Positions 1-64,000 of a stretch of DNA of 64,000 bases are shown in pieces (the first letter of the stretch is position 1; every line of letters begins with the position of its first letter). Both the position numbers and the translations under genes were made by a program. The notes under the pieces are model-generated. The model did not search any database. It worked only from the letters and a program-made list of their open reading frames with translations, and was not told the DNA's origin. The stretch comes from Prauserella flavalba (GTDB taxonomy: Bacteria > Actinomycetota > Actinomycetes > Mycobacteriales > Pseudonocardiaceae). The stretch lies in NCBI RefSeq assembly GCF_003202235.1, contig NZ_MASU01000005.1:1302001-1366000 (forward strand), read 5' to 3'.

Positions 1-123
1 GAGGTCGCCGGACTGCGGGCGGTCGGGGCACAGCACCTCGACCGTTCCGCGCAGCGCGGCCGCCGTCGTAGCCCACACCCCCGGGCCGGTCGCGGCACCG
101 TGGACGAGGACGATCCGCCTCAC
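1..123 (-). CDS. Alpha/beta hydrolase, N-terminal fragment (runs off window)
   Basis: Reading the minus strand from a GTG at 121-123, the frame stays open to the window edge (about 41 codons) and begins V-R-R-I-V-L-V-H-G-A-A-T-G-P-G-V-W. A beta strand followed by HGA..GPGVW is the usual start of an alpha/beta hydrolase, where the HG pair lies by the oxyanion hole. The GTG overlaps the stop of the biuret hydrolase gene as GTGA, so it is the last visible gene of the coupled cyanuric acid/biuret operon. The nucleophile and the rest of the triad lie outside the window, so the substrate cannot be judged. An accessory amide or ester hydrolase of the same pathway is an inference. Confidence 0.7.
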   Translation of the reverse strand, partial: MRRIVLVHGAATGPGVWATTAAALRGTVEVLCPDRPQSGDL

Positions 124-824
124 GCCGGGGCCGGGACCGCGCCGAGGGCCGCCAGCAGCTGATCGGAGGTCGCCACGGCACCGAAAATGCCGCCCTGCAT
201 GGTGACCATGCTCAGCGCGGCCTCGTGGTGCCTGCGCTCCGTGGCGCCGGTGCAGTCCGACAGCACCAGGCACTCGTAGCCGCGGTCGTTCGCCTCGCGC
301 ATCGTGGTGTGCACGCACACGTCGGTGGTGATGCCGGTGAGGATGAGGTGCGTGATGCCCTTCGACCGCAGCAGCAGGTCGAGGTCGGTGGCGTAGAACG
401 CGCCCTTGCCCGGCTTGTCGATCACGGCCTCGCCCGGCTGCGGCGCCACCTCGGGCACGATCTCCCAGCCGGGCTCGCCGCGCACGAGGATCCGCCCGCA
501 CGGCCCCTCGCTGCCGATCTCGGCGCCCACCCTGGCCGAGCGCCAGCGCTTGTTGGCGGGCAGGTCCGCGAGGTCGGGGCGGTGGCCCTCGCGGGTGTGG
601 AACACGGCGAGGCCCCGCTCGCGTGCCACGGCGAGCACGCGCGCCGTGGGTTCCAGCCCGGCGCGGGTGAGCGCGAGGTCGTAGCCCATCTGGTCGACGT
701 AGCCGCCCTTGCCGCAGAAGTCAGTCTGCCAGTCGATCAGCAGCAGCGCGGTGCGGGCCGGGTCGATGGCCCCGTCGAACGGCCAGGCGTACGGGTTGGC
801 GTCCACAGTGGAGAACGTGGTCAC
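120..824 (-). CDS. biuH: Biuret amidohydrolase (isochorismatase-fold cysteine hydrolase)
   Basis: A 234-residue cytosolic cysteine hydrolase expected to turn biuret into allophanate plus ammonia. The catalytic triad of the family is visible: Asp31 (LLIDWQTDF), Lys137 (VIDKPGKG) and Cys170 (TTDVCVHTT). The Asp-Cys and Lys-Cys distances (139 and 33 residues) equal those I recall for characterised biuret hydrolase (D36, K142, C175). The blocks GKGGYVDQMGYDL and HRPDLADLPANKRWRS are typical of biuret hydrolases rather than of generic isochorismatases or ureidoacrylate hydrolases. The GTG start at 824 overlaps the stop of the upstream permease as GTGA; an open frame continues upstream but is not protein-like. 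The divergent allophanate hydrolase gene supplies the next step, which supports the call. Confidence 0.9.
   Translation of the reverse strand: MTTFSTVDANPYAWPFDGAIDPARTALLLIDWQTDFCGKGGYVDQMGYDLALTRAGLEPTARVLAVARERGLAVFHTREGHRPDLADLPANKRWRSARVGAEIGSEGPCGRILVRGEPGWEIVPEVAPQPGEAVIDKPGKGAFYATDLDLLLRSKGITHLILTGITTDVCVHTTMREANDRGYECLVLSDCTGATERRHHEAALSMVTMQGGIFGAVATSDQLLAALGAVPAPA
802..812. repeat. TCCACAGTGGA palindrome, first of seven dispersed copies
   Basis: The 11-mer TCCACWGTGGA recurs exactly at 802-812, 23376-23386, 25753-25763, 30027-30037, 51028-51038, 54000-54010 and 55986-55996. Six of the seven copies encode S-T-V-D/E using the rare ACA/ACT threonine codons, and the copy at 51028 is read in another frame (A-P-L-W-T). 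Near-misses such as TCACTGTGGAC (6870) also occur. Confidence 0.7.
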
Positions 825-2125
825 GCGGGAATCTCCTTGTCCTTGCGGGAATCGATGACGGATGCGAGGGTGACGACGAGCGCGGCGATGGCGAAGCCCA
901 CCACGGCGTCGGAGAGCCAGGGCGCGAAGGCGTGGGTCAGCAGCGCCGCGACGGCACCGGCGAGCCAGCCCGCGAACGGCGGCCAGCGCACGGCCCTCAC
1001 CGCGCCGCGCGAGCCGAGGCCGAAGCGCGGCAGGACGAGCTGATCGAGGATCACGACCGCGCCGATCGGCGGCACGATCACGCCGAGGAGGTTGAGCCAC
1101 TGCTCGAAGTAGGACCAGATCCCGGCCACCGCGAGCACGACACCGAGCGCGCCGAGCACGAGCGTGAGCCTGCGCATCCGGCCGCGGGTGAGCTGGCTCC
1201 AGCCGACCGCGCCGTTGTAGAGGCAGTGCGCGCAGACCGACCCGAGGTTGACGAACACGAACACCACCGCGAGCGGCACCAGCAGCCCGCCGTGACCGAT
1301 CAGCAGGCCGAGAAAGTCACCCCCGTCGGTGGCCGGGTCGGCGGCGCCGCCGAGCGCCACGATCAGCCCGCCGATCACGAGCGCGATCACCTGGCTCACC
1401 GGGAACGCCGAGGCCGCGGCGAGGAAGCCCTCACGGCCGTTGCGGGACCAGCGGGTGAAGTCGGCCGTCATGGTGCCCGAGTCGATGAACGACGCGATCA
1501 CCAGTGTCACGGCGGCGCCAAAGCTGAGCGCGCCGCCTCCGCCCTGGTACGCGGTCGGGGACGCGTCGCTGTCGCCCGCGGCGAGGAACACCGCGACCAG
1601 GCCGAGCACCACGTAGAACGGCGCGGCGATCATGCCGATCACCGACAGCGCGCGGATGCCGAGCAGCGTCACCGCCACGAAGGCCAGCCCGGCCACGAGC
1701 GTGGTCAGCCGTTCGTTCCAGCCCAGGCTGCCGTGCAGGATCGAGCCCGCCATCCCGGTCTGGAAGGCGAACCAGCCGATCACGATCGTGGCGAGGAAGC
1801 CGGACGGGACCGCCGCCGCGCGGGTGCCGAAGGTCTCGGCCGCGCTCAGCGCGAAGTTCTTGCCGGTGCGCCCCGCCAGCACGCTCAGCGAGCCGACGTA
1901 GAGCATCAGGCACAGGCCGCCCGTCGCGATCGCGAGCATGCCGGTCCAGAAGCCCAGCGAGTACACGATGAGGCCGCCGAAGATGGCGCAGGTCAGCACC
2001 ATCGGGAAGCCGAACCAGACGGCGGAGACCGACCAGAGGCCGCGCCGCCGGTCCGGCGGGACGGGGACGTCCTCGAACTCCTCGATGCCCGTGGCGTGGG
2101 TGGTGTCGCGGGCCGTGGTCGTCAC
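821..2125 (-). CDS. NCS1-family nucleobase/cytosine-type permease
   Basis: A 434-residue inner-membrane transporter of the nucleobase:cation symporter-1 (CodB/PurP) family. About 12 hydrophobic segments follow a short polar N-terminus ending in RRRGLWSVSAVWFGFPMVLTC. The stretch ASFIDSGTMTADFTRWSRNGREG matches the conserved NCS1 loop that precedes transmembrane segment 7. GTG start at 2125 overlaps the ring-opening hydrolase stop as GTGA, so translation is coupled. The operon also carries an NCS2 permease, so it has two importers of different families. One may take cyanuric acid and the other biuret or a pyrimidine, but the sequence does not say which. Confidence 0.85.
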   Translation of the reverse strand: MTTTARDTTHATGIEEFEDVPVPPDRRRGLWSVSAVWFGFPMVLTCAIFGGLIVYSLGFWTGMLAIATGGLCLMLYVGSLSVLAGRTGKNFALSAAETFGTRAAAVPSGFLATIVIGWFAFQTGMAGSILHGSLGWNERLTTLVAGLAFVAVTLLGIRALSVIGMIAAPFYVVLGLVAVFLAAGDSDASPTAYQGGGGALSFGAAVTLVIASFIDSGTMTADFTRWSRNGREGFLAAASAFPVSQVIALVIGGLIVALGGAADPATDGGDFLGLLIGHGGLLVPLAVVFVFVNLGSVCAHCLYNGAVGWSQLTRGRMRRLTLVLGALGVVLAVAGIWSYFEQWLNLLGVIVPPIGAVVILDQLVLPRFGLGSRGAVRAVRWPPFAGWLAGAVAALLTHAFAPWLSDAVVGFAIAALVVTLASVIDSRKDKEIPA

Positions 2126-3177
2126 GCGCCACCCCCGTCCGGGCCGGGCAGCTCGTAGATCACCGTGACGCTGCCCCCGCCGGGGCGGCCCTGGTGCTCG
2201 GCGCCGCCGGAGACGTACACGGCGCCGTCGCCCTTGAGCGCCGCGAGCAGTCCGCCCACCGCGGCGCGGGCGTGCCGCGTGGAGTTCACGTCGGAGTCGG
2301 TGAGCATCGTGTGCCGCAGGCCGCGCACCGAGCCGGACGGGTCGGCCTCGGCCTTGGCGAAGATCTGCCGCACCCGGCCGCCCCGCCGCTCCACCTCGTC
2401 GAGCAGCGCGGTGACGGCGGCGAGGTCGAGGGCGTCCTTCATCTCGCCGTGCATCGCGCGCAGGGGGTTCGCGGCCGCGGTGCTTTCGGCGACCACGAGC
2501 ACGTGGCAGTCCTCCAGCTCCGCACCGGCGCTCGCCGACGCCCTCGCCGAGGACACCTCCGCCTCGCCGGCCAGGGCCGCGAGCGCCGCGGTGCGGTCGC
2601 ACTCCCCCAGCGCCACGGCGATCCCGAGCGAGCTCGCCGCCCTCGAGTGACCCATCGACTCGTAGGTGTCGCCCGACACCGGCTCCTCCCCGACCGCGCG
2701 CAGGGCCGCGATCTTGTCCGAGGTGAGCAGCGGGCACTTCACGAGTACGAAGTGGACGTCCGCCGTGGACACCCCGAGCTCGGCGACGAGCTTGCCGACG
2801 GTCTCGGTGACGGCGTCCACCTGTGCCGCCCTGCCCAGCTCACCCGGCGCCAGCACGCGGGTGCGCCCGGCGGCGGCGACCAGGCCGCGGTCGAAGCCCT
2901 CGTGCCGTTTCCCGTCGCGCACGAACAGGTTCACGTGCGGGCTCAGCACCCCCTCCGTACCGCCGGAGAACACCGTGACGGCCGAGCCGGGCAGGCGCGG
3001 CTCCCACGCGACGGCGGCCAGGGTGCGGCTGAAGTCGTTGACGCAGCCGTTGCCCTCGGTCTTGCCGATCACCGCGACCACGTCGGACGCGGTGTGTCCG
3101 TGCCCGGCGAGCGCGCCGAGCGCGCCCGTGTCGTCGGGGCCGCTCGTGGGGACGGTGAGCAGGGTGACCGCGCTCAT
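2122..3177 (-). CDS. Cyanuric acid hydrolase/barbiturase family (AtzD/TrzD) ring-opening amidohydrolase
   Basis: A 351-residue member of the small AtzD/TrzD/barbiturase family, built from three repeated units that each supply a Ser-Lys pair. The lysines sit in VIGKTEGNG (Lys39), VLVKCPLLTS (Lys147) and IFAKAEADPSG. The serines sit in VTVFSGGTEG (Ser71), HSRAASSLG and YVSGGAEHQG. Family members hydrolyse the ring amide of cyanuric acid or of barbiturate. Neighbouring biuret hydrolase and allophanate hydrolase genes favour cyanuric acid, because barbiturate opening would need a ureidomalonase instead. ATG start at 3177 overlaps the upstream permease stop as ATGA. Family assignment is firm; the choice between the two substrates is inference from context. 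Confidence 0.85.
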   Translation of the reverse strand: MSAVTLLTVPTSGPDDTGALGALAGHGHTASDVVAVIGKTEGNGCVNDFSRTLAAVAWEPRLPGSAVTVFSGGTEGVLSPHVNLFVRDGKRHEGFDRGLVAAAGRTRVLAPGELGRAAQVDAVTETVGKLVAELGVSTADVHFVLVKCPLLTSDKIAALRAVGEEPVSGDTYESMGHSRAASSLGIAVALGECDRTAALAALAGEAEVSSARASASAGAELEDCHVLVVAESTAAANPLRAMHGEMKDALDLAAVTALLDEVERRGGRVRQIFAKAEADPSGSVRGLRHTMLTDSDVNSTRHARAAVGGLLAALKGDGAVYVSGGAEHQGRPGGGSVTVIYELPGPDGGGA

Positions 3178-4505
3178 GCGGCAGCATCCTTCCTGGGCCC
3201 GCGGGGCAGCAGGTGGTTGAAGACGAGGTTCAGCACGAACGCGACGATGACCGTGCTGGTGATCGCGCCACCGAGGATGATCTTGACCGCGGAGGGCAGG
3301 CCGTCGTAGACGTCCGGTGCGACGATCGGGATCATGCCCACGCCCATCGCGAGCGAGACGATCAGCAGGTTGTCGTTGCCGGAGAAGTCGGCCTTCGCGA
3401 TCGTGGCGATGCCGACCCCGGCGACGGTGGCGAACATGACGAGGCTGACCGCGCCGATCACGGGGCCGGGCAGGCTCGCCACCACCTCGCCCATCTTCGG
3501 CACGAGGCCGAGTGCGATGAGGATGCCACCCGCGACCACCACCACCCGGCGGCTGGTCACCCCGGTCATCCGCACCAGGCTGACGTTCTGCGCGAAGACG
3601 GTGTCCGGAAAGGACGTCAGGAACCCGGCGAGGACCGAGGACACGCCGTCGGCGGCGAGACCGCGGGACAGGCGCTTCGACTCCGCCGGGGTGCCGGTGG
3701 TCTCCGACACCGACAGCAGGTACGCGGTGGACTCGGTGTAGATCACCAGCATCACCAGGCACATCGACACGATCCCGGGAATCGGGAACGTGGGAGTGCC
3801 GAACAGGAACACCGACGGCAGGCCGAGCCAGTCGGCCGAGCCGACGGCGGAGAAGTCCGTCATGGACAGCAACGCCGCGGCGATCGTGCCGAACACGAGC
3901 GCGATCAGCACGGCGGACTGCGCGAGCAGGCCGCGGCCGTAGCGCATCAGCGCGACGATCGTCAGCACCACTCCGGCGGCCAGTGCCAACGGGGCACCGC
4001 CGGCGGGGGCGTCGCCGAAGATCATGCTGACGGCTTTGCCGATCAGTGAGAGGCCGATCATCGTCACGGCGGCGCCGCGCACGATCGGCGGGAAGAACCG
4101 GATCAGCTTGGCGAACGGGACGGCCACGAGCACGCCGAAGATCCCGGCGGCGATCATCGCGCCGTAGACGGCGGAGAGCCCGTACTCCTCGCCGATCAGG
4201 ATCATCGGGGTGACCGCCGTGAAGGAAGCTCCCGCGACCACGGGCATCCGCGCGCCGAGCAGCTTGCCGATCCCGGCGGCCTGTATGACGGTGACGATGC
4301 CGGCGACGAGCAGGTCGGCGTTGACGAGGGTGGCGATCGTGGACTGCCGCAGGTCGAGGGCCTCGCCGAACACCAGTGGCACCGCGACGCAGCCGGTGTA
4401 CATCACCAGCACGTGCTGGAGTCCGAACAGGAACGTGCGCCACGGGGACAGCCGCGGCGAGGCCGGGCCCGGCGGCGACTCGGCGCGGGTCGTTTCGGTC
4501 GACAT
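3174..4505 (-). CDS. NCS2-family nucleobase (xanthine/uracil-type) permease
   Basis: A 443-residue nucleobase:cation symporter-2 membrane protein (UraA/PbuX/UacT family) with about 14 hydrophobic segments. The N-terminal FGLQHVLVMYTGCVAVPLVFG and the later TSFPDTVFAQNVSLVRMTG blocks are family hallmarks, including the QH pair of TM1 and the NxGxxxxTG-like loop (here NVSLVRMTG). It is the first gene of the minus-strand catabolic operon. ATG at 4505 is followed downstream by ATGA coupling to the ring hydrolase. Two GTATAC-centred palindromes lie in the 93 bp between this start and the end of the GntR gene, so repression by that GntR is likely. Likely substrate: cyanuric acid or a related oxo-triazine/pyrimidine (inference). 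Confidence 0.88.
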   Translation of the reverse strand: MSTETTRAESPPGPASPRLSPWRTFLFGLQHVLVMYTGCVAVPLVFGEALDLRQSTIATLVNADLLVAGIVTVIQAAGIGKLLGARMPVVAGASFTAVTPMILIGEEYGLSAVYGAMIAAGIFGVLVAVPFAKLIRFFPPIVRGAAVTMIGLSLIGKAVSMIFGDAPAGGAPLALAAGVVLTIVALMRYGRGLLAQSAVLIALVFGTIAAALLSMTDFSAVGSADWLGLPSVFLFGTPTFPIPGIVSMCLVMLVIYTESTAYLLSVSETTGTPAESKRLSRGLAADGVSSVLAGFLTSFPDTVFAQNVSLVRMTGVTSRRVVVVAGGILIALGLVPKMGEVVASLPGPVIGAVSLVMFATVAGVGIATIAKADFSGNDNLLIVSLAMGVGMIPIVAPDVYDGLPSAVKIILGGAITSTVIVAFVLNLVFNHLLPRGPRKDAAA

Positions 4506-4511
4506 GCCGAG

Positions 4512-4598
4512 TTTTGTATACGAACCTTGTTTCGCTGGCGTTACTGTTGGTTCACTCGACGTTACGGACCCCGCGAGCAGGAACGTTTCGTATACGAT
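4512..4598. promoter_or_regulatory. Twin GntR-type operators upstream of the NCS2 permease
   Basis: Two palindromes flank the likely promoter. One has core TTGTATACGA (4514-4523) and the other is the perfect 10-mer TCGTATACGA (4588-4597). Their centres are about 74 bp apart. The GTATAC core fits FadR/GntR operators, and the only regulator next door is the GntR gene ending at 4599. Two spaced sites suggest cooperative binding or looping over the promoter of the permease operon. Not tested; the match is by eye. Confidence 0.6.
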
Positions 4599-5252
4599 CT
4601 AGCCATGATCGAGCTCGGCGAGCAGCGCCTCGTCCCGCGCGATGTGCTCCCCCATCAGGTAACCGGCCTGCACCGGCGAGCCGCTGAGGATCGCCTGTGC
4701 GATGGCGGCGTGGTCGCTCCAGGACGTGCCGGTGCGGGACTCCAGGCGCTGGTCGAAGATCCACGACACCCGGCTGAGCACCTGCGTGAGCATGATCTGG
4801 AGCTGGTGGTTGCCGGACGCTTCGGCGACGAGGCTGTGGAACCGCAGGATCAGCGGCGGCAGCTCGTCGTGTGCGTGGCTGAGGCCGGCCGAGCGGCCCA
4901 GCTCCACCACACGCGCCAGCTCACCGGCGACCTCGCCGCCCGCCCGCTCGGCGGCGAGCTGCGCCGCGAGCACCTCCAGCCCGCGCCGCACCTGCAGCAG
5001 CTCCAGCGCCGCCGCTCCCGACGTCGCCGAGACGGTCGCGCCCCGGTAGCGCACGAGCGTGACGAAACCCTCGCTCTGCAACTGGGACAACGCCTCCCGG
5101 ATCGGCACGCGGGACACGCCGAACCGCTCGGCCAGGTCGGCCTCGCGCAACCGGTCCCCCGGCGCGAGGCGGCCCGCCAGGATGTCCTCCCGCACCGCGT
5201 GCGCGATCGCCTCACGGGGCGCGGACTGGTTCGCATCCTCGGCAGCGGTCAC
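4599..5252 (-). CDS. GntR family (FCD/FadR-type) transcriptional regulator
   Basis: A 217-residue regulator with an N-terminal winged helix (about residues 10-75; LREADLAERFGVSRVPIREALSQL is the recognition helix block) and a C-terminal all-helical FCD ligand domain (about 85-210). The metal-binding pattern of FCD proteins is suggested by RFHSLVAEASGN and the late SDHAAI histidine. GTG start at 5252. The gene lies between the divergent allophanate hydrolase and the downstream permease-hydrolase operon on the same strand, so it is well placed to control both. GTATAC palindromes downstream at 4512-4598 are its probable targets. Effector unknown; cyanuric acid or biuret would be logical. Confidence 0.85.
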   Translation of the reverse strand: MTAAEDANQSAPREAIAHAVREDILAGRLAPGDRLREADLAERFGVSRVPIREALSQLQSEGFVTLVRYRGATVSATSGAAALELLQVRRGLEVLAAQLAAERAGGEVAGELARVVELGRSAGLSHAHDELPPLILRFHSLVAEASGNHQLQIMLTQVLSRVSWIFDQRLESRTGTSWSDHAAIAQAILSGSPVQAGYLMGEHIARDEALLAELDHG

Positions 5253-5299
5253 GCCCCGAGCCTAGCTTTCTGACCCGGCACCCCAACGGAAAGGACCCG

Positions 5300-6985
5300 A
5301 TGTCCCCCACCGAACGCGTCCGCGCCGCCTATCGCACGATCGCCGAGGCGGACCGGCCCGAAGTCTGGATCACCCTGCGCGAGGAGCAGGACGTGCTGCT
5401 GGAGGCCAAGGCGGTCGAACACCGGCTGGCCGAGGGCGCCGACCTTCCCTTGGCGGGACTCGTGTTCGCGGTCAAGGACAACATCGACGTCGCGGGCTTG
5501 CCCACCACCGCGGGCTGCCCTTCCTTCGCCTACACCCCCTCGGCGAGCGCGACCGCGGTGCGCAGGCTCGTCGACGCGGGCGCGCTCGTGCTCGGCAAGA
5601 CCAACCTCGACCAGTTCGCTACCGGCCTGGTCGGCACGCGCAGCCCGTACGGCGCGGTGCGCCATGCCCAGCAGCCCGGGAAGATCTCCGGCGGCTCCAG
5701 CTCGGGCTCCGCGGTCGCCGTCGCGCTGGGCATCGCCGATTTCGCGCTGGGCACCGACACCGCGGGCTCCGGCCGGGTTCCCGCCGCGCTGCACGGCATC
5801 GTCGGTCTCAAGCCGACGCTCGGGCTCGTGCCGAACACGGGCGTCGTGCCCGCGGCCCGCTCGTACGACTGCGTCACCGTCTTCGCGCGGGAACTACCGC
5901 TCGCACACCGGGCGCTCGCGATCATGACCGGACCTGACAGCGCCGACCCGACCAGCCGCGACTGGCCGCCCGCCACCAGGTTCGCCGCGGCCGGCCCGCG
6001 GCTGGCGATCCCGGACGACGCGGGACTGGCGCCCCTCTCCCAGGAGGGCACCGCCGCGTTCCACGCCGCGGTCGCGCGCCTGCGCGACACGGGCGTGACC
6101 GTGGAACGGATCGACGTCACGCCGTTCCTCGACGCCGCGACGCTGCTCTACGACGGCGCACTGGTGGCGGAACGCTACGCCGCGGTCGGCGAGTTCCTGG
6201 CGGGTGAGCCCGAGGGCGCCGACCCGACCGTCGCGGGCATCGTGCTCGCCGCAGGGGACCTGCCCGCCCACCGGTTCGCCGCCGATCTCGAACGTCTCGA
6301 CGCCTACCGGGCCGAGGCCGCCGCGCTGCTCGCCGGGTTCGACGCACTGCTGTTGCCGACCACCACGGGACATCCCACCATCGCCGAGGTCGAGGCCGAC
6401 CCGGTGGCGGTGAACTCCCGGCTGGGCACCTACACCAACTTCGTCAACCTGCTCGACCTGGCGGCCGCGGCCGTGCCCGCGGGGACCGCGGACGGCGGTC
6501 CGTTCGGCGTCAGCGTGATCACGCGCGCCTTCGACGACCAGGTCGCGCTGGACATCGCCGCGGCGCTGACCGGCGACGAGCCGCCCGCTCCGTATCCCAC
6601 GGGCGGGGTGGACCTCGTGGTGTTCGGCGCGCACCTGCGAGGCCAGCCGCTCAACCACCAGCTCACCGGCCTCGGTGCCCGGTTTTCCGGGGTGGTGCGC
6701 ACGGCGCCGGAGTACCGCATGGTCGCGCTGCCCACCACGCCGCCGAAGCCCGGCGTCGTCCGCGACACCGCCGCGGGGGCGAGCCTCACCGGTGAACGCT
6801 GGACGCTCTCTCCCGCCGCACTGGGCACGTTCCTCGCGGGGCTGCCCGCGCCCATGTCACTCGGACCGGTCACTGTGGACGGTGGCGAACAGGTGCTCGG
6901 CTTCCACTGCGACCCCGACACCGCGCGCGGGGGCACCGACATCACGCGCTACGGCAGCTGGAGCGCCTACCTCGCGCGGAGCTGA
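5300..6985 (+). CDS. atzF: Allophanate hydrolase
   Basis: A 561-residue amidase-signature enzyme with the extra C-terminal domain that distinguishes allophanate hydrolases. Residues 1-440 carry the Ser-cisSer-Lys triad: Lys59 (VFAVKDNIDV), Ser133 in GGSSSGS and nucleophile Ser157 in DTAGSGR. The Lys-to-Ser spacing of 98 equals that of AtzF. Residues about 445-561 (GGVDLVVFGAHLRGQPLN onward) form the C-terminal domain. It converts allophanate to ammonia and CO2, the last step after biuret hydrolase. The ATG at 5300 follows AACGGAAAGGACCCG, a good ribosome site. It is divergent from the GntR gene, with only 47 bp between starts. No biotin-dependent urea carboxylase is present, so this is an AtzF-type rather than a urea amidolyase-type gene. 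Confidence 0.92.
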   Translation: MSPTERVRAAYRTIAEADRPEVWITLREEQDVLLEAKAVEHRLAEGADLPLAGLVFAVKDNIDVAGLPTTAGCPSFAYTPSASATAVRRLVDAGALVLGKTNLDQFATGLVGTRSPYGAVRHAQQPGKISGGSSSGSAVAVALGIADFALGTDTAGSGRVPAALHGIVGLKPTLGLVPNTGVVPAARSYDCVTVFARELPLAHRALAIMTGPDSADPTSRDWPPATRFAAAGPRLAIPDDAGLAPLSQEGTAAFHAAVARLRDTGVTVERIDVTPFLDAATLLYDGALVAERYAAVGEFLAGEPEGADPTVAGIVLAAGDLPAHRFAADLERLDAYRAEAAALLAGFDALLLPTTTGHPTIAEVEADPVAVNSRLGTYTNFVNLLDLAAAAVPAGTADGGPFGVSVITRAFDDQVALDIAAALTGDEPPAPYPTGGVDLVVFGAHLRGQPLNHQLTGLGARFSGVVRTAPEYRMVALPTTPPKPGVVRDTAAGASLTGERWTLSPAALGTFLAGLPAPMSLGPVTVDGGEQVLGFHCDPDTARGGTDITRYGSWSAYLARS

Positions 6986-7480
6986 TCAGCCGCGGCGCCT
7001 GCGGGTGGTGACCGAGCGCGGCGGCTGGGCACGCATGTGGTCGCGGACCCTGGTCATGATGTCGCCGAGAGCGGGAAGGTCCTTGTCGGACAGCGGCGCG
7101 AACAGCAGGTCGCGAACCACCTCGACGTGGCCGGGCAGGATCGCGGCGACCCGGGCGAGGCCGTCCTCGGTGATGGTGACGAGGGTGGCCCGCTGGTCGT
7201 CGGGACTGGGCCCCCGGGTGACGAGGCCGGCCTTCTCCAGCAGCCCGGCCTGGTGGGTCAGGCCGCTGCGGCTGTAGACCACCCCGTCGGCCAGCTCGGT
7301 CATCGTCAGCCTGCGTTCGGGCGTGTCGGCGAGGCGGGCGAGGAGCTGGAACTGGACGTAGCTCAGGCCGCCCGCCGCCCGTACCTGCTGCTCGACGGCG
7401 TGGTGCAGCAGGCTGACGGACTCCATGAGCGCGAAATACGTCGCCAGCTGCTCGGGTTCCAACGGGTCGGCCACTCGCAC
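6986..7480 (-). CDS. MarR family transcriptional regulator
   Basis: A 164-residue MarR/SlyA winged-helix protein. The core covers LSYVQFQLLARLADTPERRLTMTELADGV through the wing motif SPDDQRATLVTITEDG, which contains the DxRxxxxxxT signature. GTG start at 7480; the stop abuts the allophanate hydrolase stop with no gap (convergent). It is divergent from the quinone reductase gene, and the 77 bp between the starts contains two TTCGA-based palindromes that are natural MarR operators. It likely represses itself and the reductase/Ddn genes, with relief by a quinone, oxidant or phenolic ligand (inference from the family). Confidence 0.88.
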   Translation of the reverse strand: MRVADPLEPEQLATYFALMESVSLLHHAVEQQVRAAGGLSYVQFQLLARLADTPERRLTMTELADGVVYSRSGLTHQAGLLEKAGLVTRGPSPDDQRATLVTITEDGLARVAAILPGHVEVVRDLLFAPLSDKDLPALGDIMTRVRDHMRAQPPRSVTTRRRRG

Positions 7481-7488
7481 AGTCTAGT

Positions 7489-7538
7489 TGCTTCGACCTC
7501 GAAGCATCATGTAGCCTGAAATCACTTCGACATCGAAG
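7489..7538. promoter_or_regulatory. Two MarR operators in the divergent promoter region
   Basis: The first is TGCTTCGA-cc-TCGAAGCA (7489-7506, 8-bp arms). The second is CTTCGA-ca-TCGAAG (7525-7538, 6-bp arms). They share the core TTCGAnnTCGAA and their centres are 34 bp apart, close to three helical turns. They occupy the whole gap between the MarR gene and the quinone reductase gene, which is what autoregulated MarR pairs normally show. Confidence 0.7.
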
Positions 7539-7557
7539 CACTTTTCAGGAGGCAGAC

Positions 7558-8496
7558 ATGAAGGCAGTGCGCTATCACCGGTACGGCGGTAGTGACGTCC
7601 TCGTCCACGAGGACGCCGAGCGGCCCGTGCCGGGCGAGGGCCAGGTGCTCGTCCGGGTGGCGGCCACCTCGTTCAACCCGGTCGACGCGGACATCCGCGG
7701 CGGCTTCCTCAGCGAGGTCTTCCCGCTGACTTTCCCGCACACGCCGGGGCTCGACGTCGCCGGGACCGTCGCGGAGCTCGGCACCGGCGTCGACGGCAGG
7801 CAGGTGGGCGACGCCGTGGTGGCGTTCCTGCCGATGAACGCCGACGGCGCCGCCGCCGAGTACGTGCTGGCACCCGCCGGGACACTGACCGCGGCGCCCG
7901 AGCGCGCCGAGCTCACCGACGCGGCAGCCCTGCCCGTCGGCGGCCTCACCGCCTGGCAGGCGCTGTTCGACGTAGCCGGGCTCGAAGCCGGGCAGAGCAT
8001 CCTGGTCAACGGCGCGGCGGGCGCGGTCGGCGGCTACGCGGTCCAGCTCGCCGAGCAGGCCGGGGCCGTCGTCACCGCCACCGCGAGGGAGACCAGCGCG
8101 GACCGCCTCCGCGACTACGGAGCCCACCGGGTCATCGGCTACCTCGATCACTCGGCCGCTCCGCCGGCCGCCGAGGGCGCGCCGTTCGACGTCGTGCTGA
8201 ACCTCGCGCCCACGTCCGCCGAGGAGACCGCGGCGCTGGCCGGGCTCGTCCGCGACGGCGGGGCACTGGTCAGCACCACCACGCCGCCCCCGGACGACCC
8301 GGGGCGGGGCATCCGCGGCGCCCGCGTGTTCGTCCAGAGCAACGCAGGCCAGCTGGCCGAGCTGGTCTCCCGCGTCGACGCCGGACGGCTGCGGATCCAC
8401 GTCGCCGACCGCAGGCCGCTGACCGAGCTCGCCGCCGTGCACGACGAGGCCGCCGCGGGGAAGCTGACCGGCAAGACCGTCCTCATCCCCGGCTGA
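7558..8496 (+). CDS. NADPH:quinone reductase-like MDR oxidoreductase
   Basis: A 312-residue medium-chain reductase of the zinc-free quinone oxidoreductase type (Qor/zeta-crystallin). The N-terminal GroES-like domain runs from MKAVRYHRYGGSDVL through HTPGLDVAGTVAELG. The Rossmann motif VNGAAGAVGGYAVQLA follows, and the cysteine zinc-ligand set of alcohol dehydrogenases is absent. ATG at 7558 is preceded by CAGGAGGCAGAC. Divergent MarR and twin operators indicate inducible expression. The following F420-type gene is only 17 bp away, so the two probably act together in detoxifying quinones or other electrophiles. Confidence 0.85.
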   Translation: MKAVRYHRYGGSDVLVHEDAERPVPGEGQVLVRVAATSFNPVDADIRGGFLSEVFPLTFPHTPGLDVAGTVAELGTGVDGRQVGDAVVAFLPMNADGAAAEYVLAPAGTLTAAPERAELTDAAALPVGGLTAWQALFDVAGLEAGQSILVNGAAGAVGGYAVQLAEQAGAVVTATARETSADRLRDYGAHRVIGYLDHSAAPPAAEGAPFDVVLNLAPTSAEETAALAGLVRDGGALVSTTTPPPDDPGRGIRGARVFVQSNAGQLAELVSRVDAGRLRIHVADRRPLTELAAVHDEAAAGKLTGKTVLIPG

Positions 8497-8513
8497 ACGA
8501 CGAGGAGAACACA

Positions 8514-8936
8514 GTGACCGACGTCGCGGGCTTCAACACCCGCATCATCGAGGAGTTCCGGCGCAACCACGGCAAGGTCGGCGGGCCGTTCGAGGGCGCG
8601 CCCCTGCTGTTGCTGCACACCATCGGCGCGCGCAGTGGCAGGCACCGGATCAACCCGATGATGTACCTGCCAGACGGGGGCGCCTACCTCGTTTTCGCCT
8701 CCAAGGCCGGGGCCGACACCAACCCCGACTGGTACTGGAACCTGCGGGCGCGGCCCGAGGCACGGATCGAGGTCGGAGACCGCGAGCTCGACGTGCGCGC
8801 GGCCGAGCTGCGGGGCGCCGAGCGCGACGAGAAGTACCGCGTCCAGGCCGAGCACTACCCGGGGTTCGCCGAGTACCAGCGCAAGACCGACCGGGTCATC
8901 CCGGTGATCGCACTCGTCCCGGCGATCTCCGGCTGA
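8514..8936 (+). CDS. Nitroreductase/deazaflavin (F420)-dependent oxidoreductase, Ddn family
   Basis: A 140-residue split-barrel protein of the Ddn (deazaflavin-dependent nitroreductase) family found in F420-producing actinomycetes. Diagnostic blocks are LLLLHTIGARSGRHRINPMMYL and ADTNPDWYWNLRARPEARIEV, which shape the F420 site. The C-terminal YPGFAEYQRKTDRVIPVIAL is typical. GTG start at 8514 after a CGAGGAGAACACA ribosome site. It lies 17 bp behind the quinone reductase and so is in the same MarR-controlled unit. Known relatives reduce quinones or nitro compounds with F420H2. The physiological substrate here is not evident. Confidence 0.85.
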   Translation: MTDVAGFNTRIIEEFRRNHGKVGGPFEGAPLLLLHTIGARSGRHRINPMMYLPDGGAYLVFASKAGADTNPDWYWNLRARPEARIEVGDRELDVRAAELRGAERDEKYRVQAEHYPGFAEYQRKTDRVIPVIALVPAISG

Positions 8937-8988
8937 CCGATCAGGAATCGAGAAACGCCGACCGTGCGGGCGTTCCTACCGTAGTCGC

Positions 8989-9456
8989 ATGACCTCGAAT
9001 CAGCAGACAGGCAACCGGAAGAAGCCCGGCCCGCTCACCCGGGCATCGCTCTGGTTCCAGCGGCGGACGAACGTCAAGACGAACGAGAAGATCCGCCGGA
9101 AGGGCGGCAAGATCATGGGCATGGATCTGCTGATCCTGCACACCGTGGGCCGCCGCAGCGGGCAGCGGCGGGAGTCGCCGGTGACGTGGTTCGACGGCGG
9201 CGACGGCACCCGGCTGATCGTCGCCTCTGGCGGCGGCAGCAGGCACCCCGACTGGTACTTCAACCTCGTGGCGCACCCGGACAAGACGGCCATCGAGATC
9301 CCCGGCGAGTCCGCGGTCCCGGCGACGCCGCAGGCGCTCGAGGGCGCCGAGCGGGAACAGGCCTGGCAGCGCATCACCGAGGCCCAGCCCCGCTACGCCA
9401 AGTACCAGAAGAAGTCCGACCGGCGGTATCCCGTCATCCGGCTGACGCCGCGGTGA
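8989..9456 (+). CDS. Second Ddn-family F420-dependent oxidoreductase
   Basis: A 155-residue paralogue of the preceding protein with a longer basic N-terminus (QQTGNRKKPGPLTRASLWFQRR). The same core is present: MDLLILHTVGRRSGQRRESPVTWF and SRHPDWYFNLVAHPDKTAIEI, ending YAKYQKKSDRRYPVIRLTPR. ATG at 8989 has no clear ribosome site, and a TACCGT hexamer lies 10 bp upstream, so a leaderless transcript is possible. A weak AACGCC/GGCGTT hairpin (8954-8974) separates it from the first Ddn gene. It may therefore have its own promoter rather than depend on the MarR unit. Confidence 0.83.
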   Translation: MTSNQQTGNRKKPGPLTRASLWFQRRTNVKTNEKIRRKGGKIMGMDLLILHTVGRRSGQRRESPVTWFDGGDGTRLIVASGGGSRHPDWYFNLVAHPDKTAIEIPGESAVPATPQALEGAEREQAWQRITEAQPRYAKYQKKSDRRYPVIRLTPR

Positions 9457-9467
9457 CCGCGGACGCG

Positions 9468-9499
9468 GTGTGGCCGGCCCGCCCGGAGGCCGGCCACAC
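9468..9499. terminator. Bidirectional hairpin terminator
   Basis: GTGTGGCCGGC (9468-9478) pairs perfectly with GCCGGCCACAC (9489-9499) around a 10-base loop. It lies between the convergent Ddn and HelR genes, with no T-tract, as is usual for actinomycete intergenic terminators. Confidence 0.75.
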
Positions 9500-9507
9500 T
9501 CGGACCG

Positions 9508-11715
9508 TCAGGCCGACCCGACGGGCACCGTGATCTCGACGAGCCCGCTCAGCACCCCCGGCAGCGGTGCCTGGTGCAGCACGCCGAGGCGCTGGGTCGC
9601 GCGGGTGAGCGCGACGTAGAGCTCGGCCGCGCCGCGCGGGCCGTCGGCGAGGATCCGGTCCGGATCCACGACCAGGACGGCGTCGAACTCCAGGCCCTTC
9701 GTCTCCGCCGGCACCACCGCACCGGGCACGTCCGGTGGTCCGATCACGACACTCGTGCCCTCGCGGCCCGCCTCGTCCCTGACGAACTCCTCGATGGCGG
9801 CGGGCAGCTCGTCGCCGGTGACCCGCCTCGACCACGGCTGGACCCCGCTCGCCCGCACCGAGTCGGGCGCCTGCACGTCAGGGGCGAACTCGGCGAGCAG
9901 CGCGGCCGCCACGGCCATGATCTCCGCGGGGGTGCGGTAGTTCACGGTCAGCGACCGGTAGACCCAGCGGCCGGGCACGTACCGCTCCAGCATCGCGGAC
10001 CACGATGTCGCCCCGGACTCCGACCGGCGCTGCGCCAGGTCGCCGACCACGGTGAACGACCGGTTCGGGCAGCGCCGCATCAGCACGCGCCAGTCCATCT
10101 CGGACAGTTCCTGTGCCTCGTCGACAACCACATGCCGGTAGGTCCAGTCCCGGTCGGCGGCGGCACGCTCGGCGAGCTCACGGGTGTCGGCCTCCACGAA
10201 CCGCCCGGCCAGGTCCTCGGCGTAGAGCAGGTTCTCGGCCGCCAGCTGGATGTCCTCGTCCAGTTCCTCCCGGTCCAGCTTCATCACCTCCATCACCCCG
10301 GCGGCGTACTCGGCCTCGGCCCTGCGCTTCCGTTGCTCGGCCAGCTCCGCGGCCCGGTCGGCCTCCGTGTCCCTTCCCAGCAGGTCCACCAGCTCGTCGA
10401 GCAGCGGCACGTCCGGCACCGTCCAATCCGCACCGTCGGCGCGCCACAGCGCCGGATCGGCGCCCGCGGCCCGCAGCCGCTCCGGCGAGGAATACAGCTC
10501 CGCCAGCAGCGTTTCCGGCGTCAGGATCGGCCACAGCTCGTCGAGCGCGGCGCTGAACGCCTCGTCTCCCGCCAGCTCGCCGAGCAGGTTCCGCCTCAGG
10601 TCCTCCCATTCCTCGCGGTCGTCCCGGGTCAGCCAGCCCCGGCCGATCCGCGCGATCGCCCGCTCGGTGAGCACGTACGTGACGATCTCGGTGAACACCG
10701 AGCGCGCCTCGTTGTGCGGCAGGCCGCTCGCGCGCGCCTCCTCCCTCGCCCACTCCGCGGTCGCGGCGTCGATCCGCACCGTGACGTCCTTCAGCTCGAT
10801 CGGCACCGGCTCCTCCGGCAGGCGCTGCCGGTCGGCGACCGCCGCCGCGAGCACGTCGAGCATCGCGAGCGAGCCCTTGAGCCGGGTGGCCTCGGGCGTG
10901 TCCTCGGCGGTGACGCGCAGCCCTGGCACGAGGTCGCCCGTGGTCGTGAAGACCACATCGGACTCCCCCAGCGACGGCAGCACCCGGCTGATGTGATGCA
11001 GGAACGCCGGGTTGGGCCCGACCACGAGCACACCGTGGCGCTCCATCCGCTCCCGCTGGGTGTAGAGCAGGTAGGCGACGCGGTGCAGTGCCACCACGGT
11101 CTTCCCGGTGCCGGGCCCGCCCTCGATCACCAGCACGCCGGGGTGGTCGAGCCGGATGATCTCGTCCTGTTCGGCCTGGATGGTCGCCACGATGTCGCGC
11201 ATCCCGTCACCGCGGGGCGCGTTGACCGCCGCGAGCAGTGCCGCGTCTCCCCTGGCGTCCCCCTCCTCGGCGCCCGGACGGCCGAGCACCTCGTCGGTGA
11301 AGCCGGCGACGTGCCTGCCCCGGGTGTGGAACTGGCGCCGCCGCCGCATGTTCTCCGGGTTCGCGCCGGTCGCCGTGTAGAACGGGCGCGCGGCCGGTGC
11401 CCGCCAGTCGAGCAGCACCGGTTCGTAGGAGTTCTCGTCGTCGAACAGCCCGATCCGGCCGACGTAGGAACGCTCGCCCGCGTCGCTGTCCAGCCTGCCG
11501 AAACACAGCCCGTTGTCCACGGCCTCCAGGCGCCTCACCTGTCTCGCCAGCGACCGCACCTCCACGTCCCGTTCCATCGGTGCCGCGCCATTTCCCCACA
11601 ACGCCGCTTCGTACTCCCCCTTCACCCGCGCGCGCTCGGCGTCGAGCCGCGCGTACAGACCGGCCACGTAGTTCCGCTCGGATCGCAGTTCCTCGTCGTA
11701 CCCCTGTGTTGACAC
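9508..11715 (-). CDS. helR: HelR/HelD-type RNA polymerase recycling ATPase (SF1 helicase-like)
   Basis: A 735-residue actinobacterial HelD/HelR protein. These UvrD-like motors displace stalled RNA polymerase from DNA, and some (HelR) protect it from rifamycins. An N-terminal charged coiled arm (1-65) precedes the first motor lobe. Walker A is GGPGTGKT (199-206), motif II is VVDEAQELSEMDW (near 530), and the C-terminal UvrD_C-like segment contains ETKGLEFDAVLVVDPDRI and ELYVALTRATQRLGVL. Length fits the family (700-770). GTG start at 11715 is preceded by GCGAGGGGC. The upstream AT-rich stretch holds a TTGACA hexamer (minus strand, near 11805-11810). I do not see an obvious rifamycin-associated inverted element, so a rifamycin role is possible but unproven. 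Confidence 0.85.
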   Translation of the reverse strand: MSTQGYDEELRSERNYVAGLYARLDAERARVKGEYEAALWGNGAAPMERDVEVRSLARQVRRLEAVDNGLCFGRLDSDAGERSYVGRIGLFDDENSYEPVLLDWRAPAARPFYTATGANPENMRRRRQFHTRGRHVAGFTDEVLGRPGAEEGDARGDAALLAAVNAPRGDGMRDIVATIQAEQDEIIRLDHPGVLVIEGGPGTGKTVVALHRVAYLLYTQRERMERHGVLVVGPNPAFLHHISRVLPSLGESDVVFTTTGDLVPGLRVTAEDTPEATRLKGSLAMLDVLAAAVADRQRLPEEPVPIELKDVTVRIDAATAEWAREEARASGLPHNEARSVFTEIVTYVLTERAIARIGRGWLTRDDREEWEDLRRNLLGELAGDEAFSAALDELWPILTPETLLAELYSSPERLRAAGADPALWRADGADWTVPDVPLLDELVDLLGRDTEADRAAELAEQRKRRAEAEYAAGVMEVMKLDREELDEDIQLAAENLLYAEDLAGRFVEADTRELAERAAADRDWTYRHVVVDEAQELSEMDWRVLMRRCPNRSFTVVGDLAQRRSESGATSWSAMLERYVPGRWVYRSLTVNYRTPAEIMAVAAALLAEFAPDVQAPDSVRASGVQPWSRRVTGDELPAAIEEFVRDEAGREGTSVVIGPPDVPGAVVPAETKGLEFDAVLVVDPDRILADGPRGAAELYVALTRATQRLGVLHQAPLPGVLSGLVEITVPVGSA

Positions 11716-11857
11716 ATGCCCCTCGCTGTGGCTAGACTGGCGTTAGGTTCGGCGGGTTTTCCTTTGTTTTTCCGGAAAGCACGCCGATTTTTTATTGTCC
11801 TCTTCGTGTCAAGTCCTCTCGGGATTCACGAAGGACGAGACGCCAGCCTGCGAGGGA

Positions 11858-12957
11858 TCAGGGCGTCGCGAGGAAGTCCCGCACCTCCGCCAGGAACTGT
11901 CCGCGCCCGCGCTCCGCGCGATCGAGGTGCGCGTAGTGCGCCGCGCCGCCAGTTCGACGGAGCGCACCGACCGCGCGCACCAGGTGCTCGGTGAGCAGCT
12001 CGGCATCACCCGGCCTGCTCCAGAAGTCGTACTCGCTGCGCAGGATCAGCGTCCGCGCGGTGACGAGGCTGGCATCCCACAGCTGCCGTCCAGCGGCGAG
12101 GTAGAAGCTGTCCTCCACGGCTCCGGACGGGGCACGGAAGCTCGCCGGAGTGCGCGAACCGCTCGTGGGGTCCAAGGCGAGCGCGCCCCGCACGTAGGCG
12201 TCGACGACGCGGGATCGCGCCACACCGACTTGTCCCCGACAGGAATGCTGTTGTCCCACGACGGAAGCAGGCTCTCGCCGGTGCTCAGCCGGTAGGCGCC
12301 ATAACGGGCGGCGTTGAACCGGCCGGGGTGGTCGGGGTCCTCGTTGTCCGTGCCCCGTCCCAGCGTCGGGTGCCCGTCGAGCGGACCGTAGAGGGAGTTG
12401 TAGACCACGAGGTGGCTGACGCGATGCGGATGCGCGGCGGCGTACTGGCCGAGCCAGTGCCCGCCGGTGGCCCAGCCGGGCAGCGCGACCCGCTCGCTGC
12501 GCGCGCGGTGCGTGATCGCCTCCACGACCGCGGTCACGTCGCGCACCACGGCGGCGGAGCGGACGGCGGGCGGGTCCGACTCCGGAGGCCGGGACAGTGC
12601 GGCCGGGCGGGTGGAAGCGCCGTAGCCGCGGGCGTCCATCACGTAGACCCGGTGCCCGGCCCTGGCCAGGTCGACGGCGAGCGAGCCGCCGCGGACGGGC
12701 AGATCGAAGCTCGCCACGCCGGGCACGCGCGCGCCGTGCGGGAGCAACACCGGCGGTCGGGGCGGTCCCTGGCGCGCGGCAGGACGGACCTCCCGGACCG
12801 CGATCCGCACGCCGGGCTCGCTGGCGACGCGGAACTCCGAGCGGACCAGCTCGCGCCCGGCTCGGCCGGCGGTGCGAGGGCGGTCAGGGTCGCGGCGGCC
12901 GCGGCGATCGCCGCCGCGGTGCCGGACAGGACGGTGAGAAGACTGCGCCCCCGCCAT
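11858..12957 (-). pseudogene. Frameshifted alpha/beta hydrolase remnant (secreted type)
   Basis: Minus-strand homology to an alpha/beta hydrolase runs continuously but through three frames. A signal-peptide-like hydrophobic stretch (RGRSLLTVLSGTAAAIAA) is followed by a frame change near 12853. The core then reads RELVRSEFRVASEPGVRIAV, VYVMDARGYGAS and LPGWATGGHWLGQYAAAHP (nucleophile position occupied by A-T rather than a normal GxSxG serine). A second frame change near 12217 (GATCCCGCGTCGTC, one base short of GATCCCCGCGTC) leads to VVDAYVRGALALDPTSGSRTP and the C-terminal acid/histidine part DFWSRPGD and AHLDRAERG. No in-frame start precedes the signal stretch. The gene is decayed unless the bases are miscalled. 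Confidence 0.75.
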
Positions 12958-13182
12958 CGCCCAGGAGGCGGTGCAGATGCAGACCATCGTCGCGCTCGTC
13001 GCGAGTGAGCTCGGGGTGTCGGTCGTGCCTCGTCGGTCGCGCGCACGCGCAGGCAGGACGCCGTGCTCCGGCCGGTGCGCCCCTCGGCCAGGGTCGTGCA
13101 CCTCGCCGTGGCCAGACGGCACGGCGAGGAGAACCCGGTGGTGCGCAACTTCGTCGCGGCCGTCAGGCGCGCGGCCTCGTGA
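12950..13182 (+). pseudogene. LysR-family regulator, C-terminal remnant
   Basis: From about 12956 the plus strand reads IAQEAVQMQTIVALVASELG then VSVVP, the typical end of a LysR substrate-binding domain. After a frame change near 13027 it continues SSVARTRRQDAVLRPVRPSA, VVHLAVARRHGEENPVVRNF and VAAVRRAAS, stopping at 13182. The helix-turn-helix and most of the ligand domain are missing. It sits back to back with the broken hydrolase, the usual layout of a LysR regulator and its target. A deletion spanning both 5' ends and the shared promoter would produce this junction at about 12950. Confidence 0.7.
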
Positions 13183-13251
13183 GGAGGACGCCGATCCGGA
13201 TCGTCTGCCCCGCTCGGTCACCGACCGTCTCCCGGCCGCGGCGGGCCGGAT

Positions 13252-13344
13252 CTAGAAGCGAGCGCGGACGGGCGAGTCCAGCCAGGCGAGCAACCGCCTC
13301 CACACGTTTCCCGCTCCCGTGGCGATCCTGCTGAACCGAGTCAT
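13252..13344 (-). CDS. Small 30-residue basic peptide, unknown
   Basis: An ATG at 13344 (minus strand) is preceded by GGAAGGAG with a 9-base spacer, one of the strongest ribosome sites in the window. It opens a 30-codon frame ending in TAG. The peptide starts MTRFSRIATGAGNVWRRLL and ends AWLDSPVRARF. It is amphipathic and net basic, with an aromatic W..LL..W core. I do not recognise it. It lies alone in the roughly 400 bp between the LysR remnant and the MFS gene, which otherwise holds only the operator region at 13532-13572. Expression is plausible from the ribosome site, but coding status is unproven at this length. Confidence 0.4.
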   Translation of the reverse strand: MTRFSRIATGAGNVWRRLLAWLDSPVRARF

Positions 13345-13531
13345 GTCGCGGCGCTCCTTCCCGTGAGTGTCCGGCACGGCGCGGTCGTTGCGTCCGTGGC
13401 GCCCGGTTGATCGTCGGCGGAGGCCTCCGTGTTTCACCCCTGGGGCAACGAATTTCCGGACGGGGGTCGGCTGAGATCCAGCTTCTCCCGCGCATCGGTG
13501 CCCTGCACCGGGAAACGCCCCCTCGACACAA

Positions 13532-13572
13532 AAAGTTGAACGATAGTAAAACTAGTACATCAGTTCAACTTT
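13532..13572. promoter_or_regulatory. Long inverted repeat, probable TetR operator/promoter of the MFS gene
   Basis: AAAGTTGAAC (13532-13541) is perfectly inverted as GTTCAACTTT (13563-13572) across 21 bp. The spacer contains a TAGTA direct repeat (13544-13548, 13553-13557) and an ACTAGT palindrome. The patch is strikingly AT-rich for this DNA and ends 16 bp before the MFS start. It is a natural operator for the TetR encoded at the end of the same operon. Confidence 0.6.
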
Positions 13573-13588
13573 GCGCTGGAGGGGTCGG

Positions 13589-15157
13589 ATGGAGCAGCAG
13601 GACACCGGGCGCGCCGGCTGGCGGGAGTGGAGCGGCCTCGCGCTACTGGCGTTGCCGACCGTGCTGCTGGGGCTCGACGTCACGGCGCTGTACCTCGTGC
13701 TGCCCAGCCTGGTCCACGACCTGGGCGCGAGCGCGACGCAGACGTTGTGGATCATGGACGCCTACGGCTTCCTCATCGCCGGGTTCCTGATCACCATGGG
13801 GACGCTGGGCGACCGCATCGGCAGGCGGCGCCTGCTCATGGCCGGCATGGTCGCGTTCGGCGCCGGGTCGGCGTTCGCCGCCTTCGCTCCCGGCGCCGCG
13901 TGGCTCGTCGTGGCCAGGGCCGTGCTCGGCATCGCCGGGGCGACGCTCATGCCGTCGACGCTGTCGCTGATCAGCAACATGTTCCGCGACGCCCGCCAGC
14001 GTGCCGTGGCGATCGGGCTGTGGGCGACGATGTTCGCGCTCGGCATGGCGGCGGGGCCGGTGGTGGGCGGAGCGCTGGCCTCGGCCTTCTGGTGGGGCGC
14101 GGTGTTCCTGCTCGCGGTGCCGATCGCGCTCGTGGTGCTGGTGGGCGCGCCCCTGCTGCTGCCGGAGTTCCGCTCGGCCCGCACGGGGCGGCTCGACGCG
14201 CTGAGCGTGGCCCTGTCGCTGACGGCGATCCTGCCGGTGACCTACGCGATCAAGCAGGCCACCGAAGGCTTCGGCGCCGACCTGCCGATCGCCGCACTGC
14301 TCGGCGTGGGCTCGGCGGTCGTGTTCGTCCGGCGTCAGCTACGGCTGCGGGACCCGCTGCTGGAACTCCGGCTCTTCGCGAACCGGGCGTTCTCGTCGGC
14401 GCTGGCGGTGCTGTTGATCGGCCTGGTCGGGGTCGGCGGCGTGATGATCCTCGTGACCCAGTACCTGCAGCTCGTCGAGGGCCGGTCGCCCATGGCGGCC
14501 GGGCTCCTGATGGGCCCGCCCGCGCTGGCGATGCTGGTCGCCGCCATCGGCGCTCCCCTGCTGGCCCGCCGCGTCTCCCCCGGCGTCGTCATGTCCGCGA
14601 CACTCGGAGTGTCCCTGCTCGGCTACGCGCTCCTCGCCGTCGCCGGGACCGGCAGCGCGCTGAGCGTGGTCACCGGGTTCGCCTTCGTCTACCTCGGGCT
14701 CGGGGCCATCGCCGCGCTCGGCACCGACATCGTCGTGGGCGCCGCGCCCGCGGAGAAGTCCGGCTCGGCCGCGGCGCTGTCGGAAACGGTGCAGGAACTC
14801 GGCATCGCGGCCGGGGTGGCGCTGCTCGGCAGCCTCACCACGGCCGTCTACCGGGCCACCGCCGAGGCGCCGCCCGGCGTGCCGCCCGCCACCGCGGCCA
14901 CGGTCACCGACAGCCTGTCGGGAGCCCTGTCCGTGGCGGACCGGCTGCCCGCCGACGCCGTCGACCGGGCGAGGACCGCGTTCACCACCGGCCTCAACGT
15001 CTCCGCGCTCGCCGCCGGGATCGCGATCGCCGTGGCTGCGCTCGCGGCGTTCAGGACGCTCCGGCACCTCCGCCCGATCGGCGCCGCCGCGGTTGAGGCA
15101 GACTCGGCACTCTCGACGCACGGGAGGGACGATGGCGGACGGGGACCAGGAGGTTGA
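13589..15157 (+). CDS. MFS drug:H+ antiporter, DHA2 (14-TM) family
   Basis: A 522-residue major facilitator of the DHA2 multidrug type (QacA/LfrA/SmvA-like). Motif D1 appears as LGLDVTALYLVLPSLVHDLG, motif A as GTLGDRIGRRRLLMAG, and motif C as LWATMFALGMAAGPVVGGAL in TM5. About 14 hydrophobic helices are visible. I chose ATG 13589 because GGAGGGG lies 4-5 bases upstream; an alternative TTG at 13571 would fall inside the operator. The stop overlaps the downstream TetR gene by 26 bp, so the two are co-transcribed. Likely role: export of cationic or lipophilic drugs, induced through the TetR. Confidence 0.88.
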   Translation: MEQQDTGRAGWREWSGLALLALPTVLLGLDVTALYLVLPSLVHDLGASATQTLWIMDAYGFLIAGFLITMGTLGDRIGRRRLLMAGMVAFGAGSAFAAFAPGAAWLVVARAVLGIAGATLMPSTLSLISNMFRDARQRAVAIGLWATMFALGMAAGPVVGGALASAFWWGAVFLLAVPIALVVLVGAPLLLPEFRSARTGRLDALSVALSLTAILPVTYAIKQATEGFGADLPIAALLGVGSAVVFVRRQLRLRDPLLELRLFANRAFSSALAVLLIGLVGVGGVMILVTQYLQLVEGRSPMAAGLLMGPPALAMLVAAIGAPLLARRVSPGVVMSATLGVSLLGYALLAVAGTGSALSVVTGFAFVYLGLGAIAALGTDIVVGAAPAEKSGSAAALSETVQELGIAAGVALLGSLTTAVYRATAEAPPGVPPATAATVTDSLSGALSVADRLPADAVDRARTAFTTGLNVSALAAGIAIAVAALAAFRTLRHLRPIGAAAVEADSALSTHGRDDGGRGPGG

Positions 15158-15701
15158 CGGGCGCAAGGTGCGCGGGCGGCGCCGCAGGGCCGAGATCATC
15201 GAGGCGACGCTGACCGTCGTGCTGCGCGACGGAGCGTCCGGCGTGACTCACCGGACCGTCGCGAAGGAGGCGGGGATCCCCGCCAGCCTCACCCTCTACT
15301 ACTTCGCCACCCTCGACGACCTCCTGGTCGGCGCCCTCAGCAGCGTCGCGGACGCCTACACCGAGCGCATCCGGGCGCTCATCGAGTCCGCTGAGGACAA
15401 GCTCGGCGGGCTCGCCGAGCTCATCGCCGAGTCGTCCGGCCCGGGGCGCAAGCGCGCGCTGGCCGAGCGGGAGCTGTCCACGCTGGCCGCGCGCCGCCCC
15501 GCTCTCCGCCCGGTGGCGCGGCGCTGGCGCGAGAACGTCGCCGAGCTCGCCGGGACGCTCACTGACGACCCCGACGCCGTCGAGTCCGTGGTCGCGCTGG
15601 CCGACGGTTTGTGCGCCGCGATCCTGCTCGACGACCGCGACGCCGATCCGGCGCACCTTCGCAAGCTGCTGAACGACGCGCTGACCACCCCGCGCCGGTG
15701 A
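15132..15701 (+). CDS. TetR family transcriptional regulator
   Basis: A 189-residue TetR. The N-terminal HTH spans RRRRAEIIEATLTVVLRDGA, GVTHRTVAKEAGIPASLTLY and YFATLDDLLVGAL; the remainder is a helical ligand/dimer domain. ATG 15132 follows CGGGAGGGACG located inside the MFS gene, which ends 26 bp later. It likely represses its own operon through the inverted repeat at 13532-13572. Ligand unknown; the exporter substrate is the usual inducer in such pairs. Confidence 0.85.
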   Translation: MADGDQEVDGRKVRGRRRRAEIIEATLTVVLRDGASGVTHRTVAKEAGIPASLTLYYFATLDDLLVGALSSVADAYTERIRALIESAEDKLGGLAELIAESSGPGRKRALAERELSTLAARRPALRPVARRWRENVAELAGTLTDDPDAVESVVALADGLCAAILLDDRDADPAHLRKLLNDALTTPRR

Positions 15702-15719
15702 CGCTCACTCCGGGGCAAC

Positions 15720-15753
15720 GGCGGTGCGATGGCCCCGGCGCCACCGCACCGCC
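15720..15753. terminator. Hairpin terminator between convergent genes
   Basis: GGCGGTGC (15720-15727) pairs with GCACCGCC (15746-15753) around an 18-base GC-rich loop that can itself fold. It sits in the 57 bp between the TetR and ABC permease stops. Confidence 0.55.
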
Positions 15754-15758
15754 TGCCG

Positions 15759-18086
15759 CTACTCGGCCCGCAGACCGTCCAACTTGGTCACCTGACGCAG
15801 CAACGGCAGCGTCAGCGCCGTGGCCACGAGCACGGCGAGCACAGCCGCCGCGCACACCATCCCGATGAGCCCGGCGTCCAGGCTCAGGCCCAGGCCCGCG
15901 TAGCGCAGGGTCGGCAACGTGATCCCGATCCCCGCCACGACGGCGAGCACGACCCCGATGCCGACGGGAATGGCGTTCTGCCACAACGATCCCCTGGCGA
16001 GCACCGACATCGGCACCCCGGCCGCCGACAGGGCCGCCAGTGGGCGGCGGCGCTCGACGATCTGCTCGATCGAGAGCATCAGCAGGGACAACGCGGCCAC
16101 CGCCAGCACGAAGATCGACGCGACCAGCAGCAGGCCGCGCATCGTGCGCGTCGCCTCGTCGAGACGGCTCGACTCGGACGCCCCCAGCGTGGGCCGGACG
16201 TCGACCTCCCAGCTCAGTGGACCGACCGCCAGCGTGGCCGCCTCGAAGACCGCCGCGGGCTCCCCGGTGCCCGACACGTACAGCAGGCGCTCGGCGTCGG
16301 ACGGGCTCACGCCGCCCAGCGCGCCTCGCGTGACGAGCAAAGTGGAGGAGACCTCACGCATCGCCTTGTCCGCGGGGATCCGCCGCACGTCCGCCGGGAG
16401 TGTCCACTGCGGACCGTCGGCCTGCTCACCGTCGCCGCCGTAGGAATAGAACCGCACCGGCATGCCCGGTGCGGGCTCGGCGGACTGGGCGACGTGCTCC
16501 TGGCCGCGCAGCCCGCCGACCAGGAACACGTCGCCGTCCGCGCAGGTGCCGAGCTCGGCCTGTGCGGCCAGTGCCGCGCAGTCGCCGATCACGGCCTGCC
16601 AGTGCAAGCCCGCCTCGTCACCTGCCGCGCGCAGCGGGGCCCGGACGACCTCGTGCACCGCCGTGATCCCGTCCGTTCCGGCCAGCAGCCTCGCCGCCTC
16701 CCCGAGCCGCTCGTCGCCGCCCGCGATCTGCGCGGAGATCGGGGTCGCGGCCTGCCAGCGGCTGTCCTCGGGTTCCGTCGAGCTGACCGCGCCCACGAGC
16801 GTCTGGATCAGGATCGCGCCCGCGAGCACGACGACGAGGCCGGAGACCACCCGGCTCGCGGTGCCGCTCTCCAGTTGCAGCCTGCGCACCGCGAACTGCC
16901 ACGCGGGCGTGCCGCCCCGCAGGCCGGCCACGAACTTCTCCACCGCCCACGGCAGCAGCGCGGCGACGCCGATCAGCAGCAGCGAGCTGCCCGCGGCCAG
17001 CGCCAGGCCGACGGTTTCGGCGTTCGAGCGTTCCTCGGCCAGCAGCGTGCTCGCCATCAGCAGGCCACCGACCACCGCGACGGCCCAGCGCCACCACATC
17101 CGCCTGCGGGCGGGTTTGCCCTGCCGCACCACCCCGAGCGGTTCGACGATCGTGCGGCGCAGGCCGAAGATCGCCGCACCGACGGCCAGACCCGGCACCA
17201 GCACGGCGATGAGCACGACCAGCTGCCACGCTGGCACGAAATCCTCGGGGAAGAACCGCATCCCGAACAGGTCGAGGTCGCCGATCAACGGCCGCAGGAG
17301 CAGGAACAGCGCACCGCCGAGCAACAGTCCCGCCACGGCGCCGACCAGCGACTCGGCCGCCGCGATACGGCGGACCTGGCGCCCGCTGACGCCCAGCAGG
17401 CGCAGCGCCGCCAGCCGGCGTTCCCGTTGCGCGGCGCCCATGCGCGAGGCCGTGGTCACGAAGATCAGCAGTGGCAGCAGGAGGATCACCGCGACGGGCG
17501 CCACGAGGGCCGCCGTGGTGACGTTGACGGCGAAGCCGTCCGGCTCGGTGCCGAACCCGTACACCGCGTCGGCGTACTCCTCCCCCTTCAGCCGTTCCGC
17601 CGTGTCCCCGACGTAGACCACGCGGTCGCCCGCCATGCCCAGGCCCGCCTTGCCGACCTCGCCGACGACGGTGCCGCCGATCCGGGCCCGCGCCAGCTCA
17701 CCGGCCGGGGTGGCGAGGTAGTCGGCCGCCGCCGGCGACACCACGACCTCGCCCGGAGCGGGCACGCGCTCCAGCCCCGGCGGCACCGGAGCGTCCGGCC
17801 CTTCCGGCGCGACCACGACAGCGTGCAGGTAGTCGTCGCCCGAGTCGATGAACCAGTCCATCCGGTACAGCGGGTCGACGCCGGGTCGCGTTTCGGTCTG
17901 CGGGACCTGGCCGGCCTGCCTGGCGTCCTGCTCGGACACCAGGGTGTTGATCGACGCGGCGGGCAGCAGAACGGCGACGACCAGCGCGACGCCGAGCGTG
18001 GTCATCGCCAGCCGCAGCAGCGCCTGCCCGGAGATCCGGCCGCCCCCGACGGCCAACCGGAGCCCCAGCAGGAGATCGCGGATCAT
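15759..18086 (-). CDS. ABC transporter permease, FtsX/MacB type
   Basis: A 775-residue permease with two FtsX-type modules. An N-terminal TM anchor (LLRLAMTTLGVALVVAVLLPAA) is followed by a large extracytoplasmic region, then a four-helix block about residues 200-420. A second extracytoplasmic part (about 420-620) and a C-terminal FtsX block (ASIFVLAVAALSLLMLSIEQIVERRRPLAAL onward) complete it. RERRLAALRLLGVSGRQVRRIAAAESLVGA is the typical FtsX coupling segment. ATG at 18086 overlaps the ATPase gene stop as ATGA. With the ATPase and PadR gene it forms a three-gene unit resembling antimicrobial-peptide or lipid export/resistance systems. Confidence 0.87.
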   Translation of the reverse strand: MIRDLLLGLRLAVGGGRISGQALLRLAMTTLGVALVVAVLLPAASINTLVSEQDARQAGQVPQTETRPGVDPLYRMDWFIDSGDDYLHAVVVAPEGPDAPVPPGLERVPAPGEVVVSPAAADYLATPAGELARARIGGTVVGEVGKAGLGMAGDRVVYVGDTAERLKGEEYADAVYGFGTEPDGFAVNVTTAALVAPVAVILLLPLLIFVTTASRMGAAQRERRLAALRLLGVSGRQVRRIAAAESLVGAVAGLLLGGALFLLLRPLIGDLDLFGMRFFPEDFVPAWQLVVLIAVLVPGLAVGAAIFGLRRTIVEPLGVVRQGKPARRRMWWRWAVAVVGGLLMASTLLAEERSNAETVGLALAAGSSLLLIGVAALLPWAVEKFVAGLRGGTPAWQFAVRRLQLESGTASRVVSGLVVVLAGAILIQTLVGAVSSTEPEDSRWQAATPISAQIAGGDERLGEAARLLAGTDGITAVHEVVRAPLRAAGDEAGLHWQAVIGDCAALAAQAELGTCADGDVFLVGGLRGQEHVAQSAEPAPGMPVRFYSYGGDGEQADGPQWTLPADVRRIPADKAMREVSSTLLVTRGALGGVSPSDAERLLYVSGTGEPAAVFEAATLAVGPLSWEVDVRPTLGASESSRLDEATRTMRGLLLVASIFVLAVAALSLLMLSIEQIVERRRPLAALSAAGVPMSVLARGSLWQNAIPVGIGVVLAVVAGIGITLPTLRYAGLGLSLDAGLIGMVCAAAVLAVLVATALTLPLLRQVTKLDGLRAE

Positions 18087-18763
18087 GCCGCCAGCTCCAG
18101 ATCGTTCACGCGGCCGTCCCTGACCACGATCTCGCGGTCGGAGTGCGCCGCCACGCGCGGCTCGTGGGTCACCAGGACCACGGCGGCGCCGGAGCCACGC
18201 GCGGCCTCGGTGAGCAACCGCATCACCTTCTCGCCGTTGAGCGAGTCCAGCGCGCCGGTGGGCTCGTCCGCGAAGATCACCTTGGGATCGGCGACCAGAG
18301 CCCTCGCCACCGCCACGCGCTGTCCCTGCCCGCCGGAGACGTCACCGGGCCTGCGGGCGCCGAGGTCTCCGACCTCGAGCCGCTCCAGCCAGCGCTGCGC
18401 CCTGGCCTCCGCAGGCTTGCGCTTGGCGCCGCCGAGCCGCAGCGGCAGCGCCACGTTCTCCAGGCACGTCAGCTCGGGGACCAGCTGGCCGAACTGGAAG
18501 ACGAACCCGAAGTCCGTGCGCCGCAGCGCGCTGCGCTCGCCGTCGGACATCGCGGCCAGGTCCCTGCCCTGGTAGGAGATCGAGCCCGAGTCGGGGCGCA
18601 CGATGCCCGCGAGGCAGTGCAGCAGCGTGGACTTGCCGGAGCCCGAGGGGCCCATGACGGCGAGCACTTCACCGGCGCGCACGGCGACGTCCGCGCCGCG
18701 CAGCGCCTCGGTCGGCCCGAACGCCTTGTGCAGGCCACGTCCGGCGAGCAACGGTTCGGTCAT
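18083..18763 (-). CDS. ABC transporter ATP-binding protein (LolD/MacB-type)
   Basis: A 226-residue ATPase. Walker A is GPSGSGKST (about 38-46), signature VSGGQGQRVAVARAL, Walker B VIFADEPTGALD and switch histidine VLVTHE. FADEPTGALDS is characteristic of the MacB/LolD class that partners FtsX-type permeases. ATG 18763 overlaps the PadR stop (ATGA), and the gene overlaps the permease start likewise, so PadR-ATPase-permease are translated as a coupled series. Confidence 0.9.
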   Translation of the reverse strand: MTEPLLAGRGLHKAFGPTEALRGADVAVRAGEVLAVMGPSGSGKSTLLHCLAGIVRPDSGSISYQGRDLAAMSDGERSALRRTDFGFVFQFGQLVPELTCLENVALPLRLGGAKRKPAEARAQRWLERLEVGDLGARRPGDVSGGQGQRVAVARALVADPKVIFADEPTGALDSLNGEKVMRLLTEAARGSGAAVVLVTHEPRVAAHSDREIVVRDGRVNDLELAA

Positions 18764-19284
18764 GAGCGCACCACCTCCGCGAGTGCGTCGAGCCGCGCCG
18801 CGGTGAGTTCCAGCCACCGCAGGTCGGCCTCCAAATGGAACAGGGCGTGATCGCAGATGAGCTGGTCGGCCAGGTCGCCGTCCGCCTTGCGCCGCGTCAG
18901 GTCGCGCATGACGGCGAGGTGGGCCGAGCGCTGGGTGTCCAGCACGTCCTGGGCGCTGCGCCCGGACAGCAGGGCCAGCACCACCTTGGTGTAGAGCGTG
19001 TTCTGCAGATACGGCTCCGGGCTCTCCGCCGTGCCGAGCCACGTCTCGATGTCCGTGACCCCGGCGTCGGTGATCGTGTAGCGCTTGCGGTCCGGGCCCG
19101 CCCCGTGCTCGACCCCCGCCTCCTCGACGAGCCCGTTGCGCAGCAACCGGGACAACGTTGAGTACACCTGGCCGTACGCGAGCTGCTTGCCCTGGGCGAA
19201 CTGCTCGTCGTAGGCGCGTTTGAGGTCGTAGCCGTGTCGTGGCCCCGGTTCGAGCAGCGCCAGCAGCGTGCGTGAGACCGACAT
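18760..19284 (-). CDS. PadR family transcriptional regulator
   Basis: A 174-residue PadR with the winged helix LLALLEPGPRHGYDLKRAYD and AYGQVYSTLSRLLRNGLVEE, then GPDRKRYTITDAG and a C-terminal dimerisation coiled region (LICDHALFHLEADLRWLELTAARLD). ATG 19284 has GGAAAGGAGGGG 4-5 bases upstream; a further-upstream start at 19335 would fall in the operator and lacks a ribosome site. It is the first gene of the ABC exporter operon and very probably an autorepressor acting at the GTGTAT repeats just upstream. Confidence 0.9.
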   Translation of the reverse strand: MSVSRTLLALLEPGPRHGYDLKRAYDEQFAQGKQLAYGQVYSTLSRLLRNGLVEEAGVEHGAGPDRKRYTITDAGVTDIETWLGTAESPEPYLQNTLYTKVVLALLSGRSAQDVLDTQRSAHLAVMRDLTRRKADGDLADQLICDHALFHLEADLRWLELTAARLDALAEVVRS

Positions 19285-19326
19285 CGGCCCCTCCTTTCCC
19301 TGTGGTTGAGCACCTGTCCCGAGCAC

Positions 19327-19356
19327 TATACACACGGTGTATTCACCACGTGTATA
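19327..19356. promoter_or_regulatory. PadR operator (three GTGTAT half-sites)
   Basis: TATACAC (19327-19333) is perfectly inverted by GTGTATA (19350-19356). Inside it, ATACAC-acg-GTGTAT (19328-19342) forms a tighter palindrome. The ATAC/GTAT half-sites resemble known PadR operators. It lies 43-72 bp upstream of the PadR start. Confidence 0.65.
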
Positions 19357-19419
19357 CCCCCGTAATCCAGTCGCGAGATCGTCCGGACGGAGCGTTGCCG
19401 GTCACGATCGTTACCGAGT

Positions 19420-19873
19420 CACAGCCACTGGACCGGCATCGCGGCCGACAAGTACTACACGGTCGCCTTGGACCAGCCCGGCTCGATCGCGGGGCTCGTG
19501 ACGATGGTGGACGAGCTGCGGGCCACATTGGACGAGATCGTGACGGCCATGAGGGTGTACTGGGCGGCGATGCTCGGCGCGCTCCTCGTCCTCGCGGGTG
19601 CGATCGTCGTCGCGGTCATCACCGTGGAGACCGTCGTCGGGACGATCCGTGTCCATTCTCGCGGGAGTCGCCGCCTTCTCCGCGGCCGTGGCTCAGGCCA
19701 CCACGATGTTCACCGACACGATGAACTCCAAGAAGAACGACCTGAACTCGGCGGCCACGGACGGAACACATTTCTCGGGCGAGCAGTGGCCCTCGACCAC
19801 CGGTGCCGACCGCGAGACGTTGGCGGATGCCAGCGTCCGGGACGGTGACGGCAGTGAGTGGGCACCGGTCTGA
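19420..19873 (+). pseudogene. Frameshifted WXG100-like membrane protein remnant
   Basis: Plus-strand coding potential starts around 19429 as WTGIAADKYYTVALDQPGS and continues through a helical part (LVTMVDELRATLDEIVTAMR) into a hydrophobic segment (MLGALLVLAGAIVVAVITVE). The frame then changes near 19650, and SILAGVAAFSAAVAQATTMF followed by TDTMNSKKNDLNSAATDG and FSGEQWPSTTGA runs to the TGA at 19873. No convincing start codon precedes it, so the N-terminus is also lost. The W-x-G followed by helix-TM-helix resembles the secretion-associated WXG proteins of actinomycetes. I treat it as a decayed gene. Confidence 0.6.
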
Positions 19874-19912
19874 CCGCGGTGTCCCGTGCTGATCCACGGT
19901 CCGCGGAGTTGC

Positions 19913-19950
19913 CGTGGCCGTCCTCGATGGACGCACCGAGGACGGCCACG
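19913..19950. terminator. Strong bidirectional hairpin
   Basis: CGTGGCCGTCCTCG (19913-19926) pairs perfectly with CGAGGACGGCCACG (19937-19950) around a 10-base loop. It separates the convergent WXG remnant and cation exchanger gene. Confidence 0.75.
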
Positions 19951-19958
19951 TGCCCAGG

Positions 19959-20987
19959 TCACACCGCCAGCGTCAGCACCGTGGCCGCGTAGATGACCAC
20001 GAGCACGACGCCGTCGAATCCGAGCCGCCACCAGCCCCTCCGCTGGCGCACGAGGAGCCCGCCGAGCAGCACCGCCGTCATGAGCAGGGACGCGGTGGTG
20101 AGGAACAGCTGGTCCGGGCTGGCGGCGTGGTAGAGCGACCCGCCGCGGTAGAGGACGTCGCCGACCACCAGGTTGAGCGCGTCCAGGCTGTTGCCGCCGA
20201 CCACGGCCGCGATGGCGAGTGTCACCGCGCCCCGGCGGACCGCCGCCAGGGCCGTGACCGTTTCCGGCAGGGCGTTGACGAGGCCCATGAACACGGCACC
20301 GACGACGCCCGCGTTCAGCCCCGTCGCCGTGACGAGACTGTCCGCGGCGTGCGCGACCGCCCAGCCACCGACGACGACCACGCCGGCGATCAGCACGAAC
20401 TCCGTCCACAGTGCACCGAGGCCGCGGTTGCCGAGCCGCCCGTGATCCTCCGGTTCGTCGTGCCGCGTCTCGCTCGTGGCGATCGCCCGCCACATCGGCT
20501 GCCGCTGGTTCCGGATGAGGGAGATCCCGCCGAGATAGCAGGCGATCAGGACCGCCGAGGCCGGATGCACGCCGGCCACGGTGACGTCCGGGCTGAACGA
20601 GGCCAGCAGCGCCGTGCTCAGCAGCACGATCAGCAGGCAGCCGAAGAGGAGGTTGCCGGGCGAGGCCGCCGCGTGCTCGAGGTTCACCCGCCGGTAGGCG
20701 GCGTCGGCCACGACGATCGCCAGCGTCTGGGCTGCGACCCCGCCGACGGCGTTGCCGTAGGCCAGCTCCGGCTGGTCGCCTGCCGCGCTCACGCCCGTCA
20801 TCACGATGCCCGACAGCGAGGTCGCCAGCCCGAAGAAGACCGCTCCGAACAACGCCTCGCCCCAGCCGGTGCGGTCGGCCAGGGCGTCGCCGAGGGCGGC
20901 GAGCCGGACGCTGCACAACACCGTCACGACTGCGGCGGCCGCGAACACGGCGACGGACCAGCCGACCGGCCATTGTTGGGTCAACAC
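19959..20987 (-). CDS. CaCA-family sodium/calcium (cation:H+) antiporter
   Basis: A 342-residue integral membrane protein with two homologous halves of about five helices each. The alpha repeats characteristic of Ca2+/cation antiporters are AVFFGLATSLSGIVMTGVSAA in the first half and GAVFMGLVNALPETVTALAAVRRG in the second. Each carries a polar/acidic spot (weak in the first half, NALPET in the second), followed by GGNSLDALNLVVGD, a typical post-repeat motif. The first-half motif has S-L-S where most family members have an acidic residue, so ion choice is uncertain. The TTG/ATG start at 20987 is as good as any. It is not linked to its neighbours. Confidence 0.78.
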   Translation of the reverse strand: MLTQQWPVGWSVAVFAAAAVVTVLCSVRLAALGDALADRTGWGEALFGAVFFGLATSLSGIVMTGVSAAGDQPELAYGNAVGGVAAQTLAIVVADAAYRRVNLEHAAASPGNLLFGCLLIVLLSTALLASFSPDVTVAGVHPASAVLIACYLGGISLIRNQRQPMWRAIATSETRHDEPEDHGRLGNRGLGALWTEFVLIAGVVVVGGWAVAHAADSLVTATGLNAGVVGAVFMGLVNALPETVTALAAVRRGAVTLAIAAVVGGNSLDALNLVVGDVLYRGGSLYHAASPDQLFLTTASLLMTAVLLGGLLVRQRRGWWRLGFDGVVLVVIYAATVLTLAV

Positions 20988-21076
20988 CGCGGGCGCCCAG
21001 CCCCCTTCGATCCCGCATCCGTGATCACGTGGGCTCCGGCTACCCCCTCGCCCGCTGTCTCATGCCTCGACCGCGG

Positions 21077-22450
21077 TCAAACGGCTCTGCTGCGCCAGGC
21101 GAGGACGCCGGCCGCGCCGAGTCCCGCTGTCGCCAGCGCACAGCTGACGACGAAGGGATCGACACCGGTGAGCGCGGGCGCGAACCCGATGCCGACGTAG
21201 AGCGTGACCCCCGAGGAGCCGCCGAGCTGGTCGGCGGCGCGCTGGACGCCGGACGCGACACCGGCGTCGTCGCCGGTCACCCCGCTCACCGCCGCGTATT
21301 GCAGGCCGACGAGCCCGAAGGCCATTCCCCCGGCGATCAGCACCATCGCGGGCACCGACTCCCACGCTCCCGCGCCGGCAACGGCGCCGACGGCGATCGC
21401 CCCCATCCCGGCCGCGGTCAGCACGACGCCGACGAGTGCGCAGGCCCGTGCTCCCCACCGGCCGACGACCCGGGGCACGAGGCTCGCTGCCACCACCAGC
21501 GTCACCGCGAGCGGCAGCAGCGCCACGCCCGCCGCGAGGGGACCGAGAGCCGCCCGTTGCTGGAGCTGAAAGGTCAACAGCAGGAAGGAGGTGGACAGGG
21601 CTCCGCTGAGCAACGCGGTGGCGACGTTGGCGCGCACCCGGGCCCGGTTGCGGAAGAACGCGGGCGGGAGCAGCGGTTCGGCCGCCCGGCGTTCCACGAC
21701 GACGAGCAGGCCGCCCGCCACCGCCGCGCCCGCCAGTGCGGCAGCCGCGACCCATTGGTGCCCGCCGCCTTCGCCCGCCTCGGCGATCCCGAACACCAAC
21801 AGCAGCGGTGCGAGGGTGAGCAGCACCGACCCGGGCAGGTCGAGTGGAGTGCGCTCGCCCGGCGGATCAGCGGGCACGAGAGCCGCGGCCGCGACGATCA
21901 CGAACAGGACGAACGGCACGCTGACGAGGAAGACCCACCGCCAGCCGAGCAGTTCCGTGATGACGCCCGAGAGCACGAAACCCAGCACCAGTCCGGTGCT
22001 GGCGACGGCGGCCCACACACTCAGCGCGCGAGTCCGGCGTGGCCCTTCGGGGAAGGTCAGCACGATCACCGCCATCGCCGAGGGCAGGGCGAGAGCCTCG
22101 CCGACGCCCTGCAGCATCCGTGCCCCGACCAGCAGGGGATACGACGGCGCCACGCCCGCCAGCAACGAGGCGCCACCGAAGACCGTCACGCCGGTGAGCA
22201 GGACCCGCCGCCTGCCGAGCACGTCGCTGAGCCGGCCGCCGAACATGAGCAGACCACCGCCCGCGACGGTGTAGCCGACCACGACCCACGTCAGCTCGCG
22301 CGTGGTGACGCCGAAGTCCACGCCGATCGACGGCAACGCGATGTTGACCACGGTGACGTCGACCGCGATCAGGAACTGCAGCAGGGAAAGGGAACCGAGG
22401 ACGACCCAGGGCCGCAGCCGGGACGTCGCCAGGTGAGTGTCCGTACGCAC
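21077..22450 (-). CDS. MFS drug exporter, DHA2-like
   Basis: A 457-residue major facilitator with motif D1 as FLIAVDVTVVNIALPSIGVDFG, motif A as GGRLSDVLGRRRVLLTG and motif C as WAAVASTGLVLGFVLSGVI. About 14 hydrophobic segments are visible. I favour GTG 22450 because CGGAG lies about 8 bases upstream; an in-frame ATG at 22489 is the alternative. About 100 bp upstream lies a short open frame whose stop codon is buried in a strong hairpin (22544-22567), a layout used for ribosome-controlled attenuation of antibiotic exporters. Role: probable drug efflux; substrate unknown. Confidence 0.85.
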   Translation of the reverse strand: MRTDTHLATSRLRPWVVLGSLSLLQFLIAVDVTVVNIALPSIGVDFGVTTRELTWVVVGYTVAGGGLLMFGGRLSDVLGRRRVLLTGVTVFGGASLLAGVAPSYPLLVGARMLQGVGEALALPSAMAVIVLTFPEGPRRTRALSVWAAVASTGLVLGFVLSGVITELLGWRWVFLVSVPFVLFVIVAAAALVPADPPGERTPLDLPGSVLLTLAPLLLVFGIAEAGEGGGHQWVAAAALAGAAVAGGLLVVVERRAAEPLLPPAFFRNRARVRANVATALLSGALSTSFLLLTFQLQQRAALGPLAAGVALLPLAVTLVVAASLVPRVVGRWGARACALVGVVLTAAGMGAIAVGAVAGAGAWESVPAMVLIAGGMAFGLVGLQYAAVSGVTGDDAGVASGVQRAADQLGGSSGVTLYVGIGFAPALTGVDPFVVSCALATAGLGAAGVLAWRSRAV

Positions 22451-22543
22451 GAAAGATGCTCCGTTGCTCGAGAAGATTCCGAGCAGCACAAGAAAGGCCG
22501 CTCCGGTCGACCAGCGAAGCGACGGAGAATGTTGCGCGAGAAC

Positions 22544-22567
22544 CGCTCCGCCGCTAGTGGCGGAGCG
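22544..22567 (-). promoter_or_regulatory. Putative attenuator hairpin upstream of the MFS exporter
   Basis: CGCTCCGCC (22544-22552) and GGCGGAGCG (22559-22567) form a perfect 9-bp stem with a GCTAGT loop. On the minus strand the last four codons of the leader frame at 22554-22610, CTC CGC CAC TAG, run into the stem-loop. A ribosome finishing or stalling on the leader would therefore open the hairpin. It lies about 94 bp upstream of the exporter start. Confidence 0.5.
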
Positions 22568-22610
22568 TCCTCGTCACGGCGGCGGCCGCCGCGGCAGAAG
22601 CGCCAGACAT
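22554..22610 (-). CDS. Putative 18-residue leader peptide of the MFS exporter
   Basis: The minus-strand frame from ATG 22610 reads MSGASAAAAAAVTRTLRH and stops at TAG inside the hairpin loop. A TAGGCT hexamer ends 7 bases before the ATG, which fits a -10 element for a leaderless transcript. The Ala run followed by V-T-R-T-L-R-H could act as the arrest or sensing segment. No homologue is recalled. The alternative is a chance frame in GC-rich DNA; the placement of its stop in the loop argues against chance but does not prove function. Confidence 0.4.
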   Translation of the reverse strand: MSGASAAAAAAVTRTLRH

Positions 22611-22648
22611 GGCGCGCAGCCTAGCAGGGCACCAGGGCGCGGGCGCGG

Positions 22649-23240
22649 TCAGTCGCGGGGTTTCCTCAGGCGCCACGCGGCCTTCGCGCCGAGGCTCGTG
22701 TCGATGTGGTCGCGCATCACGGCCGCCGCCGCGTCGCTGTCGCCCACGATCACGCTGTCCGCCAGCATGCGGTGCTCCGCGTCCTTCCGCTCCCGTTCCT
22801 CCGGCGCGCGCTCCACCTCGAGCGCCAGCCTGCGGTAGCGGTCGGCCTTGTCCCACAGCCCTTCCAGGGTCTCGATCAGCAGCTCGTTGTGCGAGGCGCG
22901 GTAGATCGCCGCGTGGAAGCGGCGGTGGTGCAGCAGCTCCTCGTAGCCGGGATTGCTGCGCAACGCGACGAGGCCCTTCGCGGCCTCGCGGATGTCGGCG
23001 ATGTCAGCCTTCGTGCGCCGCTGCGCGGCGAGGGACGCGGCGAGCGGATCCAGCGAGCGGCGGAGCTCGTACAGGTCGCGGGCCTCCTCGGCCTTGAGCT
23101 CGGTGACCCGCGCGTCGCGATGGGCGTCCAGCTCCACCAGCCCTCGGCCTTGAGCCGCCGGAGCGCCTCCCGCAGCGGCGTGGTGCTGATCCCGATGGTG
23201 CGCGCCAGCGTCGCCTGGATCGGTGCGTCCGGGCCGCTCG
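22649..23240 (-). pseudogene. GntR (FCD) regulator, 5'-truncated and frameshifted
   Basis: The C-terminal FCD domain is intact in one frame: TELKAEEARDLYELRRSLDP, HHRRFHAAIYRASHNELLIE, and a final AVMRDHIDTSLGAKAAWRL. The DNA-binding part, DAPIQATLARTIGISTTPLR then EALRRLKAEG, is in another frame. The switch is at about 23145, where GAGGGCTGGTGGAG lacks one C relative to the expected GAG GGC CTG GTG GAG. The first 25 or so residues of a normal GntR winged helix are absent, and the sequence runs into the aconitase remnant on the opposite strand. This looks like a regulator cut by a deletion and then frameshifted. Confidence 0.75.
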
Positions 23241-23261
23241 TCGAGCCCGTCGCGGCGGCGG

Positions 23262-23728
23262 GCTCGACGCGGGGTTGTCGGTCGCCACGGGACCGCTGGG
23301 CACCGGCGCCGACGGCGAGCGGTGTTCCTCCGCGACATCTGGCCCTCGGCCCGCGACGTCACCGGCGTCACCGAGTCCACAGTGGATCCGACGATGTTCG
23401 AGCACGCCTGCGCGGACGTGTTCGGCGGCGACGGCCGCTGGCGGGTGCTCGACGCCCCGGACGGGCAGGCGTGGGACGCCGCGTCCCCGGTGAGAACGCC
23501 GGCACGCTCGGCCTCACCGGCGCCGAACCGTTCACCGTCACCGGCCTCACCGCGCTCGCCGAGGGCCGCGTCCCGGAGCACGTGACGGTACGCGCCGGTG
23601 ACGTCGAGTTCCGGGTGCGCGTGCGGCTCGACACCGCCCGCGAAGCCGACTACTACCGGCACGGCGGCATCATGAACTACGTCCTGCGCGAGATCGTCGA
23701 GATCGCGTCCGCCGACCGCGCCTGGTAG
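23262..23728 (+). pseudogene. Aconitate hydratase remnant (5'-truncated, internal deletion)
   Basis: Three pieces of an aconitase C-terminal half occur in order but in different frames. VATGPLGTGADGE is followed by VFLRDIWPSARDVTGVTEST and VDPTMFEHACADVFGGDGRW, up to WDAAS. It then jumps near 23492 to GENAGTLGLTGAEPFTVTGL, ending READYYRHGGIMNYVLREI. RDIWPS, ENAGTLGLTG and YYRHGGI are strong aconitase/IRP motifs. In a normal protein the second and third pieces are separated by well over 100 residues, including the swivelling-domain core, and these are missing here. It cannot encode an active enzyme. Confidence 0.85.
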
Positions 23729-23786
23729 AACCGATCACCGCCGGGGTACCGTCGACCGCTCGTAGCCGACTGACAACGGGGGTGTC

Positions 23787-24386
23787 GTGAGCCGACGCAC
23801 GATCTGGGTCAACCTGGGCGCGCTCGCCGTCGTGGGTGTGCTGGCCGGCGGGTTCTGGGTGGGTTACCAGCAGTCCGCCGAGGACGACCGCGCCAACCTG
23901 GTCGTCGAAGCGGGCGGGGAACCCGTCGACGACCAGGCCAAGGGCGGCCCGACCCCACCGAGCCCGAGCGCCGCCGGGGCGCCGCGGGCCGAGGACGTCG
24001 CCGGGCAGTGGCTGACCGGGCAGCACACGCTGTACGCCAACGACGCGCGGCCGGACGCCTGGATCAGCCGCGTGGAACACCTGTCCACGAAACGGATGCG
24101 GGCCGGGCTGGCGCAGTTCCGCGACGGCAACGGGGGCCTCGTGTGGGAGGACTTCCAGCGCAAGCAGTGCAGCCGTACCGTGCACGACCTGCGCACCCAG
24201 CCCGCGCCGTCCTCACCCGGCGCGCACGAGAGCCAGTGGGTCCTCGTGCAGGCCGTGGCCGTCACCAGCTGCCGCCGGGACGGCGACCCGCCGTTCCCGC
24301 CCCAGGTGCCCGTGACGGCGACCTTCGAGCTGACCAGGGAGTCCTCGGGCAAGTGGCTGGTGAACTCCCGCACCGAGCTGGCCTGA
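23787..24386 (+). CDS. Membrane-anchored hypothetical protein
   Basis: A 199-residue protein with one N-terminal transmembrane helix (WVNLGALAVVGVLAGGFWVGY) after four basic or polar residues. An acidic, Pro-rich linker (about 30-70) precedes an exported globular domain (about 72-199) rich in Trp and ending GKWLVNSRTELA. The C-terminal part (VPVTATFELTRESSGKWLV) looks like an NTF2/Mce-associated-type beta sheet, but I cannot assign a family. Two cysteines (KQCSR, TSCRR) could form a disulfide. GTG 23787 is 4 bases after GGGGGTGTC. Convergent with the HAD pseudogene. Function unknown. Confidence 0.7.
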   Translation: MSRRTIWVNLGALAVVGVLAGGFWVGYQQSAEDDRANLVVEAGGEPVDDQAKGGPTPPSPSAAGAPRAEDVAGQWLTGQHTLYANDARPDAWISRVEHLSTKRMRAGLAQFRDGNGGLVWEDFQRKQCSRTVHDLRTQPAPSSPGAHESQWVLVQAVAVTSCRRDGDPPFPPQVPVTATFELTRESSGKWLVNSRTELA

Positions 24387-24429
24387 CGACGGCGGGGACC
24401 GGACGCCCCGTTGCCCGCGCTCCCGGTGG

Positions 24430-25133
24430 CTACGCGCCCCCGTGCCGAGCCCGCAGGGCGGTGACCAGATCGCCGAGCCCGTCGAACCGCGCGTCGAAGG
24501 CATCGGTGCTCGCGGGCGGGTCGCCGACGGGCCGCCGGACGTAGGCGGTGCGCATTCCCTGTGCCTGGGCGCCGCGGAGGTCCCACGCGTGCGCGGCGAC
24601 CATGAGCACCCGCTCCGGCGGGCATCCGGCGGCGTCGAGTGCGAGCCGGTAGACCTCCGGCGCCGGTTTGTAGGCGGCGACCGTCTCGGCGGACAGCGCC
24701 TGGTGCCAGCGCAGCCCGGCATGGACGTTGAGCCGCAGCAGCGCGGTGCGGCTCGCGTTGGACAGCCCCACCACCGGCAGCTGCTCCGCGAGCCGGTCGA
24801 GGCCGGCGACGGAGTCCGCCCAGGGCGGCAGGCGCTGCCCCGCGGTGGCCAGCCGGGCGACGGCCGCCGGATCGGCGACCCCCGCCCGGTCGGCGACCAG
24901 CCGCGCGGCCTCCGCGTCGAGGACGTCGGAGCCCGCGTACGCGCGCTCGCCGCGCACGATGCGGTCCTGCTCGCGTTCGACGTGCCGCCGCCACCCGGCG
25001 AGCAGGTCCCCGACCAGCGCCTCGTCCCGCCCGGGCACCGCGTCGCGATCGCCGCGCCGAGGCCGCCGGGCTCGTCGACCAGCGTGCCGAGCACGTCGAG
25101 CACGACGACCTCGATGCCACGGACCCCACTCAT
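24430..25133 (-). pseudogene. HAD type II (2-haloacid dehalogenase-like) gene with frameshift
   Basis: ATG 25133 gives IEVVVLDVLGTLVDEPGG, the HAD motif I with nucleophile Asp, but this frame fails after GLGAAIA. The rest of the protein, VPGRDEALVGDLLAGWRRHV onward, is one base out of frame from about 25055. It includes PVVGLSNASRTALL (motif II), AAYKPAPEVYRLAL (motif III Lys) and VLMVAAHAWDLRGA (motif IV). Restoring one base near 25055 gives a normal protein of about 234 residues. A sequencing error is therefore as likely as true decay for this gene alone, though several neighbours are also broken. Confidence 0.7.
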
Positions 25134-25145
25134 GCGCCCTCCCAT

Positions 25146-25210
25146 CCGTCACCGGTCGGACCGGTGACGGATCTTGCCGCAAGGCCGCGTCACCGGTCAA
25201 GATGGTGACG
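25146..25210. promoter_or_regulatory. Two operator palindromes upstream of the CGNR regulator
   Basis: CCGTCACCGGTC-g-GACCGGTGACGG (25146-25170) is a perfect 12-bp-arm inverted repeat with a one-base centre. A second, looser copy CGTCACC / GGTGACG (25188-25194, 25204-25210) ends on the GTG start of the CGNR gene. They fill the space between this gene and the divergent HAD gene, so the CGNR protein is the obvious ligand. Confidence 0.65.
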
Positions 25211-25767
25211 TGGAGTTCGCGTTCGTGAGCGGCAACCCGGCCCTCGACCTGGCCGCGACCGTGGAAGCACGCCGGGACGAGCCCGCCGACCTGCTCGGCA
25301 CGCCGTCGGACCTCGAACGCTGGGTGGCCGCGTGCGATGGGCTCCCCGACGAGGTCACCGCCGACACCGCGACGTTCGAGGCCGCGCTGGCGCTGCGCGA
25401 AGCGCTCTACCGGCTCGCCCTCGACCGCGTGCTCGGCACGCCCTTCGACCGCGACTGCCTCGCGATCGTCAACGCCGCGGCCGCGGGACCCGTGCCCGCG
25501 ATGGAGCTGAGCGACACGGGGCTGCGGCTGTCGGGCGACCTCCGCGCCGCCCTGTCCCAGGTGGCCCGGCGCGGCATCGCGGTGCTCGCCGATCCCGGTG
25601 CGCGGCTCAAGGAATGCGGGCGCGCCGGCTGCACCCGCATCTACCTCGACCGCTCGCGCGGCGCCCGGCGCACGTGGTGCGGCATGGACGAGTGCGGCAA
25701 CCGCGTCAAAGCCGCGGCGTACCGCGCACGCAGGCGGGCGGCGGCCCCTCAGTCCACTGTGGAGTAG
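25210..25767 (+). CDS. CGNR zinc-finger (ABATE domain) putative regulator
   Basis: A 185-residue protein. The N-terminal ABATE domain begins [20 protein letters not shown] and covers about 1-120. The C-terminal CGNR zinc finger has the four cysteines in [18 protein letters not shown] and [20 protein letters not shown]. Proteins of this build are presumed stress-type transcription factors. I chose GTG 25210; upstream in-frame codons would cross the operator, so the mRNA is probably leaderless or very short. The last 19 bp overlap the convergent dioxygenase gene. Two palindromes overlap the start and suggest autorepression. The dioxygenase and HAD genes are possible further targets. Confidence 0.82.
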
Positions 25768-26675
25768 TGAGAGGCGTCGCCTGCCCTCGCCGTGCTGCGC
25801 ACACCGTCGACGCTCTCGGGGATCGTGCCCGCCACCGTGATCCGGTGCAGCCTGCGCGCCTGGTCGTCGTAGTCGGCGACGCCGTAGTGCTGGGTGGCCC
25901 GGTTGTCCCAGATCGCCAGGTCACCGGGTTGCCACGGCCAGCGCACGGTGTTCTCCAGCCGCGTGACGCGTGCCTGCAGCAGGCCGAAGATCGCGCTCGA
26001 CTCCGCGGAGGACAGCCCGACGAGCTGCTTGACGAAATGGCCGAGCAGCAGCACCCGTTCCCCGGTCTCGGGATGCACCCGCACCACGGGGTGCTCGGTC
26101 TCGTACACGTCGGAGCGGAACTCGTCGCGGTACGCCTGCTCCTTCACGTCCACCCCGCCGACCCGGCGCTCGTCGACGTGCCGGGTGTAGTCGTAGAGGT
26201 TCGTGTGCACGGCCCACAGCTTCTCGGCCAGCGCCTTGAGCGACTCCGGCAGGCCGGCGTACGCCGCGGCGGTGTTGGCCCACACGGTCGTGCCGCCGTA
26301 GGCCGGGATCGTGATGGCCCGCAACAGGCTGAAGGCCGGAATGCGGTCGACGAACGTGACGTCGGAGTGCCAGCTGTTGGCGCGGCCGTACTCGGCGTCG
26401 ATGGGCAGGATGTTGTCCAGTCCCACACTGCGCACGGTGGGGTGCGGCTGGGTCAGCTCGCCGAGCAGGCGCCCGAACGCCTGCTGCCCGGCGTCGTCCA
26501 GGTGATGCTGCCCGCGGAAGAAGACCACCTTGTTCTCCAGCAGCGCCGCCCGGATCCGCGCGACGGTGTCCGCGTCGAGGTCGCCGCCGAGCCGGACCCC
26601 GTCGATGCGCGCGCCGATGCGCCCGCCGATCCTGGTCACCGAAATTCCGGTGCTTCGTGCCACGTCCACACTCAT
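25749..26675 (-). CDS. TauD/AtsK-family Fe(II)/2-oxoglutarate dioxygenase
   Basis: A 308-residue dioxygenase. Iron ligands are His103 and Asp105 in NSWHSDVTF and the distal His in [12 protein letters not shown]. The 2-oxoglutarate-binding Arg is in [35 protein letters not shown] is the usual N-terminal block. Members release sulfite from taurine or other alkylsulfonates, or cleave sulfate esters. It is divergent from an SsuABC-type importer, which fits oxidation of an imported sulfonate in the cytosol under sulfur limitation. ATG 26675 follows CAAGGAGTGAGCA. The exact substrate (taurine, alkanesulfonate or alkylsulfate) cannot be told from sequence. Confidence 0.88.
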
Positions 26676-26839
26676 TGCTCACTCCTTGATCCGTACCGGT
26701 CCGCATCAGACTGCTGCTTTCCCCGCGAATCGGGCAATATTTCTGCGGCATGAAAACAATGCTTCCCAGGACGTGAGAACGTGACACGGGAACCATTGCC
26801 GCACCGAGGATTTCCGTGCCAGCCTGACAAACGGGAGCC

Positions 26840-26860
26840 AACCTCCCCGACCGGGAGGTT
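26840..26860. promoter_or_regulatory. Palindrome in the divergent tauD/ssu promoter region
   Basis: AACCTCCC (26840-26847) and GGGAGGTT (26853-26860) form perfect 8-bp arms around CGACC. It lies midway in the 245-bp gap, 165 bp from the dioxygenase start and 60 bp from the binding-protein start. This position favours an operator for sulfur control. A terminator is less likely because it sits in the divergent promoter zone. Confidence 0.5.
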
Positions 26861-26920
26861 AATTTCCCCGGTTCTCGAAATCCGCTTTTCCACTATTCCC
26901 CGCCGCAAAGGACAATCGCT

Positions 26921-27943
26921 GTGACGACCACCAATCGACGACAATTCCTGGGGCTCACCGCGCTCGGGCTCACTGCCGCCGCGGGTGCGCTCACCGGCTG
27001 CGGCACGGCGAGCGGGGTGAACACCAGGACCATCCGCTACCAGGGCTGGGCGGGGCAGGTCATCCCTTCCGAACTGGCCGCCGATCTCGGCTACCTCGGC
27101 GACGTGAAGCTGGAATGGGTCGGCAACACCATCAGCGGACCGCAGGACATCCAGTCCGCCGCGACCGGCCAGGTCGACTACGGCGGCGCCTTCAACGGCG
27201 CGGTGATCAAGCTGGCCGCGCGGAAGGCGCCGATCACGTCGGTCATCGGCTACTACGGCGTCGACAGGGACGAGGCCAGCGGCTACTACGTGCTGGAGGA
27301 CAGCCCGCTGCGGGGCCCGAGGGACCTGCTGGGCGCCAAGGTCGGCATGAACACGCTCGGCGCGCACAGCGAGGCCATGCTCGACATCTACCTGGAGCGC
27401 AACGGGCTGACCCCCGCTGAGCGCGAGCAGGTGGAGCCCACCGTGGTGCCGCCCGTCAACACCGAGCAGGCTCTGCGGCAGGGCCAGATCGAGGTCGCGG
27501 TGCTCGGCGGGATCCTGCGGGAGAAGGCACTGGAGCGCGGCGGGATCCGCAAGCTGTTCAGCGACTACGAGCTGCTCGGCGACTTCACCGCGGGCACCTA
27601 CGTGTTCCGCAGGGACTTCCTCGAGGCCAACGCCGACACCGTGCGCACCTTCGTCTCCGGCGTCGCCAAGGCCATCGAATGGAGCAAGAGCACACCGCAC
27701 GAGGAGGTCGTCGAACGCTTCACCCGCATCGTCACCGACCGCAGGCGCAACGAGGACACCGATCCCCTGAAGTACTGGCGTTCCTACGGCGTCGCCGGCG
27801 CGGGTGGCGTGATCAAGGACGAGGAGCTGCGCCTGTGGGTCGACTGGCTGGGCCAGCGCGGCGACATCGAACCGGACGCGGTCACCGTGCGCGACGCCTA
27901 CACCAACGAGTTCAACTCCTACGCGAAGGGCACCGGGGCATGA
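26921..27943 (+). CDS. ssuA: SsuA/TauA-type sulfonate ABC transporter substrate-binding lipoprotein
   Basis: A 340-residue binding protein. The N-terminus TTTNRRQFLGLTALGLTAAA then LTGCG combines a twin-arginine-like signal with a lipobox (Cys about 27), so it is a lipoprotein anchored outside the membrane. The mature part (TIRYQGWAGQVIPSELAADL, QVDYGGAFNGAVIKLAARKA) matches the NMT1/SsuA class. GTG 26921 after AAAGGACAATCGCT. The ATPase gene overlaps its stop as ATGA. With the permease it imports aliphatic sulfonates or sulfate esters feeding the divergent dioxygenase (inference by context). Confidence 0.83.
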   Translation: MTTTNRRQFLGLTALGLTAAAGALTGCGTASGVNTRTIRYQGWAGQVIPSELAADLGYLGDVKLEWVGNTISGPQDIQSAATGQVDYGGAFNGAVIKLAARKAPITSVIGYYGVDRDEASGYYVLEDSPLRGPRDLLGAKVGMNTLGAHSEAMLDIYLERNGLTPAEREQVEPTVVPPVNTEQALRQGQIEVAVLGGILREKALERGGIRKLFSDYELLGDFTAGTYVFRRDFLEANADTVRTFVSGVAKAIEWSKSTPHEEVVERFTRIVTDRRRNEDTDPLKYWRSYGVAGAGGVIKDEELRLWVDWLGQRGDIEPDAVTVRDAYTNEFNSYAKGTGA

Positions 27944-28746
27944 CGACGAAGATCCGTTTCGAAGGGGTCGGGCGCACGTTCCCGGTCCGGGGCGGCCGGG
28001 AGCGGCTGACGGCATTGGAGAGCATCGACCTGGACATCGCCGAGGGCGAGTTCACGGTCGTGGTCGGACCGAGCGGCTGCGGCAAATCCACGCTGCTGGA
28101 CCTGCTGGCGGGACTGGGAACCCCGTCGTCGGGCCGGGTCCTGCTCGACGGCCGACCGGTGACCGGGCCCGGGGTGGACCGCGGCATCGTCTTCCAGCAG
28201 TACGCGCTGCTGCCGTGGCGCACCGCGCAGGGCAACGTCGAGTTCGGTCTCGAGGCGACCGGGGTCCCGAAGCGGGAACGTGCCGAGCGGGCGCGGGAGT
28301 ACCTCGAGCTGGTGGACCTCGCCGCGTTCGCCGACCGGCACCCGCACGAGCTCTCCGGCGGCATGAAGCAGCGCGTGGCGATCGCGCGCAGCCTCGCCTA
28401 CGACCCGGACGTGCTGCTGATGGACGAGCCGTTCGCCGCGCTCGACGCCCAGACCCGCGAGTCGCTGCAGGACGAGCTGCGGCGCATCTGGCGGCGCACC
28501 GGCAAGACGATCGTGTTCATCACCCACGGAATCGACGAGGCCGTGTACCTCGGGCAGCGAGTCGCGGTGCTGACCTCGCGCCCCGGCCGCATCAAGTCCG
28601 TTGTGGACATCCAACTCGACCGGAGCGCGGCCGAGGACATCCGCTCGGCGCCGGAGTTCGCCCGGTACCGGCACGAGATCTGGACCCTGCTGCACGACGA
28701 GGTCGTGCGCGCCCAGCAGCTGGAAAAGGAGGCGGTGCCGGCATGA
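27940..28746 (+). CDS. ssuB: SsuB/TauB-type ABC transporter ATPase
   Basis: A 268-residue importer ATPase. Walker A GPSGCGKSTLLDLLAG, Q-loop FQQYALLPWRTAQGNV, signature LSGGMKQRVAIARSLAYDP, Walker B VLLMDEPFAALDAQTRE and switch VFITHGIDEAVYLGQR are all intact. LPWRTAQGNV and DEAVYL are typical of the nitrate/sulfonate/taurine class. ATG 27940 overlaps ssuA, and its own stop overlaps the permease start (ATGA). Confidence 0.9.
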   Translation: MTTKIRFEGVGRTFPVRGGRERLTALESIDLDIAEGEFTVVVGPSGCGKSTLLDLLAGLGTPSSGRVLLDGRPVTGPGVDRGIVFQQYALLPWRTAQGNVEFGLEATGVPKRERAERAREYLELVDLAAFADRHPHELSGGMKQRVAIARSLAYDPDVLLMDEPFAALDAQTRESLQDELRRIWRRTGKTIVFITHGIDEAVYLGQRVAVLTSRPGRIKSVVDIQLDRSAAEDIRSAPEFARYRHEIWTLLHDEVVRAQQLEKEAVPA

Positions 28747-29573
28747 GCGCCCCCACGATCGCCAAGCGGGACACGAGCGGGCCGGCGGGCTCCCGGCCTC
28801 GCACCGGCGCGGCCCGCAGGGCGGGGTCGGCGTTCTCGGGCATCGCCACCAGGTCGGCCGCCGTCCTCCTGCTGCTCGCGGTGTGGGAGCTCGCGCCGAG
28901 GACGGGACTGATCGACGCCACGTTCCTCACACCGTTCTCCGAGGTCGTGCTCGCACTGGGCGAGCTGGCGGCCAACGGGCAGCTCGCCGAGCACGTCCAG
29001 GCCAGCCTGACCCGTTCGCTGTCCGGGTTCGGCATCGCGGTGCTGCTCGCCGTGCCGCTCGGGATCCTCATCGGCTGGTACCGGACCGTCTCCGACGTGC
29101 TCACGCCGCTGGTGCAGGTGTTTCTCAACACCGCGGCCCTCGCCCTGCTCCCGGTGTTCGTCCTGGTGCTCGGCATCGGTGAGACGTCGAAGATCGCGAT
29201 CGTGGTCTACGCGTGCACGTGGCCGATCCTGCTGAACACGATCACCGCGGTGCGCAACGTGGACCCGACGTTGCTGAAGCTCGCGAGGTCGCTGGACCTG
29301 CCGCCGCTCGCCCTCTTCCGCAAGGTGATACTCCCCGCGTCGATCCCGACGATCTTCACGGGCCTGCGGCTCGCGGGTGCGGCCGCGATCGTCGTGGTGA
29401 TCGCCGCGGAGATGGTGGGAGCGAAGGCCGGGCTGGGCTTCCTCATCAACGATTCCCAGTACAACTTCGCCATCCCGTCGATGTACGCGGGCATCGTGGC
29501 CATCTCGGTCATCGGCGTGGGCTTCAACCAGCTGCTGGTGGTGTTCGAGCGACGCCTGACGAGCTGGAGGTGA
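28743..29573 (+). CDS. ssuC: SsuC/TauC-type ABC transporter permease
   Basis: A 276-residue permease with six predicted helices. The EAA loop is ARSLDLPPLALFRKVILPASIPTIFTGLRL, which contacts the ATPase. The N-terminus has about 35 polar residues before the first helix (SAAVLLLLAVWELAPRTG). ATG 28743 overlaps ssuB. Completes the sulfonate-type importer. Confidence 0.9.
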   Translation: MSAPTIAKRDTSGPAGSRPRTGAARRAGSAFSGIATRSAAVLLLLAVWELAPRTGLIDATFLTPFSEVVLALGELAANGQLAEHVQASLTRSLSGFGIAVLLAVPLGILIGWYRTVSDVLTPLVQVFLNTAALALLPVFVLVLGIGETSKIAIVVYACTWPILLNTITAVRNVDPTLLKLARSLDLPPLALFRKVILPASIPTIFTGLRLAGAAAIVVVIAAEMVGAKAGLGFLINDSQYNFAIPSMYAGIVAISVIGVGFNQLLVVFERRLTSWR

Positions 29574-29616
29574 GCGCGGCCGGGCGAGATCGGCGGTGAG
29601 TGCCTATCGTACGGGC

Positions 29617-30012
29617 ATGCCGAAGATTCGCGGCCGTCGCCGCGCACGCCGGATCGCCGCACACGCCCTCGGCGCCACACTGGCGTTCGCGGGCACGGCG
29701 CACCTGACGTTCGCCCGCGAGGAGTTCCAGGCTCAGGTGCCCTCGTGGGTGCCGCTGGACGCCGACGACGTGGTCCTGCCGTCCGGGGCCGCCGAGATAG
29801 CGCTCGGCGCGGGCCTGCTCGCGCTGCCGAGGCAACGCCGCAGGCTGGGTGTGCTCACAGCGGCGTTCTTCGCCGCGGTGTTCCCCGGCAACATCGCGCA
29901 GTACCGGAACAGGGTCGACGCCTTCGGCCTGGACACCGACCGCAAACGCGCGGTGCGCCTCGCGGGCCAGCCACTCCTGGTGGCGTGGGCGCTGTGGTCG
30001 ACACGGGACTAG
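29617..30012 (+). CDS. DoxX-like small membrane protein
   Basis: A 131-residue protein with a basic N-terminus (KIRGRRRARR) and four hydrophobic helices, ending LLVAWALWSTRD. LGATLAFAGTAHLTFAREEF and FPGNIAQYRNRVDAFGLDTD are typical of the DoxX-like family of unknown function. ATG 29617 has a TATCGT hexamer about 6 bases upstream and no ribosome site, which suggests a leaderless mRNA; an upstream GTG at 29596 is the alternative. Eleven bp separate it from the HAD gene. Confidence 0.72.
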   Translation: MPKIRGRRRARRIAAHALGATLAFAGTAHLTFAREEFQAQVPSWVPLDADDVVLPSGAAEIALGAGLLALPRQRRRLGVLTAAFFAAVFPGNIAQYRNRVDAFGLDTDRKRAVRLAGQPLLVAWALWSTRD

Positions 30013-30023
30013 GGAGCCGGAGT

Positions 30024-30770
30024 ATGTCCACAGTGGATATCGAGGTCGTGCTCTTCGACACCTTCGGCACGGTCGTCGACTGGCGCACCGGCGTGGCCGC
30101 GGCGGTCGGCGAGTTCGCGGCCAGGCACGGGCTCGACCTGGACGGCGAGGAGTTCGCGGACCGGTGGCGTGCCCGCTACCAGCCGAGCATGGAGCCGGTG
30201 CGTACCGGTGAGCGGGACTTCGTGTCCCTCGACGTGCTCCACGAGGAGAACCTCCGCGCGGTGCTCGGCGAGTACGGCGTCGACCCTGGGACGATCGCGC
30301 CCCGGGAGCTGACGTGGCTCAACGAGGCGTGGCACCGGCTCCCGCCGTGGCCGGACAGCGTCCCCGGCCTGCGGCGGCTGCGCGAGCACGTGCTGATCGG
30401 GCCGCTGTCCAACGGCAACCTCGTCCTGCTGGCGCGCATGGCCAAGCACGCGGGGCTGCCGTGGGACATCGTGCTGGGCTCGGACGTCACCAGGGCCTAC
30501 AAGCCGCGGCCGGAGGCGTACCTGCGCGCCGCGGCGCTACTGGGGCTCGCACCGGGCCGGATCATGCTCGCCGCCGCGCACAACGGCGACCTGCACGCGG
30601 CCCGGTCGGCCGGCCTGCGGACCGCGTTCATCCCGAGGCCGGCCGAGTTCGGTCCCGGCCAGACCCGCGACCTGGAGCCCGAGAGCGACTGGGACCTCGT
30701 GGCCTCCGACATCGGCGAGCTCGCCACGCACTTCACCGGCCGCACCTGGACCGCCGACGGGCACCTGTGA
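30024..30770 (+). CDS. HAD type II 2-haloacid dehalogenase-like hydrolase
   Basis: A 248-residue HAD hydrolase. Motif I EVVLFDTFGTVVDW (nucleophile Asp12), motif II GPLSNGNLVLLARM, motif III TRAYKPRPEAYLRA (Lys) and motif IV MLAAAHNGDLHAARSAGLRTAF. The family cleaves 2-haloacids with inversion, but many members have other substrates. It is an intact paralogue of the frameshifted gene at 24430-25133. ATG 30024 follows AGGGAGCCGGAGT. The start codon overlaps a copy of the TCCACAGTGGA palindrome (30027-30037). Confidence 0.82.
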   Translation: MSTVDIEVVLFDTFGTVVDWRTGVAAAVGEFAARHGLDLDGEEFADRWRARYQPSMEPVRTGERDFVSLDVLHEENLRAVLGEYGVDPGTIAPRELTWLNEAWHRLPPWPDSVPGLRRLREHVLIGPLSNGNLVLLARMAKHAGLPWDIVLGSDVTRAYKPRPEAYLRAAALLGLAPGRIMLAAAHNGDLHAARSAGLRTAFIPRPAEFGPGQTRDLEPESDWDLVASDIGELATHFTGRTWTADGHL

Positions 30771-30775
30771 GCCAC

Positions 30776-30835
30776 CGCAGTGAAGGCCACCTTGCCTGCG
30801 TTCAACGCAGTGAAGGTGGCCTTGCCTGCGTTGAA
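30776..30835. repeat. Tandem 30-bp AGTGAAGG repeat
   Basis: Two adjacent 30-bp units, 30776-30805 and 30806-30835, share CGCAGTGAAGG, CCTTGCCTGCGTT and a final AA. They differ mainly in the central triplet, CCA in the first and TGG in the second, which are reverse complements of each other. They follow the HAD gene directly. Confidence 0.85.
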
Positions 30836-30890
30836 TCAACACAGCGGCGCGTCAGCGTCTCCGTCTGGGTGGTGGTGGGAGACGGGTGGG

Positions 30891-30915
30891 CGCAGTGAAG
30901 GTGGCCTTCACTGCG
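30891..30915. repeat. AGTGAAGG palindrome, probable terminator between convergent genes
   Basis: CGCAGTGAAGG (30891-30901), loop TGG, CCTTCACTGCG (30905-30915): perfect 11-bp arms. It is the full palindrome of which the two upstream 30-bp units are imperfect copies. It lies 17 bp from the aldehyde dehydrogenase stop and can end transcription from either side. Confidence 0.75.
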
Positions 30916-30931
30916 GATCGGGGCTACCGGG

Positions 30932-32371
30932 TCACTGGTGCGCGATGCTGACCGCGCGGGTGTTGAGGTAGGCCTCCATCGCCTCGGGGCCGCCCTCCGA
31001 GCCGTAGCCCGAGTCCTTGACGCCGCCGAAGGGCAGCTCGGCCGAGGGCATGGCGGGCATGTTGACCCACAGCATGCCGACCTCGACCCTGCGGGTGAGC
31101 CGGTCGGCCGTGGCCAGGGAGCGGGTGAAAGCGTACCCGGCGAGCCCGTAGGAAAGGCGGTTGGCCTCGGTGATCGCCTCGTCCAGATCCTGGAAGCCGC
31201 GGATCGCCGCCACGGGGCCGAAGGGCTCCTCGTTGAACAGCTTGGCCTCGGCCGGGACGTCGTCGAGCACGGTGGGCGCCCAGAAGTTGCCCTCGTCGCC
31301 GATGCGCTTGCCGCCCGAGAGGACCGTGGCTCCCCGCTCGACGGCGTCGGCGTACAGCGCCGACATGGCGTCGACCCGCCGGGTGTTGGCGAGCGGCCCC
31401 ATCTCGGTGCCCTCGGCGAGGCCGTCGCCGACGTTGAGGCCGGTGGCGACCTCGGCGAACGCCTTGGCGAAGTCCTGGCGAACCGACTCGTGCACGAGGA
31501 ACCGCGTCGGGGAGATGCACACCTGGCCCGCGTTGCGGAACTTCGCCCTGCTCATGGTCTTGACGGCCAGCTCGATGTCGGCGTCCTCGCAGACGATCAC
31601 CGGGGCGTGGCCGCCCAGCTCCATCGACACCCGCTTCATGTGCCGGCCCGCGAGCGCGGCGAGCTGCTTGCCGACCGCGGTCGACCCGGTGAAGGTGATC
31701 TTGCGGATCACCGGGTGGGCGATCAGGTACTCCGAGATCTCGGCCGGGTTGCCGTACACCAGCGCGAGCACCCCGGCGGGCAGGCCGGCGTCCTGGAACG
31801 CGCGCACCAGCGCGGCCGGGCTGGCCGGAGTCTCCTCGGGCGCCTTCACGATCATCGAGCAGCCCGCGGCCAGCCCGGCACCGAGCTTGCGCACGACCTG
31901 GTTGATCGGGAAGTTCCACGGCGTGAACGCCGCCACCGGGCCCACCGGGTCCTTGATCACCAGCTGCTGGATCGCGGGGTTGGCGCGGTGCGGGACGAGG
32001 CGGCCGTACACGCGCAGGCCCTCGTCGGCGAACCAGTCGATGATGTCCGCGCCCGCCAGGATCTCGCCCTTGGCCTCCACCAGCGGCTTGCCCTGCTCCT
32101 GCGTCATCAGCGCCGCGATCTCGTCGACGCGGGACCGCACCAGCTCGGCCGCCTTGCGCATGATCTTGCTCCGCTGCGCGGGCGTGTAGTCGCGCCACAC
32201 CTCGAAGCCGCGGCGCACCGAGTCGGCCGCGCGGTCGAGGTCCTGCGTGGTCGCGTGCGCGACCCGCCCGATGACCTGGCCGGTCGCCGGGTTCTGCACG
32301 TCGATCGTGCGCCCTTCCGCGGCATCCAGCCACTGGTCGTCGATGAAGAGCTGGGTGTCCGGATAGGTCAT
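30932..32371 (-). CDS. NAD(P)-dependent semialdehyde dehydrogenase (succinate or alpha-ketoglutarate semialdehyde)
   Basis: A 479-residue aldehyde dehydrogenase. [20 protein letters not shown] and [10 protein letters not shown] bind the cofactor, [13 protein letters not shown] is the Rossmann glycine motif, MELGGHAP contains the general-base Glu, and [14 protein letters not shown] contains the catalytic Cys. The overall type is GabD-like succinate-semialdehyde or alpha-ketoglutarate-semialdehyde dehydrogenase. As the last gene of a sugar-acid operon, alpha-ketoglutarate semialdehyde from a non-phosphorylative route is attractive, but succinate semialdehyde cannot be excluded. ATG 32371 follows GAGGGAGGCTTCTCG. 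It has its own 90-bp leader, with a GTGAT-gg-ATCAC palindrome at 32439-32450. Confidence 0.85.
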
Positions 32372-32461
32372 CGAGAAGCCTCCCTCGTGAATGTGCGCTC
32401 CCCCGACCGTATCTTGCGGCCCCGGTCACGCACGTCATGTGATGGATCACGCTCGGCCCGG

Positions 32462-33877
32462 TCACGCTCCGGCGATCGTGACACCGAAGACCTCCAGCAC
32501 CGTGTACACGGCGAGCAGGAAGATGCCGATGCTGCTGACGACGAACGCCGCGGTGAGCCACCGGTTGCGCCGGAAGCGAGGGTCGACCTCGAGGGTGCGC
32601 AGCCGCCACACGGCGACGAGCACCGCGAGCAGGAAGATGCCGGTCGCGATCGCGCCGATCTGCATCATCACCAGCGGCGACTGGACGAACAGGAACATGA
32701 GCAGCCAGAGCACCGGAAGGCAGACGGTGAGGATCCGCAGGATCCGCGCCCGGACCTTGACGTCGTGCCAGTCGATCACTCCCAGCAGGCCGAGGGTGTT
32801 GGTCCACAGCCGTGGAACCGCGGCCGCGGAGGCGATGTTGGTGGAGAACAGCACCACGATCGCCCCGAACAGGAACAGGGTCTCCGCCCACGGGCCCAGT
32901 GTGTCGGTGTAGATCCGGGACACCGTGGTGATCACGGCGTTACCCTCGGGCACGAGGTTCTGCGGATGCAGCACGCTGGCGCCGACCACGTAGAACGACA
33001 GGGTGGTGACCGTGCAGATGAGCCAGGACACGAACACGTCCAGCTGCATCACCTTGATCCAGCCCTCGGCGCGCCGGGCCCGCTCCTCGCTGCCGTCGTC
33101 GGGGCCGGTCCAGCGCGCGTAGCCCTTCTCGAGGCACCAGTACGTGTAGTTGGTCATGTCGTCGGCGCCGACCCCCGTCGAGCCGAACATCGCGACCGCG
33201 AGCCCGACGGTGCCCGCCGGGATCGCGAAGCTCAGCCCGTCGGCGAAGTCCCCGGGGCTGTAGGCGAACGGCGTGAACGGCAGCACCAGCACGATCGCCA
33301 CGGTGCTGAGCGTGAAGATCGCGACCGACCACGTGGTGAGCGCCTCGACCACGCTGTAGCGGTTGCTGCGCAACAGCCCGATCGTCAGCGCCGTGATGAC
33401 GACCGCCCACGTGGCGAGCGAGCCGCTGCTCAGCGGCTCTCCCACGATCGGCCACAGGATCGAGCACGCGGCGGCGGTGCCGCCGATGACGCCGCCGCGC
33501 TGGAAGTTCTTGGCGAGGTCGAGCCCGATCCACAGCCAGTTGATCCAGCCCATGCGGCCGATCCTCGGCGGGACGGTGCTGTAGCCGGCGAGCGCGGTCT
33601 TGCCGTTGAGGATGGCCCAGCGGGCGAGCTCCATCTGCACCCACACCTTGACGGTGGCGCCGACGATCACCATCCACAGCAGGACGAATCCCGCGCGGGC
33701 CCCGAGCGAGGTCGTGACGATCAGCTCGCCCGAGCCCACCACGGACGCGGTGAGGATGATGCCCGGCCCCAGGTAACGCAGCCTGCCGCGCAGCGTCGTC
33801 GGCGCCTCCTTGACGTCCTCGGCTCGCAGCCGGTAGGCGTCCTCGAGCTCCGCGCTGGGCACCTCTTGGGTTGACAT
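32462..33877 (-). CDS. Nramp-fold transporter lacking the canonical metal site
   Basis: A 471-residue membrane protein of the Nramp superfamily, with about 11-12 helices and a long polar N-terminus. The TM1 region RLRYLGPGIILTASVVGSGE aligns with the GPG..DPGN block of MntH, but the metal-binding DPGN is replaced by VGSG (47-50). In TM6 the MPHN motif is replaced by MFGSTGVGADDM (230-241). The Asp, Asn and Met ligands for Mn/Fe are therefore absent, so calling it a manganese transporter would be unsafe. It sits inside the sugar-acid operon, 47 bp behind the aldolase, so it may carry the organic acid or a different cation (inference). ATG 33877 with AAAGGAAGAC upstream. Confidence 0.8.
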   Translation of the reverse strand: MSTQEVPSAELEDAYRLRAEDVKEAPTTLRGRLRYLGPGIILTASVVGSGELIVTTSLGARAGFVLLWMVIVGATVKVWVQMELARWAILNGKTALAGYSTVPPRIGRMGWINWLWIGLDLAKNFQRGGVIGGTAAACSILWPIVGEPLSSGSLATWAVVITALTIGLLRSNRYSVVEALTTWSVAIFTLSTVAIVLVLPFTPFAYSPGDFADGLSFAIPAGTVGLAVAMFGSTGVGADDMTNYTYWCLEKGYARWTGPDDGSEERARRAEGWIKVMQLDVFVSWLICTVTTLSFYVVGASVLHPQNLVPEGNAVITTVSRIYTDTLGPWAETLFLFGAIVVLFSTNIASAAAVPRLWTNTLGLLGVIDWHDVKVRARILRILTVCLPVLWLLMFLFVQSPLVMMQIGAIATGIFLLAVLVAVWRLRTLEVDPRFRRNRWLTAAFVVSSIGIFLLAVYTVLEVFGVTIAGA

Positions 33878-33924
33878 GGGAAGTCTTCCTTTCGACTCGG
33901 CGTCGTTGCCGGTGTCCGCCGCCG

Positions 33925-34542
33925 TCAGCGGGTGGCGGCGAGGAGGCGGCGGGCCTCGGCCCTGAGCGCGTCCTGGTCGGCCGGATCGCCGAGCAGCTGA
34001 ACGCCGACCCCGACGCCCGCGCACCCCTCGGCCAGGCACTCGCGCGCGAGGTCGGCCCCGACCCCGCCGGTGGCCAGCAGCGGCACCTCGGGCAGCGGGC
34101 CCTTGAGCTGCCGGATGTAGCCGGCCCCCACCGGGCCGATCGGGAAGACCTTCACCAGGTCGGCGCCGAGGCGCGTGGCGTGGACGATCTCCGTGGGCGT
34201 GAACGCGCCCGGCACCACGCCGAGGCCGAGCGCCTTGGCCCGTGCGATCACGGCCTCGTCCACGTGCGGGCAGACGATGAACGTCGCGCCCGCGTCGGCG
34301 GCCCGCGAGACGTCGTCGGCGGTCATCACGGTCCCCGCGCCGATGGGGGCCTCGTGGCCGTACTTCTCGGCCAGCGCCGTGATGGCGGCGAACGGCTCCC
34401 CACCGTTGAGGGTCACCTCGAACAGCCGGATGCCCTCCTCGCGGAGCAGTTCGGTCAGCTCGAGGCACTGCCCCGCGGACTGCCCCCGGTAGATCACCAT
34501 CGCGCGGTGCTCCAGCACCCGGCTCAGCAGGTCGTTGGTCAT
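33925..34542 (-). CDS. KDPG/KDPGal-type 2-keto-3-deoxy-aldonate aldolase
   Basis: A 205-residue class I aldolase of the Eda/DgoA family. LFEVTLNGGEPFAAI carries the catalytic Glu, GAGTVMTADDV is the phosphate-loop region, and GADLVKVFPIGPVGAGYI carries the Schiff-base Lys followed by the conserved FP. GGVGADLARECLAEG closes the barrel. It splits a 2-keto-3-deoxy-(6-phospho)aldonate into pyruvate and an aldehyde. No sugar kinase is in this operon, so the substrate may be unphosphorylated or phosphorylated elsewhere. Twenty bp separate it from the dehydratase gene; ATG 34542 after GAGAGGACCGACC. Confidence 0.86.
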   Translation of the reverse strand: MTNDLLSRVLEHRAMVIYRGQSAGQCLELTELLREEGIRLFEVTLNGGEPFAAITALAEKYGHEAPIGAGTVMTADDVSRAADAGATFIVCPHVDEAVIARAKALGLGVVPGAFTPTEIVHATRLGADLVKVFPIGPVGAGYIRQLKGPLPEVPLLATGGVGADLARECLAEGCAGVGVGVQLLGDPADQDALRAEARRLLAATR

Positions 34543-34562
34543 GGTCGGTCCTCTCTCGAGAG

Positions 34563-36296
34563 TCAGAGGTGCCTGCGGGGCACGGCGTGTCCCCGCCTGC
34601 CCACCAGGAAGTCGAAGTCGGCGCCCGTGTCGGCCTGGCGGACGTGCTCGCGGTACAGCCACGCGTAGCCGGAACCGGTGTTCTCCGCCTGCGTCAGTTC
34701 GGCCGCGCGGCGGCGCAGCTCGTCCTCGGGCACGTCCATGTCGATGCGGCGGGCGGGGACGTCGAGCGTCACCCGGTCGCCGGTGCGCAGCAGCGCCAGC
34801 GGGCCGCCCGCGGCGGCCTCCGGCGCCACGTGCAGCACCACCGTCCCGTACGAGGTGCCGCTCATCCGGCCGTCCGTGATCCGGACCATGTCGCGGACAC
34901 CGGCGTCGAGCAGCTTCTTCGGGATGGCCAGGTTGCCGATCTCGGGCATGCCGGGATATCCGGACGGGCCCGCGTTGCGCACCACGAGCACGGTCGAGGC
35001 GTCCACCGGCAGGTCGGGCGAGTCGGCCTGCGCGTGGTATTCCTCGATCGTGTCGAACACGAGCGCCGTCCCGGTGTGCCGCACCAGTTCCCCGGACGCC
35101 GCGGACACCTTGATCACCGCACCGTCGGGAGCGAGGTTGCCCCGCAGCACCGCGGTGTGGTTCCCGGCCTCGCGCAGCGGCTCCGCGCGGGTGTGGATCA
35201 CGCCGGTGTTCCAGTTCTCGGCGTCGGCGCAGTTCTCGCCGATGCTGCGGCCCGTGACGGTGGCCGCGTCGGTGTGCAGCAGCTCGCCCAGCTCCTTGAT
35301 CACGGCGGGCAGGCCGCCCGCGTAGGCGAAGTCCTCCATCAGGAACCGGCCGGACGGGAGCAGGTCCACCAGCAGCGGGACCGTCGCGGCGAGGGTGTCG
35401 AAGTCGTCGAGGGAGAGCTCCACCTCGGCGCGGCCCGCGATCGCGAGCAGGTGCACCACGGCGTTGGTGGAACCGCCGATGGCCGCGTTGACCCGGATGG
35501 CGTTCTCGAACGAACGGCGGTCCAGAATGGACGACGGCGTGAGCCCTTCCTCCACCATCGCCACGATCCGGCTGCCCGCCTCCTCGGCGATGCGGTGCCT
35601 GCGGGCGTCGACGGCGGGGATCGCGGCGCTCCCGGGCAGCGAGAGGCCGAGCGCCTCGGCGAGGCACGCCATCGTCGACGCGGTGCCCATCGTGGTGCAG
35701 TGCCCCGCGCTGCGGGAGAGACACGCCTCGGCCGTGGTGAAGTCGGCCTGGCTCATCCGGCCCGCGCGTACCTCTTCGCTGAACTGCCACACGTGGGTGC
35801 CCGAACCGGCGTCGCAGCCGCGGAACTTGCCGTTGAGCATCGGGCCGCCGGTCACCATCACCGCGGGCAGGTCGGCGCTCAGTGCACCCATCAGCTGTGC
35901 GGGCACGGTCTTGTCGCAGCCGCCGAGCAGCACGACCCCGTCGAGCGGGTTGGCGCGCAGGGTTTCCTCGACGTCCATCGCCATGAGGTTGCGGAACAGC
36001 ATCGCCGAGGGCCGCATGAGCGTCTCGCCGAGCGAGATCGTCGGGAACTCCAGCGGGGTCCCGCCCGCCATCAGCACGCCGCGCTTGACCGCCTCGGCCA
36101 CCTGGCGCAGATGCGCGTTGCAGGGCGCCAGGTCCGACCAGCTGTTGCAGATGCCGATCACCGGCCTGCCGTCGAACATCGACCCCGAGTAGCCCTGGTT
36201 GTACATCTTCGAGCGGTGGACGAAGCCGAGCTTGCCGTCGAGGCCGAACCACGCGGCGCTGCGCCGGGGAGAAACGTCGTTGTCTGGATGCATCAT
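34563..36296 (-). CDS. IlvD/Edd family sugar-acid (aldonate) dehydratase
   Basis: A 577-residue Fe-S dehydratase. Cluster cysteines are in GICNSWSDLAPCNAHL and LLGGCDKTVPAQL; the Lys of DKT is the one carbamylated in the family. AIGGSTNAVVHLLAIAGRA and ITDGRMSGTSYGTVVLH are active-site blocks. NSWSDLAPCN is closer to the pentonate/hexonate dehydratases (L-arabinonate, D-xylonate, D-galactonate) than to valine-pathway IlvD. It makes a 2-keto-3-deoxy acid for the adjacent aldolase. Two adjacent ATG codons (36296, 36293) are possible starts; GGAG lies 5 bases before the second. Promoter and CATGCAA motifs lie immediately upstream. Confidence 0.87.
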   Translation of the reverse strand: MMHPDNDVSPRRSAAWFGLDGKLGFVHRSKMYNQGYSGSMFDGRPVIGICNSWSDLAPCNAHLRQVAEAVKRGVLMAGGTPLEFPTISLGETLMRPSAMLFRNLMAMDVEETLRANPLDGVVLLGGCDKTVPAQLMGALSADLPAVMVTGGPMLNGKFRGCDAGSGTHVWQFSEEVRAGRMSQADFTTAEACLSRSAGHCTTMGTASTMACLAEALGLSLPGSAAIPAVDARRHRIAEEAGSRIVAMVEEGLTPSSILDRRSFENAIRVNAAIGGSTNAVVHLLAIAGRAEVELSLDDFDTLAATVPLLVDLLPSGRFLMEDFAYAGGLPAVIKELGELLHTDAATVTGRSIGENCADAENWNTGVIHTRAEPLREAGNHTAVLRGNLAPDGAVIKVSAASGELVRHTGTALVFDTIEEYHAQADSPDLPVDASTVLVVRNAGPSGYPGMPEIGNLAIPKKLLDAGVRDMVRITDGRMSGTSYGTVVLHVAPEAAAGGPLALLRTGDRVTLDVPARRIDMDVPEDELRRRAAELTQAENTGSGYAWLYREHVRQADTGADFDFLVGRRGHAVPRRHL

Positions 36297-36318
36297 CGCT
36301 CCACAGTAAGGGCACATC

Positions 36319-36369
36319 TGCATGCAAAGCAGATCTGCAGCATAGATATTCTCGAAGTTACATGCAATG
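36319..36369. promoter_or_regulatory. CATGCAA operator motifs upstream of the dehydratase gene
   Basis: CTGCATGCAAAG (36319-36330) and GTTACATGCAATG (36357-36369) share CATGCAA with a third site, GTTTACATGCAAAC (38223-38236), next to the GntR start. A perfect GCAGATCTGC palindrome lies between the first two. The gap is AT-rich relative to its flanks and starts a second transcription unit inside the sugar-acid cluster. FadR-type GntR from 37546-38214 is the expected ligand. Confidence 0.55.
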
Positions 36370-36406
36370 TGCGAGCAGAAGGAGCCCGCGGGGGAACCAC
36401 CGCCGG

Positions 36407-37549
36407 TCAGGTGTGCGAGGGCGCGGCCACCTCGGTCTCGGTCACCGCGGCGACCGCCTGCTCGTCCAACCGCACGCCGAGGCCCGGCAGCCCGGGCAGG
36501 TCGAGCATGCCCCGCTCGGGCACGGGAGGACCGGCGAGCAGCGGGTCGCGCAGCGGGTTGTCCCTGACGTCGTATTCGATGCCGGCCACCGCCTCCGCCA
36601 TCGCGGCGAGCTGCAGCGTCGCGGCGAAGGCCACCGCGCCGCCGTACAGGTGCGGCAGCACGGACTTGCCGTGTGCCTCGGCGAGCGCGCAGACCGCGAG
36701 CGCCTCGGTGAGCCCGCCGGTCTTGGCGAGATCCGGTTGCAGCACCGCGATCGCTGGCGACGCCGCGAAGTCGCGGAACTCCCCGGCGCCGTAGAGGTTC
36801 TCCCCCGTCGCGATGGGCAGGCCGGTGCGCCGGTGCAGCTCTTCGAGCCCGGCGAGCGGGTTGCCGCGCACGGGCTCCTCGATCCACTCCACGCCCGCGT
36901 CCCGCAGCAGCGGTGCCATCGCGACGGCCTCGGCCACGTCCCACGCCTGGTTGGCGTCGGCGTAGAGGGTCACGCCGGGCCCGACCGCCTCGCGCGCCTG
37001 CGCCAGGTTCCGCTCGTCCTTGGCCCTGCCGAAGCCGAGCTTGACCTTCACGGCCGTGTGCCCGGCCTCGACGCACTCGTGCGCCTTCTCGCCGACGTCC
37101 TCGGGTCCGAGGCTGCTGGCGTAGACGGGGATCCGGTCGCGGACGCGGCCGCCTGCGAGGGTGCTCACCGCGGCCCCGGCCCGCAGGCCCGCGAGGTCCC
37201 ACAGCGCGAGGTCCGCGCCGCTGATCGCCTGCCGGATCGGCCCCGGGGCTCCCCACTGCCTGCCGAGCGGGTCCAGCCGCGCGCACAGCCGCCGGTGCAG
37301 CGCCGAGATCCTGGTGGCGTCCTCGCCGAGCAGCAGCGGGAACACGCCGTCGCGCAAGGTCGCGACGCGCTCCTCCGCGGCCCACGGCGGATAGTTGATC
37401 CAGCTCTCGCCCCGGCCGGTGAGACCGTCCTCCGTGGACACCTCCACCAGCACGATCGACCGGTCGCGCAGCGGCGAGAACGACATCGCGATCCCGTCGT
37501 TCACCGGTGCGCGCAGCACCCGCAGGCGGGCATCGACGATCCGCGTCAC
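36407..37549 (-). CDS. Enolase-superfamily (mandelate racemase type) sugar-acid dehydratase
   Basis: A 380-residue enolase-superfamily protein. The N-terminal capping domain is followed by a barrel with the Lys pair HTAVKVKLGFG, metal ligands in LYADANQAW, EWIEEPV and ATGENLYG, and LQPDLAKTGGLTEAL on the sixth strand. HLYGGAVAFAA supplies a late His. These are residues of the MLE/MR group; galactonate-type dehydratases are the best functional guess given the operon. GTG 37549 overlaps the GntR stop as GTGA. The presence of both an enolase-type and an IlvD-type dehydratase suggests two entry substrates or two epimers. Confidence 0.83.
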   Translation of the reverse strand: MTRIVDARLRVLRAPVNDGIAMSFSPLRDRSIVLVEVSTEDGLTGRGESWINYPPWAAEERVATLRDGVFPLLLGEDATRISALHRRLCARLDPLGRQWGAPGPIRQAISGADLALWDLAGLRAGAAVSTLAGGRVRDRIPVYASSLGPEDVGEKAHECVEAGHTAVKVKLGFGRAKDERNLAQAREAVGPGVTLYADANQAWDVAEAVAMAPLLRDAGVEWIEEPVRGNPLAGLEELHRRTGLPIATGENLYGAGEFRDFAASPAIAVLQPDLAKTGGLTEALAVCALAEAHGKSVLPHLYGGAVAFAATLQLAAMAEAVAGIEYDVRDNPLRDPLLAGPPVPERGMLDLPGLPGLGVRLDEQAVAAVTETEVAAPSHT

Positions 37550-38214
37550 TCCCCGCCCTCCAGCTGCCGCGACAGCACGCTGCGCAGGCGGAAGATGTGC
37601 GCCCTGGCCGCCTGTTCCGCCGCGACGGCGTCGCCGGACTCGATGGCCGTGAGGATCGCGCGGTGGTCGTCGATGGCCTGCCTCGGGCCCGCCGTCACCG
37701 TGGTGGTGCGCATGGCCAGCCGGACCTGGGTCTGCACGTCGTCGAGCAGCCGGATGACCTCGGGGTTCCCGGCGGCCTCCCGGATGAGCCGGTGAAAGCG
37801 CAGGTCCGCCTCGGTACTCGCGGCGAGGTCGGCGGTGCGCATCGCGGCCTCGTGCTCGTCGAGCGCCTCCTTCAGCGCGCGCACGAGCTTGCGGCCGGCG
37901 TTCTCGACGGCCAGCCGTGCCGCGAGCCCTTCCAGCACCTCGCGGATCTCGTAGATCGAGACGAGCTCGGCGAGGCCGACGCTCGCGACCACTGCTCCCC
38001 GGCGCGGCTCCTCCCTGGCGAGCCGTTCCTGGACGAGCCGGAGCACCGCGTCCCGCACCGGGCTCCGGCTGACGTCGAGCGACTCGGCGAGCGCGGGCAC
38101 ACTGAGCCGCGCGCCCGGGGCCAGCTCGCCGGTGAAGATCATCTCGCGCAGGCGCTCGTAGACCGCGTCGGCGACCCTGGTCCGGGCCGCGGTCTTCTCG
38201 TTCACTCCGACCAT
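37546..38214 (-). CDS. GntR family (FadR/FCD) regulator of the sugar-acid operon
   Basis: A 222-residue FCD-type GntR. The winged helix covers RVADAVYERLREMIFTGELA and LSVPALAESLDVSRSPVRDA. The FCD ligand domain (about 90-215) contains DLRFHRLIREAAGNPEV and the late IDDHRAILTAI metal histidine. ATG 38214 is chosen because further upstream codons fall in the operator. It heads the operon, with the enolase gene overlapping as GTGA. Its probable binding site GTTTACATGCAAAC is 9 bp upstream of the start, and like motifs precede the IlvD-type gene. Confidence 0.87.
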   Translation of the reverse strand: MVGVNEKTAARTRVADAVYERLREMIFTGELAPGARLSVPALAESLDVSRSPVRDAVLRLVQERLAREEPRRGAVVASVGLAELVSIYEIREVLEGLAARLAVENAGRKLVRALKEALDEHEAAMRTADLAASTEADLRFHRLIREAAGNPEVIRLLDDVQTQVRLAMRTTTVTAGPRQAIDDHRAILTAIESGDAVAAEQAARAHIFRLRSVLSRQLEGGE

Positions 38215-38222
38215 GTCCGGCA

Positions 38223-38236
38223 GTTTACATGCAAAC
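38223..38236. promoter_or_regulatory. Autoregulatory GntR operator
   Basis: GTTTACATGCAAAC is a near-perfect palindrome (reverse complement GTTTGCATGTAAAC). It sits 9 bp before the GntR start, in the only 30 bp between this gene and the amidohydrolase stop. It shares CATGCAA with the sites at 36319-36369. Confidence 0.6.
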
Positions 38237-38244
38237 ACCCACGA

Positions 38245-39771
38245 TTACATTCCCGGTGCTACGGGCGCCGGTTCGCCGGACCAGCGGTGCACGCCGACGT
38301 CCTCGGCGGCGCAGGCCCGGTACATCCGCTCGAACGCCTCGTGGAAGACGGTGTTCTCCCGCTCCACACGGTCCTGTTCGGCCTGGATGCCGGGCAGCCG
38401 CTCCCGCAGCTCGGCCAGCAGCGCGTCCTCGTCGACGGTCGTGACCCGTCCGTCCTCCACCACGAGCTCGCCCCCGATCATGACCTGCCGCAGCGAGCTG
38501 CCGTTCTCCGAGTACACCAGCTGCAGGTCGAGCCTGTTGCGCGGCGTGAACGCGAGCGTGCTGAGGTCGTAGACGAGCAGGTCGGCCTTCTTGCCCACCT
38601 CCAGCGAGCCGACGTCGGGATGCAGCCGCGCGCTGCGGGCACCGCCGAGTGTCGCGGCGCGCAGTACCTCGTCCGCGGTCGGCCAGGTCTCGTGGCCGGG
38701 CCCGGTCACCTTGTGCAGCAACGCGGCGGCCTTGATCACCTCGGGCAGCCGAGGCGTGTCGCTGCTGGAGCAACCGTCCGAACCGAGACCGAGGGTCACC
38801 CCGGCGTCGTGGTAGCGGCGCCACGGCGCGATGCCGGAGCCCAGTTTCAGGTTGGACACCGGGTTGTGCGAGACGCACACGTCGTACTCGGCGAGGGTGT
38901 CGATGTCGGCGTCGGTGGCCCAGATTCCGTGCGCGAGCGTGGTGTTCGCGGACAGCGCGCCGATCCGGCGCAGGTGCTCGACCAGCGTCGTGCCGTAGAA
39001 CTCGCGACCGGTCACCGCCTGCGTCTTGGTCTCCAGCACGTGGATGTGGCATTCGGCGTCGTGCTCCAGCGCGAGCTCGGTCGCCCCGGCGAGCAGGTCG
39101 TCGGTGCAGCGCTGCGGTCCGGACGGCGCGAGCATGTACCGCAGCCTGCCCCCGGCCCTGCCCGCGTACCGGCGGAACGCCTCCGCGCTGAAGTCCAGGT
39201 ACTCCCCCGCGCTCAGCAGGGGCGCCGAACGGACTCGCTCCGCCACCTCGGACGGCAGCCACTGCGCGGCATACGGCACGGTGTCGATGAACGGCCGGTT
39301 GATGACGTGGCCGGAGATGTTGGCCCGGACGCCGACCGTGTCGTAGGCGTCGAACACGGCGTCCAGCTGGGCGAAGTCCTGGCTCGGCGTCTCCAGCACG
39401 TCGTCCACGAGCGTGGTGACGCCGGAGCGCACCGACTCCACGGCGAACAGCAGACTCCGCAGGCGCACCAGGTCCGGCGGCAGCGGTGCCGCGCCGAGGA
39501 TCGGGTACGAGTACAGCATCCACAGCTCGAGCGGCAGGTTGTCGTAGCGGCCCTTCGCGAGATACTCCCACGAGTGCGTGTGAGCGTTGACGAAACCCGG
39601 GCACACCAGCCGATCGCGTCCATTGAGGACGGTGTCGGTGTCGCGGAGGGTCACGCTCGCGCCGATCTCGGCGATCAGCCCGTCCTCGATCCGGATGCTG
39701 CGCGTGACGGGCGTGCTTCCCGTCGCCGCGTCCATCGTGATGACCTCCGCGTCGCGGATGACGATGGCCAT
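38245..39771 (-). CDS. Amidohydrolase (aminohydrolase/deaminase subgroup, AtzB/TrzN/MTA-deaminase-like)
   Basis: A 508-residue metal-dependent amidohydrolase. Metal and catalytic motifs in order: VNAHTHSWEYL (HxH), AECHIHVLETK (strand 5), TTLAHGIWATDADID (strand 6) and GLGSDGCSSSDTPRLPEV (strand 8 Asp). The C-terminal beta-sandwich returns in SLEVGKKADLLVYDLSTL. This mononuclear subgroup removes amino or chloro groups from nucleobases and s-triazines. It is 9 bp behind a cytosine-type permease, so an imported amino-heterocycle is the likely substrate. The cyanuric acid operon in the same window makes an aminotriazine tempting but unproven. ATG 39771. Confidence 0.8.
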   Translation of the reverse strand: MAIVIRDAEVITMDAATGSTPVTRSIRIEDGLIAEIGASVTLRDTDTVLNGRDRLVCPGFVNAHTHSWEYLAKGRYDNLPLELWMLYSYPILGAAPLPPDLVRLRSLLFAVESVRSGVTTLVDDVLETPSQDFAQLDAVFDAYDTVGVRANISGHVINRPFIDTVPYAAQWLPSEVAERVRSAPLLSAGEYLDFSAEAFRRYAGRAGGRLRYMLAPSGPQRCTDDLLAGATELALEHDAECHIHVLETKTQAVTGREFYGTTLVEHLRRIGALSANTTLAHGIWATDADIDTLAEYDVCVSHNPVSNLKLGSGIAPWRRYHDAGVTLGLGSDGCSSSDTPRLPEVIKAAALLHKVTGPGHETWPTADEVLRAATLGGARSARLHPDVGSLEVGKKADLLVYDLSTLAFTPRNRLDLQLVYSENGSSLRQVMIGGELVVEDGRVTTVDEDALLAELRERLPGIQAEQDRVERENTVFHEAFERMYRACAAEDVGVHRWSGEPAPVAPGM

Positions 39772-39780
39772 GACCGTCTC

Positions 39781-41079
39781 CTACCTGCCTTCCCGCGTGG
39801 GGCGCCCGGCCAGCCCCCGCAGAGCCGGGGCCAGCAGCATGGCGACGACGATTCCCTGTACGGCAGGGATTCCGGCGTCGAAGGTGGCACCCGCGATGGC
39901 GACCGCGGTGCCGCCGAGGTAGGCCAGCAGACCCGGCCAGCACACCAGCGGGACGGAGGCGAGGTCCGTGCCCGGGTCGCGCCGCCTCCACACGAACACG
40001 AACGTGCCGATGATGGCTCCGCCCAGCGGCGGGATGAGCACGCCGAGCACGGTGAGGAACGCCGTCAGCGCGTCGGCGATCCCGGTGATCGCCATGGCGA
40101 TGCCGATCGCGACACCGCCGATGACGAAGGGCCGCTTGTCCGGCTTGCCGGTCAGCTCCGCGCCGGCGACCCCGAACGCGTACGCCGCGTTGTCGTTGGT
40201 GGTCCACAGGTTCGCGATGATCAGGAACACGGCGACGCCCACCGAGCCCATGAGCATGAGGACGTTGGCGAAGTCGGGTTCGCCGTAGCCGATCGCGCCG
40301 ACACCGCCGAAGAAGAACATGGCCGCCTGCACGAGCAGGATGGTGCACGCGGTGATGACGAACGCGGGCCTGCCTCCACTGGCGAAGCGGGTCCAGTTGC
40401 CGATCTGGGTGCCGCCGCTGATGAAGGTGCCGATCATCAGGGTCAGCGCGACCCCCACGCTCGTGTCGCCGGTGCCGGCGTGGTCGAACAGCCCATCCCA
40501 GCCGCCCGCCTCACCGACGGCCGATACGGAGATCCACACGCACAGCGCCGTCATCAGCGGCACGGAGATCCAGGAGAGGAACTCGATACCCCGGAAGCCC
40601 TTGTAGGCGGTGACGGCCATCGCGACACCGCCCACCACGGCGATCGGCCAGGTGGTCTGCCAGCCGAACGCGCCGCCGAGGAGGGTCGCGAGCACGCCGA
40701 TGGTGATGCCGTACCAACCGACCTGGGTGCCGCCCAGCAGGACCGACGCCCATTTGCCGCCCAGCTTGCCGAGCACGAGCCGCGAGAGCAGGACCGTGGT
40801 CAGCCCGGTGCGGGCGCTCGCGACGCCCATGGTCGCGATGTAGCAGGCCAGCACGAGCGCCGCGGCCACGGCGAGGCCGAGGAACTGGGCGAAGGCGAAG
40901 TCCACGGCGACCTGGCCGCCGGTGACCATCGTGGGCGTGAAGAAACCGAACCCGGCGATGACGACCGCCACGGAGGCGACGCCCTTGCGTTCGGCGATGG
41001 GGACGCGGTCGAGCGGGTAGTCCCTGTCGATGGGCGACGGCGGCGCGGACGCGGGACGGGCAGGGGGCACTGCTGTCAC
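39781..41079 (-). CDS. codB: NCS1-family cytosine permease-like transporter
   Basis: A 432-residue CodB-type transporter with about 12 helices. VAVVIAGFGFFTPTMVTGGQ, GTFISGGTQIGNWTRFASGG (the conserved NCS1 loop) and NLWTTNDNAAYAFGVAGAEL match cytosine permease. GTG 41079. It is upstream of the amidohydrolase with a 9-bp gap, the codBA-like arrangement in which permease and deaminase are paired. The PucR gene is divergent and likely controls the pair. Substrate could be cytosine or another amino-heterocycle. Confidence 0.83.
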   Translation of the reverse strand: MTAVPPARPASAPPSPIDRDYPLDRVPIAERKGVASVAVVIAGFGFFTPTMVTGGQVAVDFAFAQFLGLAVAAALVLACYIATMGVASARTGLTTVLLSRLVLGKLGGKWASVLLGGTQVGWYGITIGVLATLLGGAFGWQTTWPIAVVGGVAMAVTAYKGFRGIEFLSWISVPLMTALCVWISVSAVGEAGGWDGLFDHAGTGDTSVGVALTLMIGTFISGGTQIGNWTRFASGGRPAFVITACTILLVQAAMFFFGGVGAIGYGEPDFANVLMLMGSVGVAVFLIIANLWTTNDNAAYAFGVAGAELTGKPDKRPFVIGGVAIGIAMAITGIADALTAFLTVLGVLIPPLGGAIIGTFVFVWRRRDPGTDLASVPLVCWPGLLAYLGGTAVAIAGATFDAGIPAVQGIVVAMLLAPALRGLAGRPTREGR

Positions 41080-41227
41080 GGTGGTTCCTCGGCGGTGATG
41101 AGGGGGCTGGGGAGGGCCGGACCCGCGTCGGCGCGGATGGCGATCTTCGGATTAAAGGACCAGACCGGTGCCGGTGGGAAGCCCCGCGCCGGCGATGTGG
41201 CGGACCTGTACCGCCGGAAAGCCCTGC

Positions 41228-41245
41228 GGTGTCCGATCGCACACC
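41228..41245. promoter_or_regulatory. Candidate PucR operator in the codB/pucR intergenic region
   Basis: The 232-bp divergent gap (41080-41311) holds GGTGT-ccgatcgc-ACACC (41228-41245), flanked outward by GCG and CCGC. A longer-range inverted pair GGCGATGT (41191-41198) / ACATCGCC (41254-41261) surrounds it. Nested symmetry centred near 41230 suggests the control site. TAGCCT 10 bases before the PucR ATG may be its -10. No gene is seen in the gap. Confidence 0.4.
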
Positions 41246-41311
41246 ACCGCGCAACATCGCCGACCACGGGCTTAACGTGCGAGTCACACGGCGCTCGTAG
41301 CCTCCCGGCGC

Positions 41312-42394
41312 ATGACGGCGTCCCCCGACGACACCGAGGCACCGGCGATCCGGGTGCTCGACGTGCTCGGCTGGGCCGACGGGCTGCGGCTGGTCGGCAG
41401 CCCCGTGGGGCTGGAGCGCCGGGTGCGCTGGGCGCAGGCCTCCGATCTGCTCGACCCGTCGCCGTACCTGCGCGGCGGGGAGCTCGTGCTGGTCGCCGGG
41501 CTCTCCTTGCACGACGCACACGCCTGCACACAGTTCGTGACGGCACTCGCGCCGACCGGGCCCGCCGCGATCGGCTACGCCGTGCACGTTGTGCACGACG
41601 CCGCGCCCCCGGCACTGGTGTCGGAGGCCAACCGGCTCGGCATCCCGGTGTTCGAGATCCCGCCCACGGTGCCGTTCATCCTCTTCACCGAGCGGCTCGC
41701 CCGTGAACGGCTGCGCTACCGCGGGCGGCGGGAGAACGGGTACCTGGTGGACCTGGTCCGCACGGGCAGGGCACGGCCCGACGCGCTGTTCGCGCGCGCA
41801 CCGTTCCTGGACGGCCCCGGCATCCAGGTGGCGGGCTTCCAGGCCGGTGATCTGGCCGGTGTGGACCTTCCCGAACGGACACTGGTCGCCGATCTCGGGG
41901 ACCGGGCGCTCGTCCTGCACCGGGAGACGCTGCGCTACCCGGAGGGGCTGGTCTTCGCCGTGAGCGGGCGGGGCGGACCGCAGGAGGTGCCCGTACTGAT
42001 CCAGCAGGCGCTCGACGCGCTGGAGCTGGCGCGCCGCAGGCGGCTCCCCGCGACCGCGGCGGACCTCGCGTCGCTCGACTCGCTGGGCGAGTGCCTGCCC
42101 GCGAGCTACCTGCGGCCGTTTCGCGAGTTCCTCTACGAGCCGCTGGCGCGCTACGACCGGCTGCACGAGGCGGATCTGGTGCCCACGCTGCAGGAACTGA
42201 TCGGCTGCGGCGGCTCGGTCACCGCCTGCGCCAGGCGGATGTTCCTGCACGCCAACACCGTCCGGAAGCGCCTGCGCAGAATCCACTCCCTGACCGGCAA
42301 GAACCCGGCCGTCCCCCTCGAACTGGCCGCGCTGGCACTGGCGCTGAGCCGTACCCGCCCGGCAGCGGACCGGCCGCCACGGCACAGTCCATAG
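41312..42394 (+). CDS. PucR family transcriptional regulator
   Basis: A 360-residue PucR-type regulator. The N-terminal purine-catabolism (PucR) domain spans about 15-135 (RVRWAQASDLLDPSPYLRGG, EANRLGIPVFEIPPTVPFIL). A middle region (about 150-290) is followed by the C-terminal HTH_30, CARRMFLHANTVRKRLRRIH then SLTGKNP. Such proteins activate purine or pyrimidine uptake and degradation genes in response to a pathway intermediate. Divergent from the codB-like/amidohydrolase pair, its obvious target. ATG 41312. Confidence 0.87.
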   Translation: MTASPDDTEAPAIRVLDVLGWADGLRLVGSPVGLERRVRWAQASDLLDPSPYLRGGELVLVAGLSLHDAHACTQFVTALAPTGPAAIGYAVHVVHDAAPPALVSEANRLGIPVFEIPPTVPFILFTERLARERLRYRGRRENGYLVDLVRTGRARPDALFARAPFLDGPGIQVAGFQAGDLAGVDLPERTLVADLGDRALVLHRETLRYPEGLVFAVSGRGGPQEVPVLIQQALDALELARRRRLPATAADLASLDSLGECLPASYLRPFREFLYEPLARYDRLHEADLVPTLQELIGCGGSVTACARRMFLHANTVRKRLRRIHSLTGKNPAVPLELAALALALSRTRPAADRPPRHSP

Positions 42395-42451
42395 TGGCCG
42401 GTCAACGGCCTCGCCGGAACTTGCGATGACCTGGCTGACGAGTCAGTAGCC

Positions 42452-42468
42452 CTTGCGCAAATCGCAAG
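42452..42468. promoter_or_regulatory. CTTGCG palindrome, probable operator of the carnitine island
   Basis: CTTGCG-caaat-CGCAAG (42452-42468) is a perfect 6-bp-arm palindrome 22 bp before the XRE-TetR start. A further CTTGCG half-site lies at 42420-42425 and another CTTGCGAA inside the first codons near 42508. Likely autoregulatory target of the fusion regulator; which of its two DNA-binding domains uses it is open. Confidence 0.55.
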
Positions 42469-42489
42469 ATGACACTACGGTCGTCCCAC

Positions 42490-43362
42490 ATGGCCGGGAC
42501 CGAGGACTTGCGAACGCGGGTCCGGAGTCTCATTCCGGCGAAGCCCGGCGCCCAGCGCGAGTTCGCCAGAGCCATCGGGATCGACGAGACCAAACTGTCG
42601 AAGTCGCTCAAGGGCACGCGGCGGTTCTCGCCGCACGAACTCGTGCGGATCGCCGAGTACGCCGGCGTGACGGTGAACTGGCTGCTCAACGGCAGTGACG
42701 ACGCCGCGACCGTCACCGCGGTCCCAGCACCGGCCGCCCGTTCGGCGAGCGCGCCCGACGGGGAGTCCCAGCCGGGGCGACGGCGGCACATCCTCGAGAC
42801 CGCGTGGAAGCTGATCGCCACCCACGGCTACCACCACGTGCGCATCGCCGACATCGCCAAGGCCTGCGGCACCAGCACGGCCGCCATCCACTACTACTTC
42901 CCCACCAGGGAAGAAGTACTCAACGAAGCGTTGCGCCGCAACGTGAAGCTCGCGTTCGACCGGCAGGTCGCCGAGCTGCACGCGATCGACAACGCCCACG
43001 AGCGGCTGGTGCGGCTCGTGGAACTGCAGCTGCCGACGGACGGGCTGCTCAGGGACGAGTGGTCGGTGTGGTTGCAGGTGTGGAACGAAAGCGCGCTGAA
43101 CCCGGCGATGCGCTCGCTCTACTGGGACTCCTACAACCGCTGGTTCGACACGATCGCCATGACCATCCGCATCGGACAGGAACAGGGGTTGTTCCGCGAG
43201 GGCGACGCCCGCGAGGTCGCCACACAGCTGAGCGCGCTCATCGACGGGCTCGGCATCCAGGTGCTCACCGGCAAGCCCGGCAGGACGGTGGATTCCATGC
43301 GCGAGCATCTGAGGGACTTCATCGACCGCAACATCGTCCACGGAGGACAGCAAGAACCATGA
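42490..43362 (+). CDS. XRE-TetR fusion transcriptional regulator
   Basis: A 290-residue protein with two DNA-binding modules. Residues about 5-65 form a Cro/CI-type helix-turn-helix ([40 protein letters not shown]). After a Pro/Ala linker, residues about 98-145 form a TetR helix-turn-helix ([40 protein letters not shown]) followed by a TetR_C ligand domain to the end. TetR proteins normally have one HTH, so this is an unusual architecture. I chose ATG 42490; an in-frame start at 42469 is possible. The stop overlaps the BKACE start as ATGA, so it is co-translated with the carnitine genes and is their likely regulator. Confidence 0.85.
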
Positions 43363-44252
43363 ACAACGAGGTCATCATCACCTGCGCGCTCACCGGCGCC
43401 GGCGACACCGTCGGCAAGAGCGAGCACGTGCCGGTCACCCCCGAGCAGATCGCCGCCTCCGCCGTCGAGGCCGCGAACGCCGGGGCCGCCGTGGTGCACA
43501 TCCACGTGCGGGACATCGAGACCGGTCAGGGCTCCCGCGACGTGGGTCTCTACCGCGAGGTGGTGCGCAGGGTCAGGGACAGCGGCGTGGACGTGGTGAT
43601 CAACCTCACCGCGGGCATGGGCGGCGACCTGGTGATCGACGACGAGGACCCGCTCAAGCCCGTGGACGGCACCGACCTGGTCAACGCCCAGGACCGGCTG
43701 CCGCACGTCGAGGAACTGCTGCCCGACATCTGCACGCTCGACTGCGGCTCGCTCAACTTCGGCGAGGGCCACCAGCTCTATGTGTCCACTCCGGACATGC
43801 TGCGTGCGGGCGCGAAACGCGTCCAGGAACTCGGCGTCAAGCCGGAGCTGGAGATCTTCGACACCGGTCAGCTCTGGTTCGCCACCAAGCTGATCGAGGA
43901 GGGCCTCATCGACGCACCCCCGCTCTTCCAGCTGTGCATGGGAATCCCCTACGGCGCGCCCGCGAACCCGGAGCTGCTGCAGACGATGGTACACATGCTG
44001 CCCGAGGGCGCGCAGTGGGCCTCGTTCGCGATCGGCCGCAACCAGCTGCCGTGGGTCGCGCACTCGGCGCTGCTGGGCGGGCACGTCCGCGTAGGGCTGG
44101 AGGACAACCTCTACCTCAGCAAGGGCGTCAAGGCCACCAACGGTCAGCTCGTCGAGCGCGCCGTGAGCATCGTCGAGGACCTCGGCGCGACGGTCGCCTC
44201 CCCGGCCGACGCCCGCCGGATCCTCCAGCTCAAGGGGGCCGCCGGTGCCTGA
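43359..44252 (+). CDS. cdhC: BKACE-family beta-keto acid cleavage enzyme (3-dehydrocarnitine cleavage)
   Basis: A 297-residue BKACE (DUF849) enzyme. The Zn-binding HxH is in [29 protein letters not shown] and [20 protein letters not shown] are family blocks; [18 protein letters not shown] is the C-terminal acetyl-CoA/active-site motif. BKACEs condense a beta-keto acid with acetyl-CoA. In carnitine degradation, 3-dehydrocarnitine becomes betainyl-CoA plus acetoacetate. The following dehydrogenase and thioesterase in the order seen in Pseudomonas cdhCAB support this substrate over other beta-keto acids. Overlaps the regulator by 4 bp and the dehydrogenase by 8 bp. Confidence 0.85.
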
Positions 44253-45198
44253 GCCGCAGGACGTCACCACCGTCGCGTGCGTCGGCGCGGGCGTGATCGG
44301 CGGCGGCTGGGCCGCCCACTTCCTCGCCCGCGGCTACCGGGTCCGCGCCTGGGATCCCGCACCCGGCGCCGCCGAGCGCCTCGGCAGGCTCGTCGAGGCC
44401 GCGTGGCCCGCGCTCACCGAGCTCGGCCTCGCCGACGGCGCCTCGCGAGACAACCTCACCGTGCTGCCCACCCTGGCCGAGGCCGTGGAGGGAGCCGGTT
44501 TCGTGCAGGAGAGCGCGCCCGAGGACCTCGCCGTGAAGCGCTCACTGCTCGCCGGCATCGACGAGGTCACGCCCGCCGACGTCGTCATCGCGTCGTCGAC
44601 GTCGGGCTACGGCATGAGCGAGATGCAGACCGAGGCCACGACCCCGGAACGGCTCGTGGTGGGCCACCCGTTCAACCCGCCGTACCTCATCCCGCTGGTC
44701 GAGGTGGCAGGCGGCACGCGCACCGAGCCGTGGGCCGTGGAGTGGGCGAGCGAGTTCTACCGCCGGGTCGGCAAGTCGGTGATCACGATGGACCACGAGC
44801 TGCCCGGGTTCATCGCCAACCGGCTGCAGGAGGCGCTGTGGCGCGAGGCGCTGCACATGGTCGCCAACGGCGAGGCCACCGTGGAGCAGATCGACACGGC
44901 GATCACCGACGGGCCCGGCCTGCGCTGGCCGGTGCACGGGCCGTGCCTGACGTTCCACCTCGCCGGCGGCGAGGGCGGGATGGCGCACATGCTGGACCAC
45001 TTCGGACCGTCGCTCAGGGCGCCCTGGACGCGGCTGGACGCGCCCGAGCTCACCCAGCGGCTGCGCGACGACATGGTGGCGGGCTGCGAGAGCGAGGCCG
45101 GCGAGCGTTCCATCGCCGACCTCGTCGCCGAGCGGGACCGGGCGATCATCGCCGTGCAGCGCGCCGTCGAAGCCAGCCGAGGGAGGCGCGGTGAGTGA
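44245..45198 (+). CDS. cdhA: L-carnitine 3-dehydrogenase (3-hydroxyacyl-CoA dehydrogenase fold)
   Basis: A 317-residue NAD-dependent dehydrogenase. The Rossmann motif [20 protein letters not shown] is near the N-terminus, [12 protein letters not shown] and [14 protein letters not shown] form the middle, and [17 protein letters not shown] contains the catalytic His. The C-terminal helical dimer domain starts near [20 protein letters not shown]. Length (about 320) and GGGWAA are typical of carnitine dehydrogenases. It oxidises L-carnitine to 3-dehydrocarnitine for the adjacent BKACE. GTG 44245 overlaps cdhC by 8 bp; its end overlaps the thioesterase start by 8 bp. Confidence 0.85.
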
Positions 45199-45628
45199 AC
45201 CACTGGAGTACCACGACACCGTCCGCGACGAGTGGATCGACTACAACGGACACCTGAGCGAGCCGTTCTACGTGATGGTGTTCGGGTTCGCGACCACCAA
45301 CCTGATGGGGCACACGGGACTCGACGAGCGCTACCGCGCCGAGACCGGCCGCTCGCTCTACACCGTCGAGGCCCACGTCCGCTACCTCCGCGAGGTCGGG
45401 CCGAAGGCCGCGTTGCACGTCACCACGTTCGTGCTGTCCGTGGGAGAGAAGAAGGTCCGGCTCTGCCACGAGTTGCGAGTGGACGGTGAGCTGGTGGCGA
45501 CCGAGGAGCTGCTGGCGATCCACGTCGCGGGGGCCAGAGCGGCGCCCCTGCCCGAGGACATCGCACAGCGACTGCGAAGACACCTGCGTCCCGCCCCCGG
45601 CTACGCGGGGCGAGCCATCAGCTCCTGA
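45191..45628 (+). CDS. cdhB: Betainyl-CoA-type thioesterase (hot-dog fold)
   Basis: A 145-residue 4HBT-type thioesterase. EWIDYNGHLSEPFYVMVFG has the D-Y-N-G-H motif in which the Asp is catalytic in 4-hydroxybenzoyl-CoA thioesterase-like enzymes. SLYTVEAHVRYLREVGPKA and KKVRLCHELRVDGELVATEE complete the sheet. In the carnitine pathway it would release glycine betaine from betainyl-CoA. GTG 45191 overlaps cdhA. The transporter genes follow after 32 bp, in the same direction. Confidence 0.82.
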   Translation: MSEPLEYHDTVRDEWIDYNGHLSEPFYVMVFGFATTNLMGHTGLDERYRAETGRSLYTVEAHVRYLREVGPKAALHVTTFVLSVGEKKVRLCHELRVDGELVATEELLAIHVAGARAAPLPEDIAQRLRRHLRPAPGYAGRAISS

Positions 45629-45660
45629 CCCTCAGGTCCCCTATCCGGAAGCCCGACTTC

Positions 45661-47217
45661 ATGTCGTTTGACAAACGCATCTCCAGAAGGAATTTCCTCG
45701 TCGGCAGCGCCGTTCTCGCCGGAACGGCCCCGCTGCTGTCGGCCTGCGGCGGACGGTCCAGCGCCGTCGCCGCCCCCACCGGGGCGCCCCGCCGGGGCGG
45801 CACGCTGCGCGTCGGCGTCACCGGCGGCGGCGCGTCCGACACCCTCGACCCGCACATCCCCGCGACCAGCCCGGACATCGCCCGGGTGCGCAACCTCTAC
45901 GAGCCGCTGCTCTACCGCGACCACGACTACCGGCTCGAGATGCTCGTCGCGGAGTCGCTCACGTCCTCACCCGACGCGAAGACGTGGACCGCGACCCTGC
46001 GCGAGGGCATCCGCTTCCACGACGGCAGGCCCGTGACGCCCGCCGACGTGATCGCGACGTTCCGCCGGATCATGGACCCGGACGACCCGAAGAGCGGCGC
46101 GGCGAGCCTGACGATGCTCGGCGAGGTGGTGGCCGCGGGCGAGCGGCGGGTCGAGTTCCGGCTCACCGAGCCGTCCACGGTGTTCGACGACTACCTCGCG
46201 CAGTACTCGCTGGGCATCGTGCCCGCGGACTTCTCCGTGGACCGTCCCATCGGCACCGGGCCGTTCCGCGCGAAGGACTTCACGGCCGGCCTGCAGAGCA
46301 CGTTCGTGCGCAACGAGCACTACTGGCGGCCCGGCCAGCCCTATGTGGACGAACTGGTGCTGATCAACTTCGCCGAGGACGACGCCCGCATCAACGCGCT
46401 GCTGTCGTCGCAGGTGGACGTGATCGACCAGGTTCCGGTGGCGCTGGTGGAGGTACTGCGCAGCGACGAGCGGCTGCGGGTGCTGAGCTCGCAGACGGGC
46501 ACGTGGCTGCCGTTCACCATGCGGGTGGACCGCCCGCCGTTCGACGACGTGCGCGTGCGGCAGGCGCTGCGGCTGGTCGTCGACCGCGAGCAGATGATCA
46601 ACCAGGTGCTCAGCGGGCAGGGCCGCGTCGGCAACGACCTGTACGCGCCGTTCGACCCCGCCTACGCGAGCGAGCTCCCGCAGCGCGGGCAGAACCTCGC
46701 CGAGGCACGGCGCCTGCTCGCGGAGGCCGGGCATCCCAACCTCGACATCGAGCTGGTGACCGCGCCGATCCAGGCGGGCGCGGTCGAGGCCGCGCAGGTG
46801 TTCCAGCAGCAGGCGAAGGCCGCGGGCGTCACCGTGCGCCTGCGCAGGCTCGACACCACCACGTTCTTCGGCGAGAACTACCTGAGCTGGGACTTCGCGC
46901 AGTCGTTCTGGTACACCCGCAACTACCTGCCGCAGGTGGCGAACGGGTCGCTGCCGGACTCGCCGTACAACGAGACACACTGGAGTGACCCCGAGTTCCT
47001 CGACCTCGTGCGGCGCGCCGACCGGACGGTGGACCGCGCCGAGCGCGAGGACCTGCTCAAACGAGCGCAGCGCATCGAGTACGAGCGTGGCGGCAACATC
47101 ATCTGGGGTTTCGTGAACCAGGTGGACGCCTACCAGGTGTACGTGGCGGGGCTCGTGCCCGACCGCACCGGCCTGCCCCTGTCCGGCTACTCGTTCCGCG
47201 AAGCGTGGCTCGGCTGA
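45661..47217 (+). CDS. Opp/Dpp-type ABC transporter substrate-binding lipoprotein
   Basis: A 518-residue family 5 solute-binding protein. The N-terminus KRISRRNFLVGSAVLAGTAP then LLSACGG is a Tat-like signal plus lipobox. The mature domain shows the family block RVRNLYEPLLYRDHDYRLEM, WTATLREGIRFHDGRPVTPA, GTGPFRAKDF and VRQALRLVVDREQMINQVL. Such proteins bind peptides, nickel or other organic solutes. It directly follows the carnitine genes, so a carnitine or acylcarnitine ligand is inferred. Known carnitine ABC systems are of the OpuA/choline type, so this would be a different solution. ATG 45661. Confidence 0.83.
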   Translation: MSFDKRISRRNFLVGSAVLAGTAPLLSACGGRSSAVAAPTGAPRRGGTLRVGVTGGGASDTLDPHIPATSPDIARVRNLYEPLLYRDHDYRLEMLVAESLTSSPDAKTWTATLREGIRFHDGRPVTPADVIATFRRIMDPDDPKSGAASLTMLGEVVAAGERRVEFRLTEPSTVFDDYLAQYSLGIVPADFSVDRPIGTGPFRAKDFTAGLQSTFVRNEHYWRPGQPYVDELVLINFAEDDARINALLSSQVDVIDQVPVALVEVLRSDERLRVLSSQTGTWLPFTMRVDRPPFDDVRVRQALRLVVDREQMINQVLSGQGRVGNDLYAPFDPAYASELPQRGQNLAEARRLLAEAGHPNLDIELVTAPIQAGAVEAAQVFQQQAKAAGVTVRLRRLDTTTFFGENYLSWDFAQSFWYTRNYLPQVANGSLPDSPYNETHWSDPEFLDLVRRADRTVDRAEREDLLKRAQRIEYERGGNIIWGFVNQVDAYQVYVAGLVPDRTGLPLSGYSFREAWLG

Positions 47218-47230
47218 GGAGGTGGGTTCG

Positions 47231-48187
47231 TTGTCCCGTTTGATCGTCCGCAGGCTGCTCGTGAGCCTCGCGGTGCTGTGGCTGGTGACGCTGCTGGTCT
47301 TCGTCGCGACGCTCCTGCTGCCCGGCGACCCCGTTCGCGCGATCCTCGGCCAGCAGGCCACGCCTGAACGGATCGCCGCGCTGCGCGCCCAGCTCGACCT
47401 CGACGCGCCGGTGTGGGAGCGCTACCTGAACTGGCTCGGCGGCGTCGTCACCGGCGACCTCGGCACCTCGACGGCCACGCAGGGCCCGGTGAACGACCTG
47501 CTCGGCGACCGCATCGGCGCGTCGCTCGTGCTGCTCGTGGCCGCGGCGGTGCTCAGCACGCTGGTGGGTCTCGCGCTGGGCACGTGGTCGGCCCTGCGCA
47601 GGGGACGCGCGGCCGACCACACCGTGTCCGGTATCAGTCTCGTGATCGCGGCGCTGCCCGAGTTCGTGATCGGTGTCGCGCTGATCGTGCTGCTGTCCAC
47701 GACGGTGTTCCCGCTGCTGCCGTCGGTGACGCTCGCGCCGCCGGGTGAGCCCGTGTGGTCGCAGCCGAGCCAGCTCGTGCTGCCGGTGCTGACGCTCGCG
47801 CTCGTCGTCACCCCCTACATCACCAGGATGATGCGGGCCACGATGAGCGAGGTGCTCGACAGCGGCTACGTCGAGATGGCACGGCTCAAGGGGATTCCGG
47901 AGAAGACGGTGCTGCTGCGGCACGCGCTGCCGCACGCGATCGGCCCGGTCGCACAGGTGATCGCGCTGCAGCTCGCGTGGCTCGCGGGCGGCGTCGTGGT
48001 GGTGGAGTTCCTGTTCCGCTACCCCGGTGTCGGCCAGGCACTGATCGACGCGGTGAACAACCGCGACGTCGAGGTGGTGCAGGCGATCACGCTGCTCATC
48101 GCCGCCGTCTACATCGTGGTGAACCTGCTCGCCGACATCGTCGGCATCCTCACCAACCCGAAGCTGCGGACCGAGGTGACGCGATGA
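47231..48187 (+). CDS. Opp/Dpp-type ABC transporter permease (DppB-like)
   Basis: A 318-residue permease. SRLIVRRLLVSLAVLWLVTL is the typical DppB first helix. The motif PGDPVRAILGQQATPERIAA follows, and the EAA loop is YVEMARLKGIPEKTVLLRHA. I prefer TTG 47231 because GAGGAGG ends 8 bases before it; the in-frame GTG 47222 would overlap that ribosome site. The stop overlaps the second permease start (ATGA). Confidence 0.86.
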   Translation: MSRLIVRRLLVSLAVLWLVTLLVFVATLLLPGDPVRAILGQQATPERIAALRAQLDLDAPVWERYLNWLGGVVTGDLGTSTATQGPVNDLLGDRIGASLVLLVAAAVLSTLVGLALGTWSALRRGRAADHTVSGISLVIAALPEFVIGVALIVLLSTTVFPLLPSVTLAPPGEPVWSQPSQLVLPVLTLALVVTPYITRMMRATMSEVLDSGYVEMARLKGIPEKTVLLRHALPHAIGPVAQVIALQLAWLAGGVVVVEFLFRYPGVGQALIDAVNNRDVEVVQAITLLIAAVYIVVNLLADIVGILTNPKLRTEVTR

Positions 48188-49032
48188 CTACCCAGTCCAC
48201 TGTGTTCCGTCGCGCGCTGTCCCTGCCGCAGGCGAAGATCGGGCTCGCGCTCACCGCCGTGGTGGTGCTGCTCGCGGTGCTCGGCCCGTGGCTGGGCCCG
48301 TGGCTCACGGGCTACGACACCACCGGCTTCGCGGGCAAGCCGTTCCAGTCCGACGGCGTGGCCGGCACCGACGGGCTCGGCCGCGACGTGTTCACCCGCT
48401 TCCTCGCCGGCGGCGCGACGCTGCTGCTCTACGCCGTCCTGGCCACGGCGATCGGGGTCGTGCTGGGCACGGCGCTCGGCATGCTCGCCGGGTACACCGG
48501 AGGGCGGCTGGACAGCCTCATCATGCGCGGCAACGACGTGCTGCTGTCGTTCCCGCAGCTGGTGTTCGCCCTGCTGGCGATCGCGATGCTCGGGCCGCAG
48601 GGCTGGCTGCTGGTGCTCGTCATCGGCATCACGCACGCGCCCCGCGTGGCCCGCGTGGCGCGGCAGGCCACGGTCGCCGTGAAGGACAGCGACTACATCA
48701 AGGCCGCGCAGCTGTACGCGATGCCCAGACGGCGCATCCTGCTGCGGGAGGTGCTGCCGAACATCACGGGCCCGCTCATGGTGGAGCTGGGGCTGCGCCT
48801 GACGTACTCGATCGGCTACGTCGCCTCGCTGTCGTTCCTGGGGCTCGGCATCCAGCCGCCCTCGGCCGACTGGGGCCTGATGATCAACGAGAACCGCATC
48901 GCGCTCGTGGTGGAGCCGTGGGGCGTGCTGCTTCCGGTGCTGGCGATCGCGGTGCTGACGGTGGGCACGAACCTCATCACCGACTCGCTCGCGTCCGCGG
49001 CGGCAGGCCGTGAGAAGGAGGTCGCCGCATGA
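48184..49032 (+). CDS. Opp/Dpp-type ABC transporter permease (DppC-like)
   Basis: A 282-residue permease with the DppC signature GTDGLGRDVFTRFLAGGATL after the first helix and the EAA loop YIKAAQLYAMPRRRILLREV followed by LPN. Ends with the family motif near SFLGLGIQPPSADWGLMINE. ATG 48184 overlaps the first permease; its stop overlaps the ATPase start (ATGA). Confidence 0.88.
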   Translation: MTTQSTVFRRALSLPQAKIGLALTAVVVLLAVLGPWLGPWLTGYDTTGFAGKPFQSDGVAGTDGLGRDVFTRFLAGGATLLLYAVLATAIGVVLGTALGMLAGYTGGRLDSLIMRGNDVLLSFPQLVFALLAIAMLGPQGWLLVLVIGITHAPRVARVARQATVAVKDSDYIKAAQLYAMPRRRILLREVLPNITGPLMVELGLRLTYSIGYVASLSFLGLGIQPPSADWGLMINENRIALVVEPWGVLLPVLAIAVLTVGTNLITDSLASAAAGREKEVAA

Positions 49033-50624
49033 CCACGCAGGTCGCCGTCACCAACGCGCTCGAGGTCAGCGAGCTGCGCGTGCACACGCTCGCCGGCTCC
49101 CCCGTGCTGAAAGGTGTCTCGTACGCGATCGCACCCGGTGAGGTGCTCGCGCTGGTCGGCGAGTCGGGCTCGGGCAAGACCACGGCGGGGCTGGCCGCGC
49201 TCGGTCACTTCCGGCGCGGGCTCGCCCCGGCGGGTGGCGCCGTCACCGCGAGCCCCCGCGACGGGGAGCCGGTGGACGTGCTGGGGCTCGGCGAGCGCGA
49301 GCGCAGGGCGCTGCGCGGCCACACGCTCGCCTACGTGCCGCAGGACCCCGCGCTCTCGCTCAACCCGGCGCTGCGCATCGGCCGCCAGATCGCCGAGGTG
49401 CTGGAGGCTCACGGCTACGGCGCGTCCGGCGAGGAGCGCGCGGCGCGCGTGGCCGAGGTGCTCGGCGAGGTGGGGCTCCCCGCCGACGAGAACTACCAGC
49501 GGCGCTACCCGCACCAGCTCTCCGGCGGCCAACAGCAGCGGGTTGGCATCGCGATGGCGTTCGCGTGCAGGCCCAGCGTGGTGGTGCTCGACGAGCCGAC
49601 CACGGGGCTCGACGTGACCACGCAGACGCTCGTGCTGCGCACCGTCGCCGCGCTGACCGCCGAGCACGGTGTCGCGGCGCTCTACATCACGCACGACCTC
49701 GCGGTGGTCTCCGCGATCGCCGACCGGGTGGCCGTGATGCGCGGCGGCGAGATCGTGGAGTGCGGTGCGGCCGAGGAGGTGCTGCGCCGCCCGGCGCACG
49801 CCTACACCCGCGAGCTCGTCGACGCGGTGCCCGACCTCGACGGCGGAGGCGGCCTGCCCGAGCCCGACGGGGACACCGAAACGCTGCGGGTCACCGGGCT
49901 GTCGGTGTCCTACGGCGAGCACCGGGTGCTGCGCGACGTCTCGCTGACCGTCCACTCGGGAGAGTGCCTGCTTCTGCTCGGCGAGTCCGGCTCGGGCAAG
50001 ACCACGCTCTCGCGGTGCGTGGCGGGGCTGAACGAGCACCACACCGGCACGGTGGAGCTGGCCGGAACCGCGCTGGCCCCGTCGACGCGGCGGCGCACGG
50101 CCGAGGAGTTGCGGGCCGTGCAGTACGTGTTCCAGAGCCCGTACTCGTCGCTGAACCCGCGGCGCACCATCGCGCAGTCGGTGGAGGTACCGCTGGAGAT
50201 GCTCACCGAGCTGCCGAAGGCCGCGCGGCGCGAGCGCGTCGCCGAGACGCTGGACCGCGTGCGGTTGAGCCGCACGCTCGCCGGGCGGCTCCCCGACCAG
50301 CTCAGCGGCGGCGAGCGGCAGCGCGCCGCGATCGCGCGGGCGCTGGTCACCACACCGAAGGTCCTGCTGTGTGACGAGGTCACCTCCGCGCTCGACGTCT
50401 CGGTGCAGGCGACGATCATCGACCTGCTGTGCGAGCTGCGGGCCGAGCTGGGCACGGCGATGGTGTTCGTGACCCACAACATCGCGCTCGCCCGGCACGT
50501 CGCCGACCGCATCGCCGTGCTGCGGGGCGGCGAGATCGTCGAGACCGGCCCCGTCGGGGACGTGCTGAGCGCCCCCCGGCACGAGTACACGCGCGAGCTG
50601 CTGGCCAACACCCCGAGGATGTGA
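49029..50624 (+). CDS. Fused double ATP-binding protein of the Opp/Dpp-type transporter (DppD-DppF)
   Basis: A 531-residue protein carrying two complete ABC domains in tandem. The first has Walker A GESGSGKTTAGL, signature LSGGQQQRVGIAMAF and Walker B VVVLDEPTTGLDVTTQ. The second, from about residue 285, has GESGSGKTTLSR, LSGGERQRAAIARAL and VLLCDEVTSALDVSVQ. These correspond to the separate DppD and DppF subunits of most transporters. The short usual iron-sulfur tails are absent. ATG 49029 overlaps the permease stop. Powers the importer encoded just upstream. Confidence 0.9.
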   Translation: MTTQVAVTNALEVSELRVHTLAGSPVLKGVSYAIAPGEVLALVGESGSGKTTAGLAALGHFRRGLAPAGGAVTASPRDGEPVDVLGLGERERRALRGHTLAYVPQDPALSLNPALRIGRQIAEVLEAHGYGASGEERAARVAEVLGEVGLPADENYQRRYPHQLSGGQQQRVGIAMAFACRPSVVVLDEPTTGLDVTTQTLVLRTVAALTAEHGVAALYITHDLAVVSAIADRVAVMRGGEIVECGAAEEVLRRPAHAYTRELVDAVPDLDGGGGLPEPDGDTETLRVTGLSVSYGEHRVLRDVSLTVHSGECLLLLGESGSGKTTLSRCVAGLNEHHTGTVELAGTALAPSTRRRTAEELRAVQYVFQSPYSSLNPRRTIAQSVEVPLEMLTELPKAARRERVAETLDRVRLSRTLAGRLPDQLSGGERQRAAIARALVTTPKVLLCDEVTSALDVSVQATIIDLLCELRAELGTAMVFVTHNIALARHVADRIAVLRGGEIVETGPVGDVLSAPRHEYTRELLANTPRM

Positions 50625-50626
50625 GC

Positions 50627-51709
50627 ATGGAGATCACCGGCACCGTCCGGCCCGGGTTCGAGGGCGTTCGCGACGTCTTCGCCGACGTCCTCGCTGGCGG
50701 CCGGGCGGGCGCGGCGTTCACCGTGGTCCGCCACGGCGAGGTGCTGGTGGACCTGTGGGGTGGGCTCGCCGACCCGGAGCGGGGCGAGCCGTGGCGGGAG
50801 AACACGCTGTGCGTGCTGTTCTCCGGCACGAAGGGCGTGGTGGCCGCCGTGGTCGCCGCGCTCGGCGTGCTCGACGCGGACGCCGAGGTGCGCGCGTACT
50901 GGCCCGGGTTCACCGAGGGCGTGCGGGTGCACCACGTGCTCGCCCACACCGCCGGACTGCCGTATGTGGACGCCGACCACGACCTGCTGGACAGCCACGC
51001 GTGCGCGGTACTGCTGGCGACGCAGGCTCCACTGTGGACGCCGGGAACACGTGTGGCCTACCACGCACTCACCTACGGCTACCTCGTGGGCGAGCTGCTG
51101 CGCAGGACCACCGGCCGGACGCCGGGCGAGCTCGTCGCCGAGGTCCTCGCCCGGCCGCACGCTCTGGACGTGTACCTGGGCACCCCCGCCGGCCTCGACG
51201 AGCGCGTCGCGCGGCTGGTGCGGGCGCCCGGGTACCGGATCAGCACGTTCCTGGACGACCCTGAGCGGCGGCGGATCGTCGAGCGGATGTACGCGGGCCT
51301 GCTCGACTCGGACGAGCTGATGAACTCGGCCCGCTACCGCAGGGCCGGGCTCGCGGCGGGTGGCGCGACCGGCACGGCCAGGTCGATGGCGACGCTCTAC
51401 GACCTACTCGCCGCGGGGCGGATCGCCTCGCCCCGCGCGCTCGCCCGGGCCACGCGCACCTGGTCGGAGGGCCTCGACGCGATCAACGACCGTCCCGTCC
51501 ACTTCGGACTGGGCTTCGAGCTGCCCGACCCTCTCGGCACGTACGGGCCCGCCGCGGCGGCCTTCGGCCACTCGGGAGCGGGCGGCGGCAGGCACGGCGC
51601 GTGGCCCGGCGCCGGGCTCGGCTTCTCGTTCGTCACCAACGAGCTGCGCGCCGAGAACGCCGACGGCAGGGCCGATCGCCTGCTCGCCGCACTGCACGAC
51701 GCGCTCTGA
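50627..51709 (+). CDS. Serine hydrolase of class C beta-lactamase fold (EstB-like)
   Basis: A 360-residue beta-lactamase-fold hydrolase without a signal peptide, so cytosolic. The SxxK motif is in LCVLFSGTKGVVAAV, the Tyr motif in RVAYHALTYGYLVGELL and the third motif in FGHSGAGGG. The AYHALTYGYL pattern and lack of export are typical of esterases, not antibiotic-degrading beta-lactamases. It starts 2 bp after the ATPase stop, so it is part of the carnitine/transport operon. Cleavage of imported acylcarnitine esters, the role of the unrelated HocS in Pseudomonas, is a specific but untested inference. Confidence 0.82.
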   Translation: MEITGTVRPGFEGVRDVFADVLAGGRAGAAFTVVRHGEVLVDLWGGLADPERGEPWRENTLCVLFSGTKGVVAAVVAALGVLDADAEVRAYWPGFTEGVRVHHVLAHTAGLPYVDADHDLLDSHACAVLLATQAPLWTPGTRVAYHALTYGYLVGELLRRTTGRTPGELVAEVLARPHALDVYLGTPAGLDERVARLVRAPGYRISTFLDDPERRRIVERMYAGLLDSDELMNSARYRRAGLAAGGATGTARSMATLYDLLAAGRIASPRALARATRTWSEGLDAINDRPVHFGLGFELPDPLGTYGPAAAAFGHSGAGGGRHGAWPGAGLGFSFVTNELRAENADGRADRLLAALHDAL

Positions 51710-51725
51710 CCCGCGCCGCCGGACC

Positions 51726-52274
51726 TCACCAGGGGGTGTTGTCCTCTTCCTCGGGGTCGCCCCCGCCCGCACGGCGGTCCGGTGTCGTTCCCCCTGCCGG
51801 TGGCTCGCCGGCGCCTCCCGACGGGGCCGGCGGCGGCGTGGGCTCCGGGGGCTCGGGCGGGCCGTCCTGCGGGTCCTCGGGGTCAGGGAACCGGTTGCGC
51901 AGCGAGTCCAGCAGCGTCGTGCGGGTCTGCGGGTCCTCGTCGCCCAGCTGCTCCCGCATCACGTCGGCGACCCGCTCGGATATGCCCGACTGGGCCTGCC
52001 GCATCGTGGCGAGCACCATGCGAGCCAGCTCCTCCGGCGGGATCGTGCGCGTCCTCGAGCCGAACTCGAGGTCCGACACCACGCCGTCGGCGCCGACGGT
52101 CACGCGCACCGTGCCGTCCGGGCTCGACGCCGTCAGCCGCAGCTGCTCCGTGCGCTCCTGCGCCGCCTTGTACCGCTCGGCCTTGCGCGCGAACCCGGCG
52201 GCCCAGTCGTCGATCCGCCGCTTCGCCTCTTCGGGGTCGCGCATCGTCTCGCCGAACGCACCGGCACCGGTCAT
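51726..52274 (-). CDS. YbaB/EbfC-like protein coupled to the RHS toxin gene
   Basis: A 182-residue protein. Residues about 15-110 have the YbaB/EbfC pattern: a basic amphipathic helix (RRIDDWAAGFARKAERYKAA), a three-strand sheet (LTASSPDGTVRVTVGADGVV, SDLEFGS) and a helix (PPEELARMVLATMRQAQSGI). The C-terminal third is Pro/Gly/Asp/Glu-rich and disordered. YbaB-like genes are frequent beside WXG/ESX genes in actinomycetes. Here the ATG (52274) overlaps the toxin stop as ATGA, the place where an immunity gene would be expected. It may be a DNA-binding partner, chaperone or immunity factor; only the fold is supported. Confidence 0.75.
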   Translation of the reverse strand: MTGAGAFGETMRDPEEAKRRIDDWAAGFARKAERYKAAQERTEQLRLTASSPDGTVRVTVGADGVVSDLEFGSRTRTIPPEELARMVLATMRQAQSGISERVADVMREQLGDEDPQTRTTLLDSLRNRFPDPEDPQDGPPEPPEPTPPPAPSGGAGEPPAGGTTPDRRAGGGDPEEEDNTPW

Positions 52275-55200
52275 CGCTTACCGCCCTTGCCGTCCTTGAA
52301 CAGATCCGGATGTGAGTTCGCGTCCGCCCAGTCCGGGCGGTCCTTGCCGGCCTCGACACCGCCGATGCGGCTGCCCGGCCGGTTCTCCCAGTCGGACAGT
52401 GACCCGTGGCTGCCGCCCGGAGCGTCCATGTTGTTGAACCGGTCGATCATCGCGTCGACATCGGCGGACGTGTACGCGTCCGGGTTCCGGCCGAGGTCCA
52501 CCCACTGCCTGCGGGCGTCCTTCCAGTCCTCGAGCTGCGCGGGTGTGCCTCCCGGCCAGTCGAAGTCCGCGTTGAACCGTACGTCGTCGAGGAACTCCTG
52601 CCGCCGCGCGGGGTCGGAGATCTTGTCCGCCGCCGCCATGATGTCGCCGGCGAACTCGTTGCGGATCCCGTGCAGGTAGCCGGAGGACTCGTAGAACGCC
52701 GTCCTCGGATCCTTCGGAGGCTCCGGAACGCCGTCCTTCCCGAGGTGCGTGCCGTCGATCTTGCTCTGGATGATGTCGAACTTGTCCACGGTGGCGCCGA
52801 TGGAGGTGTTCGGTTTGCCGGGACCGAGCGGAAGGTTGTTGACGTTGCTGTTCGCGTCCTTCAGCTTCTCGACGTACTTCTCGGTCGCCGCCTTGTGCTC
52901 GGGCGTTCCCGGCGGGTACGTCTGGTCCACCCACGACCTGAGGTTGTCGCGCATCGTCTGGAACGACACGATGTGCCGCTTGTCGAACTGGCCGCCGCTC
53001 TGGTAGGCCGGGTTGTTCGGGTCGTTCTTCTGGTGCTTGATGTTCGTCTGCGTCGAGCTCTTGAACTCCGGCCGGTCCCACGGATCGTCGCTCTTGGTCT
53101 TGGACTTCTTGGCGGACGGCTGCGTGCCGCCGCCGTCGTTCTTGCGTTTCCGGCCCCCGCCGCCCGGGTTCGGGCTCGGCGCGCTGCCGCCGGAGTTCCG
53201 GGCGTTCTGCCTGATCGGCAGGTTGACCGGAGGCGTCTTGCCACCCGCCGACGGGGTCGTGCAGCTGTTCATCAGCCCGAGCGCGTCGAACTCGGCGAAC
53301 GGGTCGGCGACGTAGGCCACCGGGTTCGGGCCGGGTTCGAGGCCCAGCGGGTCCTGGCTGACGTACCGCGCGGTCGCCGGGTCGTAGTAGCGGAACACGT
53401 TGTAGTGCAGGCCGGTCTCCGCGTCCGCGTACTGGCCGGGGAAGCGCAGCGGCGTGCCGGCGCGGGCCCCGGGCGAGGGCAGCTCGCGGCCCCACAGCGT
53501 GCGGCGCGAGCTCCACGCGAGGTCGCCGTGCTCGTCCACCAGATCCGTGGGCGTGCCGAGCGCGTCGGTGACCACCGAGTGGAACCGCTGCCCGGCGGGC
53601 CCGCGTTCGAGCTGGGTCACCGGCGTGTGCTCGCCCGGCACGCGTTCCCAGGTCGTCGCCCGGCGCGCGCCGTGGGCGTCGGCGTGCACCTGCTCGATCA
53701 GCTCGGTGCCGTCCCAGACGAACCGCACCGACTCGGCCACGGAGCCGTCCGGCAGCAGGCACTCCTTGGCGACGCGCCTGCCCAGCGGGTCGTAGTGGTA
53801 ACGCCAGCTCAGCCCTTCCGGCGTGCGCACGCCGGTCAGCCGCTCGCCGCTCCAGGAGTACTCCCACACGCGCTCGCCGTCGGGGTGCGCCTCGCGGTGC
53901 CGGACCCGGCGGCCGAGTGCGTCGTGCTCCACGGCCACGCGCACGGCCGACGAGCTCACGAGGTTGCCGGCCGGGTCGTACCGCAGCTCCTCCCGCCCAT
54001 CCACTGTGGACATCGCCACGACGCGGCCGGTGAGGTCCCTGCTGAGTGTCAGCTGCGGGCCCTCGTCGTCCCGGACGGCGGCGAGCCTGCCGTCGGGCTG
54101 GTACTCGAAGCCGCGGCCGCGCATGGGGCCCGACGCGGCCAGCAGCCGCTGTGCGGTGAGGCGGCCGCCCGGACCGAAGGCCTGCCGCAGCACGCTGGCC
54201 TCGTCGGCCTTGCGCGCGATGGCACGGCCGTGGTCGTCGCGCAGGAAGCGGACCGTGTGCCCGGCGGTGGCCAGCGCGATCGGCCGGCCCTGTTCGTCGA
54301 AGGACCATTCGCTCTCGGCTCCCGACGGGGTCCGCCGCCGGATCGTGTTGCGCCCGTCGTCGTAGGCGAAGGTCACCGCAAGGCCGTCGACCGTCTCGCG
54401 GACCACGCGGCCGTACTCGTCGCGGTCGAACTCCACCACCGAGGTCGCCGAGGCCACGCGCACGACCTCGCCGACCGGGTCGTAGGCGTAGGTCGTGACG
54501 CCCTCAGGTGCGTGGACCTCCACGAGGTTGCCGAGCAGGTCGTAGCGGTACCCGGTGACCCCGCCGTCCGGGCCCTGCGCGCGCACGAGCTGCCCGGCCG
54601 CGTCGTAGCCGTAGCTCCAGCTCCGGCCGTCGAAGTCGGTCTGCCCGGCCGGCCTGCCCGCGGCGTCGTAGCGGAACGTCCACGTGCGGCCGAGCGGGTC
54701 GGTCACCGACACCAGCCGCAGCTCGGTGTCGTAGGCGTAGACCGTGCGCGCCCCCGCGGGATCGGTCACGGCCGTCAGCAGGTCGAACGGACCGTACTCG
54801 CGCCGGGTGACCCGGCCGAGCTCGTCGACGTGCTCGATCTCGTTGCCCTCGCCGTCGTAACGCCACAGCGCGCGTTCCCGCCGGGGACCGGTGCGCGAGG
54901 CGCGCCGCCCGTCGACCGTCCAGCCCAGCAGGGTCAGCTCGCCGCCTGCCTCCCGCACCGCGCGGGGCCTGCCGAACTGGTCGCGCTCCACTGGGTCCGG
55001 CTCGGCCGCGGGCTGCGGCTCGGGCAGCCCCGCCGTGGCGACACCCACCGGCTCACGCACGGGGTCGGGTGCGGCGCCGTCGGCGTAGAACCGGCGCCAG
55101 ACCCGGCCGTCCCCGTGCACGGCGACCGCGACGGGGTTCCCGTCCTCGACCGTGAGGACACTGCCGTCAGGGCGGGTGATCCGCAGCGGCCTGCCCTCGT

Positions 55201-57241
55201 CGTCGTAGGCGTAGCGGGTGACGCGGCCCAGCGGATCGGTGCGCGACAGCAGCCGGTCGTAGCGGTCCCACGCGAAGCTCGTGACGTTGCCGAGCGGGTC
55301 GGTCTCCCGGACGGTCTGGCCTGCGTCGTTCTGCTCGGACACGCTGGTGTGGCCGAGCGAGTCGGTGTGCCGGGTGAGCCCGCGCTGCCGGTCGTACTCG
55401 AACGTCGCGTCGAGGAAGCCCCCGGCTCCGACGGTGCGCACGCAGCGGCCCGCCGAGTCGTAGACGTAGCGGTACCAGACCCCGTTGCGGTCCTGCCAGC
55501 CCGTCAGCCTGCCCTCGGCGTCGTAGTCGTACCGCAGCGGAAGGCCGGAGGAGTTCACGACCTCGGTGAGCCTGCCCGCCGCGTCGTAACGGTAGGTCAG
55601 CACCCTCACGTCGGGCGCGCCGTCGGCTCCGAGCACGCTCAGCTCCACCACGCGGCCGCAGTCCGTCCGCAGTCCCACCCGGATACCGCTGGAGTGCGTG
55701 AGCAGGGCGGGCGCGCCCGTGTCGTCGTAGGCGAACTCGGTGCGCGCGCCGTCGGCGTCCTCGACGGCGCGCAGCGGCAGCACCCGCCCCGCTCCGGCGA
55801 AGTGCAGAGTCCTGCCGGGAACCGGCTGGACGAGTGTGAAGCCGCCGTCGGCGTGCCGGGACAGCGGCCAGCGCGGGCCCTCGGCCGGCAGCACCGTGTC
55901 CCCGGCGGCGGGCAGCGGGTACACCAGAACCACGCCGTCGGGGCCGACGAAGCAGACGTCCGTGCCGTCGAGCTCCAGTCGCTGGTCCACTGTGGACGCC
56001 CAGGAGGGGCCGAACCGGCGGCCCGCGCGGTAGGACGAGACGTGCACGCGCTCGAGCAGCAGCTCCGGCAGCTCGAGGTCGGTCTGCGGCAGGATCACCT
56101 CGCCCGTGGCGACGTCCACCGGGTCGCCCTTGCAGTTGCGGTTCTCCGGCTGCACCGAGCGCTGGCGCGCCGGGTCGGGCTTGACCGAGCTGGCCGTCGT
56201 GGTGTCGCCGCCCGTCTTCGGCTGCAGCGCCGGGGGCGGCGGAGGCGGCGGCGCGACGTCGTTCCGGGGCGGTGGCTCGTTCCTCGGCGGGTCCGTCCTC
56301 GGCGGCGGAGGCGGGTCGGTCCTGCCGGGGTCGCCGCTGGCGACCGTGCCGCCGCCTCCCCTGTCGCCGCTCGGGTTCGTCTGGCCGCCGGTGGAGCCGG
56401 GGCCCTCGTACTTGTCGCCCTTGAAGTCGGTGTCGCGGGGCTCGGGCTCCGGGCCGCTCCTGACCGGCGGCGGGGTGTCGATCCTGCCGTCCTTGATGCG
56501 CTTCAGCGCGGCGGCGGCGTCGCCGAAGGAGTCGCCGAGCGAGCGCAGCAGCGGCGAGAGCTTCGACAGGGCGTCCACGAGTTTCTTGGTGATGTCGGCG
56601 ATCTGCGTGGCCGTCTTCGCCACGGCGGCCACGACCTGCGGCACGACCCACGCCATGCCGATGCCGAGCGTGAGCAGCACCTGCAGCGCCCAGCTGATCA
56701 TGTGCCCGACGAGGTCGGCGATGATGTCGCGCACGAGTGTCCGCACGGCGCCCACGACCTCGCCCGCGGTGCCGATGCCGCTGGAGGCGCCGTCGGCGGC
56801 GGTCTGCGCGGCGGTGATCAGCGTGGCCGTGTCCGCGCCGCGTTCCCGGTAGGCGTCCGCGGCGGGCCCGGTCCAGCTCGCCGTGTCCTCCTCGATGAGC
56901 TTCCGCAGATCCCCGCTGATCGCCGTCAGCTCCGTACTGACGTTCTTCCAGGTCTCCGAGTGCGCCTTGATGGTGTCCGGATCGCCGGTGAGCCCGTCGA
57001 GCGCGTCGGAGAGGGGGCCCACGTGTTCCATCAGCCAGCCGACCCCGGCGGACAGTATGGCGCCGAACGGGTCCATCGCCATGCCCAGCGCGTCCAGTCC
57101 CGCGCCGACCGCGCCGAGCACGGCACCGGCCCACTCGCCGCTCTCGATCGCCTGCGTGGTGTCGTTCACCGACTCCAGCAGCGGTATCCCGGAGAACGCC
57201 TCGGTCGAGTCCTGAACCTCGGCCACCAGCGGGTTGCCCAC
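52271..57241 (-). CDS. WXG-RHS polymorphic toxin, type VII secretion-linked
   Basis: A 1656-residue toxin. Residues 1-260 form a WXG100-like helical module (SWTG at 122-125) with a hydrophobic helix near 180-205. Residues about 265-355 are a Pro/Gly-rich linker. A DUF6531 domain begins at NCKGDPVDVATGEVILPQTD. RHS/YD repeats (Y-D-x-x-G-R-L-T/V) run from about 480 to 1280 and end in the core-associated block RYVSQDPLGLEPGPNPVAYV and FDALGL. Everything after Met1324 (about 333 residues) is the variable toxin tip: a basic KRKNDGG/KKSKTKS linker, then FDKRHIVSFQTMRDNL and NVNNLPLGPGKPNTSIGA. The His-and-Asn pattern hints at an HNH-like nuclease but I do not recognise the domain. GTG 57241. Confidence 0.87.
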   Translation of the reverse strand: MGNPLVAEVQDSTEAFSGIPLLESVNDTTQAIESGEWAGAVLGAVGAGLDALGMAMDPFGAILSAGVGWLMEHVGPLSDALDGLTGDPDTIKAHSETWKNVSTELTAISGDLRKLIEEDTASWTGPAADAYRERGADTATLITAAQTAADGASSGIGTAGEVVGAVRTLVRDIIADLVGHMISWALQVLLTLGIGMAWVVPQVVAAVAKTATQIADITKKLVDALSKLSPLLRSLGDSFGDAAAALKRIKDGRIDTPPPVRSGPEPEPRDTDFKGDKYEGPGSTGGQTNPSGDRGGGGTVASGDPGRTDPPPPPRTDPPRNEPPPRNDVAPPPPPPPALQPKTGGDTTTASSVKPDPARQRSVQPENRNCKGDPVDVATGEVILPQTDLELPELLLERVHVSSYRAGRRFGPSWASTVDQRLELDGTDVCFVGPDGVVLVYPLPAAGDTVLPAEGPRWPLSRHADGGFTLVQPVPGRTLHFAGAGRVLPLRAVEDADGARTEFAYDDTGAPALLTHSSGIRVGLRTDCGRVVELSVLGADGAPDVRVLTYRYDAAGRLTEVVNSSGLPLRYDYDAEGRLTGWQDRNGVWYRYVYDSAGRCVRTVGAGGFLDATFEYDRQRGLTRHTDSLGHTSVSEQNDAGQTVRETDPLGNVTSFAWDRYDRLLSRTDPLGRVTRYAYDDEGRPLRITRPDGSVLTVEDGNPVAVAVHGDGRVWRRFYADGAAPDPVREPVGVATAGLPEPQPAAEPDPVERDQFGRPRAVREAGGELTLLGWTVDGRRASRTGPRRERALWRYDGEGNEIEHVDELGRVTRREYGPFDLLTAVTDPAGARTVYAYDTELRLVSVTDPLGRTWTFRYDAAGRPAGQTDFDGRSWSYGYDAAGQLVRAQGPDGGVTGYRYDLLGNLVEVHAPEGVTTYAYDPVGEVVRVASATSVVEFDRDEYGRVVRETVDGLAVTFAYDDGRNTIRRRTPSGAESEWSFDEQGRPIALATAGHTVRFLRDDHGRAIARKADEASVLRQAFGPGGRLTAQRLLAASGPMRGRGFEYQPDGRLAAVRDDEGPQLTLSRDLTGRVVAMSTVDGREELRYDPAGNLVSSSAVRVAVEHDALGRRVRHREAHPDGERVWEYSWSGERLTGVRTPEGLSWRYHYDPLGRRVAKECLLPDGSVAESVRFVWDGTELIEQVHADAHGARRATTWERVPGEHTPVTQLERGPAGQRFHSVVTDALGTPTDLVDEHGDLAWSSRRTLWGRELPSPGARAGTPLRFPGQYADAETGLHYNVFRYYDPATARYVSQDPLGLEPGPNPVAYVADPFAEFDALGLMNSCTTPSAGGKTPPVNLPIRQNARNSGGSAPSPNPGGGGRKRKNDGGGTQPSAKKSKTKSDDPWDRPEFKSSTQTNIKHQKNDPNNPAYQSGGQFDKRHIVSFQTMRDNLRSWVDQTYPPGTPEHKAATEKYVEKLKDANSNVNNLPLGPGKPNTSIGATVDKFDIIQSKIDGTHLGKDGVPEPPKDPRTAFYESSGYLHGIRNEFAGDIMAAADKISDPARRQEFLDDVRFNADFDWPGGTPAQLEDWKDARRQWVDLGRNPDAYTSADVDAMIDRFNNMDAPGGSHGSLSDWENRPGSRIGGVEAGKDRPDWADANSHPDLFKDGKGGKR

Positions 57242-57263
57242 AGCGCGTCCCTTTCGTCGTCCG

Positions 57264-57596
57264 TCAGACGTCGCTGACCTTCACCGCCGTCAGGTCCCGT
57301 TCGAAGCCGGTCATCGGCTCCGTGTGCGACCTGTCGGACTCGCGGTAGGTGTCGGAGGCCTTGCGGACGTTGTCCGCCGTCACCGTCACGCCCTCGACGG
57401 CAGCGTCGAGAGCCTCCAACCCCTTGTCCTCCATCGGGTTCACGACCGGCGGGAGGAAGGAGCAGAGCAACCCGTAGGCGCTGTCGTCCATGCTGACGGT
57501 CCGCGCGGCGGACACGGCCACCCGCAACCGGTCGGTGATGCCGTCCAGGTGGCTGGCGTGCGCGACGAGGTCCTCTGGCACGACTTCGAACGCCAT
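57264..57596 (-). CDS. EspC/WXG100-like type VII secretion protein
   Basis: A 110-residue helical protein resembling the EspC/ESX-secreted family. FEVVPEDLVAHASHLDGITD and LEALDAAVEGVTVTADNVRK are the two helices around a short turn, and YRESDRS near the end resembles the YxxxD/E secretion motif. ATG 57596 after GGGGAGGCACCACCG. It is 22 bp upstream of the WXG-RHS toxin and is probably its secretion partner. No EccC-type ATPase or other T7SS core gene is in the window. Confidence 0.78.
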   Translation of the reverse strand: MAFEVVPEDLVAHASHLDGITDRLRVAVSAARTVSMDDSAYGLLCSFLPPVVNPMEDKGLEALDAAVEGVTVTADNVRKASDTYRESDRSHTEPMTGFERDLTAVKVSDV

Positions 57597-57778
57597 CGGT
57601 GGTGCCTCCCCAGTGTCACAAGCGCACCGACCAGCGCCGTCGCCAGCCGCCGGCTATCCGGTCTCGACGGAGGGCACGAAGATCATTCCCGCGCCCGCAC
57701 CGACCCTAACAGCCCGCGCCCGGACACTCGTGGACCAGACCACACGGTGCTCAACTGAGCACTCACCGGCGCTGCCCG

Positions 57779-58399
57779 TCAGTCCAGCACGCGATACGTC
57801 ACATGCGTCACCGAGCTCGCCGCTCGCGACTCCACCTGTTCGAGTTTCAGTGCGGGGACGCCGTCGAACAACCGCGTGCCCGCGCCGAGCGTGAGCGGCA
57901 CGATGTGCAGCCGCAGCTCGTCCACGAGGCCCGCGGCCAGGTACTGGTTGATGGTGGTGGCGCCGCCGTGGATCGAGACGTCGCCGTCCCCGGCCGCGTC
58001 GCGCGCGCGTTTCAACGCGGACTCGATGCCGTCGGTGACGAAGTGGTACGTCGTGCCGCCGTCCATCGGCTGGGGATCGCGCGGGTGGTGGGTGAGCACG
58101 AACACCGGGCCGTGGAACGGCGGATTGTCGCCCCACCAGCCGTTCCACGGGCGATCCCACTCGCCGCGCACCGGGCCGAACATGTTGCGCCCCATGATGA
58201 ACGCTGCGGCCGCGTTGATCCGGTCGAGCTCGGCGCGGTTCTCCTCGGGAGTGTCGAACATCCACGCGTGCAGTGTGCCGCCCCAGCCGTCCCCGCCGTC
58301 GTCGCCGAACGGGCGGTCCTCGGTCTGCCGGGGCCCGGCCGAGTAGCCGTCGGCCGAGATCGAGAGGTCGCACGTCACCTTGCCCGTACGTGTGGTCAT
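57779..58399 (-). CDS. RibD C-terminal/dihydrofolate reductase-fold protein
   Basis: A 206-residue protein with the RibD_C/DHFR-like fold seen in many actinomycete reductases. KVTCDLSISADGYSAGP is the first strand and loop, AAAAFIMGRNMFGPVRGEW the second block, VFVLTHHPRD the third, and DGDVSIHGGATTINQYLAAG the GG nucleotide-binding motif, ending LVDELRLHIVPLTLGAGTRL. Substrate unknown; the true folate reductase is a different gene in such organisms. ATG 58399 follows GGAGGGCAGACAC. The 225 bp upstream, to the kinase gene end, holds only a possible short gene remnant. Confidence 0.83.
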   Translation of the reverse strand: MTTRTGKVTCDLSISADGYSAGPRQTEDRPFGDDGGDGWGGTLHAWMFDTPEENRAELDRINAAAAFIMGRNMFGPVRGEWDRPWNGWWGDNPPFHGPVFVLTHHPRDPQPMDGGTTYHFVTDGIESALKRARDAAGDGDVSIHGGATTINQYLAAGLVDELRLHIVPLTLGAGTRLFDGVPALKLEQVESRAASSVTHVTYRVLD

Positions 58400-58623
58400 G
58401 TGTCTGCCCTCCTGGTGGCACGGTCGCGAGTACAGACCCTGGACACGGCCGGAACTCATCGGTCCTCTCGGCTGTCGCGGATGTGGTGGCCGACCGAGGA
58501 CGATGCCTCACCTCACCGTCCTCGGCGCCGCTGCGGCGCCGCGAGGGCCGGACGTGCCGCCGCGGTGGGTCGCGACCCCGCGCTCGCGTCCGGCTGGGAC
58601 CGCCATTCGGCGGCCGACGACCC

Positions 58624-60063
58624 CTACGACGCCTGACCGGCCCCGTTCCCGGACAGCCCGTCGACCGCGTCACGCGCCCTGCGCCACTGCGCGTACAGCG
58701 CGGCGTAGCGGTCCGCGCGGGCCGGGTCGGGCGTCACCTCGCGCAGCGCACCGACGAGCCGCGCGCGCAGCACATCCGGATCGGTGACCTCGCCGGAGCC
58801 GAGGAACGCGAGTGAGGCGGCGCCGAGCAACGTCACGTCCGGCTCCTTCGACACCAGCAGGCGCCGGCCGAGCACGTCCGCGCGCAGCCGGGCGACGTGC
58901 TCGCTGCGGGCGGAGCCGCCCGCGAAGGCCACGGGCAGCAGGCCCGAGGGATCGAGCAGGTCCAGTCCTTCTCGCACCGTGTACGTCGCGGCCTCCTGGG
59001 CGGCACGCAGCAGGTGGGCCGCGTCGTGCTCGGGCCGCTGGCCGAGCAGCGCGCCCCGGGAGCCGGGCCGCCAGCGCGGAAAGCGCGCCCCGGTCATGGC
59101 CGGGAGGACGACGAGCCCGTCCGCACCCGGCGGAACGGCGGCGAGGTGCTCGTCCTCGACCGAGCCCGCCAGCGCCCGCCAGCGGGCGACCGCGCCACCG
59201 GTGAGCCCCGTGGCGCCGCCGGCCACGAACCGGCCCGGCAGCACCGAGGGGTTGAGCACCGCGCCGTGGGGCGCGGCGGTACCCGAGGGCAGCAGCCGGC
59301 CCACGACGTCGGTGGTGCCCGCGACGTCGGCGATCAGCTCCTCCGAGGTGCCCAGCAGCAACCCGATCCCGACCGAGCCGTCGGGTCCGCCCGCCACCAC
59401 GGGCAGCCCCGCGGGCAGTCCCGTGTCCCCGGCAGCCTCCCGCGTCAGCTCGCCGACCACCGACGCCGGTTCGGCCTGCGGCGGGAACAGCGCCGGGTCG
59501 AGCCCGAGCCGGGTCAGCGCCGCGGTGTTCCACGCGCGGCCGGCCACGTCGGAGGCCAGCGTGTAGGCGGCGTCCACGGTGTCGGTGACCACGCGCCCCG
59601 TCAGGCGGGCCACCAGGTAGTCCTTGGGCGAGAGCACCGCCGCGACGCGCTCGGCGAGCCGGGGGTCGAGCCCGAGCAGGTAGGCCAGCGCGCCGCCGGT
59701 CGGCGACGGGCGGCCCGACGCCCGCAGCAGGTCGCGCGTGGTGTCCTCGTCGAGCGCGGCGAGCCGGTCGGTCCCGCGCGGGTCGGCCCACCCTCCGCCG
59801 GGCTCGACGGGCCGGAGCGCCGAGTCCACCGCGACGGTGCCGATGTGCGCGGCGATCGCCAGTGCCGAGGGCAGGGGGCCGCCGGCGAGCCCGGCGAGCG
59901 CGGCGACCACGTCCTTGCGCAGTGCCTCCGGGTCGAACGTCTCACCGCCGAGGCCCGAGACCCTGCGGATCTGGCTGGCGCCGACGACGTGCCCGTCCGC
60001 GTGCACGAGTGCCGCGCGCACCGCCGAGGTGCCCACGTCCACCGCGGCGACGTGGGCGCTCAT
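58624..60063 (-). CDS. FGGY-family carbohydrate kinase
   Basis: A 479-residue sugar kinase. VAAVDVGTSAVRAALVHADG is the N-terminal phosphate motif, and SPKDYLVARLTGRVVTDTVD and VVAGGPDGSVGIGLLLGT give the catalytic Asp and adenosine region. LPVAFAGGSARSEHVARLRA is the C-terminal FGGY signature. Closest by feel to xylulose/erythritol-type kinases, but the substrate cannot be read. ATG 60063 overlaps the GntR stop as ATGA. It is the last gene of an operon whose other enzymes act on CoA esters, an odd pairing. Confidence 0.83.
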   Translation of the reverse strand: MSAHVAAVDVGTSAVRAALVHADGHVVGASQIRRVSGLGGETFDPEALRKDVVAALAGLAGGPLPSALAIAAHIGTVAVDSALRPVEPGGGWADPRGTDRLAALDEDTTRDLLRASGRPSPTGGALAYLLGLDPRLAERVAAVLSPKDYLVARLTGRVVTDTVDAAYTLASDVAGRAWNTAALTRLGLDPALFPPQAEPASVVGELTREAAGDTGLPAGLPVVAGGPDGSVGIGLLLGTSEELIADVAGTTDVVGRLLPSGTAAPHGAVLNPSVLPGRFVAGGATGLTGGAVARWRALAGSVEDEHLAAVPPGADGLVVLPAMTGARFPRWRPGSRGALLGQRPEHDAAHLLRAAQEAATYTVREGLDLLDPSGLLPVAFAGGSARSEHVARLRADVLGRRLLVSKEPDVTLLGAASLAFLGSGEVTDPDVLRARLVGALREVTPDPARADRYAALYAQWRRARDAVDGLSGNGAGQAS

Positions 60064-60776
60064 TCGGCGTCGATCCGCAGCAGCACGGGAAAGGCGGGCA
60101 GCGTCCAGCTCGTGGTGAACTCGACGACCTCGGCGGCGGCGCCGTAGGTGGTGCGCCTGGCCTCGAGCACGGCCCCGCCCGGCTCGGCGTCGAGCAGCCG
60201 GGCCTGCTCGGCGGTCAGCAGCGCCCCGGTCATGGACTGGTCGGCGTAGCGCAGCTGGACGCCGAACCGCTCGGTCAGCGTTCGGTAGAGCGAGCCGCCG
60301 AGCAGCGGCTCGCGGCACAGCGACGGGGCCACCGAGTAGGGCACCCAGGCGTCCTGCAGCGCGGCGGGCGCGCCCCCGATCAGGCGCACGCGGGTCACGC
60401 GGTTGACCACGTCGCCCTCGGCGATCCCGAAGACGGCCGCCACCTCCGCCGTGGCGGGGCCGGTCTCGGCGCGCACGACCCGGCTCGACACCTCACCCGC
60501 GGTGCCCGCGATCTCGTCGGCGAACGAGCGGAGCCGGTTGAGCCTGCGCCCGCGTTTCGCGGTCTCGCTCACGAACGTGCCGCTGCCCTGCCTGCGCACG
60601 ACGAAGTTGTCCGAGTCGAGCAGGTCGAGCGCCTGGCGGACGGTCATGCGGCTGACGCCGTACTGCCTGGCGAGGTCGTTCTCGCCGGGCAGCTGCGCCG
60701 CGGGCGCCAGCAGCCCTTCCTGGATCTGCGAGACGATGTCGTCGTAGATCACGCGATACCTGGGTGCGTGCGCCAT
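60060..60776 (-). CDS. GntR-UTRA (HutC-type) transcriptional regulator
   Basis: A 238-residue regulator. The winged helix is YRVIYDDIVSQIQEGLLAPA and ENDLARQYGVSRMTVRQALD, then LLDSDNFVVRRQGSGTFVSE. The UTRA ligand domain (about 90-235) is of the HutC type used by sugar and amino acid operons. It lies between the CaiB gene (2 bp upstream) and the kinase gene (4-bp overlap). It is thus embedded in the operon it presumably controls, and the ligand is likely a pathway metabolite. Confidence 0.88.
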   Translation of the reverse strand: MAHAPRYRVIYDDIVSQIQEGLLAPAAQLPGENDLARQYGVSRMTVRQALDLLDSDNFVVRRQGSGTFVSETAKRGRRLNRLRSFADEIAGTAGEVSSRVVRAETGPATAEVAAVFGIAEGDVVNRVTRVRLIGGAPAALQDAWVPYSVAPSLCREPLLGGSLYRTLTERFGVQLRYADQSMTGALLTAEQARLLDAEPGGAVLEARRTTYGAAAEVVEFTTSWTLPAFPVLLRIDAE

Positions 60777-60778
60777 GT

Positions 60779-61984
60779 TCAGATCGCTCCCGCCTGGTGC
60801 AGCCGGTCCACGTCCTCGCCCGACATACCCAGGATCGTCCGGTAGACGTACTCGTTGTCCTCGCCCACCCGAGGGGGCGCCTTGCGGACCGTGGGCGGGG
60901 TCTTCTCCAGTTTGACCGGGTTGCCGGGCATCCGGATCGTGCCGAGCTCGGGGTGCTCGGACTCGACGATCATGTCACGCGCGGCGATCTGCGGGGAGCG
61001 CGCCACCTCCGCGACCGTGGCGACCTTGGCGTAGGGCACCCCGGCGTCGTCGAGCAGCCGCGCGATCTCGTCGGTCGTCAGGGTCGCCGCCCACGCGCCG
61101 ATCTCGCCCTCCAGGTACTCCTGGTGCGCCATCCGGCCCTCGACGGTGGCGAAGCGCGGGTCGTCGGCGAGCTCGGGCCGCTTCATCACCTCGCACAGCT
61201 TCGGGAACAGCGACGCGGTGCCCGCCTGGACGTAGATCGGCCCGTCCGCGGCCTCGTACACGTTGACCGGGGCGGTGAGCAGGTCCCGCGACCCGCTGCG
61301 CGGCATGTCCTGCCCGAGCATCAGCTCCGACATGAGCCGGATGCCCAGCGCGGAGAACATCGTGTCGAACGACGCGATGTCCACCAGCTGGCCCTCGCCC
61401 GTGCGTTCCCGGTGCAGGATCGCCATGAGCGCGCCGATCGCGCCCTGGTAGCCGGTGGTGTAGTCGGCGATGTAGGTGCCGCTCAGCGTCGGTTTGCCGT
61501 CGGGCTCCCCGGTCATGCTCATCAGTCCCGACGACGCCTGGGAGATGGCGTCGAACAGCGCCCTGCGCGAGTCCGGCCCGGTCTGGCCGAAGCCCGAGAT
61601 CGACACGAGGATGATGTCGGGGTTGAGCTCCTTCATGCGCTCGTAGCCGATGCCCATCTTCTCGATCGTGCCCGGCCGGTAGTTCTCCACCACCACGTCG
61701 GCCCACTCGATGAGCCGCTCCAGGATGCCGAGCGCCTCGGGGTGGCGGGTGTCGAGGCTCGCGTCGTACTTGTTCCGGTGGTACAGGAACATGTAGATGC
61801 TCTCGTCGCGGTAGTACGGCCCGTGGTGGCGCGAGTCCTCTCCCCCGGGCCGCTCGATCTTCACCACCTCGGCCCCGAAGTCGGCCAGGATCTGCGCGCA
61901 CAGCGGGCCTGCGATGAACCGGGAGAGGTCGAGCACCTTCACTCCGGCGAGCGGCCCCGTTGTCGCGTTCGCCATCGTCGTCAT
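60779..61984 (-). CDS. CaiB/BaiF family (class III) CoA-transferase
   Basis: A 401-residue class III CoA-transferase. GVKVLDLSRFIAGPLCAQIL and GAEVVKIERPGGED form the CoA-binding N-terminus, and the catalytic Asp is in the GTYIADYTTGYQGAIGALMA region. PRSGSRDLLTAPVNVYEAAD follows, and the C-terminal part covers DDAGVPYAKVATVAEVARSP. Members move CoA between organic acids (formate/oxalate, carnitine, succinate and others). The ThDP enzyme gene overlaps its start (ATGA). Start ATG 61984, with a second in-frame ATG three codons on. Confidence 0.88.
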   Translation of the reverse strand: MTTMANATTGPLAGVKVLDLSRFIAGPLCAQILADFGAEVVKIERPGGEDSRHHGPYYRDESIYMFLYHRNKYDASLDTRHPEALGILERLIEWADVVVENYRPGTIEKMGIGYERMKELNPDIILVSISGFGQTGPDSRRALFDAISQASSGLMSMTGEPDGKPTLSGTYIADYTTGYQGAIGALMAILHRERTGEGQLVDIASFDTMFSALGIRLMSELMLGQDMPRSGSRDLLTAPVNVYEAADGPIYVQAGTASLFPKLCEVMKRPELADDPRFATVEGRMAHQEYLEGEIGAWAATLTTDEIARLLDDAGVPYAKVATVAEVARSPQIAARDMIVESEHPELGTIRMPGNPVKLEKTPPTVRKAPPRVGEDNEYVYRTILGMSGEDVDRLHQAGAI

Positions 61985-63675
61985 CCCTTCTTCGGCGCCA
62001 CGAAGGACGGGAACGTCCACGCGTTGACGTCGCGGTCGATCGGCACGTCGAACACCGCGGGCTCCCCCGCGGCGAACGCGTCGGCCACGCGCTGCCGCAG
62101 CTTCGCCAGGCTGGTCACCACCTCGCCACCGACCCCCATCGCCCGTGCCGCCATGCCGTAGTCGACGGGTCCGAAGTCGACACCGATCGTGCGGCCGTCG
62201 AAGTGCAGTTCCTGTTCCTGCCGGATGTTGCCATAGCTGGAGTCGTTGAGGACCACGACGCACACGTTGCCGCCGACGCGGGCGAGCGTCTCCAGCTCGC
62301 CGAGGCTCATGCCGAGCGAGCCGTCGCCGATGAGCGCGAGCACGGGCCGCTTCGGGTCGATGAGCGAGGCCGCGATCGCCGAGGGCAGTGCGAAACCCAT
62401 GTTGCCGAAGCCGACCGGCTTGATGTAGCTGTTCGGCCTCGTGATCTCCCAGAGGAACGACCACACGCCGGGGTTGCCCGCGTCGGGGATCAGCAGCGTG
62501 TCGTCGGGCGCCACCTCGCGCAGCGTGCGCACGATGTCGGCGGGCGAGAGCACGCCCTCGGCGTCGGGGTCGCGCACCTCCGAGCCCTGCCACCACACGG
62601 TGCGCGCCTTGCTCAGCGACGCGAGCCATTCGGCGCGGCCCTGCCTGGCCGCCTCCGCGCGGTCGCCGACCGCGGTGACCAGGTCCCGGGCGAACGACCC
62701 GAGATCGCCCACCACGCCCTGCGTGACCTCGGAGTAGTAGCGGCCGATCATGGCGGGGTCGACGTCGACCTGGACCACCTCGGGCAGGGCACGCTTCCAG
62801 CGGCCGGTCGACACCGCGTTGAGGCTGTTCCCGAGCGCCAGCACCAGATCGGCCTCGCCGAGCACCTCACCGGAGAGTGCGGTGCCCATCCGGCTCACGG
62901 CACCGAAGACCAGCGGGTGCGTCGTCGGAACCGAGCCGATGCCGTTGAACGTGGTCACCACGGGGATGCCGAGCGCGTCGGCCAGCGCGAGCACGTCCTC
63001 GCTCGCCCGCGCGCGGTTGCCGCCGTTGCCGAGCCAGATCACCGGCCGCTTCGCGGCCAGCACGCGTTCGGCGACCCTCGCGAGCGCGACCGGGTTGGCC
63101 GACGGCCGCTCGCCGACCCAGTCGCGGCTCGGGTGCACCTCGGGGACCGAGGGCGGGTTCGCGACCTCGCCCTCGATGGTGTCGCGGGCGAAGTCGAGGT
63201 GCACCGGGCCGGGGTTGCCGGTCAGCGCGTTGACGTAGGCCTCCTCCATCGCCTGCTTGATCGACGACGCGTGCGCCACGAGGCGGGAGTACTTCACGAG
63301 CGGCTTGATCAGCTCGACGTGGTCGGCGTTCTGCGCGTCGTCCTTGTGGATGTTCTCACCGTTGTTGTTGCACGTGAGGACGAAACCGGGGCTGGAGTCG
63401 CGGTAGGCACCGCCGATGCCGGTGAGCAGGTTGGTGGCGCCGGGGCCGGTGGTGGAGATGCACGCGGCCGGCTTGCCGGTGAGCCTGCCGTAGGCGTCCA
63501 TCATCACGGCGGCGGCGTTCTCGTGCCGGGTGTGGACGACCTCGATGCCCGGGGTGTCGATGATCGCGTCGGTGATCGCCAGCGTCTGCCCGCCGACGAC
63601 GCCGAAGACGTACTCGACGCCGAAGGAGCGCAGCAGGTCGACGACCAGCTGGCCACCGGTCTTGGGAGTGCTCAT
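61981..63675 (-). CDS. Thiamine diphosphate-dependent enzyme (IlvB/oxalyl-CoA decarboxylase/2-hydroxyacyl-CoA lyase superfamily)
   Basis: A 564-residue ThDP enzyme with the three-domain order PYR (1-165), central (about 190-325) and PP (about 360-540). The catalytic Glu is in VVHTRHENAAAVMMDAYGRL, and the ThDP motif GDGSLGMSLGELETLARVGG continues to VLNDSSYGN. It is not a clear acetolactate synthase, as the FAD-binding region is weak. Together with a CoA-transferase and a MaoC-like protein, an acyl-CoA substrate (oxalyl-CoA or 2-hydroxyacyl-CoA) is plausible. I leave it unassigned. ATG 63675; stop overlaps the CoA-transferase start. Confidence 0.83.
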   Translation of the reverse strand: MSTPKTGGQLVVDLLRSFGVEYVFGVVGGQTLAITDAIIDTPGIEVVHTRHENAAAVMMDAYGRLTGKPAACISTTGPGATNLLTGIGGAYRDSSPGFVLTCNNNGENIHKDDAQNADHVELIKPLVKYSRLVAHASSIKQAMEEAYVNALTGNPGPVHLDFARDTIEGEVANPPSVPEVHPSRDWVGERPSANPVALARVAERVLAAKRPVIWLGNGGNRARASEDVLALADALGIPVVTTFNGIGSVPTTHPLVFGAVSRMGTALSGEVLGEADLVLALGNSLNAVSTGRWKRALPEVVQVDVDPAMIGRYYSEVTQGVVGDLGSFARDLVTAVGDRAEAARQGRAEWLASLSKARTVWWQGSEVRDPDAEGVLSPADIVRTLREVAPDDTLLIPDAGNPGVWSFLWEITRPNSYIKPVGFGNMGFALPSAIAASLIDPKRPVLALIGDGSLGMSLGELETLARVGGNVCVVVLNDSSYGNIRQEQELHFDGRTIGVDFGPVDYGMAARAMGVGGEVVTSLAKLRQRVADAFAAGEPAVFDVPIDRDVNAWTFPSFVAPKKG

Positions 63676-63712
63676 GAAGGTGTTTTCCGCTTTCTGTTGT
63701 CGGTGCGGTCGG

Positions 63713-64000
63713 TCAGGACGCGGGCACGGTCACGCTCGCCCACCCGGCCGTCATCAGCCGGCCGTCGGAGTCGCGGCGCACCCAGATCTCCAGCTCGGCA
63801 CGGAGCCCGTCGGCCACCGGGGTGACCGCGGTGACGATGCCGGTCGAGGTGAACGGGTCGAAGACGTCGAGCGGGGCGAGGAACTTGACCCGCAGCCTGC
63901 CGGAGGTGAGAAAGGACGGTCCACAGCGGAGGGTCAGCAGCTGGGCGAGCACGCCGAACTGCTGCTGCCCCTGCACGATCGGCACGCGCAGGCCGCCGGC
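63713..64000 (-). CDS. MaoC-like hot-dog dehydratase, C-terminal part (runs off window)
   Basis: The minus-strand frame is open from the window edge to a TGA at 63713. Visible residues include PIVQGQQQFGVLAQLLTLRC, RLRVKFLAPLDVFDPFTSTG and LEIWVRRDSDGRLMTAGWAS. The strand F-L-A-P-L-D-x-F and final TAGWASV resemble the C-terminal half of MaoC-type enoyl-CoA hydratases or acyl-CoA binding hot-dog proteins. The active-site Asp/His part is outside the window. It lies 37 bp upstream of the ThDP gene in the same direction and probably starts or continues this operon. Confidence 0.7.
   Translation of the reverse strand, partial: AGGLRVPIVQGQQQFGVLAQLLTLRCGPSFLTSGRLRVKFLAPLDVFDPFTSTGIVTAVTPVADGLRAELEIWVRRDSDGRLMTAGWASVTVPAS

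What the first reader, a model, noticed from the sequence alone, without database searches (positions are those of the whole stretch)
32462..33877. Nramp-fold protein without its metal ligands inside a sugar-acid operon
TM1 DPGN is VGSG and TM6 MPHN is replaced, so the established Mn/Fe site is gone, yet the rest of the Nramp block is kept. It is coupled with aldonate dehydratases and an aldolase. This may be an Nramp branch that has switched to an organic acid or a non-transition cation, a transport activity I have not seen described for this fold.
Basis: partly seen in the sequence, partly recalled or inferred. Interest (0 to 1): 0.75.

Follow-up and report, generated by a model that had tools for sequence, protein, structure and literature searches.

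The report
Nramp-fold protein, probably sugar-acid importer
A bacterial protein built like the well-known manganese and iron importers has lost the residues that hold the metal and sits, with its close relatives, among genes that break down sugar acids, so it most likely imports a sugar acid instead of a metal.

The parts
32462..33877 (-). Nramp-related transporter, 471 aa; TM1 G48-S49-G50-E51 in place of DPGN; TM6 T234-G235-V236-G237-A238-D239 in place of ATVMPH; TM3 stripe D120-K123-Q126-R127
33925..34542 (-). KDPG/KHG-type class I aldolase (PF01081); start inferred; ends 47 bp before the transporter start
34563..36296 (-). IlvD/EDD-family dehydratase; L-arabinonate dehydratase model 824.7 bits, cut-off 882; start inferred
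36407..37549 (-). enolase-superfamily (MR_MLE) dehydratase-like, best model galactonate dehydratase (160.9 bits, cut-off 311)
37546..38238 (-). GntR/FCD regulator, overlaps the next gene by 4 bp
30932..32371 (-). aldehyde dehydrogenase (PF00171), 90 bp downstream of the transporter; among the six other Type I loci found only in L023 and L025

Best explanation
The protein is a secondary importer of an aldonate-type sugar-acid anion, built on the Nramp (LeuT/APC) fold. SHOWN: the fold; loss of the metal ligands; its place in a gntR-dehydratase-dehydratase-aldolase-transporter-dehydrogenase gene run; conservation of the link to such enzymes in its clade, across several actinobacterial families and two unrelated operon types; TM3 Asp120 and Arg127 restricted to that clade in the sample. 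INFERRED: outside the cell an unphosphorylated C5-C6 aldonate (C4 to C6 in the Type II relatives) enters the cavity between TM1, TM3, TM6 and TM8. Its carboxylate is held by the GSG turn of TM1 and/or TM3 Lys123/Arg127, its hydroxyls by Asp120, Thr/Asn243 and other polar residues. The invariant acids Glu51 and Asp239 carry the coupling cation (H+ or Na+). Inside, the acid is dehydrated to a 2-keto-3-deoxy acid by the enolase-superfamily or IlvD/EDD enzyme, cleaved by the aldolase to pyruvate plus an aldehyde, and the aldehyde is oxidised by the ALDH. GntR/FCD senses the acid or its product. No sugar kinase is in the run, so a non-phosphorylative route is likelier.
For: Operon anatomy: a 4-bp overlap and gaps of about 110, 20, 47 and 90 bp on one strand (starts of two genes inferred). 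The window's order gntR-MR_MLE-IlvD-aldolase-Nramp is complete in three other Prauserella loci (L023-L025); a reduced form with IlvD upstream of Nramp is kept in Tamaricihabitans (no aldolase found), Streptosporangium (no MR_MLE found) and Streptomyces lycii (MR_MLE and GntR divergent): 6 of 80 loci, 73-97% identity. In these six no other polytopic protein lies in the called operon, by a hydropathy count. Type II operons (aldo-keto reductase, HpcH/HpaI aldolase, D-2-hydroxyacid dehydrogenase, often with a DUF1537 acid-sugar kinase, PdxA and DeoR) in most of the rest of the clade. Of 42 clade loci with at least 3 kb on both sides, 42 have at least one and 39 at least two of eight such families within 8 kb; sister clade 7 and 3 of 25; control stretches 3 and 0 of 15; Fisher p 4e-11 for two or more, clade against controls. 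Leaving out the two generic dehydrogenase families: 39 of 42, 6 of 25, 2 of 15. TM3 D120 and R127 in 50 of 50 clade members, 0 of 31 sisters. DraNramp mutagenesis: Asp56 strictly required, Glu at 59 not tolerated, D56G without Mn2+ transport (PMC13060092, passages). A DtxR/MntR-type gene lies near 5 of 8 canonical Nramps but 1 of 80 clade loci. Precedent: PxpT for 5-oxoproline.
Against: No transport data. The same-strand run may start further upstream: an amidohydrolase and an NCS1-type permease precede gntR with gaps of 6 and 9 bp, so another permease could belong to the transcript; it is absent from L023-L028 within their 10-kb flanks, where only an amidohydrolase fragment is seen in L023. 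Six Type II operons (L030, L031, L034, L036, L039, L040) also hold what looks like an ABC importer (two 6-7-TM permeases beside a ~500-aa and two ~270-aa genes; families not tested), and L029, L051 and L096 another polytopic protein. YcsG, in a comparable place in a 5-oxoprolinase operon, was reported as a Mn2+ importer (PMC10448178). Of the sister clade, 18 of 25 fully flanked loci show none of the eight families; three clade loci (L065, L066, L068) show only the generic 2-hydroxyacid dehydrogenase. Several neighbour enzymes need Mg2+ or Mn2+ (general knowledge), so cofactor supply would give the same neighbourhood. The family list came from these same loci, the controls from one genome, and many loci are close Streptomyces relatives, so the p-value overstates independence. 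TM1 is drawn as one helix in the model, and no coordinates were available to check which residues face the cavity.
Confidence: 0.7

Rival explanations
1. It is still a divalent-cation importer, of Mg2+ or Mn2+, using E51/D239/E-D240 in place of DPGN/MPH, and serves the metal-dependent enzymes of the operon (enolase superfamily, IlvD/EDD, HpcH/HpaI).
For: Invariant E51 and D239, and D or E at 240, in 81 of 81 clade members; YcsG reported to raise cell Mn2+; EleNRMT carries Mg2+ on the same fold; HpcH/HpaI, MR_MLE and IlvD enzymes are generally metal-dependent (recalled).
Against: DraNramp needs Asp at 56 and does not tolerate Glu at 59; NRMT keeps the Asp; no Rfam match in window 28-40 kb; DtxR-like gene found at 1 of 80 clade loci against 5 of 8 canonical stretches, MgtE_N-type gene at none of the 80; the regulators seen are GntR/FCD and DeoR types; a metal carrier would not need D120/R127 switched with the pathway.
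Confidence: 0.13
2. It imports the sugar acid as a metal chelate (M2+-aldonate), in the way CitM-type carriers take metal-citrate; both the acid and the cation are substrates.
For: Acidic residues at TM1 and TM6 (E51, D239) beside basic ones in TM3 (K123, R127) could hold a chelate; it would reconcile the 5-oxoproline and Mn2+ claims for PxpT/YcsG. The CitM comparison is recalled.
Against: No direct evidence; the acids could equally bind H+ or Na+.
Confidence: 0.12
3. It is an organic-acid exporter or antiporter that relieves build-up of a pathway acid, with uptake done by another system.
Against: In all six Type I loci and most Type II ones no other polytopic protein was found in the called operon.
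Confidence: 0.05

Closest known systems
PxpT (C. glutamicum) / YcsG (B. subtilis), Nramp-family proteins of 5-oxoprolinase operons
   Different: Different clade and partner genes; no pxp genes beside the window protein. PxpT/YcsG have genetic data, this branch has none. YcsG is contested (Mn2+)
NrmT / EleNRMT, Nramp-related Mg2+ transporters
   Different: NRMT keeps the TM1 Asp (DxxG-TxxA/T) and is known for M-box or MgtE-domain partner genes; the window protein has none of these
Canonical Nramp/MntH (SLC11)
   Different: No DPGN, no MPH, 26.3 bits against a 272.5-bit TIGR01197 cut-off; no metalloregulator among the neighbours scanned
APC amino-acid carriers (AdiC, ApcT, LAT1)
   Different: No Pfam or NCBIfam match to an amino-acid carrier family; substrate predicted to be a sugar acid
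DgoT-type (SLC17/MFS) galactonate carriers
   Same: Would do the same job beside the same kinds of enzymes (recalled; PMC11649914 seen only in the listing)
   Different: Unrelated MFS fold (recalled); a functional analogue only

Membership tests
Canonical Nramp/SLC11 (MntH) | DPGN in TM1 | tested here: not met
   G48-S49-G50-E51 at that place; G48, G50 and E51 in 81 of 81 relatives, S49 in 78 of 81. All 12 canonical control loci gave an ORF with DPGN and MPH, but the script asked for those motifs
Canonical Nramp/SLC11 (MntH) | MPH in TM6 | tested here: not met
   V236-G237-A238 (or D239, by the gap) at that place
Canonical Nramp/SLC11 (MntH) | TIGR01197 model cut-off | tested here: not met
   26.3 bits against 272.5; 23 bits by hmmscan
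Canonical Nramp/SLC11 (MntH) | TM3/TM9 proton-pathway residues | tested here: inconclusive
   TM3 register against DraNramp differs between alignments
Canonical Nramp/SLC11 (MntH) | Mn2+/Fe2+ transport with H+ | not testable with these tools
   needs uptake assays
Nramp superfamily in the wide sense (Nramp-related proteins) | NF037982 and PF01566 cut-offs | tested here: met
   114.5 against 50 bits; 49.6 against 29.8 bits; hmmscan listed no Pfam family
Nramp superfamily in the wide sense (Nramp-related proteins) | Nramp-type LeuT fold | tested here: met
NRMT Mg2+ transporters | TM1 DxxG and TM6 TxxA/T | tested here: not met
   TM1 GSGE has no Asp; motif taken
NRMT Mg2+ transporters | M-box riboswitch or MgtE_N-type partner gene | tested here: not met
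   no Rfam match in window 28000-40000; no MgtE domain among ten neighbour proteins; profile hits none of the 80 clade loci
PxpT/YcsG 5-oxoproline transporters | next to pxpA/B/C | tested here: not met
   neighbours are sugar-acid enzymes; the genome's PxpB/PxpC-type genes are at L127, beside a different Nramp-related gene
Sugar-acid transporter (functional class) | conserved operon link to aldonate-type catabolism | tested here: met
   39 of 42 fully flanked clade loci have at least one of six specific families within 8 kb, against 6 of 25 sisters and 2 of 15 controls
Sugar-acid transporter (functional class) | measured uptake of a sugar acid | not testable with these tools

The most novel reading that the evidence does not exclude
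Most of the metal-ligand-less 'Nramp-related' or 'orphan' outgroup, the Mg2+ branch apart, are organic-acid carriers: different clades serve aldonates, four-carbon acid sugars, galactarate/altronate, glucarate, oxalate, lactate and 5-oxoproline. Carboxylate transport, using an APC-like glycine-rich TM1 turn, would then be the older function of the fold, and DPGN/MPH metal transport a later invention.
Probability: 0.33. Interest if true: 0.9.

Novelty: new variant of a known kind. Interest (0 to 1): 0.72.

Why it matters
Nramp-related proteins are widespread, and the matching NCBIfam model names them divalent metal transporters (NF037982). A 2026 preprint calls the sequences of its alignment likely metal transporters, while noting that the specificity of most Nramp-related proteins is unknown (PMC13060092, passages). 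If this branch carries sugar acids, many automatic annotations are wrong, a missing transporter of aldonate pathways is found, and the origin of metal selectivity in Nramp becomes testable: exchange DPGN and GSGE, and the TM3 stripe, between branches. It also bears on the dispute over YcsG/PxpT (5-oxoproline or Mn2+).

Tried and rejected
Metal import for cofactor supply was weighed and kept as a rival. An Rfam search of window 28-40 kb found nothing. The promoter/terminator scan gave one sigma-70-like site, on the other strand, and no terminator. Inverted repeats in three intergenic stretches were short and uninformative. Literature searches listed no paper that, from title or abstract, reports an Nramp-family protein for sugar acids or oxalate; the listings were capped, only listings were seen for most papers, passages were read in seven (PMC10448178, PMC13274462, PMC10606218, PMC12873925, PMC4072509, PMC13060092, PMC8806188), and most subscription journals are not in the library.

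The tree was built in quick mode. Clade A (81 rows) is one group (99); the window and six Type I loci are one group (100), while L085, typed I by its IlvD gene, lies in the sister group. Paralogs lie on very long branches, so their order relative to canonical Nramps is not trusted. NRMT sequences were not in the tree. Profile-profile alignment to canonical Nramps gave 96.5% probability but put a gap inside TM3, so the exact TM3 register against DraNramp D131/E134 is not claimed.

My gene callers missed genes. The first script stopped with an error after most of its work and was repaired. L062, L049 and L050 were first scored 'other' but have Type II genes by tblastn. Ten stretches were mis-called on the wrong strand and re-called; some neighbours in other survey stretches may still be mis-called, L165 among them. 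The main counts therefore rest on tblastn. Rows left out there: 7 of 49 clade loci (L028, L032, L035, L042, L047, L052, L074) and 6 of 31 sister loci (L079, L090, L091, L094, L101, L102) with less than 3 kb on one side. L059 and L061 were unplaced in the tree and were put with the clade by their TM3/TM6 residues and operon.

Full report
WHAT IS THERE. It matches NCBIfam NF037982 (Nramp family) at 114.5 bits against a cut-off of 50 and Pfam PF01566 at 49.6 against 29.8 bits in the genome search, though hmmscan listed no Pfam family at 1e-3. It reaches only 26.3 of 272.5 bits on the canonical Nramp model TIGR01197, and that is the only TIGR01197 match at E 0.001 or better in this genome. The nearest named relative is in Prauserella endophytica (97% identity).

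THE OPERON. On one strand run gntR/FCD (37546-38238), an enolase-superfamily protein (36407-37549), an IlvD/EDD dehydratase (about 34563-36296), a KDPG/KHG-type aldolase (about 33925-34542), the transporter and an aldehyde dehydrogenase (30932-32371), with one 4-bp overlap and gaps of about 110, 20, 47 and 90 bp (families). The matches are to galactonate dehydratase (160.9 of 311 bits), L-arabinonate dehydratase (824.7 of 882) and KDPG/KDPGal aldolases (149-153 bits, below their cut-offs), so the enzymes are of aldonate type but the acid is not named by sequence. No sugar kinase is in the run. Upstream on the same strand, with gaps of 6 and 9 bp, lie an amidohydrolase and an NCS1-type permease. 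They are not a fixed part of the system: in the six Type I loci tblastn finds no NCS1 permease, and only an amidohydrolase fragment, in L023. They could still share the transcript here.

IS THE LINK REAL. A scan of named genomes gave 564 relatives, of which the tool kept the best 80. The window's order gntR-MR_MLE-IlvD-aldolase-Nramp is complete in three Prauserella loci (L023-L025). L026 (Tamaricihabitans) has MR_MLE-IlvD-Nramp without a detected aldolase, L027 (Streptosporangium) IlvD-aldolase-Nramp without MR_MLE, and L028 (Streptomyces lycii) IlvD-aldolase-Nramp with MR_MLE and GntR divergent. In most other close relatives the transporter sits in a different, Type II operon: aldo-keto reductase, HpcH/HpaI aldolase, sometimes a BNR-repeat protein, and D-2-hydroxyacid dehydrogenase, often with a DUF1537 acid-sugar kinase, PdxA and DeoR nearby. 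The DUF1537/PdxA pair is the mark of four-carbon acid-sugar catabolism (recalled; the matches to D-threonate kinase and D-threonate-phosphate dehydrogenase models are below cut-off). By tblastn, the 49-locus clade has 42 loci with at least 3 kb on both sides: 42 have at least one of eight families within 8 kb, 39 at least two and 34 at least three. The 31-locus sister group has 25 with such flanks: 7, 3 and 1. Fifteen 20-kb stretches of this genome, 14 of them spaced along one contig: 3, 0 and 0. Two of the eight families, aldo-keto reductase and 2-hydroxyacid dehydrogenase, are generic; with the other six alone the figures are 39 of 42, 6 of 25 and 2 of 15. Limits: the families were chosen from these same loci, the controls come from one genome, and many loci are close Streptomyces relatives. 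The argument is strongest in that two unrelated operon types, plus enolase-superfamily genes next to the transporter in L034 and L050, meet on one transporter clade.

RESIDUES FOLLOW THE PATHWAY. A quick maximum-likelihood tree puts all 81 clade rows together (SH-aLRT 99), the window and six Type I loci as one group (100) inside a 48-row group (92), with a 31-row sister group (100). TM3 Asp120 and Arg127 are present in 48 of 48 rows of the sugar-acid group and in the two unplaced Type II rows L059 and L061. In the 31 sisters position 120 is Ala (30) or Gly (1), and position 127 is Ile, Val, Leu or Met in 29 and never Arg. Position 243 is Thr or Asn in 48 of 48 and Phe in 27 of the 31 sisters. 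Eighteen positions in all separate the two groups by the rule used, so some of this is mere divergence. Of the four charged ones, R32 lies in a short helix before TM1 and R266 at a helix end; D120 and R127 lie inside TM3. With K123 and Q126 they form a polar stripe on the helix that lines the substrate cavity in LeuT-fold carriers (established knowledge). I read this as a sugar-acid site: basic residues for the carboxylate, Asp120 and Thr/Asn243 for hydroxyls. The GSG turn of TM1 resembles the carboxylate-binding turn of APC amino-acid carriers such as AdiC; that resemblance is recalled and was not tested.

THE CANDIDATE CARRIER. In the six Type I loci no other polytopic membrane protein was found in the called operon, by a hydropathy count. 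Six Type II operons also contain what looks like an ABC importer (families not tested), and L029, L051 and L096 another polytopic protein. This weakens the 'missing transporter' argument for those nine.

METAL OR ACID. Near 5 of 8 canonical (DPGN) Nramp genes in the survey stretches lies a DtxR/MntR-type regulator. A profile made from those five finds such a gene at 1 of 80 clade loci (L065) and in none of the stretches of 34 other Nramp-related genes. An MgtE_N-type profile marks the presumed Mg2+ branch (L184, L189-L191, L193, L194, weaker L185, L186, and weakly one control stretch, L135) and none of the 80. No Rfam family matches in window 28-40 kb. Against this, YcsG, an Nramp-family protein of a 5-oxoprolinase operon, raises cell Mn2+ when over-expressed (PMC10448178, passages), so operon context alone can mislead. 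C. glutamicum PxpT, its homologue, is needed for growth on 5-oxoproline and is complemented by pxpT alone, while its authors do not exclude metal transport (PMC13274462, passages).

THE WIDER FAMILY. In 40 stretches around NF037982 matches from the phylum (149 genomes searched, 78 with a match; stretches chosen by me from the listed places) I found 34 non-canonical Nramp-related genes and 8 canonical ones. Fifteen of the 34 have a gene of carboxylate metabolism within three genes, on either strand: galactarate/altronate dehydratase (both genes of L156, and L157), oxalate-oxidoreductase-like subunits (L159, L160, L161: best model in each case, all below cut-off), hydantoinase/oxoprolinase HyuA/B-type or PxpA genes, some with a DUF1445-type hydro-lyase (both genes of L174, L181, L183), glucarate dehydratase with 3-dehydro-L-gulonate dehydrogenase (L187), lactate-utilisation lutABC (L155, L178, and again L156), a DUF1537 kinase and BKACE (L155), malate synthase (L173) and a DHDPS-family enzyme (L192). 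Malate synthase and DHDPS are weak cases; without them it is 13. There is no matched control for this count beyond the 8 canonical genes, where by eye I saw none. Within this genome one paralog (L127) sits with PxpB/PxpC-type and hydro-lyase genes and another (L124) with a CoA-transferase, a TPP enzyme and a CoA ligase. The remaining 19 of the 34 are presumed Mg2+-type, lone, or not annotated by me. This suggests, but does not show, that organic-acid transport is common, perhaps ancestral, among Nramp-related proteins. The field describes these as paraphyletic and lacking DPGN/MPH (PMC12873925, passages), as outgroup 'orphan and NRMT types' (PMC10606218, passages), and as likely metal transporters of mostly unknown specificity (PMC13060092, passages).

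VERDICT. Mechanism: import of an aldonate-type anion by an Nramp-fold secondary carrier, probability about 0.7; substrate identity, coupling ion and direction are inferences. Novelty: a new variant of a known kind (Nramp-fold organic-acid carriers, of which PxpT/YcsG is the only case I found), with a bolder reading that would overturn the metal label of much of the Nramp-related outgroup.

Noticed in passing
L124 9372-10778 (own genome, C9); L159, L160, L161: A different Nramp-related type (TM1 ALGVGMGES / ALGVGLGET) follows a TPP enzyme, a class III CoA-transferase and a CoA ligase in this genome, and oxalate-oxidoreductase-like subunits elsewhere: a possible oxalate or 2-oxoacid carrier.
   Followed up: partly
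L155 9869-12703; L156 10045-12972; L178 9740-12513: Nramp-related genes of the GSGE(F/Y/W) type lie beside LUD-domain and cysteine-rich proteins like lutABC (L-lactate utilisation).
   Followed up: partly
L187 8520-13324: Nramp-related gene (PF01566, 100.8 bits) followed by 3-dehydro-L-gulonate 2-dehydrogenase, a 2-hydroxyacid dehydrogenase and a glucarate dehydratase.
   Followed up: partly
L156 3070-7210; L157 4290-8534: Nramp-related genes beside galactarate/altronate dehydratases of about 870-900 aa, longer than the 507-position galactarate dehydratase model.
   Followed up: partly
L177 4514-9358: Nramp-related protein next to cobalamin-type genes (CobQ-like by Pfam; CobU and CbiB by eye): possibly a cobalt- or cobinamide-linked carrier.
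   Followed up: no
L188 8190-9518: Nramp-related protein with DDDPGG in TM1, neither DPGN nor GxGE.
   Followed up: no
L030, L031, L034, L036, L039, L040, L049, L096: A BNR-repeat (sialidase-like, PF13088) protein lies in or near the sugar-acid operon in 8 loci by profile; its role there is unexplained.
   Followed up: no
L050 6457-7749; L096 7666-8964: A second, unlike Nramp-related gene lies a few kb from the clade member in the same sugar-acid cluster.
   Followed up: no
window 38245-41079: Amidohydrolase and NCS1 (cytosine-permease-like) genes end 6 bp upstream of gntR on the same strand, with a PucR-type regulator divergent at 41312: a nucleobase-type module that may run into the sugar-acid operon; not kept in the six Type I relatives.
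   Followed up: partly
G000 whole genome: Six Nramp-related genes, the window's included, but no canonical DPGN Nramp found: TIGR01197 matches only the window protein, at 26.3 bits.
   Followed up: partly
L086 8409-9731: A 440-aa protein with no Pfam match lies near the sister-clade Nramp gene in three Saccharopolyspora loci (L086, L087, L088).
   Followed up: no
L065 6261-6926: The only clade locus where the DtxR/MntR-type profile finds a regulator.
   Followed up: no
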